A program made the position numbers and the translations under genes. A DNA stretch of 64,000 nt from Diplonema papillatum. Lineage: Eukaryota > Euglenozoa > Diplonemea > Diplonemida > Diplonemidae. The notes beneath the pieces are model-generated. The model was not told where the DNA came from. It searched no databases and saw only the letters and a program-made list of their open reading frames with translations. Position 1 is the stretch's first letter. The number at the start of each line of letters is the position of its first letter. Location: NCBI GenBank assembly GCA_030068145.1, contig JAPJBO010000120.1:248001-312000 (forward strand), written 5' to 3'. This document shows positions 1 through 64,000 of the stretch, piece by piece.

Positions 1-831
1 TAAAGGGGAGCGGGAGGGGGGTTCTGCTTCCAAACCGGGGAGAGGAGAGAAACTAATACGCAAAAAACAAAAAAAAAACAAAAAAAACAAAAAAAAAAAA
101 AAAAAAAAAAACAGGCGCTTCGCTTTTGCTTGTGCGTGCCGGTTGATCGAATCTTTGTTTTTACTTCTGCTTCTTATTCTGGCTTGAAATTCGCCGCGCA
201 AACAATACTTTGCCGCTGGGGCAGCCCGGAAAAGTACTTGAGGGCAGACACTTCATTTTGTGTTTGTGTGTGTCGATTGATGCCGATGACCCCTTCCCTG
301 TCTCTCATGAAGGCAACAGCCGCCTAGACAGGCTGTCTACCGTCACGTGTACCTTCATTTTCGCACGGCGCTTGCGACCCGTCATTTTGGCGACAAGAGG
401 CGTGCATGGAAGGTGGTCCTCAAGTGTGGTGTTCGTCTGTTTCGCCTCGAGCAGGACTTCCGCTCGTCTGGTTTGACGTCCAGCCCGCACAAGATTGTAT
501 TGCCGACGATCTACATTGACACGCCAGTGGTGATCGAAGCCCTCTGACGTGTCTACAGCCCGCCCGATTGGCCTCCGTATTACCTTTTACGGCAACCCGC
601 GAGGTCGGCGCTTCATTTTGCCGGTTGATGGATTTCCCGCTTGATTTTTACCCGTTTCCTCGCCTTGTATTCAGGTCAGGAACTCTGATCAACCGCCTGA
701 ACTCGCTGCTTGCTCAAAAAATGGGGAGTGGAAAAGTCGCCACGTTCGGAACCGAAGAGTCTTCGTTTCCGGGGGAAAGCGTGAGCGAGGAAAGGTGTGA
801 AGTGCGCAGTACGTTCTTGCTGAAACGTATC
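1..831. other. Non-genic stretch with poly-A tract
   Basis: No open frame here has a recognisable domain or a coherent exon structure. An A-rich tract lies at about 62-112. I see nothing else that can be supported. Confidence 0.4.
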
Positions 832-943
832 GTGCCACTCTGTACTTTCGGTTAGGTTCCCTTGTCGACGGTAGTTGCTAATCTGACGTGCCACTCTGTA
901 CTTTCGGTTAGGTTCCCTTGTCGACGGTAGTTGCTAATCTGAC
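832..943. repeat. 56-bp perfect tandem duplication
   Basis: Two identical 56-bp copies (832-887 and 888-943), each starting gtgccactctgtactttcgg and ending ttgctaatctgac, lie head to tail. The identity implies a recent duplication. No coding role is visible. Confidence 0.95.
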
Positions 944-2619
944 TTTAGCGGAAGTATGGCCTGAAGGTAAGCCTACAAATCAGTCTAGCTGATCTGAAGA
1001 TTTAGTCAGTTGTGTCAGTAGTTGCTGAAGCTACATCTGACTTCGTGAAGCCCAGTCGGAAATTTGATCGGAAATCCAGTCGACTATGAAAATGGCTCTT
1101 GTCTGGTGCCTGACCAATTTTGTCTGAGTGTACCTCGCCAACGGCCGAATAAAGCTAATGGGACTAGGCACGAAGTCTCGGCGGTGCTATCGCTTGTCGC
1201 GTCTTGCTGATGTGCGTTGCGGGGGGGGGTTCGACTTTTTCTTTTGACCTTGGACCATTTTCCCCTGACGGCGTTGCGGGTTTTTTTTTTCGACTTTTAC
1301 TCTTGGATCATTGTCCTCTGGGAAGGACGGAGTCTACACGGGGGTCCAGCCTCAGAAACTGGAGCTAAAGGGCGTGCCGAGTCATACCCGAAAAGCGGGT
1401 GTGCTACAACCGAAAACGCGTGTAAATGTAAACCGAAAAGCGGGGATCACACCCGCTTTTTTTGACGCCAGCTTTAGCTCCACCTGCTGAGGATGGGAGG
1501 ATGGACACCACGCGTACATATCCTGCTTCGTCAGACCACGTTGTTGGACCTCCCACAGGGTACTTTAATAGATCCTTCGACGGCTGGTCTACAAGACCAC
1601 AACCCTCGAAATCCAGCAGACCCTGCAGTGGCGCACGCACGCACATGCAGTGTAGCGTTCCTGTCGACGCGTGCTCTCTTTTCCTTTTTTCGCTGAGCTC
1701 GGGCAGGGTTCGACAGACAGGCCAAACTTGATCAAACGCACTCGAGAGGGGCAGGAAGGGCAAGAGCCGGCAGCCAAAGAACTGCGAAAGACACGTGGAT
1801 CGTCCGTTGATAGAGAGTGAAGTGGTGCAAATTCGTGTCGGTGGGGGGTGTCTTCTCCGAAATCGTAGACATCGAGTCGATGTACATAGTACAAACCACA
1901 CCGCGCACATCGGTGTCATGCGGGAAAGAGGGAGCCCCCGAACAAGGAGCTCGATTTTTTGACACCTTGCCCCTCCCTGCAAGGAAGCGCTTTTCTGACG
2001 TGCGCTGTGTGGTTTCTGGTGGAGCAACCACCACCAAGTGGGGACACCATCACACATACACGCTCTGTGGTTGTTTGGTGGTCCAGTCGCCAAGAGGTGG
2101 AAATATATAGTGTCTACAATCACACATGCGCTTCGGTTCCGGCGGTCAGTCAAACCGCGCTCTCACTTTGCATGAGTCCAACACTTCGCTGTGGCCCCCC
2201 AGGTGGTTGCAATCGATGTGCGGTGACTCTACCTACGCCTGGGTGGAGCGCTGGAGTCCCAGCAGCGAACTGCGACTCTACTTGGTTGTTTAGTTGTTTT
2301 TTTGATAGTTGGCATTGGTGTTTCCGGTAATTTTTTTTTTTTATATTTTGGATTTTTTATATTTTTCCCCCAATTCAAACATAAAAAAGGAAAGAGTCAC
2401 GCGTCCGGCGGCCTTTCTTTTCCTTTCGCTCTCTTTCCCGCCGGAGGTGACCGAGGAGGGAGCCAACGAGGTTTCAAAGCCTTCCAGGCCATGTGTGGGC
2501 TAGTTCTGATAGCCCTGCTAGCCTGCCCTTGCATATATATTGCATGGCATGGCATTGAGGACTTGTGAATTTCGGTCCTCCAGCCGCGTACGAGGCTGGA
2601 CGAGGCTATCCGAAGACGA
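944..2619. other. Non-genic stretch
   Basis: Overlapping open frames occur on both strands (for example 1404-2153 on the minus strand), but none shows a domain, a consistent composition or a splice structure. A short inverted pair of accgaaaagcgggtgtg-like sequence lies near 1388-1460. No gene is supported. Confidence 0.4.
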
Positions 2620-2960
2620 CTTCCTGTCTCGACACACCCCGGCAGTCGTTGTCCGCATAGAAACCCTCCGTCTCGTTCCGCTGGCAGAAGTAACCCGACA
2701 CTGTTCCGTATCGTAGTCGACCTAAACATCCCCAGTATCCTATCGTGGTCGACCTACACACGGTGGTCATAGACCACATAGAAACTCGCTGTAGGGTCAG
2801 CTCGACTTTTCCACTCGTAGGAGTAATGCGAACCTGTCCCCGGTAGGATTCCTGTCGCAGTCGACCTAAACATCCTCGGTGGTATCCTATCGTATCGATA
2901 GGGTAACCCGAACCTGTCCCCGGTAGGATTCCTGTTGTGGGCGACCTACGGTTCCGAGTA
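2620..2960. repeat. Degenerate tandem repeat
   Basis: Phrases such as gtcgacctaaacatcc, cctgtccccggtaggattcc and tagaaac recur three or more times at irregular spacing, so this looks like a decayed tandem array. It lies just past the 3' end of the Ser/Pro-rich gene. Confidence 0.6.
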
Positions 2961-3006
2961 GAGGATGTTCGGGGTCCGCCGAGGCGTCCCCCCGGCACAA
3001 CAAACG

Positions 3007-3065
3007 TGATGACGCGGTGTGATCACTCAGTGTGATCACTGATCACGCAGTGCGATCACTGATCA
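3007..3065. repeat. Short palindromic gtgatcac repeats
   Basis: The self-complementary words gtgatcac and tgatca recur four to five times in about 60 bp, ending at the stop codon of the following minus-strand gene. A stem-loop in the 3' end of that transcript is possible. Confidence 0.6.
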
Positions 3066-4037
3066 TGCGGTGGCAGTGGTAGTGGTGCGCGGGGTCGCCG
3101 GGCGGTGCTTGTAGACGGGCGACGTCGAGAAGAACTGCGCGACTCTGACGTCGGGGCTGCCGCCCAACTGCGGGGACTGGCCAGGCGACGTGCCGCCGGC
3201 GGGCGCCGCGTGGGGGTCCAGCGGCTGCGGCAGCCCGCCGCCGCCGCCGCCGAACGACGAGCGCTGCAGCTTGCTGGCCCCGAGCTGCGGCGGCGGCGGC
3301 ACGTCGGCCGACAGCCGGCGCTGGACGCACCGGGCGTACACTTCGCGGTCCCGCAAGTCTTGCACCAGGTCCTGCGGCGGGTGGTGGGGCGACGACGTCC
3401 CGGTCCCACCAGACGGGGTGCGCGTGACCCGCGGCGTGGTGACCACGGGCGTCTGCCTGCGGAGGAGCTGCTGGATGTGGTCCGGCAGCTTCACCTCGCA
3501 CCCGTCGTCGGCGGCCAGCGCGTCCGCGATCGCCGCGGTGTCCGCCGAATGCCGCCGCTGGGTCTGCCTGAGCGAGTGCCCGCACGCGATCGGAGAGATC
3601 GCGCGAGAGTGCACGCCCGAGCTGAAAGAGTGCGTCGGCGACGGTTCCCCGTCGTCGCTGCTCTTCTCGCTCGCGGTCGAAGGGTGCGACGGCGTGCCCG
3701 GCAGCCTGCCCTCGGCGAGCCCTCGACCCACCGGCGACTGGATCACGCTGTTGGTCCTCGTCTTGTGCAGTTCGCGGAGGGACCTGCTCTTCCCTTGGGC
3801 TCCGCCGGCGGCGTTCAACGGCGAGCACGACATGTACTTGCGGAACTCGCTGGGCGGCCGGCTGAAGCTCTCCCCCAGCGTCCTGCGGGCCCCCGGGCTG
3901 CCCCGGTCCGCGTAGCCCCCGTCCGACGCCTCCGAGATGTCCGACTGCATGCTCACAGACAGCGTCCGCAGCCCCTCCATCCCGGGCGACACGGACCGCA
4001 CAGCCGCCCCCGCCGCTGGCTTCACGCTGGTTGCCAT
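3063..4037 (-). CDS. Hypothetical Ser/Pro/Arg-rich low-complexity protein
   Basis: A 324-residue open frame starts at ATG (4035-4037) and ends TGA at 3063-3065. The region is clearly more GC-rich than its flanks, as expected for coding sequence here. I recognise no catalytic domain. The protein is dominated by Ser, Pro, Gly, Thr and Arg, with many SP/TP pairs (PSPTHSFSSG, TPRVTRTPSG, TSPGQSPQLGG), and looks disordered and phosphorylatable. A short helical segment around residues 185-250 (DHIQQLLRRQ, DLVQDLRDREVYARCVQRRL) is the only part likely to fold. No intron is needed. A three-copy tandem repeat starts about 100 bp upstream and may lie in its promoter. Function unknown; it could be a cytoskeletal or signalling scaffold. 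Confidence 0.6.
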   Translation of the reverse strand: MATSVKPAAGAAVRSVSPGMEGLRTLSVSMQSDISEASDGGYADRGSPGARRTLGESFSRPPSEFRKYMSCSPLNAAGGAQGKSRSLRELHKTRTNSVIQSPVGRGLAEGRLPGTPSHPSTASEKSSDDGEPSPTHSFSSGVHSRAISPIACGHSLRQTQRRHSADTAAIADALAADDGCEVKLPDHIQQLLRRQTPVVTTPRVTRTPSGGTGTSSPHHPPQDLVQDLRDREVYARCVQRRLSADVPPPPQLGASKLQRSSFGGGGGGLPQPLDPHAAPAGGTSPGQSPQLGGSPDVRVAQFFSTSPVYKHRPATPRTTTTATA

Positions 4038-4133
4038 GCTTCCTTTCCTTTTTCTTTGTGTGTCGGTGTGTGTTTTGTGTTTTCGGCGATAATCGCTCAG
4101 TCAGTTGCCTGTGAGATCGGTGTTTCCATTGAT

Positions 4134-4566
4134 GCCGGCTAGCGAGCACCAGCGTGTATACCGGAACACCTGCGGAAAGCCTGCAGCACGGGAGTCAAGC
4201 TTCGCGAGGCCCTATTACCGAGCCAACTCACCGAGGCATGACGTACCTCGGAGCTTGCGCTGACCGCATGCCGTAGGCGGTCAACCGCCGGCTAGCGAGC
4301 ACCAGCGTGTATACCGGAACACCTGCAGCACGGGAGTCAAGCTTCGCGAGGCCCTATTACCGAGCCAACCCACCGAGGCATGACGCACCTTGGAGCTTGC
4401 GCTGACCGCATGCCGTAGGCGGTCAACCGCCGGCTAGCGAGCACAAGCGTGTATACCGGAACACCTGCGGAAAGCCTGCAGCACGTCGTGAGGCCCTACG
4501 ATCCCCGAACCAACTCTTCGAGACACAACGTGCCTTGGAGCTTGCGCTGACCGCATGCGGTCAACC
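4134..4566. repeat. Three-copy tandem repeat (~140-150 bp unit)
   Basis: Copies at 4134-4286, 4287-4428 and 4429-4566 each start gccggctagcgagca and end near gcggtcaacc. Copies two and three carry internal deletions relative to copy one. The array lies directly upstream of the minus-strand gene starting at 4037. Confidence 0.92.
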
Positions 4567-6672
4567 AGAGCGGCAGACGGGGTTGAGGCAATGCGGTAAC
4601 TTCGACTCAAGCTTTGTGCTCTGTGGTCGACGGCTGCGATCTCGCAACATTCTTGACAGACTCAGCCCACGCTCCTTCTCCTGTGCGATCCTACCCCAGA
4701 AAACTCTTGTCTGACCCCGCTGCCCGGCCCGTGGGAAAGGAACGCCAAGAGCGGGGGAAACACCTGCAAGGCCGGCGCAGGAGACTAACCGAAGAAAAAA
4801 CAGGTAAACTGGGGGATGCCGAGGGCAAAAAGGATGACCAAGAAGCTTTACGGGCGGCTGGTGGAGTTACGGTGGAAGGCAAGCTTGTGGTGGGTGCCCA
4901 GGTGTAAGGACCGGGCGTCCCACCGGAAGAACCGTATCGGGGGCATTGAATTTCACCGGATGACTTTCGTGATGATGCTTTAGTATTGCACGCGAGTGCT
5001 TGTACTCAGAGTACGCGGTACGCAGCAGTCGGCTGTTATTATTACGGTTCGACTCGCTACATACGGTTGGTCTTCTTGAGCGTAGCGCCATAGTAGTGCT
5101 TCCTGGTAACGATGTGCTCGTGTGCCTTGAACAGTGCATGTCTTTGCCGGCAATGCACCTAAACTTCCGCTAGTCGGTGTACGAGAACGGCCTGACGATC
5201 TAAACGTGTCGCCTGCTTCGTGCTGGAGGAATGAAGCACCGCAGATACCACGAGCTTATGGGGGGGTTGGCAAGTTCGAACAGCGGATGTTCTGCTTTCG
5301 GGGCAGACTCCGCTGTCCTGCTGGCTGCACCAGGGCAACGCGGATTTCGCTACGAGCGACACAAGGCGTGGGGGAAGCTAGCCACAGAGAGGGAGGTGCC
5401 TAGTGTACGCCGCTAAAGCAGAAATACCAGCGCGCCGCAGCCTCAGCGAGACACGACAGCGCGACTGCTGGGTAACAGGATCCGGCATGATGTCCCGCAA
5501 GCTGCATTGCGGATACCATTAGCAGTTGCTTAGTACGTAACAACATGTTGCAGGTGTTCGTGGCACCAGCATCTCGTTGCACACAGGTATTCGTTGTCGA
5601 AAACGGAGGGCGTATCGTCCTCGCGCGTTTCTTCGTTGAATAGGGGCTTGCGGGAGCAGGAGGAAGCGTGTAGAAATCTGCGGTCGGTTAGACAGGCGTT
5701 TCGGCGGGGAAAGGAAAAATAGAGGCATCTAAGAGTCGGGCTGCAAGTTGGTGCTCGGCCAAGAACAAAAAAAAAGGGGGGGGGGGGGGGGGGGTTGCTT
5801 TCAGAAAAAGAGAATGCGACTCCCGAAGCGGGTGCCGCGTTCTCTCTTCGGTGGGTTTGAGAGCAAGAACACAAAAACTGAAGCGAAAAAGAAATGTGGC
5901 AAAAAGAAGAAGGAACAAACAAACGAAACAAAGAAGAAGAAAGAGATTACGAAGTGAGAAAAAGAAAGGACGACGCCAAACACTCCAAATTGGCTTCAAA
6001 ATGGGTGCGCATCTTTGGCCTTCGGGCTGTTTCTCGCCCTTGGGATGTTCCTTGTTTAAAGAATCCGGTGTTTCTCCGGTAAGACTGCTGTGGTGGGGTG
6101 CTGCAGGTCTGCTGTTCCCCCGGTTGGGAAGTTATTGTTTCTCACTTTTCTGTCACGTTAGACTTTCAGGATCACTTCCACATGCCCAACACCTACCCAC
6201 GAAAACGAGGTCCGAAGGGGGATATCTCGTGTACGCGATAGGATGTGTAGAACGCATCGCCGTGAATTGCGCGAGTGTGGAGCGACCACACCCAACGCCG
6301 CCTCTGCGAGAGGAGCTAGGTTTCGACCACGTGCACGGCGGCCTCCGGCGCATCTGTTTCTGGAGTGCGGTCGGCAGGCTCGAAAAAGCGGGTGCGGACA
6401 CAGAAGTCGCGGAGGTCACGGGTATACCAGCGACGCGGCACAACGCAAACACTTTCTGCGCCGATTTGGGGGTTTCGCCGCTTCTGTCCACCCACTTTCC
6501 ATGCTGCCTGTCGGCGCACGGCATGGTCTGCTTCGTCGCTCGGCTCAGGTCTTGGTGTGAGCCCATGCACCTCCATCTGGTGGGTACCTGGCGGGTGCAA
6601 CCGGCAAGGCATTACAGCAGGTACACGCCTATGCCGCCCAGCGACGATGGCCGCTGCTCGTTGGCGAGAGGC
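4567..6672. other. Non-genic stretch with homopolymer tracts
   Basis: No gene is recognised. A run of A then about 27 G lies at 5766-5794. The short open frames on both strands lack domains. The right part lies downstream of the RAD23 stop codon and probably includes its 3' untranslated region. Confidence 0.4.
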
Positions 6673-9600
6673 TCAATCTTGGTCCATCGGGTTCGAGTCG
6701 AAGAGGAGGTCAGCGGCAAGCTCCTCATTCCTATCCGCCGCCATGTACGCCTGTGTGCGTGAGTGTGATTTGCTCGAGCAAGTCGAGGGTCGAACACAGG
6801 CTGAGGGACTGGACGAGCAACACTCAGTCACGGGTCCCACGCCCGCGACGAAGAAATGTGAAAACGGGAAAGAAAGAAAAAGGCCGCTCCTGGTCCAGGA
6901 ACGTGACGGTCAACCACAGCTTGCAAAGCTTGAGTCGGAGGCAGCCTCAACCCACCCAAGTTTTCCTGTTGTAGGGAGTCGGGTGTGGTGTGCTGATCCT
7001 GCCATACGCTTTGCTCCAAGTTCCTACTGTATACGAAAGTAGTGGTCTGTTTTCCGGTGGCAAAAACCTGCAACGCAGACGACTTCGCAAAAGCTGAAGG
7101 GGAAGGGGCGGCGGCGCGGGGGGGGGCGAAGGGGAGGGAGGAGATACCGCCGCAGCAGATAGTTCCGGGTTAGACAGGACGTGCTGGCGCTGCTGGCAGC
7201 ACAGTGCAACAACCCCGTCCGCTCTGTGGCTGACCGTCGCGACGAGCTTGTGTTCAGCGCGAGAGCGCAAGCCCCAAGGTGCGCCAAGCCTTGATGCTTT
7301 AGTTTGGTAATAGCCACTTGCCCGTAGGCAGTACCGCCGAACACGTGAAGCTTGGCTCACGTGTAGCAGGCTTTCCCTGGTGATCGGAGCGGAAAAAGAA
7401 GAAACAGGGCAGAACAACTGTTCCCCTCGATTCCCACGCCCGCGAAAAGAAATCCAAAAAGAAAACACAGGTTTTTCGGCGGCAGTTTTCAGCCTGCCCT
7501 GGAGTGGTACGATTGGCGGACCGCAAAGGTTTAGAACTATCTGCCACAAAGTTGCCACGGGACCGTCGGGTGGCGGGAGAATTGGTGGCAAATGTCGCCA
7601 CACTGTGGCTATCGTGCGGTAACCAGCCCTGCCAGGGCTAATGCGGTAGGATTCGATGATGACCTGACGCCTGCTAAATAAGCAAGCATGGGCCACAACA
7701 GAGCGCCGTCACGGTTGAAGGCGGAGAGCCTGCGTGTGCGGCGTCCGCTGGGAAAACATGGAAATGAAACGCACCTGAAGCACTTCTTCGCGGCTGAACC
7801 CGAGCTGCATGAGCCTTTCGATCACTTGCCGGTCGGCTTCCGTGATGGTGACGGTGCGGGTGCCGGGGGGGTTCGAGCCGCCGGGGATGCCCTCGCGGAG
7901 GAGGCGCAGGAATTCCTCCTGGTTCTGCTGCACCATGGCAAAGAGCTCCGGGTCCTGGTCGCGGATGGTCATCATCACGCGGGAGAGCTGGCTGCCGTCC
8001 TGCGCGACGAGGCTGCGGATCTGGTCGAATTCGGCGATCCGGCTCAGGCTCTGGGCGAGCGGCGAGAGCTGCTGGCCGCCGCCGCCGCCCTGCTGCTGCT
8101 GCTGCGGGGCCCCAGACCCGCCGCCGCCGCTGCCGGGCTGTCCGCCGGCCGCGAAGCCCTGCGACGCCTGCGCGAGCTCCGACAGGAACCCGGCGAGGGC
8201 GCGCTGGTCCGGCGGCGGCTGCCCAGGCCGCTGGTTGATGATCGCCATGATCTGCACGATTTGCTGCGGGGTCAGCGTGCCGACACCCTGCCGTGTGTTC
8301 GGTGTTGTTTCGCCAGGGTGTTGCTGGTGGGGGGAAATCTTCGTTTAATGTTGAGGCAGAGCTCTGCCTCCTCCCTCCTGGGTTTGGTGTGTGACCTCCT
8401 AGGCTAGCCTGTTTCTCTCACCATTCAGCGGCTATCTCGGGGGGATCGGACAAAAAAAAACGAGGAGTTGCCTTCGGTAAGAAAGGCGTAGAGAAGTTGT
8501 ATCCGGTCGTGCCTGTCTCTCGTGCATGTTTTGAGTGTTGGCTGCAAGTCTTCGAAGGAAATTTTTCGCCGAGAGAATACAGGAAACATGATCATGAGCA
8601 AAATCAATACCGGGATGACAACCTCTGCGGGAGTGCCTGGCGCGGGCTGCGGCGCCGCGGGGGAGCCGCTGCCGCCGGTTGCGGCGGGCTGGGCGGGAGC
8701 AGGAGCCGGGTCTGTGTGATTTGGCGTTGCGTGGAAAGGACCGAGAACAGCCTGAGGCCCAGACTGTAAAATTCCTCTCTTCCTTGTTAGCATTTAGACA
8801 CAAGGTTTTGACCCTGCATGGTAACCTCCCCCCCCAAGAAAAAAAAATTGGAAAAAAAAATTGACCTAAAATATTTGACCAAAAAGATTTGACCCAAAAT
8901 TTTGAACCCAAATTTTTGACCCAATATTTTGAACCCAAAAGTTTGACCCCCAAAATATTTGAACCCAAAATTGCTTGGGCCAAAGTCTAAAGTAGACTTT
9001 AGACTTTGGCCCAAGCAATTTTGGGTTCAAAATCTCAAAGTCTAAAGTAGCAACCCAAAGTTATCTCTATCTGGTAGGTGTGGATACGTGCTTGGGCGAT
9101 ACACCCGGTTCGTTTGCGGGATCATAGACAAAACCTCGGGGACAAAAGACTGCGTGTTTTTCTCGCGTTTATTGGTTTAGAGGTTCGGTGTTTTAGGGTC
9201 TCCGGTTGACCATTGAGGCTGGGAGGCAGGTAGTATGATGTAGGATTGATTACAGGGCTAGCCAAGTTTCCCAGTGGCTATATGGGTCTGGTGCTCGGAC
9301 CAAGTCCGAGCACAAAACGATGCGACGGCTGCCAAGCGTTCGATCCCGGCACACTGCTACAGTACCCCCCCAACACTCGCCTTCTTCGCATGGCTCTTTT
9401 GCTTTCCGGAAGACAGTCTCTGTGATGGACAGTAGTGACTACCGCAAAGAGGAGCACCCTGTCGAGTACATAAATGTGTAGTTGACTCGCATCAAATTTG
9501 CCACAGCCTCCGTGGAATACAAAGCGGCTACGGAAATTCTTGCCGTGTGGCGCTACCATGAGCAAACCCCACCTGCACGTGCCGCAGCTGGGATTTTTAG

Positions 9601-11406
9601 TACCTCCGGACAGTTACGTGGGAGGACCTTTTACATATAAGGCCTGAAGGTTTCTCGTCACAAAAAAAAAAAAAACACAAACCGCGGGCGGGGATGTTGC
9701 CGGAGAGAAGAAACTCGACGGCTCTGTTGGGGTTGTTGAAGGCCGCGTGGAGGGCGCGGGTGACGAGCTCCTTGGGCCAGTCGTCGTTCATGCCCATGAT
9801 GACGGCGATGGTCTCGTCCAGCTCGTCGCCGGTGACCAGCGCGCCGGCCGCCGCCGCCGACGCCTCCGACGACTGCGCGCCGGTGGCCGCCGGAGCAGAG
9901 GCCGCCGGCTCCTTCTTGTCGCCCCCGGCCTTGTCCTTCTCCGGCTCCTTCGCCGCCTCCTCCTTCTTCTTCTCCTCCGCCGCCTTCGACGCGGTCGCCG
10001 CGGCGCCGGTCGCCTTCGCGCCGATCACGACGCAATACTCGCCGTCCACGACGCCTTCTTCGGACAGCTTCCGGTCCGGCTTCCCGAGCACCGTCCCCTT
10101 GAACACCAGTTTCGCTGTGAATGATTGGGTTTAAGGTTTGAATACTGGCTGTGTTCTAGGTTTGAACACTGGCTGTGTTTTAGGTTTCAACACTGGCTGT
10201 GTTTTAGGTTTGAACACTGGCTGTGTTTCTGGTTTGAACATTGGCTGTGTTTTCTGGTTTGAACACTGGCTTTGTTTTAGGTTTGAACACTGGCTGTGTT
10301 TTAGGTTTGAACACTGGCTGTGTTTTAAGTTTGAACACTGGCTGTGTTTTAGGTTTGAACACTGGCTGTGTTTTAAGTTTGAACACTGGCTGTGTTTTCT
10401 GGTTTGAACACTGGCTGTGTTTTAGGTTTCAACACTGGCTGTGTTTTAGGTTTGAACACTGGCTGTGTTTCTGGTTTGAACATTGGCTGTGTTTTCTGGT
10501 TTGAACACTGGCTTTGTTTTAGGTTTGAACACTGGCTGTGTTTTAGGTTTGAACACTGGCTGTGTTTTAGGTTTGAACACTGGCTGTGTTTTAAGTTTGA
10601 ACACTGGCTGTGTTTTAGGTTTGAACACTGGCTGTGTTTTAAGTTTGAACACTGGCTGTGTTTTCTGGTTTGAACACTGGCTGTGTTTTAGGTTTGAACA
10701 CTGGCTAGGTTTGAACACTGGCTGTGGTTTAGGTTTAAACACCAGTTTCGCTGTGAATGGCTGTGTTTTAAGTTTGAACACACGTTTTCGCTGTGAATGA
10801 GGTTTGAATGGCGGGGACAACCTTGGTGGTGTGGTGCTTAGCCCGGTGGAGATTCTGCGTGCCCGGCCCCCGCGGCGAAAAAAAACGCTGCCACGGTATC
10901 GTACGTCTCCCACGCAGTCTGGAGTTTCTGATCTCGATGGCGAAGAAGGGGAGCGAAAGATGGACTGTCCGCCCTAAGTTTCGTGATCTGCACGCCCCAG
11001 ACCCAGTGCTGAATAGTTGCAGTACCCCACTGAGCACGAACAACTCAGGTAGTCGGTTGTTTCTCCTAGCTAACCGTTCGAAATTTGCAAAACGCAGTTT
11101 GGCGAGCAGCAAGCCGGTAGCAAGCAAACCAGGCTGTGTTTGCGCGCATGAACGACGGGAGCTACTTCCCACTGCTATGCAGGGGATCCCGTTTTCGACA
11201 TTTTTGTGTTGCGCTGAACACTTTCCGTAGTCCCGCAGAAACCGCCACTGTTGTACACAGTGAAAATAAAGCCTCCGTTACATACTCGCCTTGTAGCTGT
11301 GGTCCTTCAGCAGCGAGTCGATGAGGTCCTTAACGGTGGCAGCGTCGTCGATGATGACTTCCATCGGTCGATCCTTCGAGGCAACAGTTTTCACCAGGAT
11401 TTTCAT
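6673..11406 (-). CDS. RAD23: RAD23-family ubiquitin receptor, five exons
   Basis: Exons: 11286-11406, 10114 to 9683, 8711 to 8623, 8287 to 7775 and 6750 to 6673. Phases agree and give 410 residues, the usual RAD23 length. An N-terminal ubiquitin-like domain (about 1-75, MKILVKTVASKDRP..., then KLVFKGTVLG) is split by intron 1. UBA1 (about 130-180; IMGMNDDWPKELVTRALHAAF) is followed by a Pro/Ala/Gly linker. The XPC-binding STI1-type domain contains FDQIRSLVAQDGSQL and EEFLRLLREG. UBA2 (ITEADRQVIERLMQLGF) continues across the last intron into AYMAADRNEELAADLLFDS. Known family role: carries polyubiquitylated substrates to the proteasome and stabilises XPC/Rad4 in nucleotide-excision repair. Donors are GTATGT, GTTTGT, GTTGTC and GTGCGT. 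Introns 1 and 2 are packed with repeats. The start is the only ATG that opens the ubiquitin fold. Confidence 0.95.
8330..8600. repeat. Dispersed repeat in RAD23 intron 3
   Basis: A gtttaatgt..aggcagag..ctgcct block followed by a gcaagtcttcgaag-like block reappears at 14660-14790 in similar order (gtttaatgtttaggcagag; tcaagtcttcgtcgaag). This indicates a diverged dispersed element. Its ends are not clear. Confidence 0.4.
8860..8993. repeat. Imperfect ttgacccaaaa minisatellite
   Basis: About ten variants of ttgacccaaaattttgaacc follow one another in RAD23 intron 2. Related ggtcaaaattttt arrays occur in the mobile-element island (19795-19930, 30866-31055, 34336-34435). Confidence 0.75.
8961..9028. 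repeat. Perfect 33-bp inverted repeat with 2-bp spacer
   Basis: Left arm 8961-8993 (starting gaacccaaaattgcttgggc) and right arm 8996-9028 are exact reverse complements, with only AG between. The resulting cruciform or hairpin lies in RAD23 intron 2. Perfect symmetry suggests a recent fold-back event at the edge of the minisatellite. Confidence 0.97.
9290..9315. repeat. Short hairpin in RAD23 intron 2
   Basis: gtgctcgga and tccgagcac form a perfect 9-bp stem with a five-base loop. Confidence 0.7.
10102..10800. repeat. ~25-copy minisatellite seeded on RAD23 exon-2 acceptor
   Basis: A 24-28-bp unit (core gaacactggctgtgtttt on the plus strand) repeats about 25 times. A higher-order duplication of roughly 250 bp is visible: the variant order at 10138-10400 recurs at 10392-10660. 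Both edges carry the 19-base sequence caccagtttcgctgtgaat. At 10104-10122 it is the real junction of intron 1 and exon 2; at 10741-10759 it is an extra copy. On the gene strand each unit contains acacag followed by an exon-like ccagtgttcaaa, a mimic of the true acceptor. Confidence 0.92.
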
Positions 11407-13016
11407 CTTGTGTACCCTTTTCCCACCACCGCCTCCCCCCTCCGCAATTCCCTCCCTGCGTCGACTCGAGCTTCGTTGTGGCGTCAGAAGTGCAAGCCCC
11501 TGCTGATAGACTGCAGCAGGCAATTTTTTGATGCAGTTCCAGGAAATAGGGGTGCAGCTTTTCCGAAAGGCCAGCCAGCGTAACTCTTCTGAGAGACACC
11601 TTTCTTCGCTTCTTGCCGATTTTTTTGTTTGGACCGAGCTCAGCAGCGATGCTAGGCAGGATGGGCTTACGCCCGGAGTCCAGCATCCGAATGGGGATGT
11701 GAGCTTCCAAGGTATCGTTCGCCGAACCTTGTTGAACAACGAAACGAGCAACGGGACTCTCTCTTTTTTTTTTTTTTTTTCGCTCTGAATAAATTACGGA
11801 GGATGCGCGCGCAAAAATCAAAAAGAAAAAGAAGAAGACGAAGCGCAAACGTGAAAAGCCGAAGTATAACTTCAGAAAGAACGACGAAGGCAAAAGCGAA
11901 GTGACGACAAAGCCGCAAAAAAGTCAGAGAGAAAAAATAACGCCAGAAGACGACCGTAAACATAAGAAAGGGGGGAGGGGGGGAGAGAAGCAGCTACACG
12001 TATACTACCCCGCCCCAAAGACGCCCCAAGAAAAAAGAACAAGACAGATAAGAGAGAGAACGGAGGCACAGAGTACCCCAGGCAACGCTTCCTTTTCCGT
12101 CTCCGTTCTCCGCAGGCGCACTCGCTTGATTGACTTGTGTTCGCTCTTCTTTTTGCTTTCCGTGCGCGAGATGAAACGCCGGGCCGGTAGCGAAAACAGA
12201 AGCAAAACGGGTTCTTCTCTGCCGCCACTCGAGAGGCGACGTGCGTGTGTGTGCGTGTGCGCAGGACGCGGCATGTATCTTTACATGGCAGATTCCAACG
12301 CAGCCAACTTTCTTTTTGTACTGACACGTCCACGGCGTGGTATGTTCCAAAAATCGAATCGGCCAACGCGCACAGAGGGTGGCAAATGTTGGCAGTGCTC
12401 ACCATTTCACCGGTCGCTGACATAGTCCCAAAGCCAGGCAATACTTGTGTCACTGCTGTAAACGATGCCGCCTCAGGATCGAGGGAAGTCATTTTGGCTC
12501 CCACGGCACTCCCCGAACGAGAAACCAAAGATTATGGTTCGGGGGGGGACGGGATGACAGTCGTCGACTGCCGGTCCACTCTCTTTCCGGTAGATCCTTG
12601 ACACCGGAAACGACACGATGAGTCGACTAGGTTTAGAACACAGTAGCTTTCGCGATACTCGGCATCGCTGCTCGAAGTGATACTAAGGAAACAACAATCG
12701 GCGCAGCTCGAGGATGAGGGGGAGAGGGCGGACGGACTGCCTCCTTGACGTGAGGTTTCAGAATCCGTTGGCCACACAATGCCGCGCTATTACGCAAACA
12801 GCGCACAGAAAGTGTGGCGACGGCCGCTCTCCCCCAGAGACAGACCTTCAGAACAAACACACGAAAAAGACAAAAATGGAAACAGAATAAGACACTTGCA
12901 CTGGGGGTGGGGGTTGAGAGGGGGGCGCGCGCCGGGGGAAATAATGGAGACGCCTCTTCCTTCCTGCGCCTTCGTGATGGACTCGTGGTAGTAGCCGCTG
13001 GCCCTGCGGAATGCAC
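11407..13016. other. Intergenic; one weak first-exon candidate
   Basis: Between RAD23 and the M16 gene. On the minus strand 12403-12492 is an open 30-codon segment from ATG to a good donor (GTGAGC), starting MTSLDPEAASFTAVTQ, but I find no partner exon. A T-tract is at 11766-11780. A minus-strand open frame at 11330-11893 overlaps RAD23 exon 1 in another frame and lacks family features. Confidence 0.3.
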
Positions 13017-13411
13017 TTAGTATCTGTACTTGTACATGTTTCGGCGGGTGAGGTTGTAGACCGGGAGGACGTAGTACAGACCCCATGCCGACATGGTGGG
13101 CTCTCTGTCGTAGTAGTAGTGGTTGATGACGTCGGACACCTGTGTGTGCAGAGGTTTGGAGCTGGTGACTGAATAATAAAAAAAACAATGGGCGTTTATA
13201 AAAGCACCATGCGACTTTCCCGAAGAGAGATACGATGAATTCCTATCGCCCGTTGGGGGGTGCAGTGTGTATGCAACTTTCAACCCCGCTGCATCCTTCA
13301 ATGTCTGTTCACGACTAGACGCCGGGTCGCGCCTTGTATCTCGTCTTGGAGTTCGCCGAGACTTCTTGTACTAAATTTCCCACTACAACTCGTCCAGAGC
13401 AAGTTCTTGAT

Positions 13412-13447
<36 letters not shown>

Positions 13448-14210
13448 ACATAAAACAAGTCAAAGGGTGCGGGTTGTCACGCCTTAGTCCCAGGGCCTCT
13501 CCCCACCCACGTATACATGTGTTCTCGCTGTCATCGCTACCGCGCTGACAATTCCGAGAGAGATTGAAGGGACTATCTCTCTTCTGGTCTGTACTTTCTG
13601 CAAAGAAGCACACCTGCTGGGTGGTCAGATCGTTGATACGGGCGTACGCCTGCTCGAGCGGGGTGTAGCCGCCCCGGGAGATGAGTTGCTTGCCGACCTC
13701 GGCGTTGGTTTTTTCCGCGCCGTCGTGCTCGAAGATGAGCTTGTTCTTCAACAAGTTCTTTCCGACCTCGACCTTGTACGGCTCCATACGCATGCAGTAT
13801 CTGACCCATTCGTTCTGGAGGGCGACCATGAAGTTCCATCCTTCGGCTCTCTCGCTTCCGATCTGGTACGTGTAGAAAAAGCCCATCATCCCGGTGTCAG
13901 AGAAGGTGTCGAAGAACGTCCTAACTTCTTCAAGCGGCATGTTTCCATGCTGCGTCGATTGTCTCTCGAGGTTGAAGCGGACCCACCAGTTCGATGACAT
14001 GTCGTTCATGAACCGGTCGTATTGTCCGTACACCTCCGTCAACAGCCTCAACGGGAGGACGTCAGCACCGTCCGCACCGCAGATCTCCCATCCAACAGCC
14101 ACGTGGTTCGCGTATGGCGCCGACGGCATCCCGGCGTCCACTCTGACGGCACCGCCCGTGTACCGCTTGTCGATGGCTGCGGGTGCAACTTTCGTCATGT
14201 TGCCGAAGCC
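13017..14210 (-). CDS. M16-family mitochondrial processing peptidase / bc1 core subunit, C-terminal half
   Basis: Two exons are visible: 14210 to 13612 (599 nt) and 13161 to 13017, joining in phase as ...INDLTTQQV then SKPLHTQVSD. The first contains KRYTGGAVRVDAGMP, as in the middle of MPP and bc1 core proteins. It then has a long helical stretch ending EPYKVEVGKNLLKNKLI and QLISRGGYTPLEQAYARIND, typical of the second M16 domain. The last exon ends PTMSAWGLYYVLPVYNLTRR and MYKYRY, matching the ..AxGPxxxLPDYNxxRxxMYWLR tail of MPP-beta/core 1. Such proteins sit in the mitochondrial matrix or complex III and remove transit peptides or act as core scaffold. The N-terminal half with the HxxEH zinc site is not found upstream; exon one begins with a good acceptor (ctcgcag), so more exons should exist, or the gene has been broken by the adjacent element island. 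Confidence 0.75.
13414..13446. repeat. (GA)n microsatellite in M16 intron
   Basis: An uninterrupted GA run, CT-rich on the gene strand, lies inside the intron between 13162 and 13611. Confidence 0.95.
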
Positions 14211-14366
14211 CTGCGAGTTTGTTCCCCGTGAAATTAGACAAGAAAAATGAAGCAGAAGTTCGCTGCCAGGGCAAGACAATGTCAACCGCAGCAGCTTTTG
14301 AGTCGCAGCTTGAGAGCACAACGCCACAACCCCGTCTCTGCGGGCCATATGGTACGATGCCAAACC

Positions 14367-14660
14367 CCCCCCCCCCCCAGGCATCTTGTTAAGAACCATC
14401 CATCCATCCATCAGCCGGCTGACCCCCCCTCCCCCCCCCTCAGGCTATTTTCACTGTGGAGGGGGGAGACGCTACCTGTCACACTCTAAGGTAGTCACCA
14501 CGGTGGGCGGTCAGAAAAAAAAAATTTTTTTTTGCCCCAAATACCCCAAATACCACACTTTGGAAAAATTTTGCGGGCCCACTTTTGCCAGGGAATTTGG
14601 ACCATTTCACCTTCGAAAATTTGACCACCCAGCCTCCAAGGCAACTGCACTGTAGAGGGG
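14367..14660. mobile_element. Short TIR element and flank (copy 1, CTCTAAGGTG type)
   Basis: The core at 14484-14614 has imperfect ends CTCTAAGGT and ACCATTTCACCTT and a central A-T palindrome (aaaaaaaaattttttttt). About 290 bp including flanks (poly-C, ggcatcttgttaagaaccatcc, tccatcagccggctgacc) recurs in opposite orientation at 30420-30690. No coding capacity: a MITE-like element. Confidence 0.75.
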
Positions 14661-14752
14661 GGGGAAAAACTTAGTTTAATGTTTAGGCAGAGTACTGCCT
14701 AAACCGGGGGGAAAAACTTAGTTTAATGTTTAGGCAGAGTACTGCCTCGCAT
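14657..14752. repeat. Two-copy tandem repeat
   Basis: The stretch gggaaaaacttagtttaat...gtactgcct occurs twice in a row (about 14662-14703 and 14708-14748). Confidence 0.9.
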
Positions 14753-15151
14753 GCATGTTTGATGCTAGCATCAAGTCTTCGTCGAAGAAAGTGTAAAATA
14801 AAATAGGGGAAAGGGAAAAGGGTCGCAGGGAGTGTAAGACTCCGCAGGTAGGGTCTGGAACCTTGAGGGACTATTCCTCTGTATTCTTTTTTTCTTTTTT
14901 TCACCGCGGTGTTGTGAGCACCTCGTTCTTTGTCTCTGGTTTCGCTCTTGAACGCATACCAATCCAAAGTTAGAGCTCTTCAGTGGGTCCTTTGGACGGG
15001 GACTTTCGGTCCTGTTCCGGTGCTTTCACAACTTTCTGGTTCCAATGTTTATCGCATCCTTCCTTCGTCAGATTAAAAAAAGGGGGTTCTGGTTTGGGTT
15101 GTGGCTCGTAACCAACCGCCACGGGGCACTGCTTCCACTGAGTGAAAGTGT
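14753..15151. other. Non-genic stretch
   Basis: No gene is supported. It may include the 3' untranslated region of the USP fragment whose stop lies at 15152. Confidence 0.3.
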
Positions 15152-15525
15152 TTATATCTTCTCAAGGGAGACGATGTAACCGTTCGAAACGAACTTTCCG
15201 GCACATGCTTCCCATGAGAGCACTGATACTTGCTGGTCGTCATAACACACCCATTCGTCTGCTTCTTTCATAATGGTGTAATAGTGCCCAGCATGTACTT
15301 TTCCAGTGTGGATTATGAAACCCGTCACCATGTACGTGTCTTCGCCAATCCCAATGGTTGATTGGATTGGTGTGCGGGCTTTCACTTTTATCTCCTCGCC
15401 TGTCCTCTTCGACCGTTGGGCCCGTTTCAGTGCCACGTCCATCATATTTGGAAAGGCATAGACCTCTTTCGAGGAGCCTACCGTCTTTTTTCGGCATGTT
15501 GTCCAGTCCGGGGGGGGGTCTGGTT
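15152..15525 (-). pseudogene. USP (peptidase C19) C-terminal fragment
   Basis: The minus-strand frame ends TAA at 15152-15154 and carries the C-terminal half of a ubiquitin-specific protease. VYAFPNMMDV resembles the fP..LD strand of USP fingers. GFIIHTGKVHAGHYYTIMKE is a good catalytic His box, with ADEWVCYDDQQVS supplying the third triad residue and GYIVSLEKI the usual last strand. The Cys box (GNTCYxN) is absent, so this is partial. Its 5' side is a poly-C tract (about 15510-15518) and then, 8 bp away, the TA target of the DNA element at 15528-17713. The open frame runs into the element's end and gains an ATG there. The sequence differs clearly from the RT-linked USPs at 24-30 kb, so it is either a host USP exon or a different element-borne USP. 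No upstream exon is recognisable. Confidence 0.6.
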
Positions 15526-15527
15526 TA

Positions 15528-17713
15528 CACGACGCACTTGTTAGCTGTTTTTTTTGGGACATAACTAGTTATATTTCTAACAAGTGATGTAACAAGTGGT
15601 CACTTGTTATATAACAAGTGATTGCTTGTTATATAACAAGTGATTGCTTGTTATATAACAAGTGATTGCTTGTTATAACAAGTGTTTGGTTGCAATTTCA
15701 TGAGGAACCTGGGGTTTGTACCTACCTACGAGAGAAAGTCACGTGATCTGCAAGACACTAGGCTTTTGGCAAACAAACGGTTGCTGTAAGCACGCTTGGC
15801 ATTTGCACACCCGAACCGCTCATTCGGGGTTCTTCTGTAGGTCGAAGTTTCTTGTCATGTGAAAACCCCCGGGCCGAGGTACCACCACGGCCCAGCCAAA
15901 CGAGCGTGATTTCGTGTTTTTTGACATTTTCGCCCAAGGCGGTGACCGTACTCCGGGTATTACACATCACCTCCACTGTGGCATGACACCGAATTTACGG
16001 CCAAAAAGCTGCGGAACTGCGTATTTGATGCAACAAAGCCAAAAAAGGAGGGTTTTCGGCCTGTTAACGAACGTTAACAGAATCAGGGGGCTTTGCCTAT
16101 TTCGGGGAGCGAGATTGACTGTTACCGTTACGCCTTCCTGAAGCCCGAGACTGCCAGAAAATTACCCCTACTGGCAGCACACAACATCTGGCGGGCAGAA
16201 AAGCACTCAGGGGACCATAATATCCCACCCAGATGCTCCAGAAAAGTCCAAGGTCCGTACACTCAAAGTAAATACACCCAAAAAAGCTGCCATGTTCTAG
16301 CAAGAATATTTCCCTTGTCGACTTGTTGGAGCACACAGAGAACGACATCCAGGGTGGTTACGACCCCAGAACACACCCTCGGATCACAAGACTGGGACAC
16401 TGGACTCAGAATAGTGTTGAAAACCATCCTATGCCTTCTCAATCAAGCTGGTCCCGGGTGCGTAACGGTAGCGTAACGGTAGTGTAACGCTAGCATGCTC
16501 AGGTTTTCGGTACCAGGGGTAACCAAAATCCGCAAGATTACACCAGAACTGCACCTAAAATTGACTGCGTGCAGTCAGAGTACTGCAAGAGTCCGGATGT
16601 CAGCCAGCAAAGCGGCACAGAGAAAAGCCGAAGAATGGTGGCCATCGTGAGCAGCTGCAGCAGGCCAGCACCACCGCACAAATTCGAGGGATGGGCTGAA
16701 AAACTGCGTAGCCGAGAGCGGGCGGAACTGAGCAACGCAGTGCGGGAGTTCCATCCAGAAACCCTGTTTGCGACTGGGAGCAGTCCATCGTGAAAGCGGA
16801 GGGGTCTTCTTCTTGGGGAGAGCCGGAAGAGCAATTCGCCGAGGCAATTCGAGCCGTTTTCACTGGACACCGTGCCCGGCCTCTCTGACGATCGCCGTGC
16901 TCGGTTCAAGCAGATCCAAGGGGTAAAGACGAGCTTCCCCTTCGGTGTCCAAAGTACAACGCTGGGGGGCAAGCGCTTGGTATTCAAGCTGTGATGTCTC
17001 GTGCGCACTCTCTCGTCCTTGGTGGTGGCCTGGGCACGCCACCTCCATGCACTGGGTCTCCGCCGCCCACTAAATTTACCCTCTTCTGCCCTTTCTTGCC
17101 GGAGGTGCCGTCTTCGAAGGCGTTCCACCAGCACGTCCGATCCTTTCCTCCCCATACGTGGAAAATACGTCCATCCCCCAGACCTCATCATTGAAGGCGT
17201 GCCTGTTCGTCCCCAACTGCGACTCGAGCACGAGCATCGTCTCTGTACCCGCACGACCTCTGGTGGAACGGTTCCTGCTCTCTTTACCGCAGCGGATCCT
17301 GTAGCTACCTGTGTCAAAACGTGTCAAACTGTACCTCCCAGTCTGTCCTTCCTTCTCAGCCTCTATCTTCGTCTTCGGGGCATAACCGAACACGGGACCG
17401 CTCTGCGCAAGGTAGGGCCGTAATAGCGTAGCCCTCCCCGGCTGCAGGGAAAGTGGTCGTCACAAAGGAAATACCCCGAAACTCCCCGAATTTCCCCGAT
17501 ATTTTTGTCTTGCAGATCACTGATTTTCTCTCGTAGGTAGGTGCAAACCCCAGGTTCCTTATGAAATTGCAACCAAACACTTGTTATAACAAGCAATCAC
17601 TTGTTATATAACAAGCAATCACTTGTTATATAACAAGTGGCACTTGTTATACATTTTCACTTGTTAGGTCACTTGTTATATAACAAGTGATTGTGCATGA
17701 CAAGTGCGTCGTG
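15528..17713. mobile_element. TIR DNA element A, TA target, acttgttata arrays
   Basis: Ends are exact inverted repeats cacgacgcacttgt (15528-15541 and 17700-17713) flanked by TA on both sides. Just inside lie arrays of self-complementary acttgttatataacaagt words (15575-15680 and 17582-17697). Next comes a second inverted block of about 60 bp (ttggttgcaatttcatgagg ... cctacctacgagaga at 15688-15745, mirrored at 17530-17580). The 2.2-kb interior has a minus-strand open frame (16538-17317), but I see no DDE/D transposase motif, so I take it as non-autonomous. TA duplication fits a Tc1/mariner-like superfamily, unproven. Confidence 0.85.
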
Positions 17714-17759
17714 TATCCGGCCATCCGGCCAAAGTGGCTGATCCTTAACAAGAGCGCTG

Positions 17760-19710
17760 CCCCCCCCCCCCCCCCCCCCCCCCGGGTCGGGGTGTTTTAT
17801 TTCTGGAAGGGTTCGGTTTTGGGGTCGGTTTCGGGTTCGGTTTTGAAACCGACCCCAAAACCGACCCCAAAACCGAACCCGAAACCGAACCTTCCAGAAT
17901 TAGTTTTGGAAACCGAACCCAAAACCGAACCCGAAACCGAACCTTCCAGAATGAGTTTTGGAAACCGAACTTGGAAACCGAACCCAAAACCGAACCCGAA
18001 ACCGAACCTTCCAGAACTAGATTTGGAAACCGAACCCACAACCGAACCATCCAGAATTAGTTTTGGAAACCGAACCCAAAACCGAACCCGAAACCGAACC
18101 TTCCAGAATGAGTTTTGGAAACCGAACTTGGAAACCGAACCCAAAACCGAACCCGAAACTGAACCGAAACCGAACCGGGAAGCCGACCCACGAAACCGAA
18201 CCAGTGCCTGATAGACCGAACCCAGAACCGAACCAATGCCCGATAGGAAACCGGACTCGGAACCGAACCGGATAGACCGAACTCGGAACCGAACCCAGAA
18301 CCGGGGAGGACGGTGGGCTAACAACCCAAGGCAAGGTGGCAACAGACGGAATCTGCAGCTCCACATTACATCACGCAAGAATGGCTGATTCCTTCCTGAA
18401 GTCATCAACTGTCTTTGTGCCCACAGGAAGCGCGAACTGAACGCAAGGACCTTCCAGACGTGGAACGCTGTACGGAGAGAAGACCACGCAACGGAGCAGG
18501 CGCCCACACGTAGTTTCTAACAGGACTAATCCCTCACACCGAAGTGATCATGAGTTGCCTTAACGAAACGAACCTTGTGGAGCTGAACTCAGGCTGATAG
18601 GTGGGCCTTCTACAACGTTAGCACCGGTCAGCAAGTAAACGTATCCGACCCCTGGCACAGAAGGCACGCGGTGGCTATCAGTAAACTGCGTCGCGCACTC
18701 AGACAGAATTGACAGCATGTACTTGGAACCCCTTCTCACGGTCAGTAACCTGGACGACAACTATGCTGGACGAATATCAGGATTCGACGACGACGAATAT
18801 CTTCGGGATGTTTCGAAAATCTTCTCAAAAAATAACACTAAAATATCGGGTCAAAAGGGTTTCCCCCCCCCAAAAAAAAAGACTCCAGATACGCAAACTC
18901 TTTCGAATGCTGCACACGGGTATCCTTCAAGTGACCTCTAACTATCTGTTGCATACGCGTATCCGGATCTGAAAGCCGAAGACCTTGTAACACTTTACCG
19001 CAACCGAAGTCGCGAACCGGGTTCGGCTTGCACTGCAAAAGCAGCATAATTGTGTCTTGCGCCCGAGCGCGGAAATCCGCCACCCGCCATTCGGCTAGAG
19101 TGCAAGAACACAATTGCGAAGCGTACTACAAACGGATAGTGTTACAAAGGCGAACGAATCATGCGAGAACCTATGGAGGGGCCCCTCGACAGCTTTCAGA
19201 ACACGGCATAGTAAGTCAAGAGTCGGATAAGCGTGTTCACATTCTACTCCCGTTTGATCTGCATTTTCCACCTTGCCCCCCTTTCTTTGATCTGCTGTGT
19301 GTATTTGCGGGACTATTGCAAAACGTATCGAATGAAAGCTAGAAGAAAGTACAAACTAATTTTCAGTTTGCTCTGTTCAGTTTCTGTTTGCTCTGGAGTA
19401 GGTTTGATGTCATCTGGCGGGTTTTCTAAAGCCAGGTACCTCAGCACATAAGTTGACGATGGAGAATTGCTTCTCAATGGTTGCGCCTTCGTTCTAAAGT
19501 TGTGTACTGAGCCAGGTAACTGACTGATCCGTACATGCAGCCAGTTTTAGTTTGCTGGGGGGGCGCGCAACGTTTCAGGTTCGGGTTCGTGATGTTCACC
19601 TTGCACTACACGTTCCAAGTGAAAGGTTCGAAGAATGGTTGAGGCGCAGCTCTTGATGGATGGAGGCACGGTTAACTTCACTTGTTGTTTGTGCGATTTA
19701 ACCTACACAC
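17760..19710. repeat. Inverted duplication, copy 1
   Basis: Nearly identical in reverse orientation to 34620-36493. Its left edge is a run of about 24 C followed by gggtcggggtgttttatttc. It contains a ccgaacccaaaaccgaac array (17815-18300) that switches strand near 17845, then about 1.4 kb of unique-looking sequence. That part carries a short minus-strand frame (18560-18760) conserved in both copies, with no recognised family. The right edge is at gtgtgtaggtt-type sequence near 19705. Confidence 0.9.
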
Positions 19711-19794
19711 CTGGGTTCTGGTTAAACCGCTGCCAACAACGTTCTTTTTAGCTGTAACAAATACTGTCTCCAGGGAAGCAGAAATTGGTAGTCG

Positions 19795-20285
19795 GAAAAT
19801 TTTTCGACCAAAATTTTTCGACCAAAATTTTTGACCAAAATTTTTTGACTAAAAATTTTGACCAAAAATTTTTACCAAAAAAAATTTGGACCCAAATTCT
19901 GGGTCCAAATTTTGGACCCAAATTTTGGACCCAAAACCGAACCGAAAACCGACCCCGAAACCGAACCTTCCAGAATTAAATCTGAAAACCGAACCCAAAA
20001 CCGACCCCAAAACCGACCCCAAAACCGAACCTTCCAGAATTAAATCTGAAAACCGAACCCGAAACCGACCCCAAAACCGACCCCAAAACCGAACCTTCCA
20101 GAATTAGATTTGGAAACCGAACCCAAAACCGACCCCAAAACCGAACCTTCCAGAATTAAATCTGAAAACCGAACCCAAAACCGACCCCAAAACCGAACCC
20201 GAAACCGAACCTTCCAGAATTAGATTTGGAAACCGAACCCGAAACCGACCCCAAAACCGAACCCTTCCAGAAATAAAACACCCCC
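19795..20285. repeat. ggtcaaaattttt and ccgaacc arrays
   Basis: First an array of atttttgaccaaa units (19795-19925), then aaccgaccccaaaaccgaac with ttccagaatta spacers (19930-20275), ending ttccagaaataaaacacccc. The same end occurs at the edges of the inverted duplications and at about 30690-30715, so these arrays mark one element family. Confidence 0.85.
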
Positions 20286-20294
20286 CCCCTAGGG

Positions 20295-21536
20295 CTATGT
20301 AGGATGGAAACGTTGGAAACGTTTCCGTTTCCGTTTCCGTTTCCGTTTCCTTCTTTTTGGCGGTGGATGGAAACGCCGTTTCTTTTCAAAAGAAACGGCT
20401 GGTATGCCACCAGTATACTTGCTGAAGGTCCGACCGGAAATGTGTTCCGAACGGCGGACCCCGCAATCCAGTGGGAAACCATGGACAAGGAGGCTCCGAA
20501 AAAGAGGGAGGAATGAAGCATAAGAGTTGCGACCGCGTGGAGCAGACGCAACCACACGCATCCGGTTGTGATGACTTGAGGTCTGCAGCTCTTTATACCA
20601 ATGGCTGTTGTGGCGACGATGCTCTGTTAGGCCGGTTGGCCAACGCGCTGAAGACGATCGAGAAAGCACATCCGCTTCCAATAATAGGCTATACAGATAC
20701 GATCGTTCAGGACAGCGGGAGCACCGCCGCGCCACAGGCTACAAGACCGGGGTTTTTCGGCGGCGAAAGACAAAGAGGGAGTGCAATCAGCATCAGGAGG
20801 TGAGAAGGGCACACGTATGCCGGGGCAATGTTAAACCCGCCAGAAAAGCGATGGCCACGCAGTAACGTGTGCGTCATCGCTTGCCACAGTGCACCTTGCA
20901 TACGACGACGGGTGGCAACCGTCACCGGAAGGGGCACCATCGGGCGGTGTTGTCGGAGCATAGACAGCGACGGCAGGAAGAACCCCACCGACAATGTAGA
21001 AGAGGACGGCAGATTCAAAAACCCCCACTCGGCACGGCCGCCGATACAAGTAAACATGAGAACGCGGGTTGGAAGCAGCAGAGGACGAAGTGGTAGGCAC
21101 AGAAGAGTGGAATCTGGTGTCAGAAAACCTCAGCATCCGCATGTGATTACATTCTGCATCACTAGCTTGTGGTTACCTATTTGCTCGTGTCAGATCGCCG
21201 ACGAAAGAAAGCGGTGAGCATCAGCGACTGCTCTGCACAAACGAAGCCGCGACGACACACAAGAAGGGGCCGAGACGGAGGAAGAGAAGTGCCTGCTGGT
21301 AGAACAAAAGAAGAAGGTGATACCGCCCTCTGAAAGGAAAGCCAAAATTTGGCTGGAAACGGACACCCGACAGACACACAGAAGGACCCGCGAAGTGGTT
21401 ATCCTATAGGACCCCTCAGCATGAGGAGCCTTCCGGCGTTTCTTTTAAAAGAAACGGAAACGTTTCCGTTTCCGTTTCCGTTTCCGTTTCCATATTTCAA
21501 AAAAACTAAAAGAAACGGCGTTTCCATCCAACTTAG
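20295..21536. mobile_element. hAT-like DNA element B with gtttcc arrays
   Basis: Imperfect TIRs ctatgtaggatggaaacg (left) and its mirror ctaagttggatggaaacg (right) are bordered by an 8-bp ccctaggg on each side (20287-20294, 21537-21544). Eight-base duplications are typical of hAT elements. Subterminal arrays of gtttcc and aagaaacg lie inside both ends (20310-20400, 21437-21520). No transposase is recognisable in the 1.2-kb interior. Confidence 0.75.
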
Positions 21537-21544
21537 CCCTAGGG

Positions 21545-22356
21545 CAGTGAAGCTGGTAAACGTTGAGTAAACGCGTTTACTCCAAAATGAGTAAACGGTA
21601 AACGTTTACGTTTACTCGCGGTAAACGTTTACTCGCCTACAGAGCACGGTTAGACCATACTTGGCCTCCTGGCGCAACCCACGTTCCATCAGGCTGTCCA
21701 TCTCTTTTATGGCGGTGTCAAGCATCACCCCACCGAGTTCTTCGGGCGTTGGGGGGGTGTACTCATCGTGTGCTGATAGCCCGCACAGGACTGAAACCAT
21801 TGTCAGGAACGAACGACCAGTAGCCTTGTTAAACCCGATGGCTTCTTCATAGGAGAAGTCCCTGATGGCTTCGTGGGCGTCCACTACAGTGGTCGCTCGA
21901 GTGAGGAATGGCACCATATTCAGCTGCTTCGTCTTGGCTTTCTCATTTTTCTTCTGCTGCCTTCAGCTTGACGACGAAGGCGGGTGTGTGCTACCACCAT
22001 GGGATCTTTTGGGGCGCAGCCGCCAGTGCCGCTGCCTTGGCCGAGCAGGTGCTCAGCAGAGGCGGTGGAGAAGGCCTTATCGCAGGACTTGCAGGTTACC
22101 TTGCGCATCTTCCGGGTACTTCCGTGAATGTCACCCCTCCCAGGCGTCTCCTTTGCGCTTGTTCGCCTTTTGTGACGAAAGGTGCGTCTGGATATTTTAC
22201 TTAGTTGCCCCTCTTCCTTGATAGATTGCGTTTCCAGTGGATGCCGCCCTTGATACAGTAAACGCTACACAACGTTTACTCAACGTTTACTCAACGTTTA
22301 CTCCAAAATGAGCAACGTTTATAAACGGGAAACGTTTACCGTTTACCTGGAACACT
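21545..22356 (-). mobile_element. hAT-like DNA element C with gtaaacg arrays and transposase remnant
   Basis: Ends CAGTGAAGCTGG and CCTGGAACACTG begin with CAGTG as in many hAT TIRs, and ccctaggg borders both sides (21537-21544, 22357-22364). Arrays of gagtaaacg and cgtttac lie inside each end. On the minus strand there is a BED-type finger (KVTCKSCDKAF then AEHLLGQ, about 22060-22108). A second minus-strand frame (21612-21917) has DFSYEEAIGFN and PPTPEELGGVMLD, like the FFYExGIPFN and PPSxxxLxGxLLD region at the start of hAT transposases. The catalytic core is missing, so it is a deletion derivative. The fragment belongs to element C itself. Confidence 0.7.
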
Positions 22357-22364
22357 GCCCTAGG

Positions 22365-23315
22365 GGGTACGACTCCCCGTGGGGAGGCTGTCCGGAAAAC
22401 CTATTTTTGAGATTTTTTGACGTTTGGATGGCTATTCCAGGCACCAATCACCTGGAAATACAGTTTGAATGTCTTGGACACCCCGCACTTTTCAGTACCT
22501 TTTCCGTCGTTTTTGAGGTGTTATGAGGGGTGCTGACGCAGCCGACCCCCCCTCGGGGCGGCGGGCGCATTTCCATGCCGCTGGCTCGGTAAACCTCAGG
22601 AACCCCCGTGGACACGCGTTCAAGACCTCTGAACGGCCATAAATCCTCTCCTGGGGCCTTCCGCGCCCCAGAAACGGCGAGGAACACTTTTAAAATCACT
22701 GATAATACATCCAGGCACACGAAAAATGCCAGCGGAAAAACTAAAAATACACGTGGAAACACTAAAAATACACGCGGAAACACTAAAAATACACGCGGAA
22801 ACACTAATAATACAAGCGGAAACACCAAGAAAGCACGCGGAACAGCTGAGATTGTACGCAGAAGTCCCTAAAAAGCCTGTACTGTAGACTGTAGGCATTC
22901 CAGCCCCTTCCCTTTGCGGTCTTGCAGCTCAGCGGGCTGCTGGGTGCCGTCTGCAGCACTGCCGGCTGTGTTCGGGTTGTTTTCTTAGTTTTACTAGTGT
23001 GTTTGCTTGTATTTCCAGTATTTTTGCGTCTATATCTGGTGGTCCCGCTTGTATCTTAGTGTTTTTGTGTGTATTTTTAGTGTATTTTAAGTGGTCTGGC
23101 TGTGTTTTTAGTGTATTTTTAGTGGGTTTGGATGTATTCTTCGTGCTTTTGTTCGTGTTTCCTGGGGGTCCTGAGGTCGGGCCTGGGCCTGGGGTGGTAT
23201 TTGAACCTTTCTGGTGTTCGGCACATGTCCATAGGGGCTTCTCAGGGCTGCCAAGCCCCCAGCAATGATGAAACCTGCCAAAACGCACCATCACGCGCCA
23301 GGACCGTCCGGCGGC
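22365..23315. repeat. Inverted pair of ~21-bp minisatellites
   Basis: Copies of aacactaaaaatacacgcgg (about seven, 22685-22860) on the left face the mirrored gtgtatttttagtgt motif (22985-23150) on the right. That is the same layout, two inward-facing arrays, as the TIR elements nearby, but I could not fix terminal repeats. No gene is seen in the rest. Confidence 0.55.
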
Positions 23316-25628
23316 GGGGGGGGGGGGGGGGGGGGGGGGGTCGTTGTATAATGGTTTAGCTTGAAGGGTGTTGGAAAGGTTGAAAAAGGTTTTGGGGGTC
23401 ACCGTCGGTTTGTGTTTTTATTTTTTTCTGTATATTTTTTTTGGGGGTAATTATTTTTTCGGGGGTTCGCGTAACCCTTCTTTTCCGGAAGATAACGTTA
23501 TCTTTTCTTTTCTCTCTGGCGCTCTTTTTCTCTCTATCTCTCTCTTTGGCTAGCAAAGCGACTATTGCGACCGACACCACGACCACACCCGTAATGAATG
23601 TGATCAAGGGCCCCCCACGTTCTACATGTTGAGCAGGGGTTGCCATGTAGCCCGTACCGGTCTAAGCCTTCATTGCAGCTTCCATAAGCACCCCCGTTGG
23701 GACGGGTCCGACGGTCCGTTAGTCATCAGCGACATCGGGCGGGAAAAAGTAAATAAAAAGAAAGGGGAAAAATGGGGGTGTGGGTGGATAAGCTCGTGGT
23801 AGGTTGTTCGGAAATAAGTACAACCTCAAACTACGCCTAGCACAGGGCCAGGCGGCATATACGTGCCTTCATCCTCTCATGTTAGTGTGCGTTCACTCGT
23901 ACAGACACTTCGAGTTTTTCCCGTTAGTCAGGGTAAACGGGTGCGGAGTGAAACATAGACCAGCCAGCAATCAAGAATCCGATGAGGCTCAAACGACGCG
24001 GATCAGAATCTCACACCCGCGAGGTGGCAACGTCTCTCATGCGCGCGGAGTCCCCTCAGACCTTGGAACGTCTGGCCATCCTTCGTGCATTCGACGGAGC
24101 AGTGTTGACATCGCAGCACCGGGGAACCTGTTAACTGCTGTTCAAACAACTGACCATGCGGTGTCAGACATTGGGAGTCCGGCAAGGGCGGGCAGGGTGG
24201 CGAATTACCAAAGGGGCAGAAGGAGTCAGGTGATCCTTCCGACTGCCGGCTCATCAAATTACCGGCTGAACCTGGGGGTGCAGGCAAGTCGGGTAGCCGA
24301 TCCTGAGTAGGAAGCACCATGGAGGGTGACGGGGCACGGACAGTCATGTCGTGGGCATTCCGGGGGATCCGGACAAAGGCCGCGAGGTAAACGTCACCCC
24401 ACGGAATGTCGTCGACAGAGGTGACGTGCAGGTCGTCGAAGAGGATCCACCCCGTGTCTTGCGCAACGTACGTGACGTAGTGCCCGCTAGCCGTATCCTC
24501 CCCCATGTGCACCACGACGGCTGCGAGGCGTAGCAGATGGTCCGGCGGTCCGAAGAAGGGGGGCAGTTTCACGTCATTCTGGCGCCTGGCACCGTTTCTC
24601 GTGTAGATGCCAAACTGCATCAGAACACATTCAGCTGTCAGACGGAGATCCATACTTTCAACCACCGTACCTACAGCCTTGCAGTCGCATACTCTCTCCG
24701 GATTCACAAACCCGTGCACGTGGAGAGAGTCTTCCAGCTTCCTTCCGCAAGGAATTTGCAAACATTGCATTACCTGACTGCTGGAAGAAGTGCGTCCACA
24801 TGCACTGCATCGTACTGAGCTGGTCCAGCCGTTCTCCAAGCATGTTACGAAGAGTTGGTAGCCCGGGCAGGGGGTCCCCGTTTCGTCCGGACCCAGCGTC
24901 GCACTAGTCGCGCTGAGTATCGCTACCAGAGCTTCGTGCGCATCGTGCTGCCGTGCATCGCAGAAGTTTGCGAACATGCTCAGGATGGCTTGGACACCCA
25001 TTCTCCGACAATCCCGGCTACGCTGGTCACCACTGTCGCGAGAGCTTGACAGCATGGCAAAGTAAGCCAGGAAGTCCCCGAGAAATCCACGGCAGTTGGG
25101 GAGGTCCTGCGCAAGGCTCCAGTACATCTCTCTGATCGGCCCAACCCGTAGCAGGAGCTGCAGCACCGCACCAAAGAAGCACGTGTTCCCCAGATTCGGG
25201 AGGCCGGCGGGGCCAAACAGCGTCGGATCATGCCTCACGGAAGGCGGGTGTGTACAAACGACTGATCGGTAGCACGTGGATGGAGGGGCAACTGTTAGAA
25301 CCGGTTTGTGGACATTCGAGCGGCGTCGCTTTGAAGCCCGTTGTTCGTCCTCTTCAGCCTTTCGCTTGTGGCCTTTCCGCGTGGACTCACGGGGGGCGGT
25401 CGTGTCAGCCTGTCGGGTCGGTGCTTCGGTGGGCGGTGATCGGGGGGAGTCATCTTCAGCTTCCGGGACAGGTTGGGGGCGGCCATTGTATTTCACGAAG
25501 GGTCTTTCAGCCAGAAGGCGCTCGATCGCAAGGTCCATCGCGGCCGGCTCTGGCAGTGATAGAGTGCGTTCCACCTCGTGAAAAAGCCAGAAGAAGTGCC
25601 CCCGCACCTTCCCGCAATGCTCGCCGGC
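23316..25628 (-). mobile_element. RT-USP retroelement, 5'-truncated member (copy B)
   Basis: It reads on the minus strand. It starts at 25628, directly after the poly-C tail of copy A, with the USP-side linker frame, and ends after about 660 bp of 3' flank in acaacga followed by 25 C (23316-23340). The 3' flank shares blocks with copy A: 23527-23730 with 25795-25990, and 23785-23860 with 26040-26130. The RT half is absent. The predicted protein is only about half identical to copy A by eye, so B is not a recent copy of A. Confidence 0.8.
24003..25628 (-). CDS. Deubiquitinase-zinc finger ORF of copy B
   Basis: About 540 open codons, beginning in frame after the poly-C junction (GEHCGKVRGHFFWLFHEVER) and ending TGA at 24003. 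A charged linker with a nuclear-localisation-like run (KGHKRKAEEDEQ, KRRRS) is followed by a complete peptidase C19 fold: Cys box GLPNLGNTCFFGAVLQ, CDARQHDAHEAL, zinc-binding CSAC and CDC pairs, His box ASGHYVTYV and LFDD. The C-terminus has CQHC followed by LRGLRAHERRC, a C2HC-type finger. All three triad positions are present, so it could be a working ubiquitin hydrolase. The first ATG-type start is not obvious; the frame probably began in the lost RT part, or a new start is used. Confidence 0.75.
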   Translation of the reverse strand, partial: AGEHCGKVRGHFFWLFHEVERTLSLPEPAAMDLAIERLLAERPFVKYNGRPQPVPEAEDDSPRSPPTEAPTRQADTTAPRESTRKGHKRKAEEDEQRASKRRRSNVHKPVLTVAPPSTCYRSVVCTHPPSVRHDPTLFGPAGLPNLGNTCFFGAVLQLLLRVGPIREMYWSLAQDLPNCRGFLGDFLAYFAMLSSSRDSGDQRSRDCRRMGVQAILSMFANFCDARQHDAHEALVAILSATSATLGPDETGTPCPGYQLFVTCLENGWTSSVRCSACGRTSSSSQVMQCLQIPCGRKLEDSLHVHGFVNPERVCDCKAVGTVVESMDLRLTAECVLMQFGIYTRNGARRQNDVKLPPFFGPPDHLLRLAAVVVHMGEDTASGHYVTYVAQDTGWILFDDLHVTSVDDIPWGDVYLAAFVRIPRNAHDMTVRAPSPSMVLPTQDRLPDLPAPPGSAGNLMSRQSEGSPDSFCPFGNSPPCPPLPDSQCLTPHGQLFEQQLTGSPVLRCQHCSVECTKDGQTFQGLRGLRAHERRCHLAGVRF

Positions 25629-28600
25629 GGGGGGGGGGGGGGGGGGTCGTTGTTGTTGGTGATGGTTTTGTGGGATGAAGTAGGGGAAAGAGAATTTCTT
25701 TTTGCGGTGGTCTCCGCTGGCCTGGTAGTCCGTGCTACCTCCTTTCTTTTACACTCGTTCTCTTCTCTACTCACTACTGTACGTACTCTTTCGCTCTTTT
25801 TCTCTCTTTGGCTAGCCAAAACAAAAGACTTCTGCGACCGACACCACGAACACATTCGCAATGAATGTGGCCCTGGGCCCCCCACGTGCATACATGTTGA
25901 GCAGGGGTTGCCATGTAGCCCGTATCGGTCTAAGTCAACACTGTTACTTTCATGGGATGTTCACCGGGGAAGGGTCCGACCTAACCGTTAGTCAACAGCA
26001 ACGTCGAAAAGGGGGAGGGGGAAAGAAGATAGAAAATCGGTGGGGTTGACAAGCTCGTAAGTGGTTGTTTGTAGATCAGTACAACCTTAAACTACGCCTA
26101 GCACACGGCCAGGCGGTCTTTAACGAACCTCCAGTACATTAAACGCAAGTCGGCAGGTCGTCATCAGACGCGGCACGAAAAGCAAACGTCGCCGACGCAG
26201 CACTTCAGCAATGCGTCCTCTTATTTACAGTGGGCACCGTACCTGAACTCAGCCCCGCTAGGCCGAGATTCCGGCTGTTCCGCAGGGCATACATCACTCC
26301 CCGAAGTTGACGTACGTGCAGAGACGTTCGTGCACATGCAGGCCTCTGAGGCCCCGGAACAATCGACCGTCCTTGGTGCGGTCGGTGAAGCAGCGCTTGC
26401 AGCGCAGTTCCGGGGGGTCCTTGGGCTGTTCAGGTGGCTGGTCGTGTGCTGCCAAAGCAGCGTCGGAGGGCATGGGTTGGCAAGATGCCAGATTCGCGTC
26501 GGTACAGGGCGGACTAGAAGGTATCAGCGGGACCTGCAGTGGGACTGTTGTTGCCATCATAGTAGGTGATGGCAAGCGTTCGACCACCTCGTGGGACGCA
26601 TTGGGGATTCGTACGTATGCGGCGAGGTATATGTCAGTCCAAGGAACGTTGTCGACGTGCAAGACTCGTTCGTCATCGAAAAGCGTCCATTGCATCCCTT
26701 GCAAGACGTATGTGACAAAATGGCCGCTTGTCGTATTTTGTCCCGTGTGTACAACCACCGCGGAAAGGCGTAGTGTGCCGTCCGGCAGTCGCAGGAGGAG
26801 CGGTAGGGAAGCGTCATTCCGTAGTCTCGCACCATCGCTTGCGTAAATGCCGAACTGCAACAGCAGGCACTCGGACGCCACATGCACGTTCATGGTCTCC
26901 ACAACGGATCCAGCAGCTCCGCAGTCACACCTCCTCTCCGGATTCATAATTCCACGAACACAGAATGCGTCCTCCACCGGCCTTCCACGAGGGACTTGAA
27001 GACACCGTACCAGTTGATGACGGGTGGATGTGGCGCCACAGGCGATACATCGTGTTGTTGTCGTCATCGTGTTTTCCAGGCACGTCTGGAAAAGCCGCCA
27101 ATCCGGACAAGCCTCCGTCGTCTCGTCCGGCCCTAGGGAGCTGTCTGTCCTATCCAGAATTGCAACCAAAGCCTCGTGCGCGTCGTGCTGTCGCGCATCG
27201 CAGAACATTGGGAGCATGGCGAGGATTGTTTCAGCCCCTATCCTTCGGCTGTCTTGGCTGAGCTGGCTCCTCCCCGAGCGCGAGCTTACCAGTAGGACGA
27301 AGTACGTCAAGAACTCCTTCAGGAACCCCCGGAAATTCAGAGGATTCTGCGCAAGACTGTAATACATGTTCTCGATCGGTTCCACACGCAACAAGAGCTG
27401 CAGTACCGCATTGAGAAAACAAGTATTCCCAAGGTTCGGGAGGCCGGCAGGTTCAAACGGTGACGGGTCGAACATGCGGGAGGGCCGTTGGATACAAATG
27501 ACAGCTTGGCGGCCGACAGCGGGTGATGATTCCAGCATGTCAGGCACTGCATGGGACACGTCGCAGCGCCGTTTCGGTCCAGGCTGAGCAGCCTCATCGT
27601 CTCTGCGCTTGCGCTTTCCTTTAGTCGTCCCATCCTGGGGCACAAGATCACGACGCTGCTTCGGAGCCGCAGTGGAAGGCCGATCGGGCGTATCTCGTTC
27701 CGTTCGTGTGCCAGGTCGAGGACGGTCCCTGTATCTCACGAAGGCCTTCTCAGCGAGCAGCCTCTCGACCGCTTGGTCGATGGACTCCAAGTCGGGCATC
27801 TGCAGAATGCGTTCCACTTCATGTACGAGCCACACGAAGTGCGCACGGATCTTCTCGCAGTGATCACCGAACTTCGCTTCTGGGTACGTGTCTAGTAACC
27901 ATTTACGAAACCCACTTTTTAAGACACTCTTGCGGTACCCCCGTCTCATGAGCTTCAGCACCGTGTTGTTCATCTCGGTCTTAAAGTCATGGAGGTTGTT
28001 CGCAATCCTGCCGTTACGCACAAGCGCTCCGATGAGGATACTCGACCCAAAGTTCGATGGAGCCGTGGAGAGCACGGATGTGTACGCCAAGGGCTGGTAT
28101 CGGTATGCCTTCGCTTTGTCGAGGACTGACAGGCGCATGTATCTCCTCCCGGACATCTCGGAGACTTCATGTCGAATCCGAATACCAAGGAAAGTGGCGT
28201 CCCCAACCTTGGCGTTTGTCTGTTTGTACCTCATGTTGTACACAGATTCCGGTGGGGGTTTTGTGCCGAAACACAACAGATCGTCAATGAAGCGGCGTGT
28301 CAGGCTAAGCAATGCCGCACGTTGCGTGTCCCCGTCTTCCAAGAGTCGCATCATGTATTTTCGCTCTTTCGCATAGCAAAAGAGGTTGGCGATGTCCGGG
28401 GAAGCGTTCGCACCCATTGGGATGCCTAGCGTCTGCCTCATGAGAACCCTATTGACCAGAACATAGGTATTCACCAGGCAGAAAGACAAGAGGGTCTTGA
28501 GCTCCTGCGCCGAATACGCTGCTTCATGTGACCGTACCTCCGTGTTTACCTTAAAGGCGAAACAGCGCTTCTTACGAGTCGGCCCGTGTTGGCTCTTCGG

Positions 28601-30024
28601 ACGTACTAATACGAGTCTTCCCGCGTCCACGTTCAAACGTGCAGCCTCCGCCGCGAAGGCCTCATTAATCGTGTCCGCAACCGCATTAAGAAGCTCCTCA
28701 AGCTCCAGCTGGTCATACATCGTTGTAAAGTCAAATGTACCAGCGTCCAGCTGCGCGAGTTCGTCCGCGTGTGTCTTCAGGAAGAAGGCCGTGTCGTCGC
28801 TCGACTCCGTGATCCAGAAGTACCGGTACCCAGTCGCGTTGAACCGAATGTCGTCTTCCCGCCGGAGGATGCTCATGATCGCCTTCAGCAAGCCGGTCAG
28901 GTCCAGTTGCGCGTCCGTCGTAGACGAGAACGTGGTCTTAGGGCGGGCGTCCCGTCCAGCATCGGCCGCCTCGGAGTCGGAGTCGACACAGTTCTTCCGC
29001 GAAACCCCAGCGATGTACCGCATGGACGTCACTTCCTTGTGCAGCTTCAGGGTGCCATATAGGTATGGGAGGACGTTCGATGAGTGTAATCCTTCCCGTC
29101 CGAGGTAGGCCTTGTGCCTCGCAATGACTTGTTGAGGCGTCTCTTCGCTCGGGGAGTAGTTCGTACTGTGATTGACCTTCGCGTGTAAGTCCTGGTTGTA
29201 AAATCTTTTACACACGAAGCCGAAATCATGCGAGCTCTTGTCCACGGGCAGGATCACGAGATGTTCCTGCAACTCCAACAGTTTTTTACGCGCTCCAGCC
29301 GTCAGCTCCGGATCGGCTCCCACCCGGGAGAGGTCAACCGTGGCTAGTATCTTCCTCCGTAGCATCCTTGCGAAGTGCGGAGGGGCGTCCTTGAATTGCT
29401 CCTCAACGAACTGGGTCACAGCTTTGTCGACCTCCCTGCAAACGGCTTCTTCCCCACCGTCCGGTCGGAACTTGCGACCCTTGTCAAAAAGCGAAATTAG
29501 CTCGCTCGACGTTTTGAGGAGGTGTGCCTGCCCGCACGCATGCCCTTGGATGTGGTATCCGTCTAGAAGGTAGCGTTGGCAAGGGCATTCACCAGGGGGA
29601 GGGGCCGGGGCAGCAGTTGTTTGTCGCGAAACATCCGTAAAGTTTGACAGAAGGACCCCGAGGGGAGGATTAAGCGACGTGGAAACCCTCGTGTTCACGA
29701 AGTCCGTTGAGTCCGCGAGCATTTCACGGAGTTCGGTATCGTGACGGAAAACGGCGGCTAGCTTCCTTTCATCCATCATCTTGCTCACCTGCCGTATGCA
29801 GAACCAAGGCGTTCGTGCTGCACTCTTTTTCTTCTTCGCAAGATGGTTGATCTCACTAAGCCTCGCCGTGAGCAGCTCGTCCAGGATTGCTACCTTCGGG
29901 TGCTGCAGGTGCTCAACCATGAACATTCGCACCCAGGTACGAACTCTGTAAACGCGGCACGTCCTCGGAATGTATTTTTCGACACAGCCACGAAACCTGA
30001 AGGAGGTTTTCAGGTTCTGGCAGG
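25629..30024 (-). mobile_element. RT-USP retroelement, long member (copy A)
   Basis: It reads on the minus strand from about 30024, where a short TIR element abuts, to a tail of 18 C (25629-25646) preceded by acaacga. One long open frame occupies 26294-29926, followed by about 650 bp of 3' flank shared with copy B. No long terminal repeats are seen. The RT has the signature of a non-LTR-type family known from animal genomes, not an LTR element. The open frame looks whole. Confidence 0.8.
26294..29926 (-). CDS. Reverse transcriptase fused to ubiquitin-specific protease and zinc finger
   Basis: Single frame of 1210 residues from the first in-frame ATG (29924-29926); the frame stays open upstream to about 30027. 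Residues 112-155 (ECPC, IQGHACG, LFDKGRKFRP) and 226-242 (VDKSSHDFGFVCKRFYN) match the N-terminal signature of a widespread eukaryotic RT family that I know from cnidarian and fish genomes. RT motifs: LYGTLKLHKEVTSMRYIAG (about 289-307), motif A TFDFTTMYDQLE (397-408), motif B LGIPMGANASPDIANLF (500-516), motif C FIDD (546-549). A basic linker (KGKRKRRDD, KRRCD) leads to a peptidase C19 domain: Cys box GLPNLGNTCFLNAVLQ (C836), QHDAHE (913-918), zinc pairs (960/963, 1000/1002), His box SGHFVTYV (H1069), FDD (1084-1085). A C2HC finger (C1176, C1179, H1199, C1203) ends the protein. No endonuclease is recognised. The fusion is in one frame without an intron. Confidence 0.88.
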   Translation of the reverse strand: MFMVEHLQHPKVAILDELLTARLSEINHLAKKKKSAARTPWFCIRQVSKMMDERKLAAVFRHDTELREMLADSTDFVNTRVSTSLNPPLGVLLSNFTDVSRQTTAAPAPPPGECPCQRYLLDGYHIQGHACGQAHLLKTSSELISLFDKGRKFRPDGGEEAVCREVDKAVTQFVEEQFKDAPPHFARMLRRKILATVDLSRVGADPELTAGARKKLLELQEHLVILPVDKSSHDFGFVCKRFYNQDLHAKVNHSTNYSPSEETPQQVIARHKAYLGREGLHSSNVLPYLYGTLKLHKEVTSMRYIAGVSRKNCVDSDSEAADAGRDARPKTTFSSTTDAQLDLTGLLKAIMSILRREDDIRFNATGYRYFWITESSDDTAFFLKTHADELAQLDAGTFDFTTMYDQLELEELLNAVADTINEAFAAEAARLNVDAGRLVLVRPKSQHGPTRKKRCFAFKVNTEVRSHEAAYSAQELKTLLSFCLVNTYVLVNRVLMRQTLGIPMGANASPDIANLFCYAKERKYMMRLLEDGDTQRAALLSLTRRFIDDLLCFGTKPPPESVYNMRYKQTNAKVGDATFLGIRIRHEVSEMSGRRYMRLSVLDKAKAYRYQPLAYTSVLSTAPSNFGSSILIGALVRNGRIANNLHDFKTEMNNTVLKLMRRGYRKSVLKSGFRKWLLDTYPEAKFGDHCEKIRAHFVWLVHEVERILQMPDLESIDQAVERLLAEKAFVRYRDRPRPGTRTERDTPDRPSTAAPKQRRDLVPQDGTTKGKRKRRDDEAAQPGPKRRCDVSHAVPDMLESSPAVGRQAVICIQRPSRMFDPSPFEPAGLPNLGNTCFLNAVLQLLLRVEPIENMYYSLAQNPLNFRGFLKEFLTYFVLLVSSRSGRSQLSQDSRRIGAETILAMLPMFCDARQHDAHEALVAILDRTDSSLGPDETTEACPDWRLFQTCLENTMTTTTRCIACGATSTRHQLVRCLQVPRGRPVEDAFCVRGIMNPERRCDCGAAGSVVETMNVHVASECLLLQFGIYASDGARLRNDASLPLLLRLPDGTLRLSAVVVHTGQNTTSGHFVTYVLQGMQWTLFDDERVLHVDNVPWTDIYLAAYVRIPNASHEVVERLPSPTMMATTVPLQVPLIPSSPPCTDANLASCQPMPSDAALAAHDQPPEQPKDPPELRCKRCFTDRTKDGRLFRGLRGLHVHERLCTYVNFGE

Positions 30025-30190
30025 TCTAAAGGGTACCACGGCTCAGTCACCCAAGGTCACAGGTGGCAAGGTGGGTGTTGAAAAAAAAAAATTTTTTTTT
30101 GGGCCGGAATCCCTGAAAACTCGCATTTCGGAAAGTTTTTGTCCCACATTTTTCCCAGGGCATTTTGACCATTTCACCTTAGAGCCTCCG
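30025..30190. mobile_element. Short TIR element (copy 2, CTCTAAGGTG type)
   Basis: Ends tctaaagggtaccac and ccatttcaccttagag with a central aaaaaaaaaattttttttt palindrome match the elements at 14484-14614 and 30480-30620. It abuts the 5' end of RT-USP copy A. Confidence 0.65.
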
Positions 30191-30419
30191 CCCGCTCAGC
30201 CCCTATGGTAAATGCACGACTGTGAGCTTTTTTTATCAAATTTTATCAAGTTTATTTCTTGATTTTTTCTCGTCTTGCTCTCCGCTTGTTGTGGAAGCTG
30301 CAATATTGACGATTCCATCCTTGGATGGCGTGATTACCGTGGGCCTGGACCCTATCTGGACCCTAGCGCTAACCCGGGGCCCGGGGCCCGGGGCCCGGGC
30401 CCCGGAGACCCTGGATTTA
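30191..30419. other. Short spacer with ggcccgg repeats
   Basis: Only a short (ggggccc)n-type repeat at 30375-30402 stands out. Confidence 0.4.
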
Positions 30420-30690
30420 CAGGTACCCTTGCCCCCCCCCCTCTACAGTGCAGTTGCCTTGGAGGCTGGGTGGTCAAATTCTCTAAGGTGAAATGGTCAA
30501 AATTCCCTGCCAAAAGTGGGCCCACAAAATTTTTCCAAAGTGTGGTATTTGGGGTATTTGGGGCAAAAAAAAAAAAATTTTTTTTTTCTGACCGCCCACC
30601 GTGGTGACCACCTTAGAGTGTGACACCCCGGGGGGGGTCAGCCGGCTGATGGATGGATGGATGGTTCTTAACAAGATGCCTGGGGGGGGG
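30420..30690. mobile_element. Short TIR element and flank (copy 3, inverted to copy 1)
   Basis: The core at about 30480-30620 has ends ctctaaggtgaaatggtcaa and tgaccaccttagag. The whole block including the poly-C/G flank and ggatggttcttaacaag mirrors 14367-14660. Confidence 0.8.
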
Positions 30691-31055
30691 TGTGGGGGTG
30701 TTTTATTTCTGGAAGGGTTCGGTTTTGGGGTCGGTTTCGGGTTCGGTTTCCAAATCTAATTCTGGAAGGTTCGGTTTCGGGTTCGGTTTTGGGGTCGGTT
30801 TTCAGATTTAATTCTGGAAGGTTCGGTTTTGGGGTCGGTTTCGGGTTCGGTTTTCATTTCATTTAAATTTTTTGGTCAAAAATTTTTGGTCAAAATTTTT
30901 AGTCGAAAATTTTTGGTCAAAAATTTTTGGTCAAAATTTTTGGTCAAAATTTTTAGTCGAAAATTTTAGTCGAAAACTTTTGGTCAAAATTTTCTGTTCA
31001 AAAATTTTGGTCAAAAATTTTTGGTCAAAAATTTTAGTTGATGGCCAAAAATTTT
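30691..31055. repeat. ccgaacc and ggtcaaaattttt arrays
   Basis: ggtgttttatttctggaagg begins a ggttcggttttggggtcggt array (30691-30855), followed by about 14 units of ttttttggtcaaaa type (30866-31048). Confidence 0.85.
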
Positions 31056-31058
31056 TGG

Positions 31059-32735
31059 GTAATATACCAGGATATGCGCGAAAAACTAAAATTTACAAAC
31101 ATATGCGCGGTGCATATATTTGTAAATTTTAGTTTTTTCGCGCATATATTTGTAAAAAAAAACAGTTTTTTCGCGCATATATTTGTAAAAAAAACAGTTT
31201 TTTCGCGCATATATTTGTAAAAAACAGTTTTTTCGCGCACTACAAATACGTTTTCTTTGCAACAAAAGCAGAGCGCCTCTTATCACTGGAGGCTGGCATA
31301 CCCAGACCCGCAAACCCGCATACCCTAAACCCGCAAACCTTCGCATACCCTAACCCGCAAACCCCGCAAACCCGCATACCCGAACCCGCCAACCCTAATA
31401 CCCGCATACCGAGACCCGCAAACCCGCATACCCTAACCCGCAAACCCCGCAAACCCGCATACCCTAACCCGCAAACCCCGCAAACCCGCATACCCTAACC
31501 CGCAAACCCCGCAAACCCGCATACCCGAACCCGCCAACCCTAATACCCGCATACCGAGACCCGCAAACCCGCGTACCCTAACCCGCCAACCCGCGTACCC
31601 TAACCCGCAAACCCCGCAAACCCGCGTACTCTAACCCGCAAACCCGCCAACCCGCGCACCCTAACCCGCAAACCCCGCAAACCCGCATACCCTAACCCGC
31701 AAACCCCGCAAACCCGCAAACCCGCCGTGCCGGAACTGTTTTGCAAATACACACAGCAGATCAAAGAAAGGGGGGCAAGGTGGAAAATGCAGATCAAACG
31801 GGAGTAGAATGTGCACACGCTTATCCGACTCTTGACTTACTATGCCGTGTTCCGAAAGCTGTCGAGGGGCCCCTTCATAGGTTCTCGCATGATTCGTTCG
31901 CCTTTGTAACACTATCCGTTTGTAGTACGCTTCGCAATTGTGTTCTTGCACTCTAGCCGAATGGCGGGTGGCGGATTTCCGCGCTCGTACCTTGTGTCTT
32001 TTCGAAACACTGCCACGGGGCTGGTGGCCCCCAAAATGGAAAGAAAAAATTGCTCAACTTCATCAAAAATTACCGCAGTTTTTGTTCCAAAATTTTAAAA
32101 TTCAAAAACCCCAATTTTTTTCCGGAATTTCTTTTTTGGCCGTTTCCAAAAAGACACAAGGTTTTGACCCTGCATGGTACATCCGTTGTGGAACCTCTCG
32201 TTGTTTTTGGCATCATACACCCGAAATAGTCACTTTGTGGGCCCTATAATAGGCTACGAACTTCATGGTATTTTTACAAATGTGTGAGTGTATGTCATTT
32301 TGTATAGTACGTTGAAGTACATTCATTGTGGACCCCATATTCTCGCGATGCTGTGTTTGGCGTCAAAAACCCGTCTGAATTCACTTTTGATGGCTTTAAT
32401 GAGGCTAAACACTCGAAATAGGCACTTTGGGGGGAATTTTTTTTGAAAGGGTCTCCCAACAAGAATTGTGGCATATGCGCGAAAAAACTGTTTTTTACAA
32501 ATATATGCGCGAAAAAACTGTTTTTTACAAATATATGCGCGAAAAACTGTTTTTTTTACAAATATATGCGCGAAAAAACTAAAACTGACAAACATATGCA
32601 CCGCGCATATATTTGTCAATTTTAGTTTTTTCGCGCATATATTTGTAAAAAAAACAGTTTTTCGCGCATACGTTTCGTATGCGCGCAGTTTTTTCGGCAG
32701 TTTATCGCGCATATATTTGTAAGTTTCCCAAAAAT
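31059..32735. mobile_element. Element D1 with tatgcgcgaaaa palindromic arrays
   Basis: It begins ggtaatataccaggatatgc and ends atatttgtaagtttccca. Both ends hold several units of atatgcgcgaaaaactg / cagttttttcgcgcatat in opposite orientation, with a palindrome around gcgcggtgcatat. The interior has a telomere-like array (31305-31730), about 250 bp shared with the inverted duplications (31740-31985), and sequence containing acaaggttttgaccctgcat, also seen at 8797-8820. No protein is recognised. Confidence 0.75.
31305..31730. repeat. Telomere-like ccctaacccgcaaac array
   Basis: Units of about 15-31 bp built from ccctaaccc, gcaaaccccg and gcaaacccgcata repeat about 20 times. The ccctaa core recalls the (TTAGGG)n telomere repeat, but the array is degenerate and internal. 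Confidence 0.8.
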
Positions 32736-32786
32736 TTTGACCCAAAATTTTTGGTCAAAAATTTTTTTTTCCCAAAATTTTTTTTG

Positions 32787-34335
32787 GGTAATATACCAGG
32801 ATATGCGCGAAAAACTAAAATTTACAAATATATGCGCGGTGCATATATTTGTAAATTTTAGTTTTTTCGCGCATATATTTGTAAAAAAAAACAGTTTTTT
32901 CGCGCATATATTTGTAAAAAAAACAGTTTTTTCGCGCATATATTTGTAAAAAACAGTTTTTTCGCGCATATATTTGTAAAAAAAAAAAAAAAAGCGTTTT
33001 TTCGCGCACTACAAATACGTTTTCCTTCGCAACAAAAGCAGAGCGCCTCTTATCACTGGAGGCTGGCATACCCAGACCCGCAAACCCGCATACCCTAACC
33101 CGCAAACTTCGCATACCCTAACCCGCAAACCCCGCAAACCCGCATACCCGAACCCGCCAACCCTAATACCCGCATACCGAGACCCGCAAACCCGCATACC
33201 CAACCCGCTAAACCCGCAAACCCCGCAAACCCGCGTACCCTAACCCGCAAACCCGCAACCCGCGCACCCTAACCCGCAAACCCCGCAAACCCGCATACCC
33301 TAACCCGCAAACCCGCAAACCCGCCGTGCCGGAACTGTTTTGCAAATACACACAGCAGATCAAAGAAAGGGGGGCAAGGTGGAAAATGCAGATCAAACGG
33401 GAGTAGAATGTGCACACGCTTATCCGACTCTTGACTTACTATGCCGTGTTCTGAAAGCTGTCGAGGGGCCCCTCCATAGGTTCTCGCATGATTCGTTCGC
33501 CTTTGTAACACTATCCGTTTGTAGTACGCTTCGCAATTGTGTTCTTGCACTCTAGCCGAATGGCGGGTGGCGGATTTCCGCGCTCGTACCTTGTGTCTTT
33601 TTGAAACACTGCCACGGGGCTGGTGGCCCCCAAAAATGGAAAAAAAAAATTGCTCAACTTCATCAAAAATTACCGCAGTTTTTGTTCCAAAATTTTAAAA
33701 TTCAAAAAACCCAATTTTTTTCCGGAATTTCTTTTTTGGCCATTTCCAAAAAGACACAAGGTTTTGACCCTGCATGGTACATCCGTTGTGGAACCTCTCG
33801 TTGTTTTTGGCATCATACACCCGAAATAGTCACTTTGTGGGCCCTATAATAGGCTACGAACTTCATGGTATTTTTACAAATGTGTGAGTGTATGTCATTT
33901 TGTATAGTACGTTGAAGTACATTCATTGTGGACCCCATATTCTCGCGATGCTGTGTTTGGCGTCAAAAACCCGTCTGAATTCACTTTTGATGGCTTTAAT
34001 GAGGCTAAACACTCGAAATAGGCACTTTGGGGGGAATTTTTTTGAAAGGGTCTCCCAACAAGAATTGTGGCATATGCGCGAAAAAACTGTTTTTTACAAA
34101 TATATGCGCGAAAAAACTGTTTTTTACAAATATATGCGCGAAAAACTGTTTTTTTTACAAATATATGCGCGAAAAAACTAAAACTGACAAACATATGCAC
34201 CGCGCATATATTTGTCAATTTTAGTTTTTTCGCGCATATATTTGTAAAAAAAACAGTTTTTCGCGCATACGTTTCGTATGCGCACAGTTTTTTCGGCAGT
34301 TTATCGCGCATATATTTGTAAGTTTCCCAAATTTT
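32787..34335. mobile_element. Element D2, tandem copy of D1
   Basis: Near-identical to 31059-32735 in the same order and orientation, with a shorter telomere-like array (33066-33325). The two copies are separated by about 50 bp of tttttggtcaaaa-type repeat. Confidence 0.85.
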
Positions 34336-34619
34336 TTGGTCAAAATTTTTGGTCGAAATTTTTTGGTCAAATTTTTTGGTCAAATTTTTTGGTCGAAATT
34401 TTTTGGTCGAAATTTTTTGGTCGAATTTTAGTCAAAAGTTCACGATCCACACAGAAGTAGCTCGAAAGCCAATAAAAGCAACTCACCAAATCAGGTGAAA
34501 AGCCGCTAGTGCGCACAAACAAAAGAAGTTAATCGAGCGAATCGCGCATTTTTTGGGCAGCGAAGAACGGTGCCCTCCTTTCCTCGCCCCAAATGCCTGC
34601 CCCCATTCTTGTTTGACTA
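34336..34619. other. ggtcgaaattttt array then unassigned sequence
   Basis: The array covers 34336-34435. The next ~180 bp has no feature I can support. Confidence 0.5.
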
Positions 34620-36493
34620 GGTGTGTAGGTTAAATCGCACAAACAACAAGTGAAGTTAACCGTGCCTCCATCCATCAAGAGCTGCGCCTCAACCATTCTT
34701 CGAACCTTTCACTTGGAACGTGTAGTGCAAGGTGAACATCACGAACCCGAACCTGAAACGTTGCGCGCCCCCCTAGCAAACTAAAACTGGCTGCATGTAC
34801 GGATCAGTCAGTTACCTGGCTCAGTACACAACTTTAGAACGAAGGCGCAACCATTGAGAAGCAATTCTCCATCGTCAACTTATGTGCTGAGGTACCTGGC
34901 TTTAGAAAACCCGCCAGATGACATCAAACCTACTCCAGAGCAAACAGAAACTGAACAGAGCAAACTGAAAATTAGTTTGTACTTTCTTCTAGCTTTCATT
35001 CGATACGTTTTGCAATAGTCCCGCAAATACACACAGCAGATCAAAGAAAGGGGGGCAAGGTGGAAAATGCAGATCAAACGGGAGTAGAATGTGCACACGC
35101 TTATCCGACTCTTGACTTACTATGCCGTGTTCTGAAAGCTGTCGAGGGGCCCCTCCATAGGTTCTCGCATGATTCGTTCGCCTTTGTAACACTATCCGTT
35201 TGTAGTACGCTTCGCAATTGTGTTCTTGCACTCTAGCCGAATGGCGGGTGGCGGATTTCCGCGCTCGGGCGCAAGACACAATTATGCTGCTTTTGCAGTG
35301 CAAGCCGAACCCGGTTCGCGACTTCGGTTGCGGTAAAGTGTTACAAGGTCTTCGGCTTTCAGATCCGGATACGCGTATGCAACAGATAGTTAGAGGTCAC
35401 TTGAAGGATACCCGTGTGCAGCATTCGAAAGAGTTTGCGTATCTGGAGTCTTTTTTTTGGGGGGGGAAACCCTTTTGACCCGATATTTTAGTGTTATTTT
35501 TTGAGAAGATTTTCGAAACATCCCGAAGATATTCGTCGTCGTCGAATCCTGATATTCGTCCAGCATAGTTGTCGTCCAGGTTACTGACCGTGAGAAGGGG
35601 TTCCAAGTACATGCTGTCAATTCTGTCTGAGTGCGCGACGCAGTTTACTGATAGCCACCGCGTGCCTTCTGTGCCAGGGGTCGGATACGTTTACTTGCTG
35701 ACCGGTGCTAACGTTGTAGAAGGCCCACCTATCAGCCTGAGTTCAGCTCCACAAGGTTCGTTTCGTTAAGGCAACTCATGATCACTTCGGTGTGAGGGAT
35801 TAGTCCTGTTAGAAACTACTTGTGGGCGCCTGCTCCGTTGCGTGGTCTTCTCTCCGTACAGCGTTCCACGTCTGGAAGGTCCTTGCGTTCAGTTCGCGCT
35901 TCCTGTGGGCACAAAGACAGTTGATGACTTCAGGAAGGAATCAGCCATTCTTGCGTGATGTAATGTGGAGCTGCAGATTCCGTCTGTTGCCACCTTGCCT
36001 TGGGTTGTTAGCCCACCGTCCTCCCCGGTTCTGGGTTCGGTTCCGAGTTCGGTCTATCGGGTTCGGTTCCGAGTCCGGTTTCCTATCGGGCATTGGTTCG
36101 GTTCTGGGTTCGGTCTATCAGGCACTGGTTCGGTTTCGTGGGTCGGCTTCCCGGTTCGGTTTCGGTTCAGTTTCGGGTTCGGTTTTGGGTTCGGTTTCCA
36201 AGTTCGGTTTCGGTTTTGGGTTCGGTTTCCAAAACTAATTCTGGATGGTTCGGTTTCGGGTTCGGTTTCGGGTTCGGTTTTGGGTTCGGTTTCCAAATCT
36301 AATTCTGGAAGGTTCGGTTTCGGGTTCGGTTTTGGGTTCGGTTTTGGGTTCGGTTTCCGAATCTAATTCTGGAAGGTTCGGTTTTGGGGTTCGGTTTTGG
36401 GGTCGGTTTCAAAACCGAACCCGAAACCGACCCCAAAACCGAACCCTTCCAGAAATAAAACACCCCGACCCGGGGGGGGGGGGGGGGGGGGGG
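34620..36493. repeat. Inverted duplication, copy 2
   Basis: Mirror copy of 17783-19710, nearly base for base through 34620-36000, ending in a ggttcggttttgggttcggt array (36030-36420). After the array comes ccagaaataaaacaccccga and then about 20 G (36474-36493). The array differs in unit number from copy 1, as expected of slippage. The conserved short frame is at 35569-35769 on the plus strand. Confidence 0.9.
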
Positions 36494-36504
36494 TCCTTTC
36501 AGTA

Positions 36505-39110
36505 CACGGTGCAGTAGTAAAGGCTTTCACTAGTAAATTTACTAGTGGTTCTTCAAGTGAAAATGGTTTACAAGTGCCACTAGTAAATTTTACAAGTGCA
36601 CTAGTAAAATTTACTAGTGCACTAGTAAAATTTACAAGTGATTTCAGGTGTTTTGGCAGGTGTTTTGGGGTGAAACAAGAAGAACCTGGGGCAAGTGAAG
36701 CACACATTCAGAAGAACCGGCTTCTTTTTCACCTAACTCGTCAAAATGGGGCTGGGAGAGCAGAGCAAAGTGTCAACCCAGTGCTTGAGAGCCCCGCGCG
36801 TAGGCAGACCGCGTCAATCCAGGTTTCCCCCACTCCAAGGCAAACGTGAACATTCGAACACGACCCCCCTCTGGCTCGATGCGGTGGGAACACGGGACAA
36901 TAACATCGGAAGAGACGGAGCGCGAGGGAGGAGGCGTCCTTGTCCTCTCAGAGCAGAGTCGTGCACAGGTACGTCCTGGTACCAGAACTAGAGTTGCACG
37001 GAAGACGCTCTGGTACCTTGCGCGTTTGGCCCAGGAGGTTACGAATATCTCTGCCTGCGTGCGTCTTATGCCGGACAGGCTTGGCATCCATTTTTTGGAC
37101 TGAGTCGTGGGCAACGGTGCGGTCAACTCTGCAAGGCAAATACCGTAAACGGAAATAAGTTGGACCGGACAAAATGGTCCAACTCACCTATTTTGGGCTC
37201 TGGTGGTCCAACTTTTGTCCGGCCAACTTTTTTCGGGGGGTTCTGTGTACTTGGTGCAGTTTTGCGGCTGGCCAGCACTCGCTCCACTCCGTAGTCGCGC
37301 ATGGGTCCGCCGCCAGGAGTTCCCGAACACTGCGCGGCGCTGCGTAACCCGCTGAGTTCCCTCCAGCAACTTGCAACGAAGCACCCTGGCCATGGTCCAG
37401 CCATTGGTCGCCATGGTCCTGTGGTGGAATCACAAGATTTTCCTTGCGTGGAAGGATGTTTGATCGCGACCGGTTGCGGTTGGTCAGTGCCGAGGGTGGA
37501 CCAAGATGCGTCCACCGTCTGTCCCATTGCTTTGGTAGAGTGCAAACGCAAAAATGCAGAGTGCAAACGAGGTGGCTCGAGGTTGGCTGACAGTGAAGGA
37601 AAAAGTATGAGCCGCCAATAAACGACGATCTTAGTACGCTCAAGAAGAAACCCAACGCATCTCTCGCGCCTGACTACCCATTTGTCAAGGGACATTTTTT
37701 TACCTCATGCCCATCGACCCAACCCCGCCTAAGTGGATACGTGCCTGGGTGGAAATATGTTGGACCGGACAAAATGGTCCAACTGTTTTGGGCGTCCGCG
37801 GTCCAACATATTTCCGGTCCAACTTACTCCTGCTTATGGTATGAGAGATCCACGGGGGGTTTCGAGAACTTGAGGATTCTTGTCAACACGAGGGTGCTAG
37901 GGGAAGTTGTTTGGGCTGTTGCCGTGAGATTAGTACTTCTTGGGGTTTGGCGGTTGCTTGGTCGGGTCGGGGTGTTGGGAACGAACGCGGTGTGCCTACT
38001 GCTTCATTTTATTGTCGTTGATTCTTGGGGTGTTGCTGCCGCTGCCGTGCTTGCGTTCTCACCTTCTTCCTATGCTTGTAGGGCCCATGTTGCCCTTTCA
38101 GCGCACTTGTCTCCCGGGCAGCTGGCACGCGTAGAGCCACACTCCGGATTACCGCGTGGTTCCCTTCGCATAGGCGTCCAGGGCCTGCATTCGGGTGGGT
38201 GCCCGAACACCGGCCTTTGGTCCGCCTCCGGCTGAAACCATCTAAGGTGCGCTGTGTCGCCCGCTGTCAGAATGTGTTGAGAGGTGGCCTTTTCGTTGCA
38301 CCCTCCTAAACCACATATATCCGCTGTGCCGTTTTGTAGAATCGATTGCCTCACTAGCGCACTGCTCCGCTGGACCTCCGGAGTTGGTGCAGCGTCTTGC
38401 CGTTGATGCTGCTCTGTGGCGCGTTTAGTCGCTCTCGGAGTCTGCGGTTCCTCTGATGCTCGAGGGTCCCCCGTGCAAACCTGCCGATATTGTCAAGATC
38501 CCTGCTTGGGCAAAGCCTCCGTGCCGAAGCGTGTCGGGAAGTGGCAGGCATGCTCGGACCGACTGGAAGTATTCGCAACAGTCAGGTGGCCGCTTCTGCC
38601 CAGGGTTCGTCGCCATTGTAGACTGTGTTTCACTGCTGTGAATTTGGCACGACACCACTCACAGTGCGTCTCTCTTGCCTCCGTTTCTTCTCATTTTGTA
38701 GACGCTTTTCCTCGGCAGCTGTCAACTAGCTCAACAAAAGTCTCAGGGTAGAGGGGCTGGACAGTGCGTACAGTTCCAGTTGGGTGCGCACTGCTCCTCT
38801 CATCCTTTTTCAACGGCGCGGCTGTATATCCGGGGAGATGATTCCCATCAAGGCTCCCATCAACCCTGCCCAACTCAGTCCGAGGGGAAGTGCACCTCGA
38901 CCAAACCTCCCCAGTTTTCGATCTCGCAATTTTTCACGCAAAACCCATATAAATCACTGTTTTGGACTGAAAAACACCTGAATTCACTTGTAAAATTTAC
39001 AAGTGCACTAGTAAAATTTACTAGTGCACTTGTAAATTTTACTAGTAAAAGTTTTTACTAGTAAATTTACTAGTAAAAGGGTCATTTTACAAGTTTACTA
39101 CTGCACCGTG
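36505..39110. mobile_element. TIR DNA element E, TA target, actagtaaatt arrays
   Basis: Perfect TIRs cacggtgcagtagtaaa (36505-36521) and tttactactgcaccgtg (39094-39110) are flanked by TA. Subterminal arrays of actagtaaatttactagt and acaagtgcactagtaaaa lie at 36528-36640 and 38990-39080. The interior has no recognised transposase and contains a nested element (37152-37827). Its right end lies 37 bp from the splice donor of the orphan glutathione reductase exon, inside what would be its intron 1. Confidence 0.88.
37152..37827. mobile_element. Nested TIR element with gttggaccgg hairpins
   Basis: It begins with aagttggaccggacaaaatg and ends with ccggtccaactta. Each end forms its own hairpin (gttggaccggacaaaatgg ... 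gtccaac), with 37751-37815 a near-perfect palindrome. TA lies at both borders. No transposase frame is recognised. Confidence 0.7.
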
Positions 39111-39147
39111 TAGTCCCTAGATTTGCAAGGGAGAGTTTATTGCACAC

Positions 39148-39543
39148 CTGAACTGTGTGCTGGTCGAGAAGCTTTCCAAAGCCTTCTATTACTTCCACGC
39201 CACTACTGTCTAGAATCTTGCGGTACACTGCATTCAACCGATGCATCTCAGCCTTTTTCTTGTCCATCAGCTGCCGCCAATCGTGGGTCAGGTTGCTGCA
39301 TGTCCATCCATAACCTTCGCTATCCTTGAAGTCGTGCCCGTAATGTCCGCCGTACCACAGGAGCTTCTTCGGGACACATCCACGGAGCACGCATGTACCC
39401 CCGAGGCCGCCCTTTTCTGGTGTAAACGGCAGCTCGACAAGGCCGACCTTTGGTTTTGTAGCCTGTTGAGCCGCCCATCGACTTGCTCGGACACCACCAC
39501 TGCCGCCGCCTAGAACTAGGAGATCGAACATGAAGTCAGTCAT
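39148..39543 (-). pseudogene. Orphan glutathione reductase exon 1
   Basis: This 396-nt open segment from ATG (39541-39543) to a GTGTGC donor has exactly the length and phase of exon 1 of the complete gene at 43461. It encodes MTDFMFDLLVLGGGSGGVRA and GGTCVLRGCVPKKLLWYGG, so the FAD-binding loop and redox-active CVLRGC are intact. It differs at many residues from the full gene (for example TCSNLTHDWRQL for RPGKIEHEWKPL) yet has no internal stop. Exons 2-4 are not found anywhere to the left: DNA element E starts 37 bp beyond the donor and the repeat island follows. It is most simply a partial or disrupted tandem duplicate lying downstream of the complete gene on the same strand. Confidence 0.85.
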
Positions 39544-40554
39544 TTTTATGACCCAATCTATACCTCTCCTGTCACTGCACAAAGTCAGACTAGTTCGCGC
39601 ATGGACCAAAACAAAGTCTGCCAAACCAGGATAGCAGAGGCTGAGAACCTCATTCGTCCATTCGTAGTGAGCGAATAGAGGCACTTGGTAACCAAAAAAA
39701 AGAGAGCTTCGTAGTTCCGCCGTACTTCTCCCGTGCTTTTGACCGAATTTGTAATATTGTTACCAATGCCGCCCGAGCATTGAAAGACGTCCATGCCGAT
39801 GGATGCTTCGCCCTCCGCTTATGCTATCGAAAGAGAGATTGAACTGGCATTGCTGTTCTATCTTTTTCACCAAGCTGCGAATTTAGGAATGCACTTGCAA
39901 GAAATGTGGAGAAGAACCGTAAGCCTGCACGCGCGGCGATAGGCCGGGTAAGAAACGCGTATACATTGCTACACAAATTAGGATGTGTTGCTGAAAAGTT
40001 AAATGCCGACACGGCCGACTACTTCTTGCACCGCCGCGCCAAATGCAGGAGGAGGGAGGCAACGTTGAATCAAAGAATCGTGGAGTTGCGGCAAAAGCCA
40101 GCAGCCGCTTAATTATATATTATGCCATCTGAGGCTGTTGAGAAGGAAGATTCTCAAACAACAGGATGCAAGGGGGAGAGCTGCAATAGAAGGGAAAATC
40201 GTATCAAATCCGTCTGCACAGCGACCGTCTGCCGGGTAAAACAAGCCTTCCTTGGCCTCTTTTCGCGCAGAGGGTGCTAGACGACGAGAGTAAACAAGCC
40301 ACGGAGACCCGCAATCGAGTCCTCAGCGTTTTCAGGACGGCTTCCTGAAGGGGATATTCCGACATCTACTGACTTCGATGTCAATTCCGCGAGACCTCAT
40401 TTATAGCAACACGGGAAGCCTCAACATCAGTTCGGCTCGAGTGAAGGGCGCGCCATGAGTGTCCAGTGGCCCACGTGTATCTTGCATGGTGCAGATTAAT
40501 AAGCTGCAGATTAATAAGCACGCAGCACTTCCTCAACCTTCACACGTGTACCGC
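39544..40554. other. Intergenic between reductase copies
   Basis: Downstream of the full reductase stop and upstream of the orphan exon. A short plus-strand frame at 39906-40112 (starting MEKNRKPARAAIGRVRNA) is basic and helical but has no family assignment. Confidence 0.35.
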
Positions 40555-43461
40555 TTACTTTTCAACAACCTTTCCATCGCGTACTTGGCGTGTAGCAGAG
40601 CGCATTGTCACAAGCTCCTCTGCTGATGAAGGGTGAACACCAATGGTAGAGTCCAGCTGTGCTTTGGTGGCGTCGCACTTCATCGCAGCACCGAACCCTT
40701 GAATAATTTCAGAGGCGTCCTTGCCAACGATGTGAATGCCTAGCACTTTGTCGGTCTTTGGGTCAACAATCATTTTCATCATCGACCGCTCTTTCGATCC
40801 CGACAGTGTGTGCACCATTGTACGGAACGACGACATGTACACATCAACATCTTTGTACTCCGCAATTGCGTCTTCTTCTGTCAACCCGCAAACTCCCATT
40901 GGTGGCGTCGTGAACACCGCTGACGGCACGTTTTCGTACTTTGGCTCCTGCCGCTTCCCGCCATACACTGTGTTCGCGAAGCACATGCCTTCGTACAGTG
41001 CAACCGGTGTCAGCTGCATTCTGTTCGTAACGTCGCCGATGGCGTAAATACTGTCGATATTCGTCTGCGAAATGGCATTCACCTGAAGATTTAGTTATGG
41101 ATGTGTCACAGAGAGCCCATGGCAAAGAGCTTCTCGTACGGCGAGATAGACGAGCGAAGGGAAGCAAGTTATGAATCTTGAGGCTCTTGTGCACTGCGTT
41201 GCGGTTGCGTCTATTACGCAGGAAAAGGGTGATGCAGACCATCGAAGAAGACACAGGAAGTCTGCTTTTGGGTATGCTTACAATGCGCAACTCGTGTTTG
41301 AGTACAATTCTGAAGATCGGTGTGAGAGATCGACGGTCTCCCAGACCCTTTTTTTTGCGGAAAATAAAAGAGAGAGCAAAACCCTTTTTGTTTGGATAAT
41401 AAAACCCACTCGCAAAAAGCTCGCTGTGGCGCGGGTTTTGCTTCTTCAGAAACTAGTTCTCAAAAAGAAAGAAGAACCTACCTTAATTGACTTGTCGTCT
41501 GACATTTCGACGCCCACTTGCTCTAAACCGAGACCGTCGACATTCGGCGCTCGCCCGGTTGCCATCAGCACCACATCGACGTCTGTGATGACTTCGGTCG
41601 AGCCATCCTTGTTGCTCTTGATGGTGACTGAGTACTTCCTGTTGTTATTCGTGTTATTCGTGCATACAGTGCAACCAGTTGGCAATGTAATCAGTGGCAA
41701 ACCGGACCCCTCTGTGATGAGCCGCAATAGACAGCGGCAAATTCGATAGAAAAGGGGACAAGTGAGGAAACCTGCAAGCTGACGAAAAGCCGCATGCGAA
41801 TATTTTTTCTGCAAGGAGCCGGGTTCCGCGCGTTTCCGTCAAAGATCTTAAAGCGGTGCCAATGCTTGACGACTTGCATGCGGTCATTCCGATTGTCGCT
41901 TAGAGTGCCCTCCGAGCTGCCTGGATCTGGGAGCTGTAGCTGCATATTGGCAAAACAACGAGCCCGCGCGAAGTCCCCCGTTTTTGTCTCTTCACTTTTT
42001 CCGCACTCTCTTCATTTCATCTTTCCCGCTGGCGTGTATAGCTTGATTTACGATTACAGCCAGGTAGCTGTCACGATGCAATAACTGGTCAGCTTGAACA
42101 TACTTGTCTTTGGCTTCGATGGAAACAGGAACCCGAGAGGGATGCAGATGCACGCCGTTGACCTCCATTTGCTCGGCAACAAACTTCCTGCAGTCATTGT
42201 CAAATCCCCGCAAAGGATGCTCCGCGCGGTAGACAACGTGGGCCTCCGTCCTGTATCCCGCAAGAATGCACGCCATCTCACACGCGATGTAACCTGCTCC
42301 GAAGACAACCATCTTCGCCGGCCGTTCTTCGATGTTCAACAGCTCATCCGACGAGATGGCGTACTCCTTGCCAGGAAAATCGATCATGTGCGGCTTCGCG
42401 CCTGTTGCAATGAGAATCGTGCCGGCCGTCACCTTCTTGTCGCCGATCTGTGGTCAATGCGTTGCGGTTGTTGGATTCCTGTGCTCAGTTCTAACAGATG
42501 CCGCCTGCGCTACAGGCTCGGGCCACTTTTGCTGTAAAAATGCAAGCTTGAGCAACGAGCGAACCAGCACCTACTGAAGATCATTTCACGATTGACGTTT
42601 CTATGGGGTCCCTAAGATAAACATTGACCATTCACAGACGAATGCTAAAAACAGGCGGCCATTTCTGAACGTACTGATACATAAGAGCTCACAATCAACA
42701 GATATTGAAACAGCATTTATGTGGTATCGGAAAGTAGGTGCAAGTTCAGGTAAACTTGTGCGCTAGCTTTCGTTCACCGCGACTGTCTGATTTTCAGGGC
42801 TTGCCCCAAATGCTCGCTATCATTTTCGCAGGGGGCACTTTTCAGTTTTCCCTATTGCGTCTGTCACTCTCGTTCCCGCGTATTGTTGGAGTATATGTGA
42901 AGCCAGAAAGATGCCGATATTCCTTCCTGCTGACCACATGAAGTGGTTCAGCTGCTGCTGCTACTTTCGTTGCTCTGGACGGTTGGAGACGCAACCCTGT
43001 CGTTCGGATATTAGTCTTCAAAGAAACAAGTCTATTTTCCTACAAAAAAAAAAAAGAAGGCCAACCTGAACTGTGTGTTTGTCCACGACCTTACCGAAAC
43101 CTTCCATGACCTCAACATTTGCGTTTTTCAGAATGTTGCTGTAGATTCCATTGAGACGGCTCATCTCGGCCCGCTTCTTCTCCATAAGCGGCTTCCACTC
43201 GTGCTCTATCTTTCCCGGGCGCCAGCCATAACCTTCGCTGTCATGGAAGTCGTGTCCGTAGTGGCCACCATACCAGAGCAGCTTCTTGGGCACACACCCT
43301 CGCAGTACGCACGTGCCGCCCAGTCCGCCCTTCTCTGGGGTAAATGGCAACTCGACAAGGCCTACCTTTGGCTTCGATAGCTGCTGCGCAGCCCAGCGAC
43401 TGGCTCTCACACCACCGCTCCCGCCTCCAATTACAAGCAGGTCATACATGTAGCCCGACAT
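40555..43461 (-). CDS. GR: Glutathione reductase, four exons
   Basis: Exons 43461 to 43066, 42447 to 42104, 41638 to 41482 and 41082 to 40555 join in phase to 474 residues, normal for the family. Function: NADPH + GSSG to 2 GSH using FAD. FAD-binding GGGSGG at 12-17; redox disulfide CVLRGC (C51, C56) followed by VPKK; second ATG motif TILIATGAKP; NADPH-binding GAGYIA at 182-187; third motif VVLMATGRAPN; FAD-binding YAIGD about 312; catalytic HPSSAEE at 449-455. The loop GGVRASRW, with Arg where trypanothione reductase has Trp, and the CVLRGC site indicate the plant/bacterial glutathione reductase type. Donors are GTTGGC, GTATGT and GTAGGT. No transit peptide is seen, so it is probably cytosolic. 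A duplicate of its first exon lies downstream. Confidence 0.95.
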
Positions 43462-44393
43462 ATCTGCGCTCTTCTTTTTGTGTGCAGAAGAGTTGATGCC
43501 TGCGTTTTGAAATCAATTCTCTTTTCGTAGCCCGAACACGTAGGTGAAAGATACCGTGCAAAAACATTTTTTTGGTGGGGACCATGTCATTCACTCGTGC
43601 CCGTGGCATTCATTCATTCGTCCAAGCAGCCTTGTGTCTGGTCCAGACGAAGTCCATCCGCAAGGTGTGGTTAAACCCCCCTATTTCGGGCCTGCTCCCT
43701 GCCACTGTTGTTCACGTGTATTCCCGTGTGACTAAGCCTGCAGCAGGAGCTGGTCGAGTAGAGAAAATGGCAACAGCCATGTGCTCTTCAAGTAACACTG
43801 CATCAAGTGATCCGGTTTCAAACTTGAACGGGTGGCGAGCGCTAGTTGCCGAGCTATCAGAACTGCAGCGCACCATCATGGAACAAAAGAACATGGCACG
43901 AGCTTCATAATAGTCAACACAACATAAAAAACAATAGCTAGGATACAACAAGTTTTTCGAACAGTCTCTTCTTCTACGTTTTGGAATTAGCTCCCGAGAA
44001 GGCTTGCAACGCATGCACAGCAAAGCAACTATTCACTGGAACCGCCAGAACTACTGGCGCAAAAACTAGCAGCTCGACGTTTTTCGAGACCGTTTCCGTT
44101 CAACGCTTGACAGAGCGAGGTACTTGCCCTTGCTGAGGCATTCTGAGTTTGGGGCAAGATCTAGTGACAAGAAACGCTAGTTGACGAATTGTCTTTTGAG
44201 CGTATGAACCAGCATTGCTCTGAACACCTCTTTGCTGTTGCATTCTCTAAAGCGATGCACCAATAGAATTGCGCAAAAATGGCAGGTCATTGTGTTTTGA
44301 ACTATTTCGACGATGTTGTTTGCCATCTCACTCTGTCCAGTCTTTTCAGCAGTGTTTTTCGTGCGTTGAACGGAGGAACTTTGTTCTGTGCCT
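43462..44393. other. Intergenic
   Basis: Contains the reductase 5' region and the 3' flank of the next minus-strand gene. A plus-strand frame at 43572-43910 has no recognised domain. Confidence 0.35.
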
Positions 44394-46060
44394 TCACGCG
44401 CTTTGTTTTCGAGTGTACGCGGTGTGCATGCCGCTGCGCTTTCGAGGCGTTGTGTTAGAAGGGGTCAAAGGTTCCGAGTACCGGAGCTCACCCTTTTTCT
44501 CGGCTGCACGCACCATGCGGTTGACGGAGCGACTCGCCGGTGAGCTGAGCCGCGGTGAGTTGGCGGCGGCGTCGGAGATGCGACGTCGAGTAGCTAGGTT
44601 GAGCAGGACGACGGGAGCTTCCGGTTGCGCTTGTGACACGAATTTTAAGCTCGCGGTGGTAAGGGAGACGTGTCCCACCGATCTCCGAGAGCCGCGAGAC
44701 CCTGTCGACAAGCACCGGCTGCGCGGAGTAGATGCAGAAGGGGACGTGTCGCGGGCTTTGCTGCCAGAAGCCTGGCGTTCGAGCCGGCGGGCGACTGGTG
44801 TCATTTCTTCATCTTCATTGCTTTCTTTTTCGCAGGGTGAAACTCCCACGGAAACTAGTGAGGGCGCTTCCTTTTTGGGGCGGCCTCTCCGTATCATATC
44901 CCCCTCAAAGCCAAAACCTCCACATTCAGGCGGTGTCACCGGCATGACTTCGGCACTTGGACGGGCATGGTGAGCCTTTTGGCTGCTGCGGGCACCCCCT
45001 CCATAAATATCGTGCTGCCTTACCTTGCTGTAGTCGTATCGCAGGCTGGTAGGTGCTCGAGGCGAGTCGGTGTAGCCGCAACGCAGTCGTGTGCTGTTAC
45101 TGCGAGGAGTAGCGTTTGATCCTGAAGCCAACGTGCCCAACGGTGACGGCGGAGTCTTCGGTACGGCGGCCATCAAAAACCGATTCTCTTCCAAGTTCTG
45201 CTTCGCTGTGCCTGCCACTGTGCTGTGGCCCGGACTGGGTTTAGTGGCTGGCTGGAGGCGGGTGGGAAGTGCACCAGGGGTTTCCAGGTTGCCGCTTTGT
45301 AGGCGGCGTCTCGGTCTGTTTACTTCGTCCGTCAGCGGCTGCACTCCAGCGGTGCTTGATGACGCACCGCTAGCAACCCGATCATGCTGCAAAGCATCGT
45401 CAGCCGGTATGATAGCAGAACGCGACGCGTGTTGAGATGCAGGTCCTGCTGCCTTGCCATTTTCGGAGTAACCAGCTAGTTCAGGATCTATGGGTATCGA
45501 ACGACTTGGTTTTGCGGAAAAGCGGTCGGGGGTGTCAGCTACAGAGCTTTCAACCCCTGCTCTTGGCGTTGAGTCGTTCCCGAGGGTGCTGGGGGGCGCT
45601 GCTGCTTGGTCGTGAAGTTGCTGTTCGAGTTCATTCATACACGTGAGCAGCTCAACGTATTTTCGTCTCTCTTGCTTCAGCTGCGCCTCGTGGCTGTGCT
45701 GCATAGCGGTCTTCTCGGCTCGGAGCCTCGCATTTTCCTCCTGTTTTGCGGGGGATGCAATAGGAAGAATAAACAACCTATGTACCAGAGAGTGGCTCCT
45801 GGTCAAGTGTCCCATCGATCCCGGGCATCGCACAGTATCAAACCTGGAGGCTGGTGTTAGTTAGTAGTCAGAGGTGGCACTCATGTGCTTTCCAAGAGAC
45901 TACTTAAGGCCAGTCGGCCTTCCCGATGTCCTCACAGCCATCGCACGGGTAGACAAAACACACAAACCTGTAAACGCTGCACCAGAGCGCTATTGCCATC
46001 GTCGCCGCATTCACTCGCTTCACTGACGCTAAAATCGTCAACCGCATGATGTGTCACCAT
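44394..46060 (-). CDS. Hypothetical protein with short coiled coil and basic disordered tail
   Basis: Model: ATG at 46058-46060, exon one to 45968 (donor GTTTGT), intron, exon two 45740 to 44394 (acceptor aaaacag), giving 479 residues. The join GNSALVQRLQ then EENARLRAEKTAMQ is a heptad coiled coil (about 22-85) that supports the splice. The rest is rich in Ser, Pro, Arg and Thr with many SP/TP sites and no known domain. The frame is also open upstream of 46060 (through NNNQEDILNQ) and a small upstream exon is possible near 46412. Composition suggests a cytoskeletal or centrosomal scaffold; this is inference. Confidence 0.6.
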
Positions 46061-46850
46061 TTGGTTCAGAATATCTTCTTGATTGTTGTTTGTTTTACCT
46101 GTGTACCTTCGGTTGGTGTGCTGGCAGATCGAACTCACAAGAATCCCCTCCGACCAAGAGCATACGGCGAGGAGAGAATCGCCGCCAGACTGTCCATAAC
46201 TTCGACTTTCAGCGTTTTTCACCGTGGATGCCAAAAGCGTAGAACTTTGGGTTGAGTTCATGTGTGCATACACATTATAGGCTGCAGAGATGCCGGCCCT
46301 ACATAGCACATTGAATATCGAGTGATAAGCGTGAAGCGAAAGGCGGTTTCACCTTCTGCAGTTTGTTGCAGTTGCTTGCATTTTAGAGACGTAATTGCTT
46401 AGTGTCATCTGTGCCCAGAGACGTCTAACCGGAAAGCCGCAACATACAAAAGCAGCCAATCCAGTGTGTTGGGGCACATTGGTCGGCTAAGGATCGTTGC
46501 CTGTGTAGAGAAGGACAAACTCGCTTCGCCCGCATGCACATGATTCGCAACCATATTCCGTGAGCCAGTGATAATGGAACGGTGTCTCGCAGTGCCCTCG
46601 CGTGCGAACGCAAACCCGCAAACCCGGAAACCCGAAAACCCGCAAACCGGGGTGACTTTGAGTAGCCGGCTGCCAGTGCGAACGTGTACGTAATTGGCCG
46701 GTTGGCATAGCTTCAAAAGCCTCATAGAAGAGCTTTGGTAGACACTAGGATGCTAACAACGTGTTGCAAAGACTACTCGTCGCTGGTAGTCATGCCCGCT
46801 TCTGTTCGACAGCACGATCGCTGAGCAAGGACAGCACTACTAATCGCTAC
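46061..46850. other. Intergenic with short caaacccg repeats
   Basis: A short aaacccgcaaaccc-type run at 46612-46650 resembles the telomere-like arrays of the island. On the minus strand near 46350-46412 a possible first exon (MTLSNYVSKMQATATNCR, then a GT donor) precedes the coiled-coil gene, but its phase could not be made to fit. Confidence 0.35.
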
Positions 46851-48733
46851 TCACGAGTTGTCGTCGCTGCTTTCGAAGGACTCGAAGTCATCCTCGTAGT
46901 CGAAGTAGTCGTCGTCGGATCCGCATTCCTCGGCGGGTTCGAAATCGTCCCCATATTCGTCTTCGGCATTCTCTTTCTTGGCAAACTTTGCGGGCGTTCG
47001 TACAACCGCAGCATCTTGCTTTGTGGGCGAAACAACCGGCAACGTGCACGGCTGCTCCGCTCGGCCGTTTGGTGAGGAAGGGCTGCTGCCGGACGCCATG
47101 GATGAAATAGACAAAACCATCTTCGAAACCGCCTCGCTCTTGTCCCGACGGGACTCCCGCCTGTTCGGCGTAGGTTCCCCGGGTTCGCTCTTGGCCCGCT
47201 TTTTGAGCCCGGGCGGCACTTCAATCATCGGCGTGTCTTCTCCTACGTACTGCGACAATGCAGTGTCTCTGCACAACTTCGCAGCGCTTGGACGGTCCCT
47301 AGGCTCGATGACGAGAATGCTTGTCAGCAGCCGGAGGACATCAGGATCTGCCGTGTCTGGAATAGGCTCATACACCCCGCTTTGAATTCGTTTGTAAACG
47401 CCGCGTAGCGACTTGCCTTGGAACGGCTTTTGTAGGAAGGCGAGCTCGTAGGCGATGACACCGGCGGACCAGACGTCGGTTTTGTTGTTGAAAGGCTTCT
47501 TTTCGACGACTTCCGGCGCGAAGTAATACGGCGTGCCCACCATTTGCCCGCTGTAGTTCTCGTCATCTTCGATCTTGCGCGAGAGGCCGAAGTCTCCAAG
47601 TTTGACACGCAGTTCGGAATCCAGGAAGACGTTCGCAGTCTTCAGGTCGCGGTGCAGCACCCGGCTCGAGTGCAGGTGTCGCAACGCCGCGCATAGCTCG
47701 GCGAACCATTTCAGCACCTCTTCTCGCGCAAAGCTGCATTGAGTCGTTTTCTTGTCTTCAATCTGTTGTGCCAGCGTCCCGCGGCTTGCGTATTCGAGCC
47801 TGTGTTTTTGACAAATTTCGTTTCGACCTTAATTGTGTGCTGCGCATGCAGCCCTTTCGAAATAGGTTTTACTTTGAGCTCAGCAATCGAGGAGATGATT
47901 GCATTCAGTCTGGGCATCGTCGAAAATACGCGTAAGAGGCTGAAAGGCATACACAATATGCAAGACATGAGTGGTGCAGAAGGAATCTAAGCATCGAATG
48001 ACGTTCATGTGATTGAGAGACTTCAGAAACGTCACCTCAAGTTCCGCCTGTTCAGGTTATTTCAATTTTTTCCAGACTCGACTCGACTTGAAGCTAACAC
48101 GGTTACTTCCAATCAAATCAAGTTGATGTAAAAACTAGCACGACTTTGAGCTTGCACACCTTCTTACGTTGATCGTCCTTCAATAGAGTCAGGTCGACCT
48201 CCTTGACGACTAGCTCCCTGCCATCGTTGTTCTTTGCCTGGGATTTGTTGATGTAATTGTAACTTCCCGTATTGCAGAAAGACGGTGGACCGACGTAGCT
48301 CATCTCACGTTGGTCGCAATTGAGGAGCGGGACCAAGTATCTTTTCGTTTGTCCTATCGCGAGTCGTGGCTTTTATTTGCCGCGCATCAGTTCTTTTAGA
48401 CCTATCGATTCAAAGGCAGAGTTGTCGGTGCTCGTCCTCGGACCGACGAAATCAAGCAAAGCAATCGAGCAAGCACAGTGCGGAATGTTGGTGTCGTAGC
48501 AACAAAGTTCATACCAGATATGCCTTCGCGAAAGCCCCTCGGCCGACCTCAATTCGGTTACAGCCCTTCGTCAGAAACTCAAGATGCCTATCGCGCATCG
48601 CCTTTTCCAACGCCGCGGACCCCCGCCAGATGTTGAGTGTCTCGTCGTCATCGATCGTGGGCATGAGATTAATCGTCGGGGCGGGCTCATTGCCAGTTGT
48701 AAAGAGGCCGAACCCCTTCGGGCGGCCTCGCAT
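46851..48733 (-). CDS. NEK-like serine/threonine protein kinase, four exons
   Basis: Exons 48733 to 48515, 48237 to 48160, 48047 to 47953 and 47799 to 46851 join in phase to 446 residues. Kinase landmarks in order: glycine loop GRGAFAKAYL (64-73), catalytic Lys in VVKEVDL, helix C region AELEVTFLKSLNHMNVIR, hinge LEYASRGTLAQQI, catalytic loop HRDLKTANVF, DFGLSRK, activation segment GTPYYFAPEV, DVWSAGV. The CxNVIR pattern, HRDLKTANVF and the hinge are NEK-like. The C-terminal tail turns Ser/Pro-rich and then very acidic with aromatic residues (EDEYGDDFEPAEE, DYFDYEDDFESF). NEKs act at centrosomes, basal bodies and cilia. The 5' 30 residues before the kinase are unusual. The first ATG after an upstream stop was taken as start. 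Confidence 0.9.
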
Positions 48734-49300
48734 CGTGGCCAAATAATAAGGATCTCAAGAAAAGTAAAGGAAGGCAGGCCCCGCCCTCCTGGCCCTTAAC
48801 CTGCGATGGTTGCTATGTTCCAATGTTCATCAGAAGCAGCTAGTTGGCGACTCGTTCATCACTTGTGAAAAAAGCAGTATTGGAAGTGTCGTGCAGGAAC
48901 CGAGCTCGCGTTCAGCAGCCCACATCGGGTACATACGGCGTGTTGTTGTGAGCATTTGACTACGAGAATGCACGCATGAGTGCAACAAGGCCTTGTCCTC
49001 ACGTTCATCTAGTTGAATAATATAATATGCAAAAATATCACCAACCAGTCCCCGCCCACTGGATCAACTAGCCAGAACCCCCCCACAACCATGTTCTAGA
49101 GGTAGTTACTTGCCCCAGACACCTGTGAGTGCAGCTAGAATGATGTGGTGGCAGATAAAACCCGGTTTCCCGAGTCAACGTGGCCTGGCCTGCATGTGTC
49201 AAGGTCCTGCAGACGCGTGTTTCCACTGCTGGAGATGTGCAGAACTGCCAGAGGCAGCCAGAATGAGGCTGGAAATGGACCCCTCTACGTCTTGAGGGGC
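48734..49300. other. Non-genic stretch
   Basis: Upstream region of the kinase gene; no other feature is supported. Confidence 0.35.
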
Positions 49301-49301
49301 A

Positions 49302-50115
49302 AGAGGGCCCTAGAACGGGCCAATAAGCACGGAATGGATGCTAAAACGCAAACGGCAAGTTTTTGAAAGACCCGCAACGCTGCCGAGGAGGCCCCAAGCC
49401 CCCACAACTGCAGTTTAGAGAACCAAACAGCTGGGAGTAAGACAAACAAGCGACAACAGGCAAGAAACCCTCACGCAATAGCCATCCAGGCCCCTCCCCG
49501 ACCACTCCTCACCCTCACACCATCCAGAAGATGAGAGTGCTGGCGACCTTGTTGGACGAGCTCCGGGAGCAAAAGCCGTTTGGCTTGCGAGGCACACAGA
49601 ACGGTTCCGTCAGGCTGGTGACGAAGGAACTGCGGAAAGCTCAAGATGTGTTGAGTGAGGGTGCTGCACACTCCCTTCGTCAAAGCAGTTTCCTGTACTG
49701 CAAGAAATGGAGCCAGGTCACTTCCTGCAGCAGTTTCCCACACGGTAAATGCCTGCCTCAGCGTTTCAGATGTGTCACCCCCACTCAACACATCTAGAAC
49801 TTTCCGCAGTTCCTTCATCAGCTTGACGGAACCGTTCTGCGAGTCAAACGGCTTTTGCTCCCGAAGCTCGTCCAACAAGGTGCCCAGCACTCTCCTTTTC
49901 TGGATGGTGTGAGGGTGGGGAGTGGTCGGGGAGGGGCCTGGATGGTTATTGCGTGATTGCGTGAGGGTTTCTTGCCTAATGTCGCTTGTTAGTTCTCTGA
50001 CCTGCAGTTGTGGGAGGCTTGGGGCCTCCTCGGCAGCGTTGCGGGTCCTTCAGAGACCTGCCGTTTACGTTTTATCCATTCCGTGCTTATTGGCCCATTC
50101 TAGGGCCCGCTTGCT
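49302..50115. repeat. Long inverted repeat (~340-360-bp arms)
   Basis: The left arm 49302-49661 and right arm 49783-50115 are imperfect reverse complements, separated by about 120 bp. They share tagggccc, ccaataagcacggaatgg, acaactgcag, ccgaccactcctcaccctca-type blocks and a coding-like piece. Both arms can be read as LLDELREQKPF..QNGSV..KELRK..DVLS, the left arm on plus and the right arm on minus. This looks like an inverted duplication of part of an unknown gene or element. A transcript through it would form long double-stranded RNA. Confidence 0.85.
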
Positions 50116-50966
50116 CCACATAACCCATTCTGAAGCTGATCTGGCAGACCGTGGCAAAATAGCTAGCGCTGCCTGTTGTCGACCCGTCGTGACCCCTCCC
50201 TGGAAGGGTGGAAGGACCCTCAAAATGTCAGAAATGGAATGCCGGGGTGTCTCCGAGGAGACCCCGGGGCCCTACTGTCGTGGAAACGAACCCACAAAAC
50301 AGTTTCTGGGGTGCCTTGGCCCCGTTCTGCCCCCAGTCTGGACCAGCTGGTCATAGTCTGAAAAAAGCTTAAAATATCAGGTAATAAAAAGACGCTCACA
50401 TATATCTCTCTCTCTATATTATAGAGAGAGAGACGAGTTGGAGTGCAGGGACCATCTCTCCGAGGAGTTCCACTACTGCCACGTACTTGGCGGGCGTGAA
50501 GTCCTTTTGGACAGCACCGTTGCTTCGAAGCCCGCTGAGAGACGGTTTCAGGCGGCATGGGATATGATGGTTTCAAGAAGAGCCTTCGCCGCCCCACAAC
50601 GGTGGCTAGCTATTTCCGATTTCAGACAAGAGAAGAGAAAACCAATCCGACGGACCGTCTCTAATAAGGGCGCAACGGAAAAAGATGCAGCGGGAAACAA
50701 TTTCTAGAAAGGTCTACAGGCATCGTGTTACAAGTGCTTCTTAGTGCTTCGTCGGGTCTTCTTCCACTCAGCCGGGATGAGGAGCCCCTAGCTCGCGAAA
50801 GCACATTTTTCAGATCCTTTAATTGCAAGGCAGTGATGTTCCCAACAAGAACCAGACGCTGGCAGCAGAACAGAGATGCGACAGACACCAGGCATATCAC
50901 CAGGCCTGGGCAGCATGAGAAACCCGAATAACGGAAACGCCCACTTCCAGCCACGCTGGGTCGGGG
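50116..50966. other. Non-genic stretch with microsatellite hairpin
   Basis: A tctctctctatattatagagagaga hairpin-like microsatellite lies at 50403-50434. Otherwise nothing is recognised up to the stop of the next gene. Confidence 0.5.
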
Positions 50967-52859
50967 TCAGTAGGCCGCTTCGCCGAGTTCGTTGAAAATC
51001 TTAAAAGCCGGCTGCTCCCGAAGGTGGGCGGTGGCCTCCGAAAGAGCCGAAAAGTCGGACTGCAACGAATCAACGAGCGCGCGAGCTTGCTGAATTTGGC
51101 CTGCGCGCGCCTCTAGAGCAGATATGCAGCCGAGCCGCGAGTTCTTTGCCGCACTCGCTTGTTCTTCGACGCCGCTGCAGGCAATCATTTCTTCGCGAAG
51201 AGAGCTCAACGCATCGAGCTCGCGACACTTCAAGCCGGCGCGTTCTTGTACGAGCTTCTGCAGCCACGCCAAGCTGTGCTCTAATGAATGCACGGGACTG
51301 TCTTCGTCGGCGGGTGTTTTCGTGCTGACGAATGCGATTCCGTCGAGAAGGCGGTTGGCGGTTCCAGGCAGGAGGGAGAGGAGGCGTGAGAAGGTCGGTT
51401 GCCCGTTGGTTTTCTGGAAAGCGGCGGGTATCTCGCACGCACGGGCCACGTGCTGCTTCACAGCGGCAGCGTGCGCAACAAGCGACTCCTTCGCGGGCCG
51501 CAGCGGGGACTTCTCCTTTTGCGGCGTGCCGGTGGTTACCTGCAACCGCTCCGTGATCAACCCGACCATTTGCGAAGCGAGCTCCAGCTTCTCGTTGCGC
51601 CGTTCGGTGAGGGTGTGGACGAGCGGTTGCTTCTGTTGGAGGATCATTCGCTTCCGGTTGGATTGCAGACCTGTCGGACCTTTCGCCTGGCCTGCTGATG
51701 TCAAGTCGGCGAGGTGCTGAACCAGGACCCTCTTCTGTGCTTCCGCCCCGCAAAGTCTTGCTTGGACCTCTGTTAGCTGCCGATTCAACGGGTTTTGATG
51801 GTCAGCTCTTGCTAATATCCTGGAGCATACTGTCCCCGCCTCGCGGCGCACGTCAGCGACTCGCTTCTTCAGCCTTTCCTGCTCGACGAACAGCTTCATG
51901 TGCGAGCACTGTCCAGCAGCAACAAGCTTCGTCAGCTCGTCACCGCCCTCGCTCGGCACGTCCCTGCGGCTCATCGTACGCATCTCGCTGATAGACGAAA
52001 GGAGCGACTCTCGAAGTGTTGAGGTCACCGTTGCACCATGCACCGGCTTCACACTATTCAATTCACTCAGAGCAGAGCCGACAGCCGCATTGTTGATCTG
52101 ACTCGCAGAGGTGACGAGAACCGGCTGCTGGAGGGGAATTTTGGGCAACCCACTGGACACCGCTTTTGCGTCAGAATTTTCGCCAAGGAGCTGCCGTAGC
52201 TTGGCGAGGGTGTTTGCGACAACTGCAGCAGTTTCGGCCGCTTTTTTGCTGTCGTCGTTGTCGACGCGAAGTGCGTGCATGCACTGCACGCTGGATGATA
52301 GCTGGCCGGAGTGAGTAGCTGCGTGGGCCTCGAGGGCTCGGAATAACAGCTTCTGGCAACGGATCGACCGTACACGCTGGAGCTGCACTTCACGCTCCAC
52401 GGCCGCTTGGTCGGCTGTGCACCGGGACTGGTGGGCGTCCGCTGCAGCTTTTTCAACGACCTTTCGAGTCTCACCGATTAAATGGGACAGCTCCGCGTTG
52501 CGTGCTTCCAAGCGTTGCAGCTGTGCCGCTACCTTCTCATCTCCGGCGGCTTCCGCGTCCTTGTGAAAGAACATGCGCAGGTTCAGCCGCATCTCGCGCG
52601 CTTTCTCGCCCGTTGCCGTGTGCAGCACAATGTACTCCAGCGGCGCCCGCAGACTCTGCACCTCTACCAGCTTCTTGCAAGTTGCCAAGGAAACCGGCTT
52701 CGACGTGCCGCGAGGCTGCCACTCGTACAGTAACTTTGCCAGCGCCTGCACCGTTAGCAGCTGCTTTTTGCGCGGCTTGTCGTCATCCTTCATGTTCCCG
52801 CCCCGCTTTGAGTGAAGTAGTGCGCAAGTTTCAGCACCCCTACCACCCCTCCTGCTCAT
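50967..52859 (-). CDS. Coiled-coil protein, HAUS5 (augmin subunit 5)-like
   Basis: A single exon of 630 residues from ATG (52857-52859) to TAG. The N-terminal region (about 35-100) has LTVQALAKLLYEW, TCKKLVEVQSLRAPLEYIVL and TATGEKAREMRLNLRMFFHK. In order, spacing and residue type it resembles the head of HAUS5/AUG5: a short helical domain ending ...I..h.......v...R.NL.....k, followed directly by coiled coil. The remainder is almost entirely predicted coiled coil (AQLQRLEARNAELSHLIGE, ERLKKRVADVRREA), with no catalytic motif. Augmin recruits gamma-tubulin ring complexes to spindle microtubules. The family assignment is by eye and could be wrong; another spindle or basal-body coiled-coil protein is the alternative. 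A second ATG (residue 23) is also a possible start. Confidence 0.55.
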   Translation of the reverse strand: MSRRGGRGAETCALLHSKRGGNMKDDDKPRKKQLLTVQALAKLLYEWQPRGTSKPVSLATCKKLVEVQSLRAPLEYIVLHTATGEKAREMRLNLRMFFHKDAEAAGDEKVAAQLQRLEARNAELSHLIGETRKVVEKAAADAHQSRCTADQAAVEREVQLQRVRSIRCQKLLFRALEAHAATHSGQLSSSVQCMHALRVDNDDSKKAAETAAVVANTLAKLRQLLGENSDAKAVSSGLPKIPLQQPVLVTSASQINNAAVGSALSELNSVKPVHGATVTSTLRESLLSSISEMRTMSRRDVPSEGGDELTKLVAAGQCSHMKLFVEQERLKKRVADVRREAGTVCSRILARADHQNPLNRQLTEVQARLCGAEAQKRVLVQHLADLTSAGQAKGPTGLQSNRKRMILQQKQPLVHTLTERRNEKLELASQMVGLITERLQVTTGTPQKEKSPLRPAKESLVAHAAAVKQHVARACEIPAAFQKTNGQPTFSRLLSLLPGTANRLLDGIAFVSTKTPADEDSPVHSLEHSLAWLQKLVQERAGLKCRELDALSSLREEMIACSGVEEQASAAKNSRLGCISALEARAGQIQQARALVDSLQSDFSALSEATAHLREQPAFKIFNELGEAAY

Positions 52860-53466
52860 TTAGAAGTGTTACAGCATCCACCCTCCCTGCGTAGGCATCC
52901 GGCAATTTTTCTTTTGGACGTGAGCCAATGTCTTCTTTTTGTTTTCGTTCGCAAAACTTCGCGGACCGACGCAAAGAGAACACTGTATTGGGCAGCACGT
53001 CAAAACTAGTGTAGCTCATGAATTGCGAGTGTAAAAGCCTTTCAAATTGGACCACGATCTTCATTCGCATAAGGAGCATGGCAGTGGTCCCTTCTGAAGC
53101 AAGCGTACTCTGCTTCAAGGTCGAAGGTAGAAGTCCACACGGATTCCCGACAAGAGGCAGTGCCCTCGTCTTTGGCACAGGCAAATAAGGAAGCCAACAC
53201 AGGACCACCCGTTCCACTCTTCAAACTCTTTTCTCGCCGTTGGGCGTTCACTTGGAATGGAAAGTAACTAAGTGGAAAGTACCGTACAATACGAAGGGCT
53301 CTAGTAGTGGGAACTAACTGGATCTACTTTGCGCCCCTTAGGCGAAGTGCCAACGGCATGGCATTGTGTTGTACAGGACCTGCGTGTAATCTACCAACAG
53401 ACGCAAAACCTCTGCCTGTTTTCAGAGGTGCAACCAGTTGCCCAGCTACGATCCTGTTCGATCAAC
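52860..53466. other. Intergenic
   Basis: No gene is recognised. It probably contains the promoter of the HAUS5-like gene. Confidence 0.35.
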
Positions 53467-55428
53467 TCAGTCGTTGAGAAGGGATCGCTGCAAGTCCGCC
53501 AAGTCTTGTTCGAGCTGTTTGAGTTTGTTCATTGGTTTGGGCAAGGGCAGCCGGCAGAGCAGCCTTTTTCAGCACAAAGCGGTACCACGAAGCGGTATCG
53601 TATCACCCACACAAATAATGTACCTTTGCGTTCCTAACACGAGAACCAAACAGGCAAACAGGAAGAACTACGTGAAGAGTGGCCCAAACCTCGCCCAGCC
53701 CACCAAAAAAGAGTCGTTTCCAGTAGTGGACTACGTTGATATCCGGTCATCTTGAAACCCCACGCTCTCGTTTTTCGCAGAACTTCGTCTTCTTACGGTC
53801 CAGTAGGAATGTGTGCATGCGTCAGTCTCCGTGTAGGGTACAGACAAACTAACCGGTGAAATTATCGTGCAACAGGACATACCCGGAGAAGGTCGGCATT
53901 TAGCGATGGTTTGTTTAAGTCATTTGACGCCGAGGACAAGCTGCTATCGCTCACGTTGGGGTCGCCCTGCGGATAGGTGGCCGTCACAGGCACAGTCGTT
54001 GTGCGAGCGCCAGAGGAGCTATCTCTCTGGGTGGGTGCAGGCGGAGGTGCGGCCCTGGGCAAGGGCTGATGCGACGATGCCGACTGCGCTCCTGTCCTTA
54101 GCCGGCCGAAAACGGCCGCGGATAGCTCCGCAGGGCCTTTCGCATGGCGGCCTGAGGCATCCGGTGGACAATATGCCGCTCTACAGTCTGCTTCGGGACC
54201 ATGCCCGGGCAGGTTCGTGCCGCGCTGGGAATGAGGCGGACTGGAGAGGGGACGGACTTCATTTTGGCCGGCGTGCGAGGGAGTTGCAGCCTGCTGCAAC
54301 GACGGAGAGCGGCGGCGGGTCGATTTCCTCGAAGCGCGCTTTCCTTTTTGCGCGGCGTCCGAGTCATGTTCCACGACGTCGACTCGCCAATCCTTCAGCA
54401 GCTCGTCTTCGAAGCACTTTTGCTCATTTCGGTCGGTGACGAAGTCGGTGGACGACCGCCAGTGTACAGCATCACGGGAGGCGGTGTGAAGCATACGCTG
54501 CAGGTTCTTCCGTAGGCGCACGTTTTCAAGCGTCTTCGCGTTGACCTCTTCCCGGGCGGCACGCAGGGCCTTCGAGAAGTGCTCGAGGAGGATCTTCTGC
54601 TTCTGGAGGCCTTCGGCCATCGTCGTTCTTTCCGACAACGCGCGCTTGTCGTTCGTTTCCTCGGTGAGCCGCACCAGCTTCAACTCATGCTCCGCGTCAT
54701 CGGCCCGCTTCTTGTGAACCAGGATCAACTCGCGGATCTGTTTCGGCCGAGGTTTGAATTTTGCCCCTTGTGCCTAGTGTTGCCATTGAGCAATTTGCGT
54801 ACCTGCTGCCATCCTTAGATATGGTAGCCGTTTCGCACCCCGTCTCCGGAATCGAACCCTAATCCCCGTTACCCGTTACAGCCACGGTAGTCCGCTACAC
54901 TACCGTTGCAGATCTTGAGGCTAAAGATCTTGTTTTGACAGTAGCTACCAGGTGGCCGATGGCGCACCTTTCAAAAAATACTGGCGCACTGTTTAAGACA
55001 CTATAGTGCGAGGACAATACGACGTTACATACCTCGCTGAAGGCGCGACGCTCCGCAACCAGCTCAGGATCAGGTATGGGCACCTGCGAGATTCTATCGA
55101 GCGCTTGGGACAGCGCCTCTTTTTTGGAACGACCCCCGCCGGCTACTTTTGCAGCGGCGGACTGGAGTTCTTCGACAATCTCGTCGCGCACCGCCGCCAG
55201 GCTGATGGCAAGGCTTGTGCAAGCCGACATCTGCTTCCGTGTCTTGAGCACCTTCTTCGTTTTTTCCTTCAGCGTCGCGTACTTACGCTTGGTGAGGCGC
55301 AGCTCGGTTTCCAGCTCACCAATGCGCGCTGCCATGCCCCGCGATGTTGCCTTGCTTTGCTCGTACATGGACTGGTACATTTTGTCTTTGTCGTCGGGCA
55401 CGTGCTTGCCGCACCGACATTTTTGCAT
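53467..55428 (-). CDS. Hypothetical coiled-coil protein, three exons
   Basis: Model: exon one 55428 (ATG) to 55033, exon two 54737 to 53883, exon three 53514 to 53467, all phase 0, 432 residues. Exon one starts MQKCRCGKHVPDDKDKMYQS, with a small Cys/His cluster, then coiled coil (RIGELETELRLTKRKYATL). The join RRAFSE then IRELILVHKKRADDAEHEL continues the helix. The middle is disordered and Pro/Ser-rich. The last exon is inferred: the exon-two end NADLLR is followed by a canonical GTATGT donor, and 53514 gives LEQDLADLQRSLLND and a stop in phase. If that intron is not removed, the protein ends six residues later (VCPVAR) at 53862. Intron one carries a piece of 18S rRNA. No family is recognised. 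Confidence 0.65.
54770..54962 (-). rRNA. Fragment of 18S (SSU) rRNA inside an intron
   Basis: On the minus strand this segment reads like the 5' domain of eukaryotic small-subunit rRNA. It has ggtagtgtagcggactaccg, then ggctgtaacgggtaacgggg, attagggttcgattccggag, gaaacggctaccatatctaa, ggatggcagcaggtacgcaa and attgctcaatgg. These match in order the conserved 18S run ...GGTAGTG..GGACTACC, TAACGGGTAACGG, TTAGGGTTCGATTCCGGAGA, GAAACGGCTACCACATCC, GGCAGCAGGCGCGCAAATTACC. It differs at several invariant positions and has a shortened loop after ccggaga. It therefore looks like a degenerate insert rather than part of a functional rRNA operon. It lies wholly within intron one of the coiled-coil gene, same strand. 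Confidence 0.8.
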
Positions 55429-55482
55429 TCCCCTTCCCCAGCTGCATTCAAAGTAGTTGCATAAGGACTCAATGGGGATCAA

Positions 55483-56701
55483 CGCCGATGATGCTGCCGT
55501 ATTTGGAACAGTTCAGAACCGGAAACCCCTGAACAAGACCAAGAATCAGGCTAAGATGTTCAGGTGTACCTGTCCAGGTTTTCACGGCAATCTGACGGAC
55601 AGCTTCCCCTCCTGCGGTGCATTCCTTTTTTGAAGCACGGAATCACTTGCCACCCCCACAGAAATCCAAACCCGCAGCGTCCGGGTGCCGTGCTCCTTAC
55701 AGGGTACCTTCTCTCCCACAGGACGTATCCCGAACAGGACAAAAAACGAACCGGAACCCCCTGAACACCCCAGGCTTTATACTTGTCAGGATTCTTACTG
55801 GGCCAGGACTATTCCAAACACGCTATATTCTAGAGCTGGTAGATACTTGGCCTGTCTACCGGACTTTTTCCCCTCTCCTTGCTTGCCCAGCTGCTCCGCA
55901 CTAAATGGATGAGGGAAAGAATGATTCCCACTGCAGGAGCAAAAACGGAGCACCATTTGCAACTTAGTTCTTCTAACGGAAAGGACCACCCTGAGCTGAG
56001 AAGCATAAATGTTTGGGCAAGAGAGTCAGGGTAGCCTTCTCCGTTAAAGCTGAAAGGCGCACAACATACGGCAGAGGAGAGTGTTGGTAGCGTTGTTTTG
56101 TCTCGTTTCAAAAAGAGAGGAAGATGAATTGCGGGTCTACCGTCCGTTGTAATGAAGGTCGCACACTGTTTTCCCTTCAAACAAACGATTGCCACGCGCA
56201 GCAAACTGTTTCGTTCGAGATTGGTTGAGGGAGAGAAGACAGGAAGGAAGTAGCGGCTTTTTCACGGTGAACATACCTGAACACGGCGTGATCCAGCCTG
56301 AGGAAGCCAGTACTAAGTGTGTAAGAAGTCTAAAACCCGGTAATGGTGCCAGACCTCATGAGCGTGCTGCTCACACTAACGAGCTTGCAGCGTGAAAAGT
56401 GCTTTTGAACAGCGGACATAGAAAATTCCAGAGCTTCTGAATTCTGCCCTTGAAATGTTGCCACTTGATGGCGCATCTGTCACCTCTCTGCCAGCAAAAT
56501 GGAGGATTTCTATCTTCGAGTGAATTTAGGCCAGAATCAAGTTGAGTCTCAGGTTTCAAAAACAAGGACCCTACTACTGATTCTCCCACGCCGGCTCATT
56601 TGGACACACGCACGCATGCAGCGTCGGAACTGCAATACGGAGCGCGAAATGTTCGCATCCCATAGAGAAGTCAGCAGTGCTTGGTCCACCGCGCCCGCTA
56701 T
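55483..56701. other. Intergenic
   Basis: No supported feature. Short plus-strand frames at 55564-55912 lack domains. Confidence 0.35.
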
Positions 56702-59311
56702 TTAATGATGACGGTACGGCAGCTGGACGCGCTCAAGAGCAGCCATCCAAGTAACATCCAACGGGCGGTCAAGCAAAAACACCATTGCCTCTGACAGCAC
56801 AGCATTGACAGTTGGGAATGATACCACATGAGCCCCCGGATCGACGTCCAGCACAGCCGCGCTTTCGTGCGGAAGATGCAGCAAAACAACTCGCCTCAAG
56901 GCAATGGCAGCATCGTCCGGAGAGAGCTCCAGCAGGCACGAGGTGATGGCGGCTGAGCCGACAAATTGCTCGCACCGGCTTCGGGTCGATCGCGCGTTGC
57001 CGAACGCGAACGCGCGGGACTGCGGGGCGAAGTTCTTGAACGCGGTGACCACCAAATCGCTGCCGTCTGGATGCTGCGAGACGACCAGCACGGGATCCCG
57101 CATGCCGCGGCTTCGAAGAACCAGTTCGACGACCGAAATCACGCACAGCGACCCAGCCCGCATCGTCCCGAGCGTCGCCTCCATGAACACCTCTGCTTGC
57201 GCATTGAAACGCTGCGATGCACACGGCTCTTCGACCAAAAAGCACACCGACGCGTCCTCCAGCGACACTCGCCAACGGCGTGAGAAACAGTGCAGTGCCT
57301 CGAGAATGAACGTTTTGAGCCCGGTTGCGGGTCCCTCGTAGGCGGAGGCGTGCGTGATTCTGTCTTTTCCTGCGTTGTGCAGGAAGGCAGATACAACGTA
57401 TTTACTGGCTGATTCGCGCACGTGCACGACGAGGAGCCACGGGAGAGAGACGGTGAGACGGTCAGGTGCACTGTGCAACGGCTGCCGAATCTGCGGTTTT
57501 GACACCGTCGCTCGGTGGAAAGAGGACGGGACGGCACCACCTGGATGCTCGTGCGTCATCTTCGGCTGCATTTTGGCAGCGCTGCTGCGTGTGTGGCCCC
57601 CGGGCCGCCAAATGGGCTCGGGGGGCGGCCGTACTAAGCAACGGCCAGCGTCTCTCGTCTCATGATTATGCCTCCGTGTACCTCCCCTTACTGTCGTTCT
57701 CCTTGTTTCAGGCCGACGACGTTGGCCTCTGTCTTGGCCTGAATCCGCGGCAAACTCTGTACTGTCACATGGCAACCTGGCGGTCTCTGAAAAGTATGGA
57801 GCCTCATCCTTCTCCGCAGTCTTCGCCTGGTCCCGCATGTGCCTGGCTGTGTCCTTTTTCTGATGATCGGCACCTTTACCAGGGTGCAGTGTCAACGGGC
57901 TGTCAACTTCCCTTTCAACACTGGTGTGCGTCTCGCCGTGATATGCTTCTCCTTTAGGCTCAACACGGATGCCAGGACGCACCTGACTCAGGTCCAACAC
58001 GCGCCTCACCGCTGCGTTCTCATCCTGACACCTGGCTCTAGGGACTTCACTAAACCTGTCGGCTCCCGTGTGTCGTACAAACGAGCCGTCAACCTCGGTT
58101 TCAACACTGGTGTGCGTCTCGCCGTGATATGCTTCTCCTTCACGCACAATACGGATGCCAGGCCGTACCTGACTCAGGTTCAACACGTGCCTCGCCGCTG
58201 CGTTCTCATCCTGACACCCGGCTCTAGAGACCTGGTGGGCTTCACTGAATCTGTTGGCCCCTGTGTGTCGTATAAACAAGCCGTCAACTTCGCTTTCGAC
58301 GCTGACATGCGTCTCGCCGTGATGTACTTCTCCTTCGGGCGCAATACGTATGCCAGGGCGTGCATGACTCAGGCCCCGCACGTGCCCCGCGGCCGTGTTC
58401 TCATCCTGACACCCGGCTCTACGGACTTTATTTAACCTATCGGCCTCCGTGTGTCGTACAAACGAGCCGTCAACTTTGTTTTCAACACTAATGTGCGTCT
58501 CGCTGTGGTATGCTTCTCCTTCACGCGCAATACGGATGCCAGGATGTGCCCGACTCGGGTCCAACACGTGCCTCGCCACTGTATTCTCATCCTGACACCC
58601 GGCTCCGGGGACCCGGTGGCCTTCACTAAACCTGTCGGCCCCCGTGTGTCGCACAAACGATCTGTCAACTTCGTGTTCGACACTGGTGTGCGTCTCGCCG
58701 TATTTTGCTTCTCCTTCACGTGCAATACGTTTGCCAGGACGTGCATGACTCAAGCCCCGCACGTTGGTCGTGGCTGTGTTCACATCCTGACGCCCGGCTT
58801 TATCAGACGCTACAAACGAGCCGTCAACTTTGGTTTCAACACTATTGTGCGTTTCACCGTGATATGCTTCTCCTTCATGCACAATACGTATGCCAGGATG
58901 TGCCCGACTCGGGTCCAACACGTGCCTCGCCGCTGTATTCTCATCCTGACACCCGGCTCCGGGGACCCGGTGGCCTTCACTAAACCTGTCGGCCCCCGTG
59001 TGTCGCACAAACGGAGATCCGTCAATTTTGTGCTCAACACCGGTCTGCGTCTCGCCGTGATATGCTTCTTCTTCACGTGCAGAATGTATGCCAGGACGTG
59101 CATGACTCAGGCCCCGCACGTGCCTCGTGGCTGTGTTCGCATCTTGACGCCCAGCTCCAGGGACCCGGTGGTGTTCACCTAACCCGTCGGCCTTCGTGTG
59201 TCGTTTAAACAAGCCGCCAGCTTCTTCATCAACATCAGTGTGCGTCTTGCTATGATTTGCTTCTCCCCCACGCGCAATACCGATACCGAATCGCGAGGTA
59301 TCCGTGCGCAT
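56702..59311 (-). CDS. Large protein with eight ~60-residue tandem repeats and a globular C-terminus
   Basis: One continuous open frame; the first ATG (59309-59311) gives 869 residues, and the frame is open about 27 codons further upstream. Residues about 10-490 consist of eight units with consensus RPGIRI..EGEAYHGETHTS, then VE.EVDGSFVRHTGADRFSE, then AGCQDENTAARHVLD; units three and five to eight are the most alike. The repeats are polar and charged, His-rich, with one Cys per unit. After a basic linker, residues about 640-869 look like a folded domain (LPWLLVVHVRESASKYVVSA, FILEALHCFSRRWRVSLEDA, AGSLCVISVVELVLRSRGM), which I cannot assign. The repeat DNA unit is about 180 bp, so unit gain and loss by recombination is likely. 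No signal peptide or membrane span is visible. Confidence 0.7.
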   Translation of the reverse strand: MRTDTSRFGIGIARGGEANHSKTHTDVDEEAGGLFKRHTKADGLGEHHRVPGAGRQDANTATRHVRGLSHARPGIHSAREEEAYHGETQTGVEHKIDGSPFVRHTGADRFSEGHRVPGAGCQDENTAARHVLDPSRAHPGIRIVHEGEAYHGETHNSVETKVDGSFVASDKAGRQDVNTATTNVRGLSHARPGKRIAREGEAKYGETHTSVEHEVDRSFVRHTGADRFSEGHRVPGAGCQDENTVARHVLDPSRAHPGIRIAREGEAYHSETHISVENKVDGSFVRHTEADRLNKVRRAGCQDENTAAGHVRGLSHARPGIRIAPEGEVHHGETHVSVESEVDGLFIRHTGANRFSEAHQVSRAGCQDENAAARHVLNLSQVRPGIRIVREGEAYHGETHTSVETEVDGSFVRHTGADRFSEVPRARCQDENAAVRRVLDLSQVRPGIRVEPKGEAYHGETHTSVEREVDSPLTLHPGKGADHQKKDTARHMRDQAKTAEKDEAPYFSETARLPCDSTEFAADSGQDRGQRRRPETRRTTVRGGTRRHNHETRDAGRCLVRPPPEPIWRPGGHTRSSAAKMQPKMTHEHPGGAVPSSFHRATVSKPQIRQPLHSAPDRLTVSLPWLLVVHVRESASKYVVSAFLHNAGKDRITHASAYEGPATGLKTFILEALHCFSRRWRVSLEDASVCFLVEEPCASQRFNAQAEVFMEATLGTMRAGSLCVISVVELVLRSRGMRDPVLVVSQHPDGSDLVVTAFKNFAPQSRAFAFGNARSTRSRCEQFVGSAAITSCLLELSPDDAAIALRRVVLLHLPHESAAVLDVDPGAHVVSFPTVNAVLSEAMVFLLDRPLDVTWMAALERVQLPYRHH

Positions 59312-59392
59312 CGTTCGGGGATTATCCTGCGTTCGGTGAAGGGCAGTAAACAACAAATCCTGGGGTGTTTTCAGTAGTTTTTCTATGCACAC

Positions 59393-59825
59393 ATTGGGTT
59401 ACCGGGTGCAAAAGCGCCACTAGTCGAACAAATGAATTTGAGGGAGAGCCCAAGCCTGTGCGGCTCCATTCCGCCCCATTTCCTTCCTGCTAAGCAGCTG
59501 CCTGCAGAGTAGTCGCCAGGTTGCCAAGCGGGCAAATACACTTTTCCACCTGCCAACGGCCACTCGTGGCACCCTGGAAAACTACTCGTGCAGAAAACTA
59601 CTTTTTTTCGCGAATAAAGAGCTATTTACACACCGGCGTTGTTGGGAGAGGGCTGTGCAACGACACGTGGAGCGCTGGAGAAACGGATATGCATTCATCT
59701 GGAGATTCTCGCTCAAGCGAAGTTTCCTGCGATTCTGACACGTCTGCTCGCCAACCGGGGACCACCACACTTCGCTGCGAGGCTGAAGCTGATCTGAGTG
59801 AGAGGCGTTAAGATGGCACGTATAC
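59393..59825. other. Intergenic
   Basis: Upstream of the repeat protein; no feature is supported. Confidence 0.35.
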
Positions 59826-60343
59826 CACTCATTCCACGAAAAAGTGCCACAGATTTCGGCTTTTTTCGGACTTCTGCCGAAACTTTCCATCTGCAGGTCC
59901 AAAAATGGCCGGTTTCGAGATTTTGAGGACACGATTGAATCCATTGAGGACTATCTGGCTTTTCATTGTCCCAGGACGGTATTTCTGCCCTCTGGGAGAT
60001 TCTTTCGCCCGGTTTGCGAAGAATTCAAAATGAGTCCAAAATGTGCTCGGTAGTGCGCAAAAGAATTCTCCGCCATTTTCTTTACCACGGTCCAGATGGA
60101 TTTTAGGTTCGGTGGTTCGATTCCCGTCGGAAATCGTTTTTTGAGGTTTTGAAACAGCCCCAAAACCGACCTTTTGTCCATCTGCACACCAGATTTTGGT
60201 CGCCACGCGAGCTGATTGCTTGCCCATAATTGCCAGGGATAGCTCTTTTTATCCATCCAAAAAAATCCAATTTCCAAAATTTTGACCCAAAACGGGCTGC
60301 TTTTCAGACGGAAAATCTGTGACACTTTTTCGTGGAATGAGTG
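59826..60343. mobile_element. 518-bp MITE with ~30-bp TIRs
   Basis: The left end cactcattccacgaaaaagt and the matching right end (atttttcgtggaatgagtg type) are inverted repeats that continue through g(c/t)cacagattt. They are bordered by atac on both sides (59822-59825 and 60344-60347), a possible target duplication. The interior is non-coding with ttttcgg/ccgaaa words. Confidence 0.8.
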
Positions 60344-60512
60344 ATACATAACTATATTACAGCGTTAGCCCGTATCCAAAGAGGTTCAAAACGCCAGTAG
60401 CGAGGTGGACGTGTGGCCCGTCTGCTAGGCGTTAACACATTTCACATTTCACTTCACGGGTGGAGACACCCCACTCCACCCGTGAAGTGTGTCCGCCAAG
60501 TCACCCTGGCGA

Positions 60513-61586
60513 CTAGCAGTTGCTGGCAGTAAACCTTTGCAAAAGGGCACCCAACCATGAAAACATGTAGACGCTTCCGAACAGCAGCTGATGAAAAACG
60601 TGTCGATCCGCAAAAAAACGATAAAGACCGAACCTTGTCCGGCGAACTTCGTTGGCCACGTCCGGAGATATGTTGATGAAAATCTTCTGCGGGTGCATCG
60701 GAGAGTTCACGCCGCAAATTTTATCGCACATGTTTTGAAGCAAGTCGAGCACCAGCCGCTGATGCTTGCCGGTGGAGGACCGTTTCCGACCGGGGTTCTG
60801 TTGTGAGATTTCGGTACTATCACGACGGCTACCGTTTGCTGCCGTTCCATTGGCTGCCTGCTTATTGCACTCGCCGTCGACTTCTTGCTGCAGGATCTGC
60901 TGCCTCCTCTGCCCCAGGAGCTCCCACTGCTGTTGCTGCTCCAGTTGGCCCTCCATGCCGCGCCGTTTCTCATAGCGCAGCCTAAATTCCTCCCGTGCGG
61001 CGTCCTGCTCTTTGACCTTCTCTTCGAGACGCCTGCGCTCAGTCTCCCCCATTTCTCGTTGCGCCTGCAGAAGCGCGAGCTGCTCCGCGTTGCGTTGGCG
61101 TGCACGTTCGCCTTCTTGCCCGAGCGTCTTCTCGCGCCTGGTCTCGGCACTGCGAGCGCGGTACGCTTGCCACTTAGCGAAGGCGCGTAGAAGGACGAAG
61201 CGGTCTGCCTGGCGTGCAAGCGTTGAAAGGACCTGCGTCTTCAAATGGTCAAGTTTGCTGTGGGCGGCTCGCTCGAGCGCGGTGAGGCGGGTCTCTTCGC
61301 GTTCCGTAGCTTTGCGCAGTTGTTCAGCACGGCTATGGAGGTCGGCTTCTTTTGCCGACAGCGCGTGCTCCGCCGCATTGACTGCGTCTCCGCTGGCACC
61401 GGTGCTACCGTCGCGGGAGCGCAATCGATTCGGGTTACCGCTCATCAACTTGCTGCGGACGTTCACACGAACCCTTCTCGCGTCGTTCAACGTGCCGAGT
61501 GACCGCAGCTCCTTCAACACGAGACCTTCGATTTGCTTCAGCGATACAGATGGGGGCAAAGTAGCTGGTGATGTGTCATCGCCCAT
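60513..61586 (-). CDS. Hypothetical coiled-coil protein
   Basis: A single exon; ATG at 61584-61586, 357 residues, stop at 60513. The N-terminal segment (about 10-50, SLKQIEGLVLKELRSLGTLN then DARRVRVNVRSKLM) has the size and pattern of the LisH-like head seen in FOP/OFD1-type centrosomal proteins, a suggestion only. Residues about 75-245 form a long charged coiled coil (EREETRLTALERAAHSKLD, RRRLEEKVKEQDAAREEFR), then a linker. A more hydrophobic C-terminus follows, with RRTRFGLYRFFADRHVF and a possible membrane-associated helix LLFGSVYMFSWLGALLQRF. Confidence 0.6.
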   Translation of the reverse strand: MGDDTSPATLPPSVSLKQIEGLVLKELRSLGTLNDARRVRVNVRSKLMSGNPNRLRSRDGSTGASGDAVNAAEHALSAKEADLHSRAEQLRKATEREETRLTALERAAHSKLDHLKTQVLSTLARQADRFVLLRAFAKWQAYRARSAETRREKTLGQEGERARQRNAEQLALLQAQREMGETERRRLEEKVKEQDAAREEFRLRYEKRRGMEGQLEQQQQWELLGQRRQQILQQEVDGECNKQAANGTAANGSRRDSTEISQQNPGRKRSSTGKHQRLVLDLLQNMCDKICGVNSPMHPQKIFINISPDVANEVRRTRFGLYRFFADRHVFHQLLFGSVYMFSWLGALLQRFTASNC

Positions 61587-62558
61587 GGTCTCTTTTTCGT
61601 CTACGGATGTCAAGGTCTTTCCTTTTTTTAAAACCTGCAGGTGGATGCTGCTTATCTTACGCGCACAACTCCGCGCACCCCGATTTTTCTAGAATTCTTT
61701 CGCATAGTAAGCTTTGGCCGTTGCGGATTCTTATTCGACACCACTCCCACTTCTCTTGTTTTGGGGACGCAAAATGCATACGCCAATCGTCGAAAGCTCA
61801 CAAGCGGCTCGTCTGACCCAAAAGCATAGGACAGAAAAGGTGGCATTTTTAGGGGTTGGCATCGACACGGACACATCGGGCTAGGCAGATGTGGGGGCAG
61901 CTTCGTTACGTGGGTAAGGTGCGATCGAAGCGACAGACATATGGGCCTGTCGGCAGGAAGTTAGCGATAGCAGACTTCTCTTCGGCGAGGCGAGCAGTGC
62001 TGTCAACCTGCTTTTGCCGCTCGTGTAAACCACCAACATTCGTTGCTTTGCCGGGCACTGTGTTTTCAAGCAGCGCACCTTCTACTCGTAGTGCTTGCGC
62101 GCACCGGAGACAAGCAGTACGCGGGGCAAGAAGCGGCCGACACGACGCGTGCAAAGAGGTAGCCTGTAGCAACTAGCGTAGTCTATTGTCACAGATTGTT
62201 GCTGCATGATAAGTTTAAAGTACTGCTAATACTCAACTGAAGGAACTCGCAGGATTGGGTCGTCTTGGCTTTTATTTTGTAGGGGAATTGCGCACTTCGC
62301 AGCCCCTTCATGCCCGATCGGCATGCCTGACTGTTGCAACGCTGACGCCAAAAAAACAGACCCGCGCTGTCACATTGCGACAACAGGACAAAGCCGGTTG
62401 GACGCTCTTTTTGCCATCAGCTCGAAGCACAACCAACAAGGTGCAGAGTTCTCATGATTCGGCCGCCCGCAGAGCGAAAGGTGCATCAACAAGCACCTCG
62501 AAGAGCTGGCGAACAAGCTTTGCTACCGGCAAGGAGCTGGCCATTAGCAGATGCACAT
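61587..62558. other. Intergenic; one possible exon
   Basis: On the minus strand 61906-62163 is open from an acceptor-like ttgctacag to a stop and encodes a partly helical peptide (HERQKQVDSTARLAEEKSA, then NFLPTGPYVCRFDRTLPT). No ATG or partner exon was found, so it is noted only as a possible terminal exon. Confidence 0.3.
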
Positions 62559-63245
62559 TTAACGCAGACCCGAAGATGAAGACGTCCACAGCAGCGGTTT
62601 ATCTGCTTCAATCGAAACCTCTGTTGCCTCTGGGTGCAGCTCGTTGGACGATGTCCAGGCATCGGCTCCAGCGTAGCTGAGTGTGTTGCCATCGAGCTCC
62701 CACTTCAAACCCTTTGTCGTCACTTTGGTTGGGCCGAGGAGAGGAAGAAGGCCGACCGAACAGTCGAAGCCGTCCGGCCGCTGCACCCGCGAGAGCCCTG
62801 CTGGGATAGGTATGATGACGCTCTGCTCGCCGAAGAGCATCGGCCTGCACTGTAAAGAGTTGAGAGCCACCCTGAAGTTCATCTGCTCGTGGTCCGGGCG
62901 TCCGCCGAGAGCGAGGCCCGTGACCAAGTCCCCCGAGTATGCCAGCTCCCGTGCGATGAAATTCAAGCATTTCTCAAAGTCCGTGCTGCCCTGATCGGGC
63001 ACCTCGACGGCCACGCAGTCCGGCTTCATATCACGCAGTGAGTCCAGGTCTCCGACGACGTGTGTTGGCTTCAACAGCCGCCCGTCTTGCTTGACCTTCC
63101 AATAAGCTCCGTCGGCACACACACGCGACTCAGCCGCGTTCCACATCTTTACAACGTAGTCATTCATCCCGAACCCGTTCAACATCAGCGCCACGCGCAT
63201 TTTCCCTTGCGGGAGACCGAGGAGCTTCACGCCTTGTTGAGTCAT
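62559..63245 (-). CDS. TPK: Thiamine pyrophosphokinase
   Basis: A single exon, 228 residues, ATG at 63243-63245. Reaction: thiamine + ATP to thiamine diphosphate + AMP. Family hallmarks in order: ALMLNGFGMNDYVVKMWNAA (start of the catalytic fold), VCADGAYWKV, THVVGDLDS, VEVPDQGSTDFEKCLNF (GDLDS and DQ.STDxxK bind ATP/Mg), GLALGGRPDHEQMNF (GGRxDH). In the C-terminal thiamine-binding part: VGLLPLLGPTKVTTKGLKW, LSYAGADAWTSSNEL, VSIEADKPLLWTSS. The length fits the eukaryotic single-domain enzyme (about 220-260). A second ATG at residue 16 (MRVALMLNG) is an equally possible start. Cytosolic; no targeting signal seen. Confidence 0.95.
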   Translation of the reverse strand: MTQQGVKLLGLPQGKMRVALMLNGFGMNDYVVKMWNAAESRVCADGAYWKVKQDGRLLKPTHVVGDLDSLRDMKPDCVAVEVPDQGSTDFEKCLNFIARELAYSGDLVTGLALGGRPDHEQMNFRVALNSLQCRPMLFGEQSVIIPIPAGLSRVQRPDGFDCSVGLLPLLGPTKVTTKGLKWELDGNTLSYAGADAWTSSNELHPEATEVSIEADKPLLWTSSSSGLR

Positions 63246-64000
63246 CGCGCCCTTTCTTTAAGTAATTGTGGGTGTTTACCGATCCCCATCAAAATCTAAC
63301 GCCTTAACTTTTCAGCCCCCAACATTCATTGCAATAGACATCTGGTGGTGGAACTTGTCCGTGCAGGCAATAGCTGTAACTACATCGTGGCGCGGCAAGC
63401 AAGGCAACGCATGCAGTCAACAAACAGGAAAAGTGAGGCGTTTCCTCAACACGACTGCTACATAATTCCGAGCACAACAATCGAAAGAGAAGGAACGAGA
63501 AAGAGGAGCACCAGCAAGCACCGAATTGGGGGCAGGTGCAGTTAAGATAGTCGTTCGAAAGCATGAGACAAAAAGGCAGAATGACTGATGTTGCGCAGGA
63601 CAGGCTTTGTGTGTTCCTCGCTCGCTTCATCACTCTTGCTCGCCCGTTTGACTTCTCCTTTAGACAGCGGGTAGCGGAGAAAAAAGAAACAGGCAAAGAA
63701 ATGCGTAGTTTTGTTGAAAGAAAAGAAGAGAGGGGCTGTTGCTCTGGCAAGTTCCCTCCGCTGTTCACTGTTCGCGCTCACGCGTTTCAACACGGTTCGG
63801 CGAAAGAGAAACAGAGTAAGAACTCCCTAGAACAACAGAGAGAAAGATACAGCGGAATAATTTATCTACACCCCTACGGGTTTGTTACCGTCCGACAGCG
63901 CAACTAAATCACCTGACAAGAGTGTTGAAGAATGGTTAAAGATTACCAGTGGTCACCCGAGGGGGGTAATCTTAGGGCCGCCCACGTGATGAAGCCGTTG
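63246..64000. other. Upstream region of TPK, no gene recognised
   Basis: Short frames on both strands without domains. I see no clear promoter element. Confidence 0.35.

Follow-up and report, generated by a model that had tools for sequence, protein, structure and literature searches.

We have found that a 64,000 nucleotide stretch of the Diplonema papillatum genome (hereafter the window) carries a copy of a mobile element in which a reverse transcriptase (RT) and a ubiquitin-specific protease (USP) of the C19 type are encoded by one and the same frame. The whole is best explained, with moderate confidence, as a copy, truncated at its 5' end, of a Chlamys-like Penelope-like element (PLE) that was active recently and whose USP would act in cis; its anatomy and the type of element, a PLE with an N-terminal endonuclease, are very probable judging from the sequence. 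The original prediction of an uninterrupted RT and USP frame was borne out, the window holding a single open frame on the minus strand (1212 codons counted from a GTG, with no internal stops), and the Cys box, His box, third residue of the triad and C2HC finger which it listed are all found in that frame (Table 1). The strand had not been stated, and the 5' truncation and the loss of the GIY-YIG endonuclease had been missed. The window copy is without this N-terminal endonuclease, which longer copies have, and its frame has no real start because the copy is truncated at 29958. A reading of the window frame as a complete gene was rejected, its 5' end being this truncation, as was the GTG as start codon, given that selection starts near Met78 of the long frame.

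Table 1. Features of the two adjoining element copies in the window.
Feature	Position	Strand	Basis
Family-A element copy, 5'-truncated at 29958	25629-29958	-	99.98% identity to copy L009 over 4322 bases
Poly-C tail of family-A copy (element sense)	25629-25646	-	
3' UTR of family-A copy	25647-26293	-	copy comparison
Open frame: CxC linker, RT, basic linker, USP, finger (GTG not the true start)	26294-29932	-	ORF reading
CPC (CxC motif), linker between lost endonuclease and RT	29579-29587	-	sequence motif
RT region	27803-29302	-	motifs by eye; RVT_1 E 0.1, sub-threshold
RT motif A, FDFTTMYD	28712-28741	-	by eye
RT motif B', LGIPMGANASPDIANLF	28379-28429	-	by eye
RT motif C, RRFIDD (FIDD)	28280-28297	-	by eye
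Basic stretch TTKGKRKRR...PKRRC in fast-evolving linker, nuclear-localisation-like	27563-27628	-	alignment
USP (C19) domain	26645-27448	-	Pfam UCH 3.1e-23; residues invariant in four families
USP Cys box, LGNTCF	27416-27433	-	sequence motif
USP QHDAHE	27173-27190	-	sequence motif
USP zinc CxxC	27035-27049	-	invariant in four families
USP zinc CxC	26918-26929	-	invariant in four families
USP His box, SGHFVTYV	26705-26728	-	sequence motif
USP LFDDE	26669-26683	-	sequence motif
C-terminal C2HC finger, C-x2-C...H-x3-C	26315-26407	-	sequence motif
Family-B element copy, 5'-truncated, beginning right after the family-A poly-C	23316-25628	-	copy comparison
Poly-C of family-B copy	23316-23340	-	
Family-B open frame, 534 aa: end of RT, linker, USP, finger	24003-25607	-	Pfam UCH 1.1e-21

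Longer copies encode a protein of approximately 1485 aa, composed of GIY-YIG endonuclease, CxC linker, RT, basic stretch, USP and C2HC finger; the frame itself measures 1562 aa in 13 copies and 1570 aa in one. The N-terminal GIY-YIG domain of the 1562 aa family-A frame reached 22.9 bits, the cut-off being 22.6 (E 4.5e-06 when the domain was searched alone), and families B and C lie just under it, at 22.4 and 20.0. In all three families the GIY-YIG region contains no cysteine, so no CCHH motif, and the CPC form of the CxC motif is present between endonuclease and RT. The RT is assigned by its motifs together with a profile match of low score: that of RVT_1 to the isolated family-A RT part (E = 0.1) was under the cut-off and aligned at motifs B' to C; no RT family was matched in a Pfam search of the whole proteins, no RT profile by the family-C RT part alone, and no PDB sequence by the RT part. 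NCBIfam gave no match for family A and one far under the cut-off for family C, and PHROGs one weak match for family A and none for family C. Structure predictions of the GIY-RT half and of the USP half both had a mean pLDDT of 34, probably reflecting alignments that were too shallow.

Searching the 271-Mb genome from which the window derives identified 43 DNA matches to the element, far more than chance would give, 24 of which span the whole query, and at least 40 genomic places carry the family-A element at 99-100% identity. Twenty copies were fetched, and these share a common 3' end and have staggered 5' breaks; in seven of them a piece of the 3' UTR lies upstream in the manner of a pseudo-LTR, whereas no such repeat of its 3' UTR was seen upstream of the one family-B copy examined. 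Within the window the family-A and family-B copies are head-to-tail neighbours, and here the original prediction was right about the fusion and missed the adjoining second USP-bearing copy. Target duplications were tested in 15 copies other than L027 and the window copy. Two of these have duplications of 38 and 37 bp, longer than any in the mismatched controls (n = 210), whose maximum was 21; in the other 13 the duplication was not above the level reached by these controls, and none was seen at the 5' flank of the window copy. Of 17 copies, 15 have a run of at least seven C at their 3' junction, and in 12 such a run lies in the 5' flank. No hammerhead ribozyme was detected in L009 up to an E of 10, nor at gathering scores across four loci. 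The RT-USP fusion is common to all four families read (A to D), as expected from the claim that RT and C19 USP belong to one mobile-element protein. A single long intact frame would also be expected of a host gene, or of neighbouring genes joined by chance or by an assembly error; this has next to no probability and was rejected on the strength of 40 dispersed near-identical places with staggered 5' truncations, a common 3' end and duplications, and of the identical fusion in four diverged families. All 81 matches scored for the family-B tail are free of internal stops which, together with the presence of the fusion in four families, speaks against chance joining. Scans of viral_contigs and of genome_contigs with a few peptide patterns confirmed no relative in either.

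The assignment to Chlamys-like elements is based on the order of the domains, the pseudo-LTRs, a shared 3' end together with truncated 5' ends, the target duplications and the poly-C at insertion sites. PLEs with an N-terminal endonuclease are marked by a CxC motif between endonuclease and RT, a bias for insertion into simple repeats and the lack of a canonical hammerhead, and their RT, which is of the Penelope/telomerase branch, has an insertion-in-fingers domain; Chlamys is told from Naiad by an endonuclease without the CCHH motif and without cysteines. Both groups were reportedly treated by Craig et al. in Mol Biol Evol in 2021. The present element resembles Naiad and Chlamys in its N-terminal GIY-YIG, CxC linker, RT, pseudo-LTRs, simple-repeat insertion and missing hammerhead, and Chlamys in particular in its cysteine-free endonuclease, but differs from both in its C-terminal USP and C2HC finger; these elements are not known to carry a USP. 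The open literature searched contained no report of a USP in any PLE, and it is within that literature that the original claim of an unreported C19-RT fusion holds. The PLE/Chlamys families of Ectocarpus are likewise of the Chlamys group, recently active and found in a protist-grade genome, but no USP is described for them and the word "ubiquitin" is absent from the main text (PMC12477816). Canonical Penelope elements, such as that of Anolis, also combine RT and GIY-YIG in a single frame and form pseudo-LTRs and tandem copies, but in the available part of that source the GIY-YIG is C-terminal, a hammerhead is present and there is no USP (PMC11167929). Terminons and rotifer LTR elements are comparable in carrying accessory enzymes, with modules apparently exchanged between unrelated elements, but those named in the available parts of the two papers are esterases, exonucleases and Rep proteins, and ubiquitin is mentioned there only for planarian Burro domains (PMC6431247, PMC5408684).

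Identification of the USP is supported by the profile search which the original prediction had suggested, as Pfam UCH matches the C-terminal part of the window frame (residues 830-1095), and by a search of PDB sequences in which all 37 matches at E <= 0.01 were ubiquitin carboxyl-terminal hydrolases, with USP36, USP12 and USP46 at the top. Like these host C19 enzymes the element USP has the catalytic triad, the zinc cysteines and a match to the whole-domain profile; it differs in belonging to a mobile element, where RT and GIY-YIG are its fusion partners. While the domain is only 55-88% identical among the four families, the catalytic Cys, His and Asp, the Asn preceding the Cys box and the zinc-binding CxxC...CxC pairs are invariant in all of them. 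The USP is fairly confidently predicted to be an active cysteine deubiquitinase. Several USP-like proteins are inactive, and the domain might by analogy be a catalytically dead or weak module for ubiquitin binding, which is unlikely in view of the invariant triad and Asn. Omega of the USP was 0.21 between families B and C (p 1e-18), 0.18 between B and D and 0.17 between C and D, with p <= 3e-14 for all pairs. Capture of host sequences by retroelements is common, and the USP could be such a captured fragment carried without use. Capture of this kind has been discussed for retroelements (in the part available of PMC6431247), but a passenger is very improbable here and was rejected, both because of this purifying selection between families and because triad and zinc residues are invariant; the 81 stop-free family-B-tail matches point the same way. 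Retention of the USP under selection in related elements indicates that it probably aids their spread.

The mode of insertion can be modelled with good, if not full, confidence. The element protein would enter the nucleus together with its own RNA, the GIY-YIG would nick a poly-C/poly-G tract, and the C-run at the RNA 3' end would pair with the exposed G-run to prime reverse transcription. Because every copy ends in poly-C, a new copy may itself serve as target, which would generate the head-to-tail neighbours and pseudo-LTRs. Acting in cis, the USP would deubiquitinate the protein or RNP of the element itself, so that this escapes proteasomal removal until integration. Viruses often carry deubiquitinases to evade host control. 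The most likely substrate of the USP would be either the RNP of its own element or host factors found where the element inserts, and self-protection as the main role is a tentative proposal. The targets put forward in the original prediction (the element's protein, chromatin or defence factors) are reasonable candidates. A main action on host histones, or on host factors for repair, silencing or defence present at the target, which would open chromatin for nicking and second-strand synthesis or block a ubiquitin-based defence, is possible but somewhat unlikely. The basic linker, putatively nuclear-localisation-like and basic in families B, C and D as well as in A, suggests nuclear action; USP12, USP46 and USP36, the closest solved structures by sequence, have substrates in the nucleus or nucleolus, histones among them; and the USP evolves at approximately four times the rate of the RT (omega 0.21 versus 0.05), as a host-facing enzyme may. 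The likeness to USP12, USP46 and USP36, however, reflects the general fold and has little bearing on substrate, and fusion to the RT equally fits action in cis. Should the USP prove to be active and necessary, this would provide direct evidence that a eukaryotic retroelement is held in check by ubiquitin-based control, an idea which can be addressed through one residue, the catalytic Cys.

Among the other USPs found, the nearest to that of the element is encoded by a single-copy gene as a fusion with a metallo-beta-lactamase domain; this gene was one of 20 places fetched out of 149 matches, many of which are element copies. A young mobile element thus has an enzyme module in common with a cellular gene that exists in a single copy. 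A broader scenario, which we consider improbable, is that the Chlamys-like lineage uses an active deubiquitinase against ubiquitin-based removal of its RNP and that element and host have exchanged the USP module. The metallo-beta-lactamase (possibly nuclease)-USP gene would then either have supplied the module or be a host gene assembled from it, in the latter case perhaps turned against the elements. In a tree from which two host USPs were left out (L051, and L050, whose frame as read had 13 stops), the element USP is separated by a long branch from 17 host USPs of the same genome.

The frame that joins the reverse transcriptase (RT) to a C19 ubiquitin-specific protease (USP) belongs to a mobile element. 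When its own genome (271 Mb, 2910 contigs) was searched at the DNA level, a 3633-base query, for which the best candidates were scored, returned at least 43 matches, 24 of them spanning the entire query, and placed the element at 40 or more sites with 99-100% identity; 15 of the 19 partial matches begin at the element's 3' side. In the protein search 23 of 41 matches span all 1212 residues and 40 have no internal stop. Twenty fetched copies end within a few bases of one another at a poly-C, and their 5' break points vary. The window copy, broken at 29958, is 99.98% identical across 4322 bases to the family A copy at locus L009. Two identically truncated family A copies on contig C97, 62 kb apart and with the same family B-like piece at equal distance, probably arose by segmental duplication or were duplicated in the assembly.

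The original prediction of one uninterrupted frame of 1210 residues holds, with 1212 stop-free codons counted from a GTG, and so does that of a USP in its C-terminal half: the Pfam profile UCH matches residues 830-1095 (E 3.1e-23), and each of the 37 PDB sequences matched at E <= 0.01 is a ubiquitin carboxyl-terminal hydrolase, with USP36, USP12 and USP46 at the head of the list. The predicted RT stands by its motifs, which are plain by eye, but not by profile, the isolated RT region giving a sub-threshold RVT_1 match in family A (E 0.1, at motifs B'-C) and none in family C; profiles of four families matched no solved structure. Longer copies have frames of 1562 residues (13 copies) or 1570 (one), and the 1562-residue frame is ordered as N-terminal GIY-YIG endonuclease, CPC linker, RT, basic stretch, USP and C2HC finger. 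The endonuclease, lost from the window copy, scores 22.9 bits against the Pfam cut-off of 22.6 (E 4.5e-06 for the region alone), and the corresponding regions of families B and C fall narrowly below it (22.4 and 20.0). The protein probably starts near Met78, for a length of about 1485 residues, because omega, the selection measure, is 0.81 (p 0.28) between B and C upstream of this residue and 0.08 immediately downstream.

Four families were read, A at L009, B at L029, C at L030 and D at L031 (incomplete at the N-terminus). All four retain, without variation, the catalytic Cys, His and Asp, the QHDAHE motif, the zinc cysteines and the residues of the finger. For the pairs B-C, B-D and C-D, omega is 0.21, 0.18 and 0.17 in the USP (p <= 3e-14), 0.05 throughout in the RT, and 0.08, 0.27 (p 0.08) and 0.07 in the finger; parts of the tail that links USP to finger show no constraint, with a sliding value of 1.09 at 1441-1500. 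Family A pairs were set aside since their synonymous sites are near or at saturation. Judged from these sequences, selection on the USP shows that it matters to the element. A search with the family B tail that neighbors the window copy gave 81 matches (73-100% identity), none with internal stops and 14 with 1585-residue frames.

We infer the activity, substrate and expression of the USP; the favored reading is that it acts in cis, on the RNP of the element, the main rival being action on host chromatin or defence factors. The genome holds 149 UCH matches, many of them element copies. Among 20 places fetched, the nearest USP to those of the element lies in a single-copy frame on contig C9 (57% to A, 50-53% to the other three families), where a metallo-beta-lactamase domain (Pfam 1e-08), not an RT, stands upstream; a genome search with that part, in which 9 candidates were scored, gave one match. 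In the tree the element USPs form one group excluding the C9 USP (98/93), which adjoins it, both together on a long branch apart from 17 host USPs. A C9-type gene possibly supplied the USP, or is possibly a host gene built with that of the element; synonymous differences (0.61 from C9 to A vs 0.73 from A to B) do not decide the direction.

The features of the element fit those of the N-terminal-endonuclease Penelope-like clade (Naiad/Chlamys), reportedly described by Craig et al. 2021. Placed by these features, it would be Chlamys-like, short of a proven member. In the open literature searched, which leaves out most subscription papers and that of Craig et al., no report of a USP in a Penelope-like element was found. 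In the parts of that literature available, GIY-YIG and ubiquitin-specific protease co-occur only in one paper, on BAF and herpesvirus, and Penelope and USP only in one, on a mite genome; Penelope-like and deubiquitin- words co-occur in four papers. One study describes Chlamys elements from Ectocarpus (PMC12477816), and the word ubiquitin is absent from its main text.

Copies end in ...ACGACCCCCC, family B likewise, and a C-run of at least seven is found at the 3' junction in 15 of the 17 copies listed and in the 5' flank in 12. Target duplications are unmistakable in two of 15 copies tested (38 and 37 bp); the other 13, obscured by homopolymer or rearranged, do not rise above the maximum of 21 reached among 210 mismatched pairs of flanks that served as controls. 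A pseudo-LTR (a 3' UTR piece upstream) occurs in seven of 20 loci, and no hammerhead ribozyme was found in the element loci examined. The C-run of the RNA would prime on a nicked G-run, and every poly-C end would turn its copy into a new target. This would account for the position of family B in the window, where it starts right behind the family A poly-C. Poly-C tails seem to be landing sites for further copies. At L011, family B USP sequence immediately follows the family A poly-C. The 37-bp duplication of the L020 copy resembles the family B 3' UTR, so that this copy seems to have inserted into a related element. A tandem array ahead of the L009 frame may hold a promoter.

Positions of the element and of other features (window coordinates unless a contig or locus is named)
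Feature	Position	Remark
RT-USP open frame	26294-29932	minus strand
Family A poly-C	25629-25646	
Family B tail	24003-25607	
Family B poly-C	23316-23340	
Tandem array	L009:7732-8497	222 bp, 3.4 copies, 5' region of family A element
Truncated family A copies	C97:318338-321104, C97:380450-383216	
Metallo-beta-lactamase-USP frame, 702 aa	C9:544900-546840 (L052 and L049)	HADQDH, PHHGSH motifs
896-aa frame	56702-59392	built on 195/381-bp tandem repeat array, repeats 57894-59164
Glutathione-reductase-like frame	39082-39684	host-gene-like; named by eye only
NEK-like kinase frame	46851-47717	host-gene-like; named by eye only
Thiamine-pyrophosphokinase-like frame	62559-63245	host-gene-like; named by eye only
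Minisatellite-like arrays	17870-18203, 19929-20277, 31330-31715	AAACCGAACCC type and CCCGCAAACCCGCATACCCTAA type
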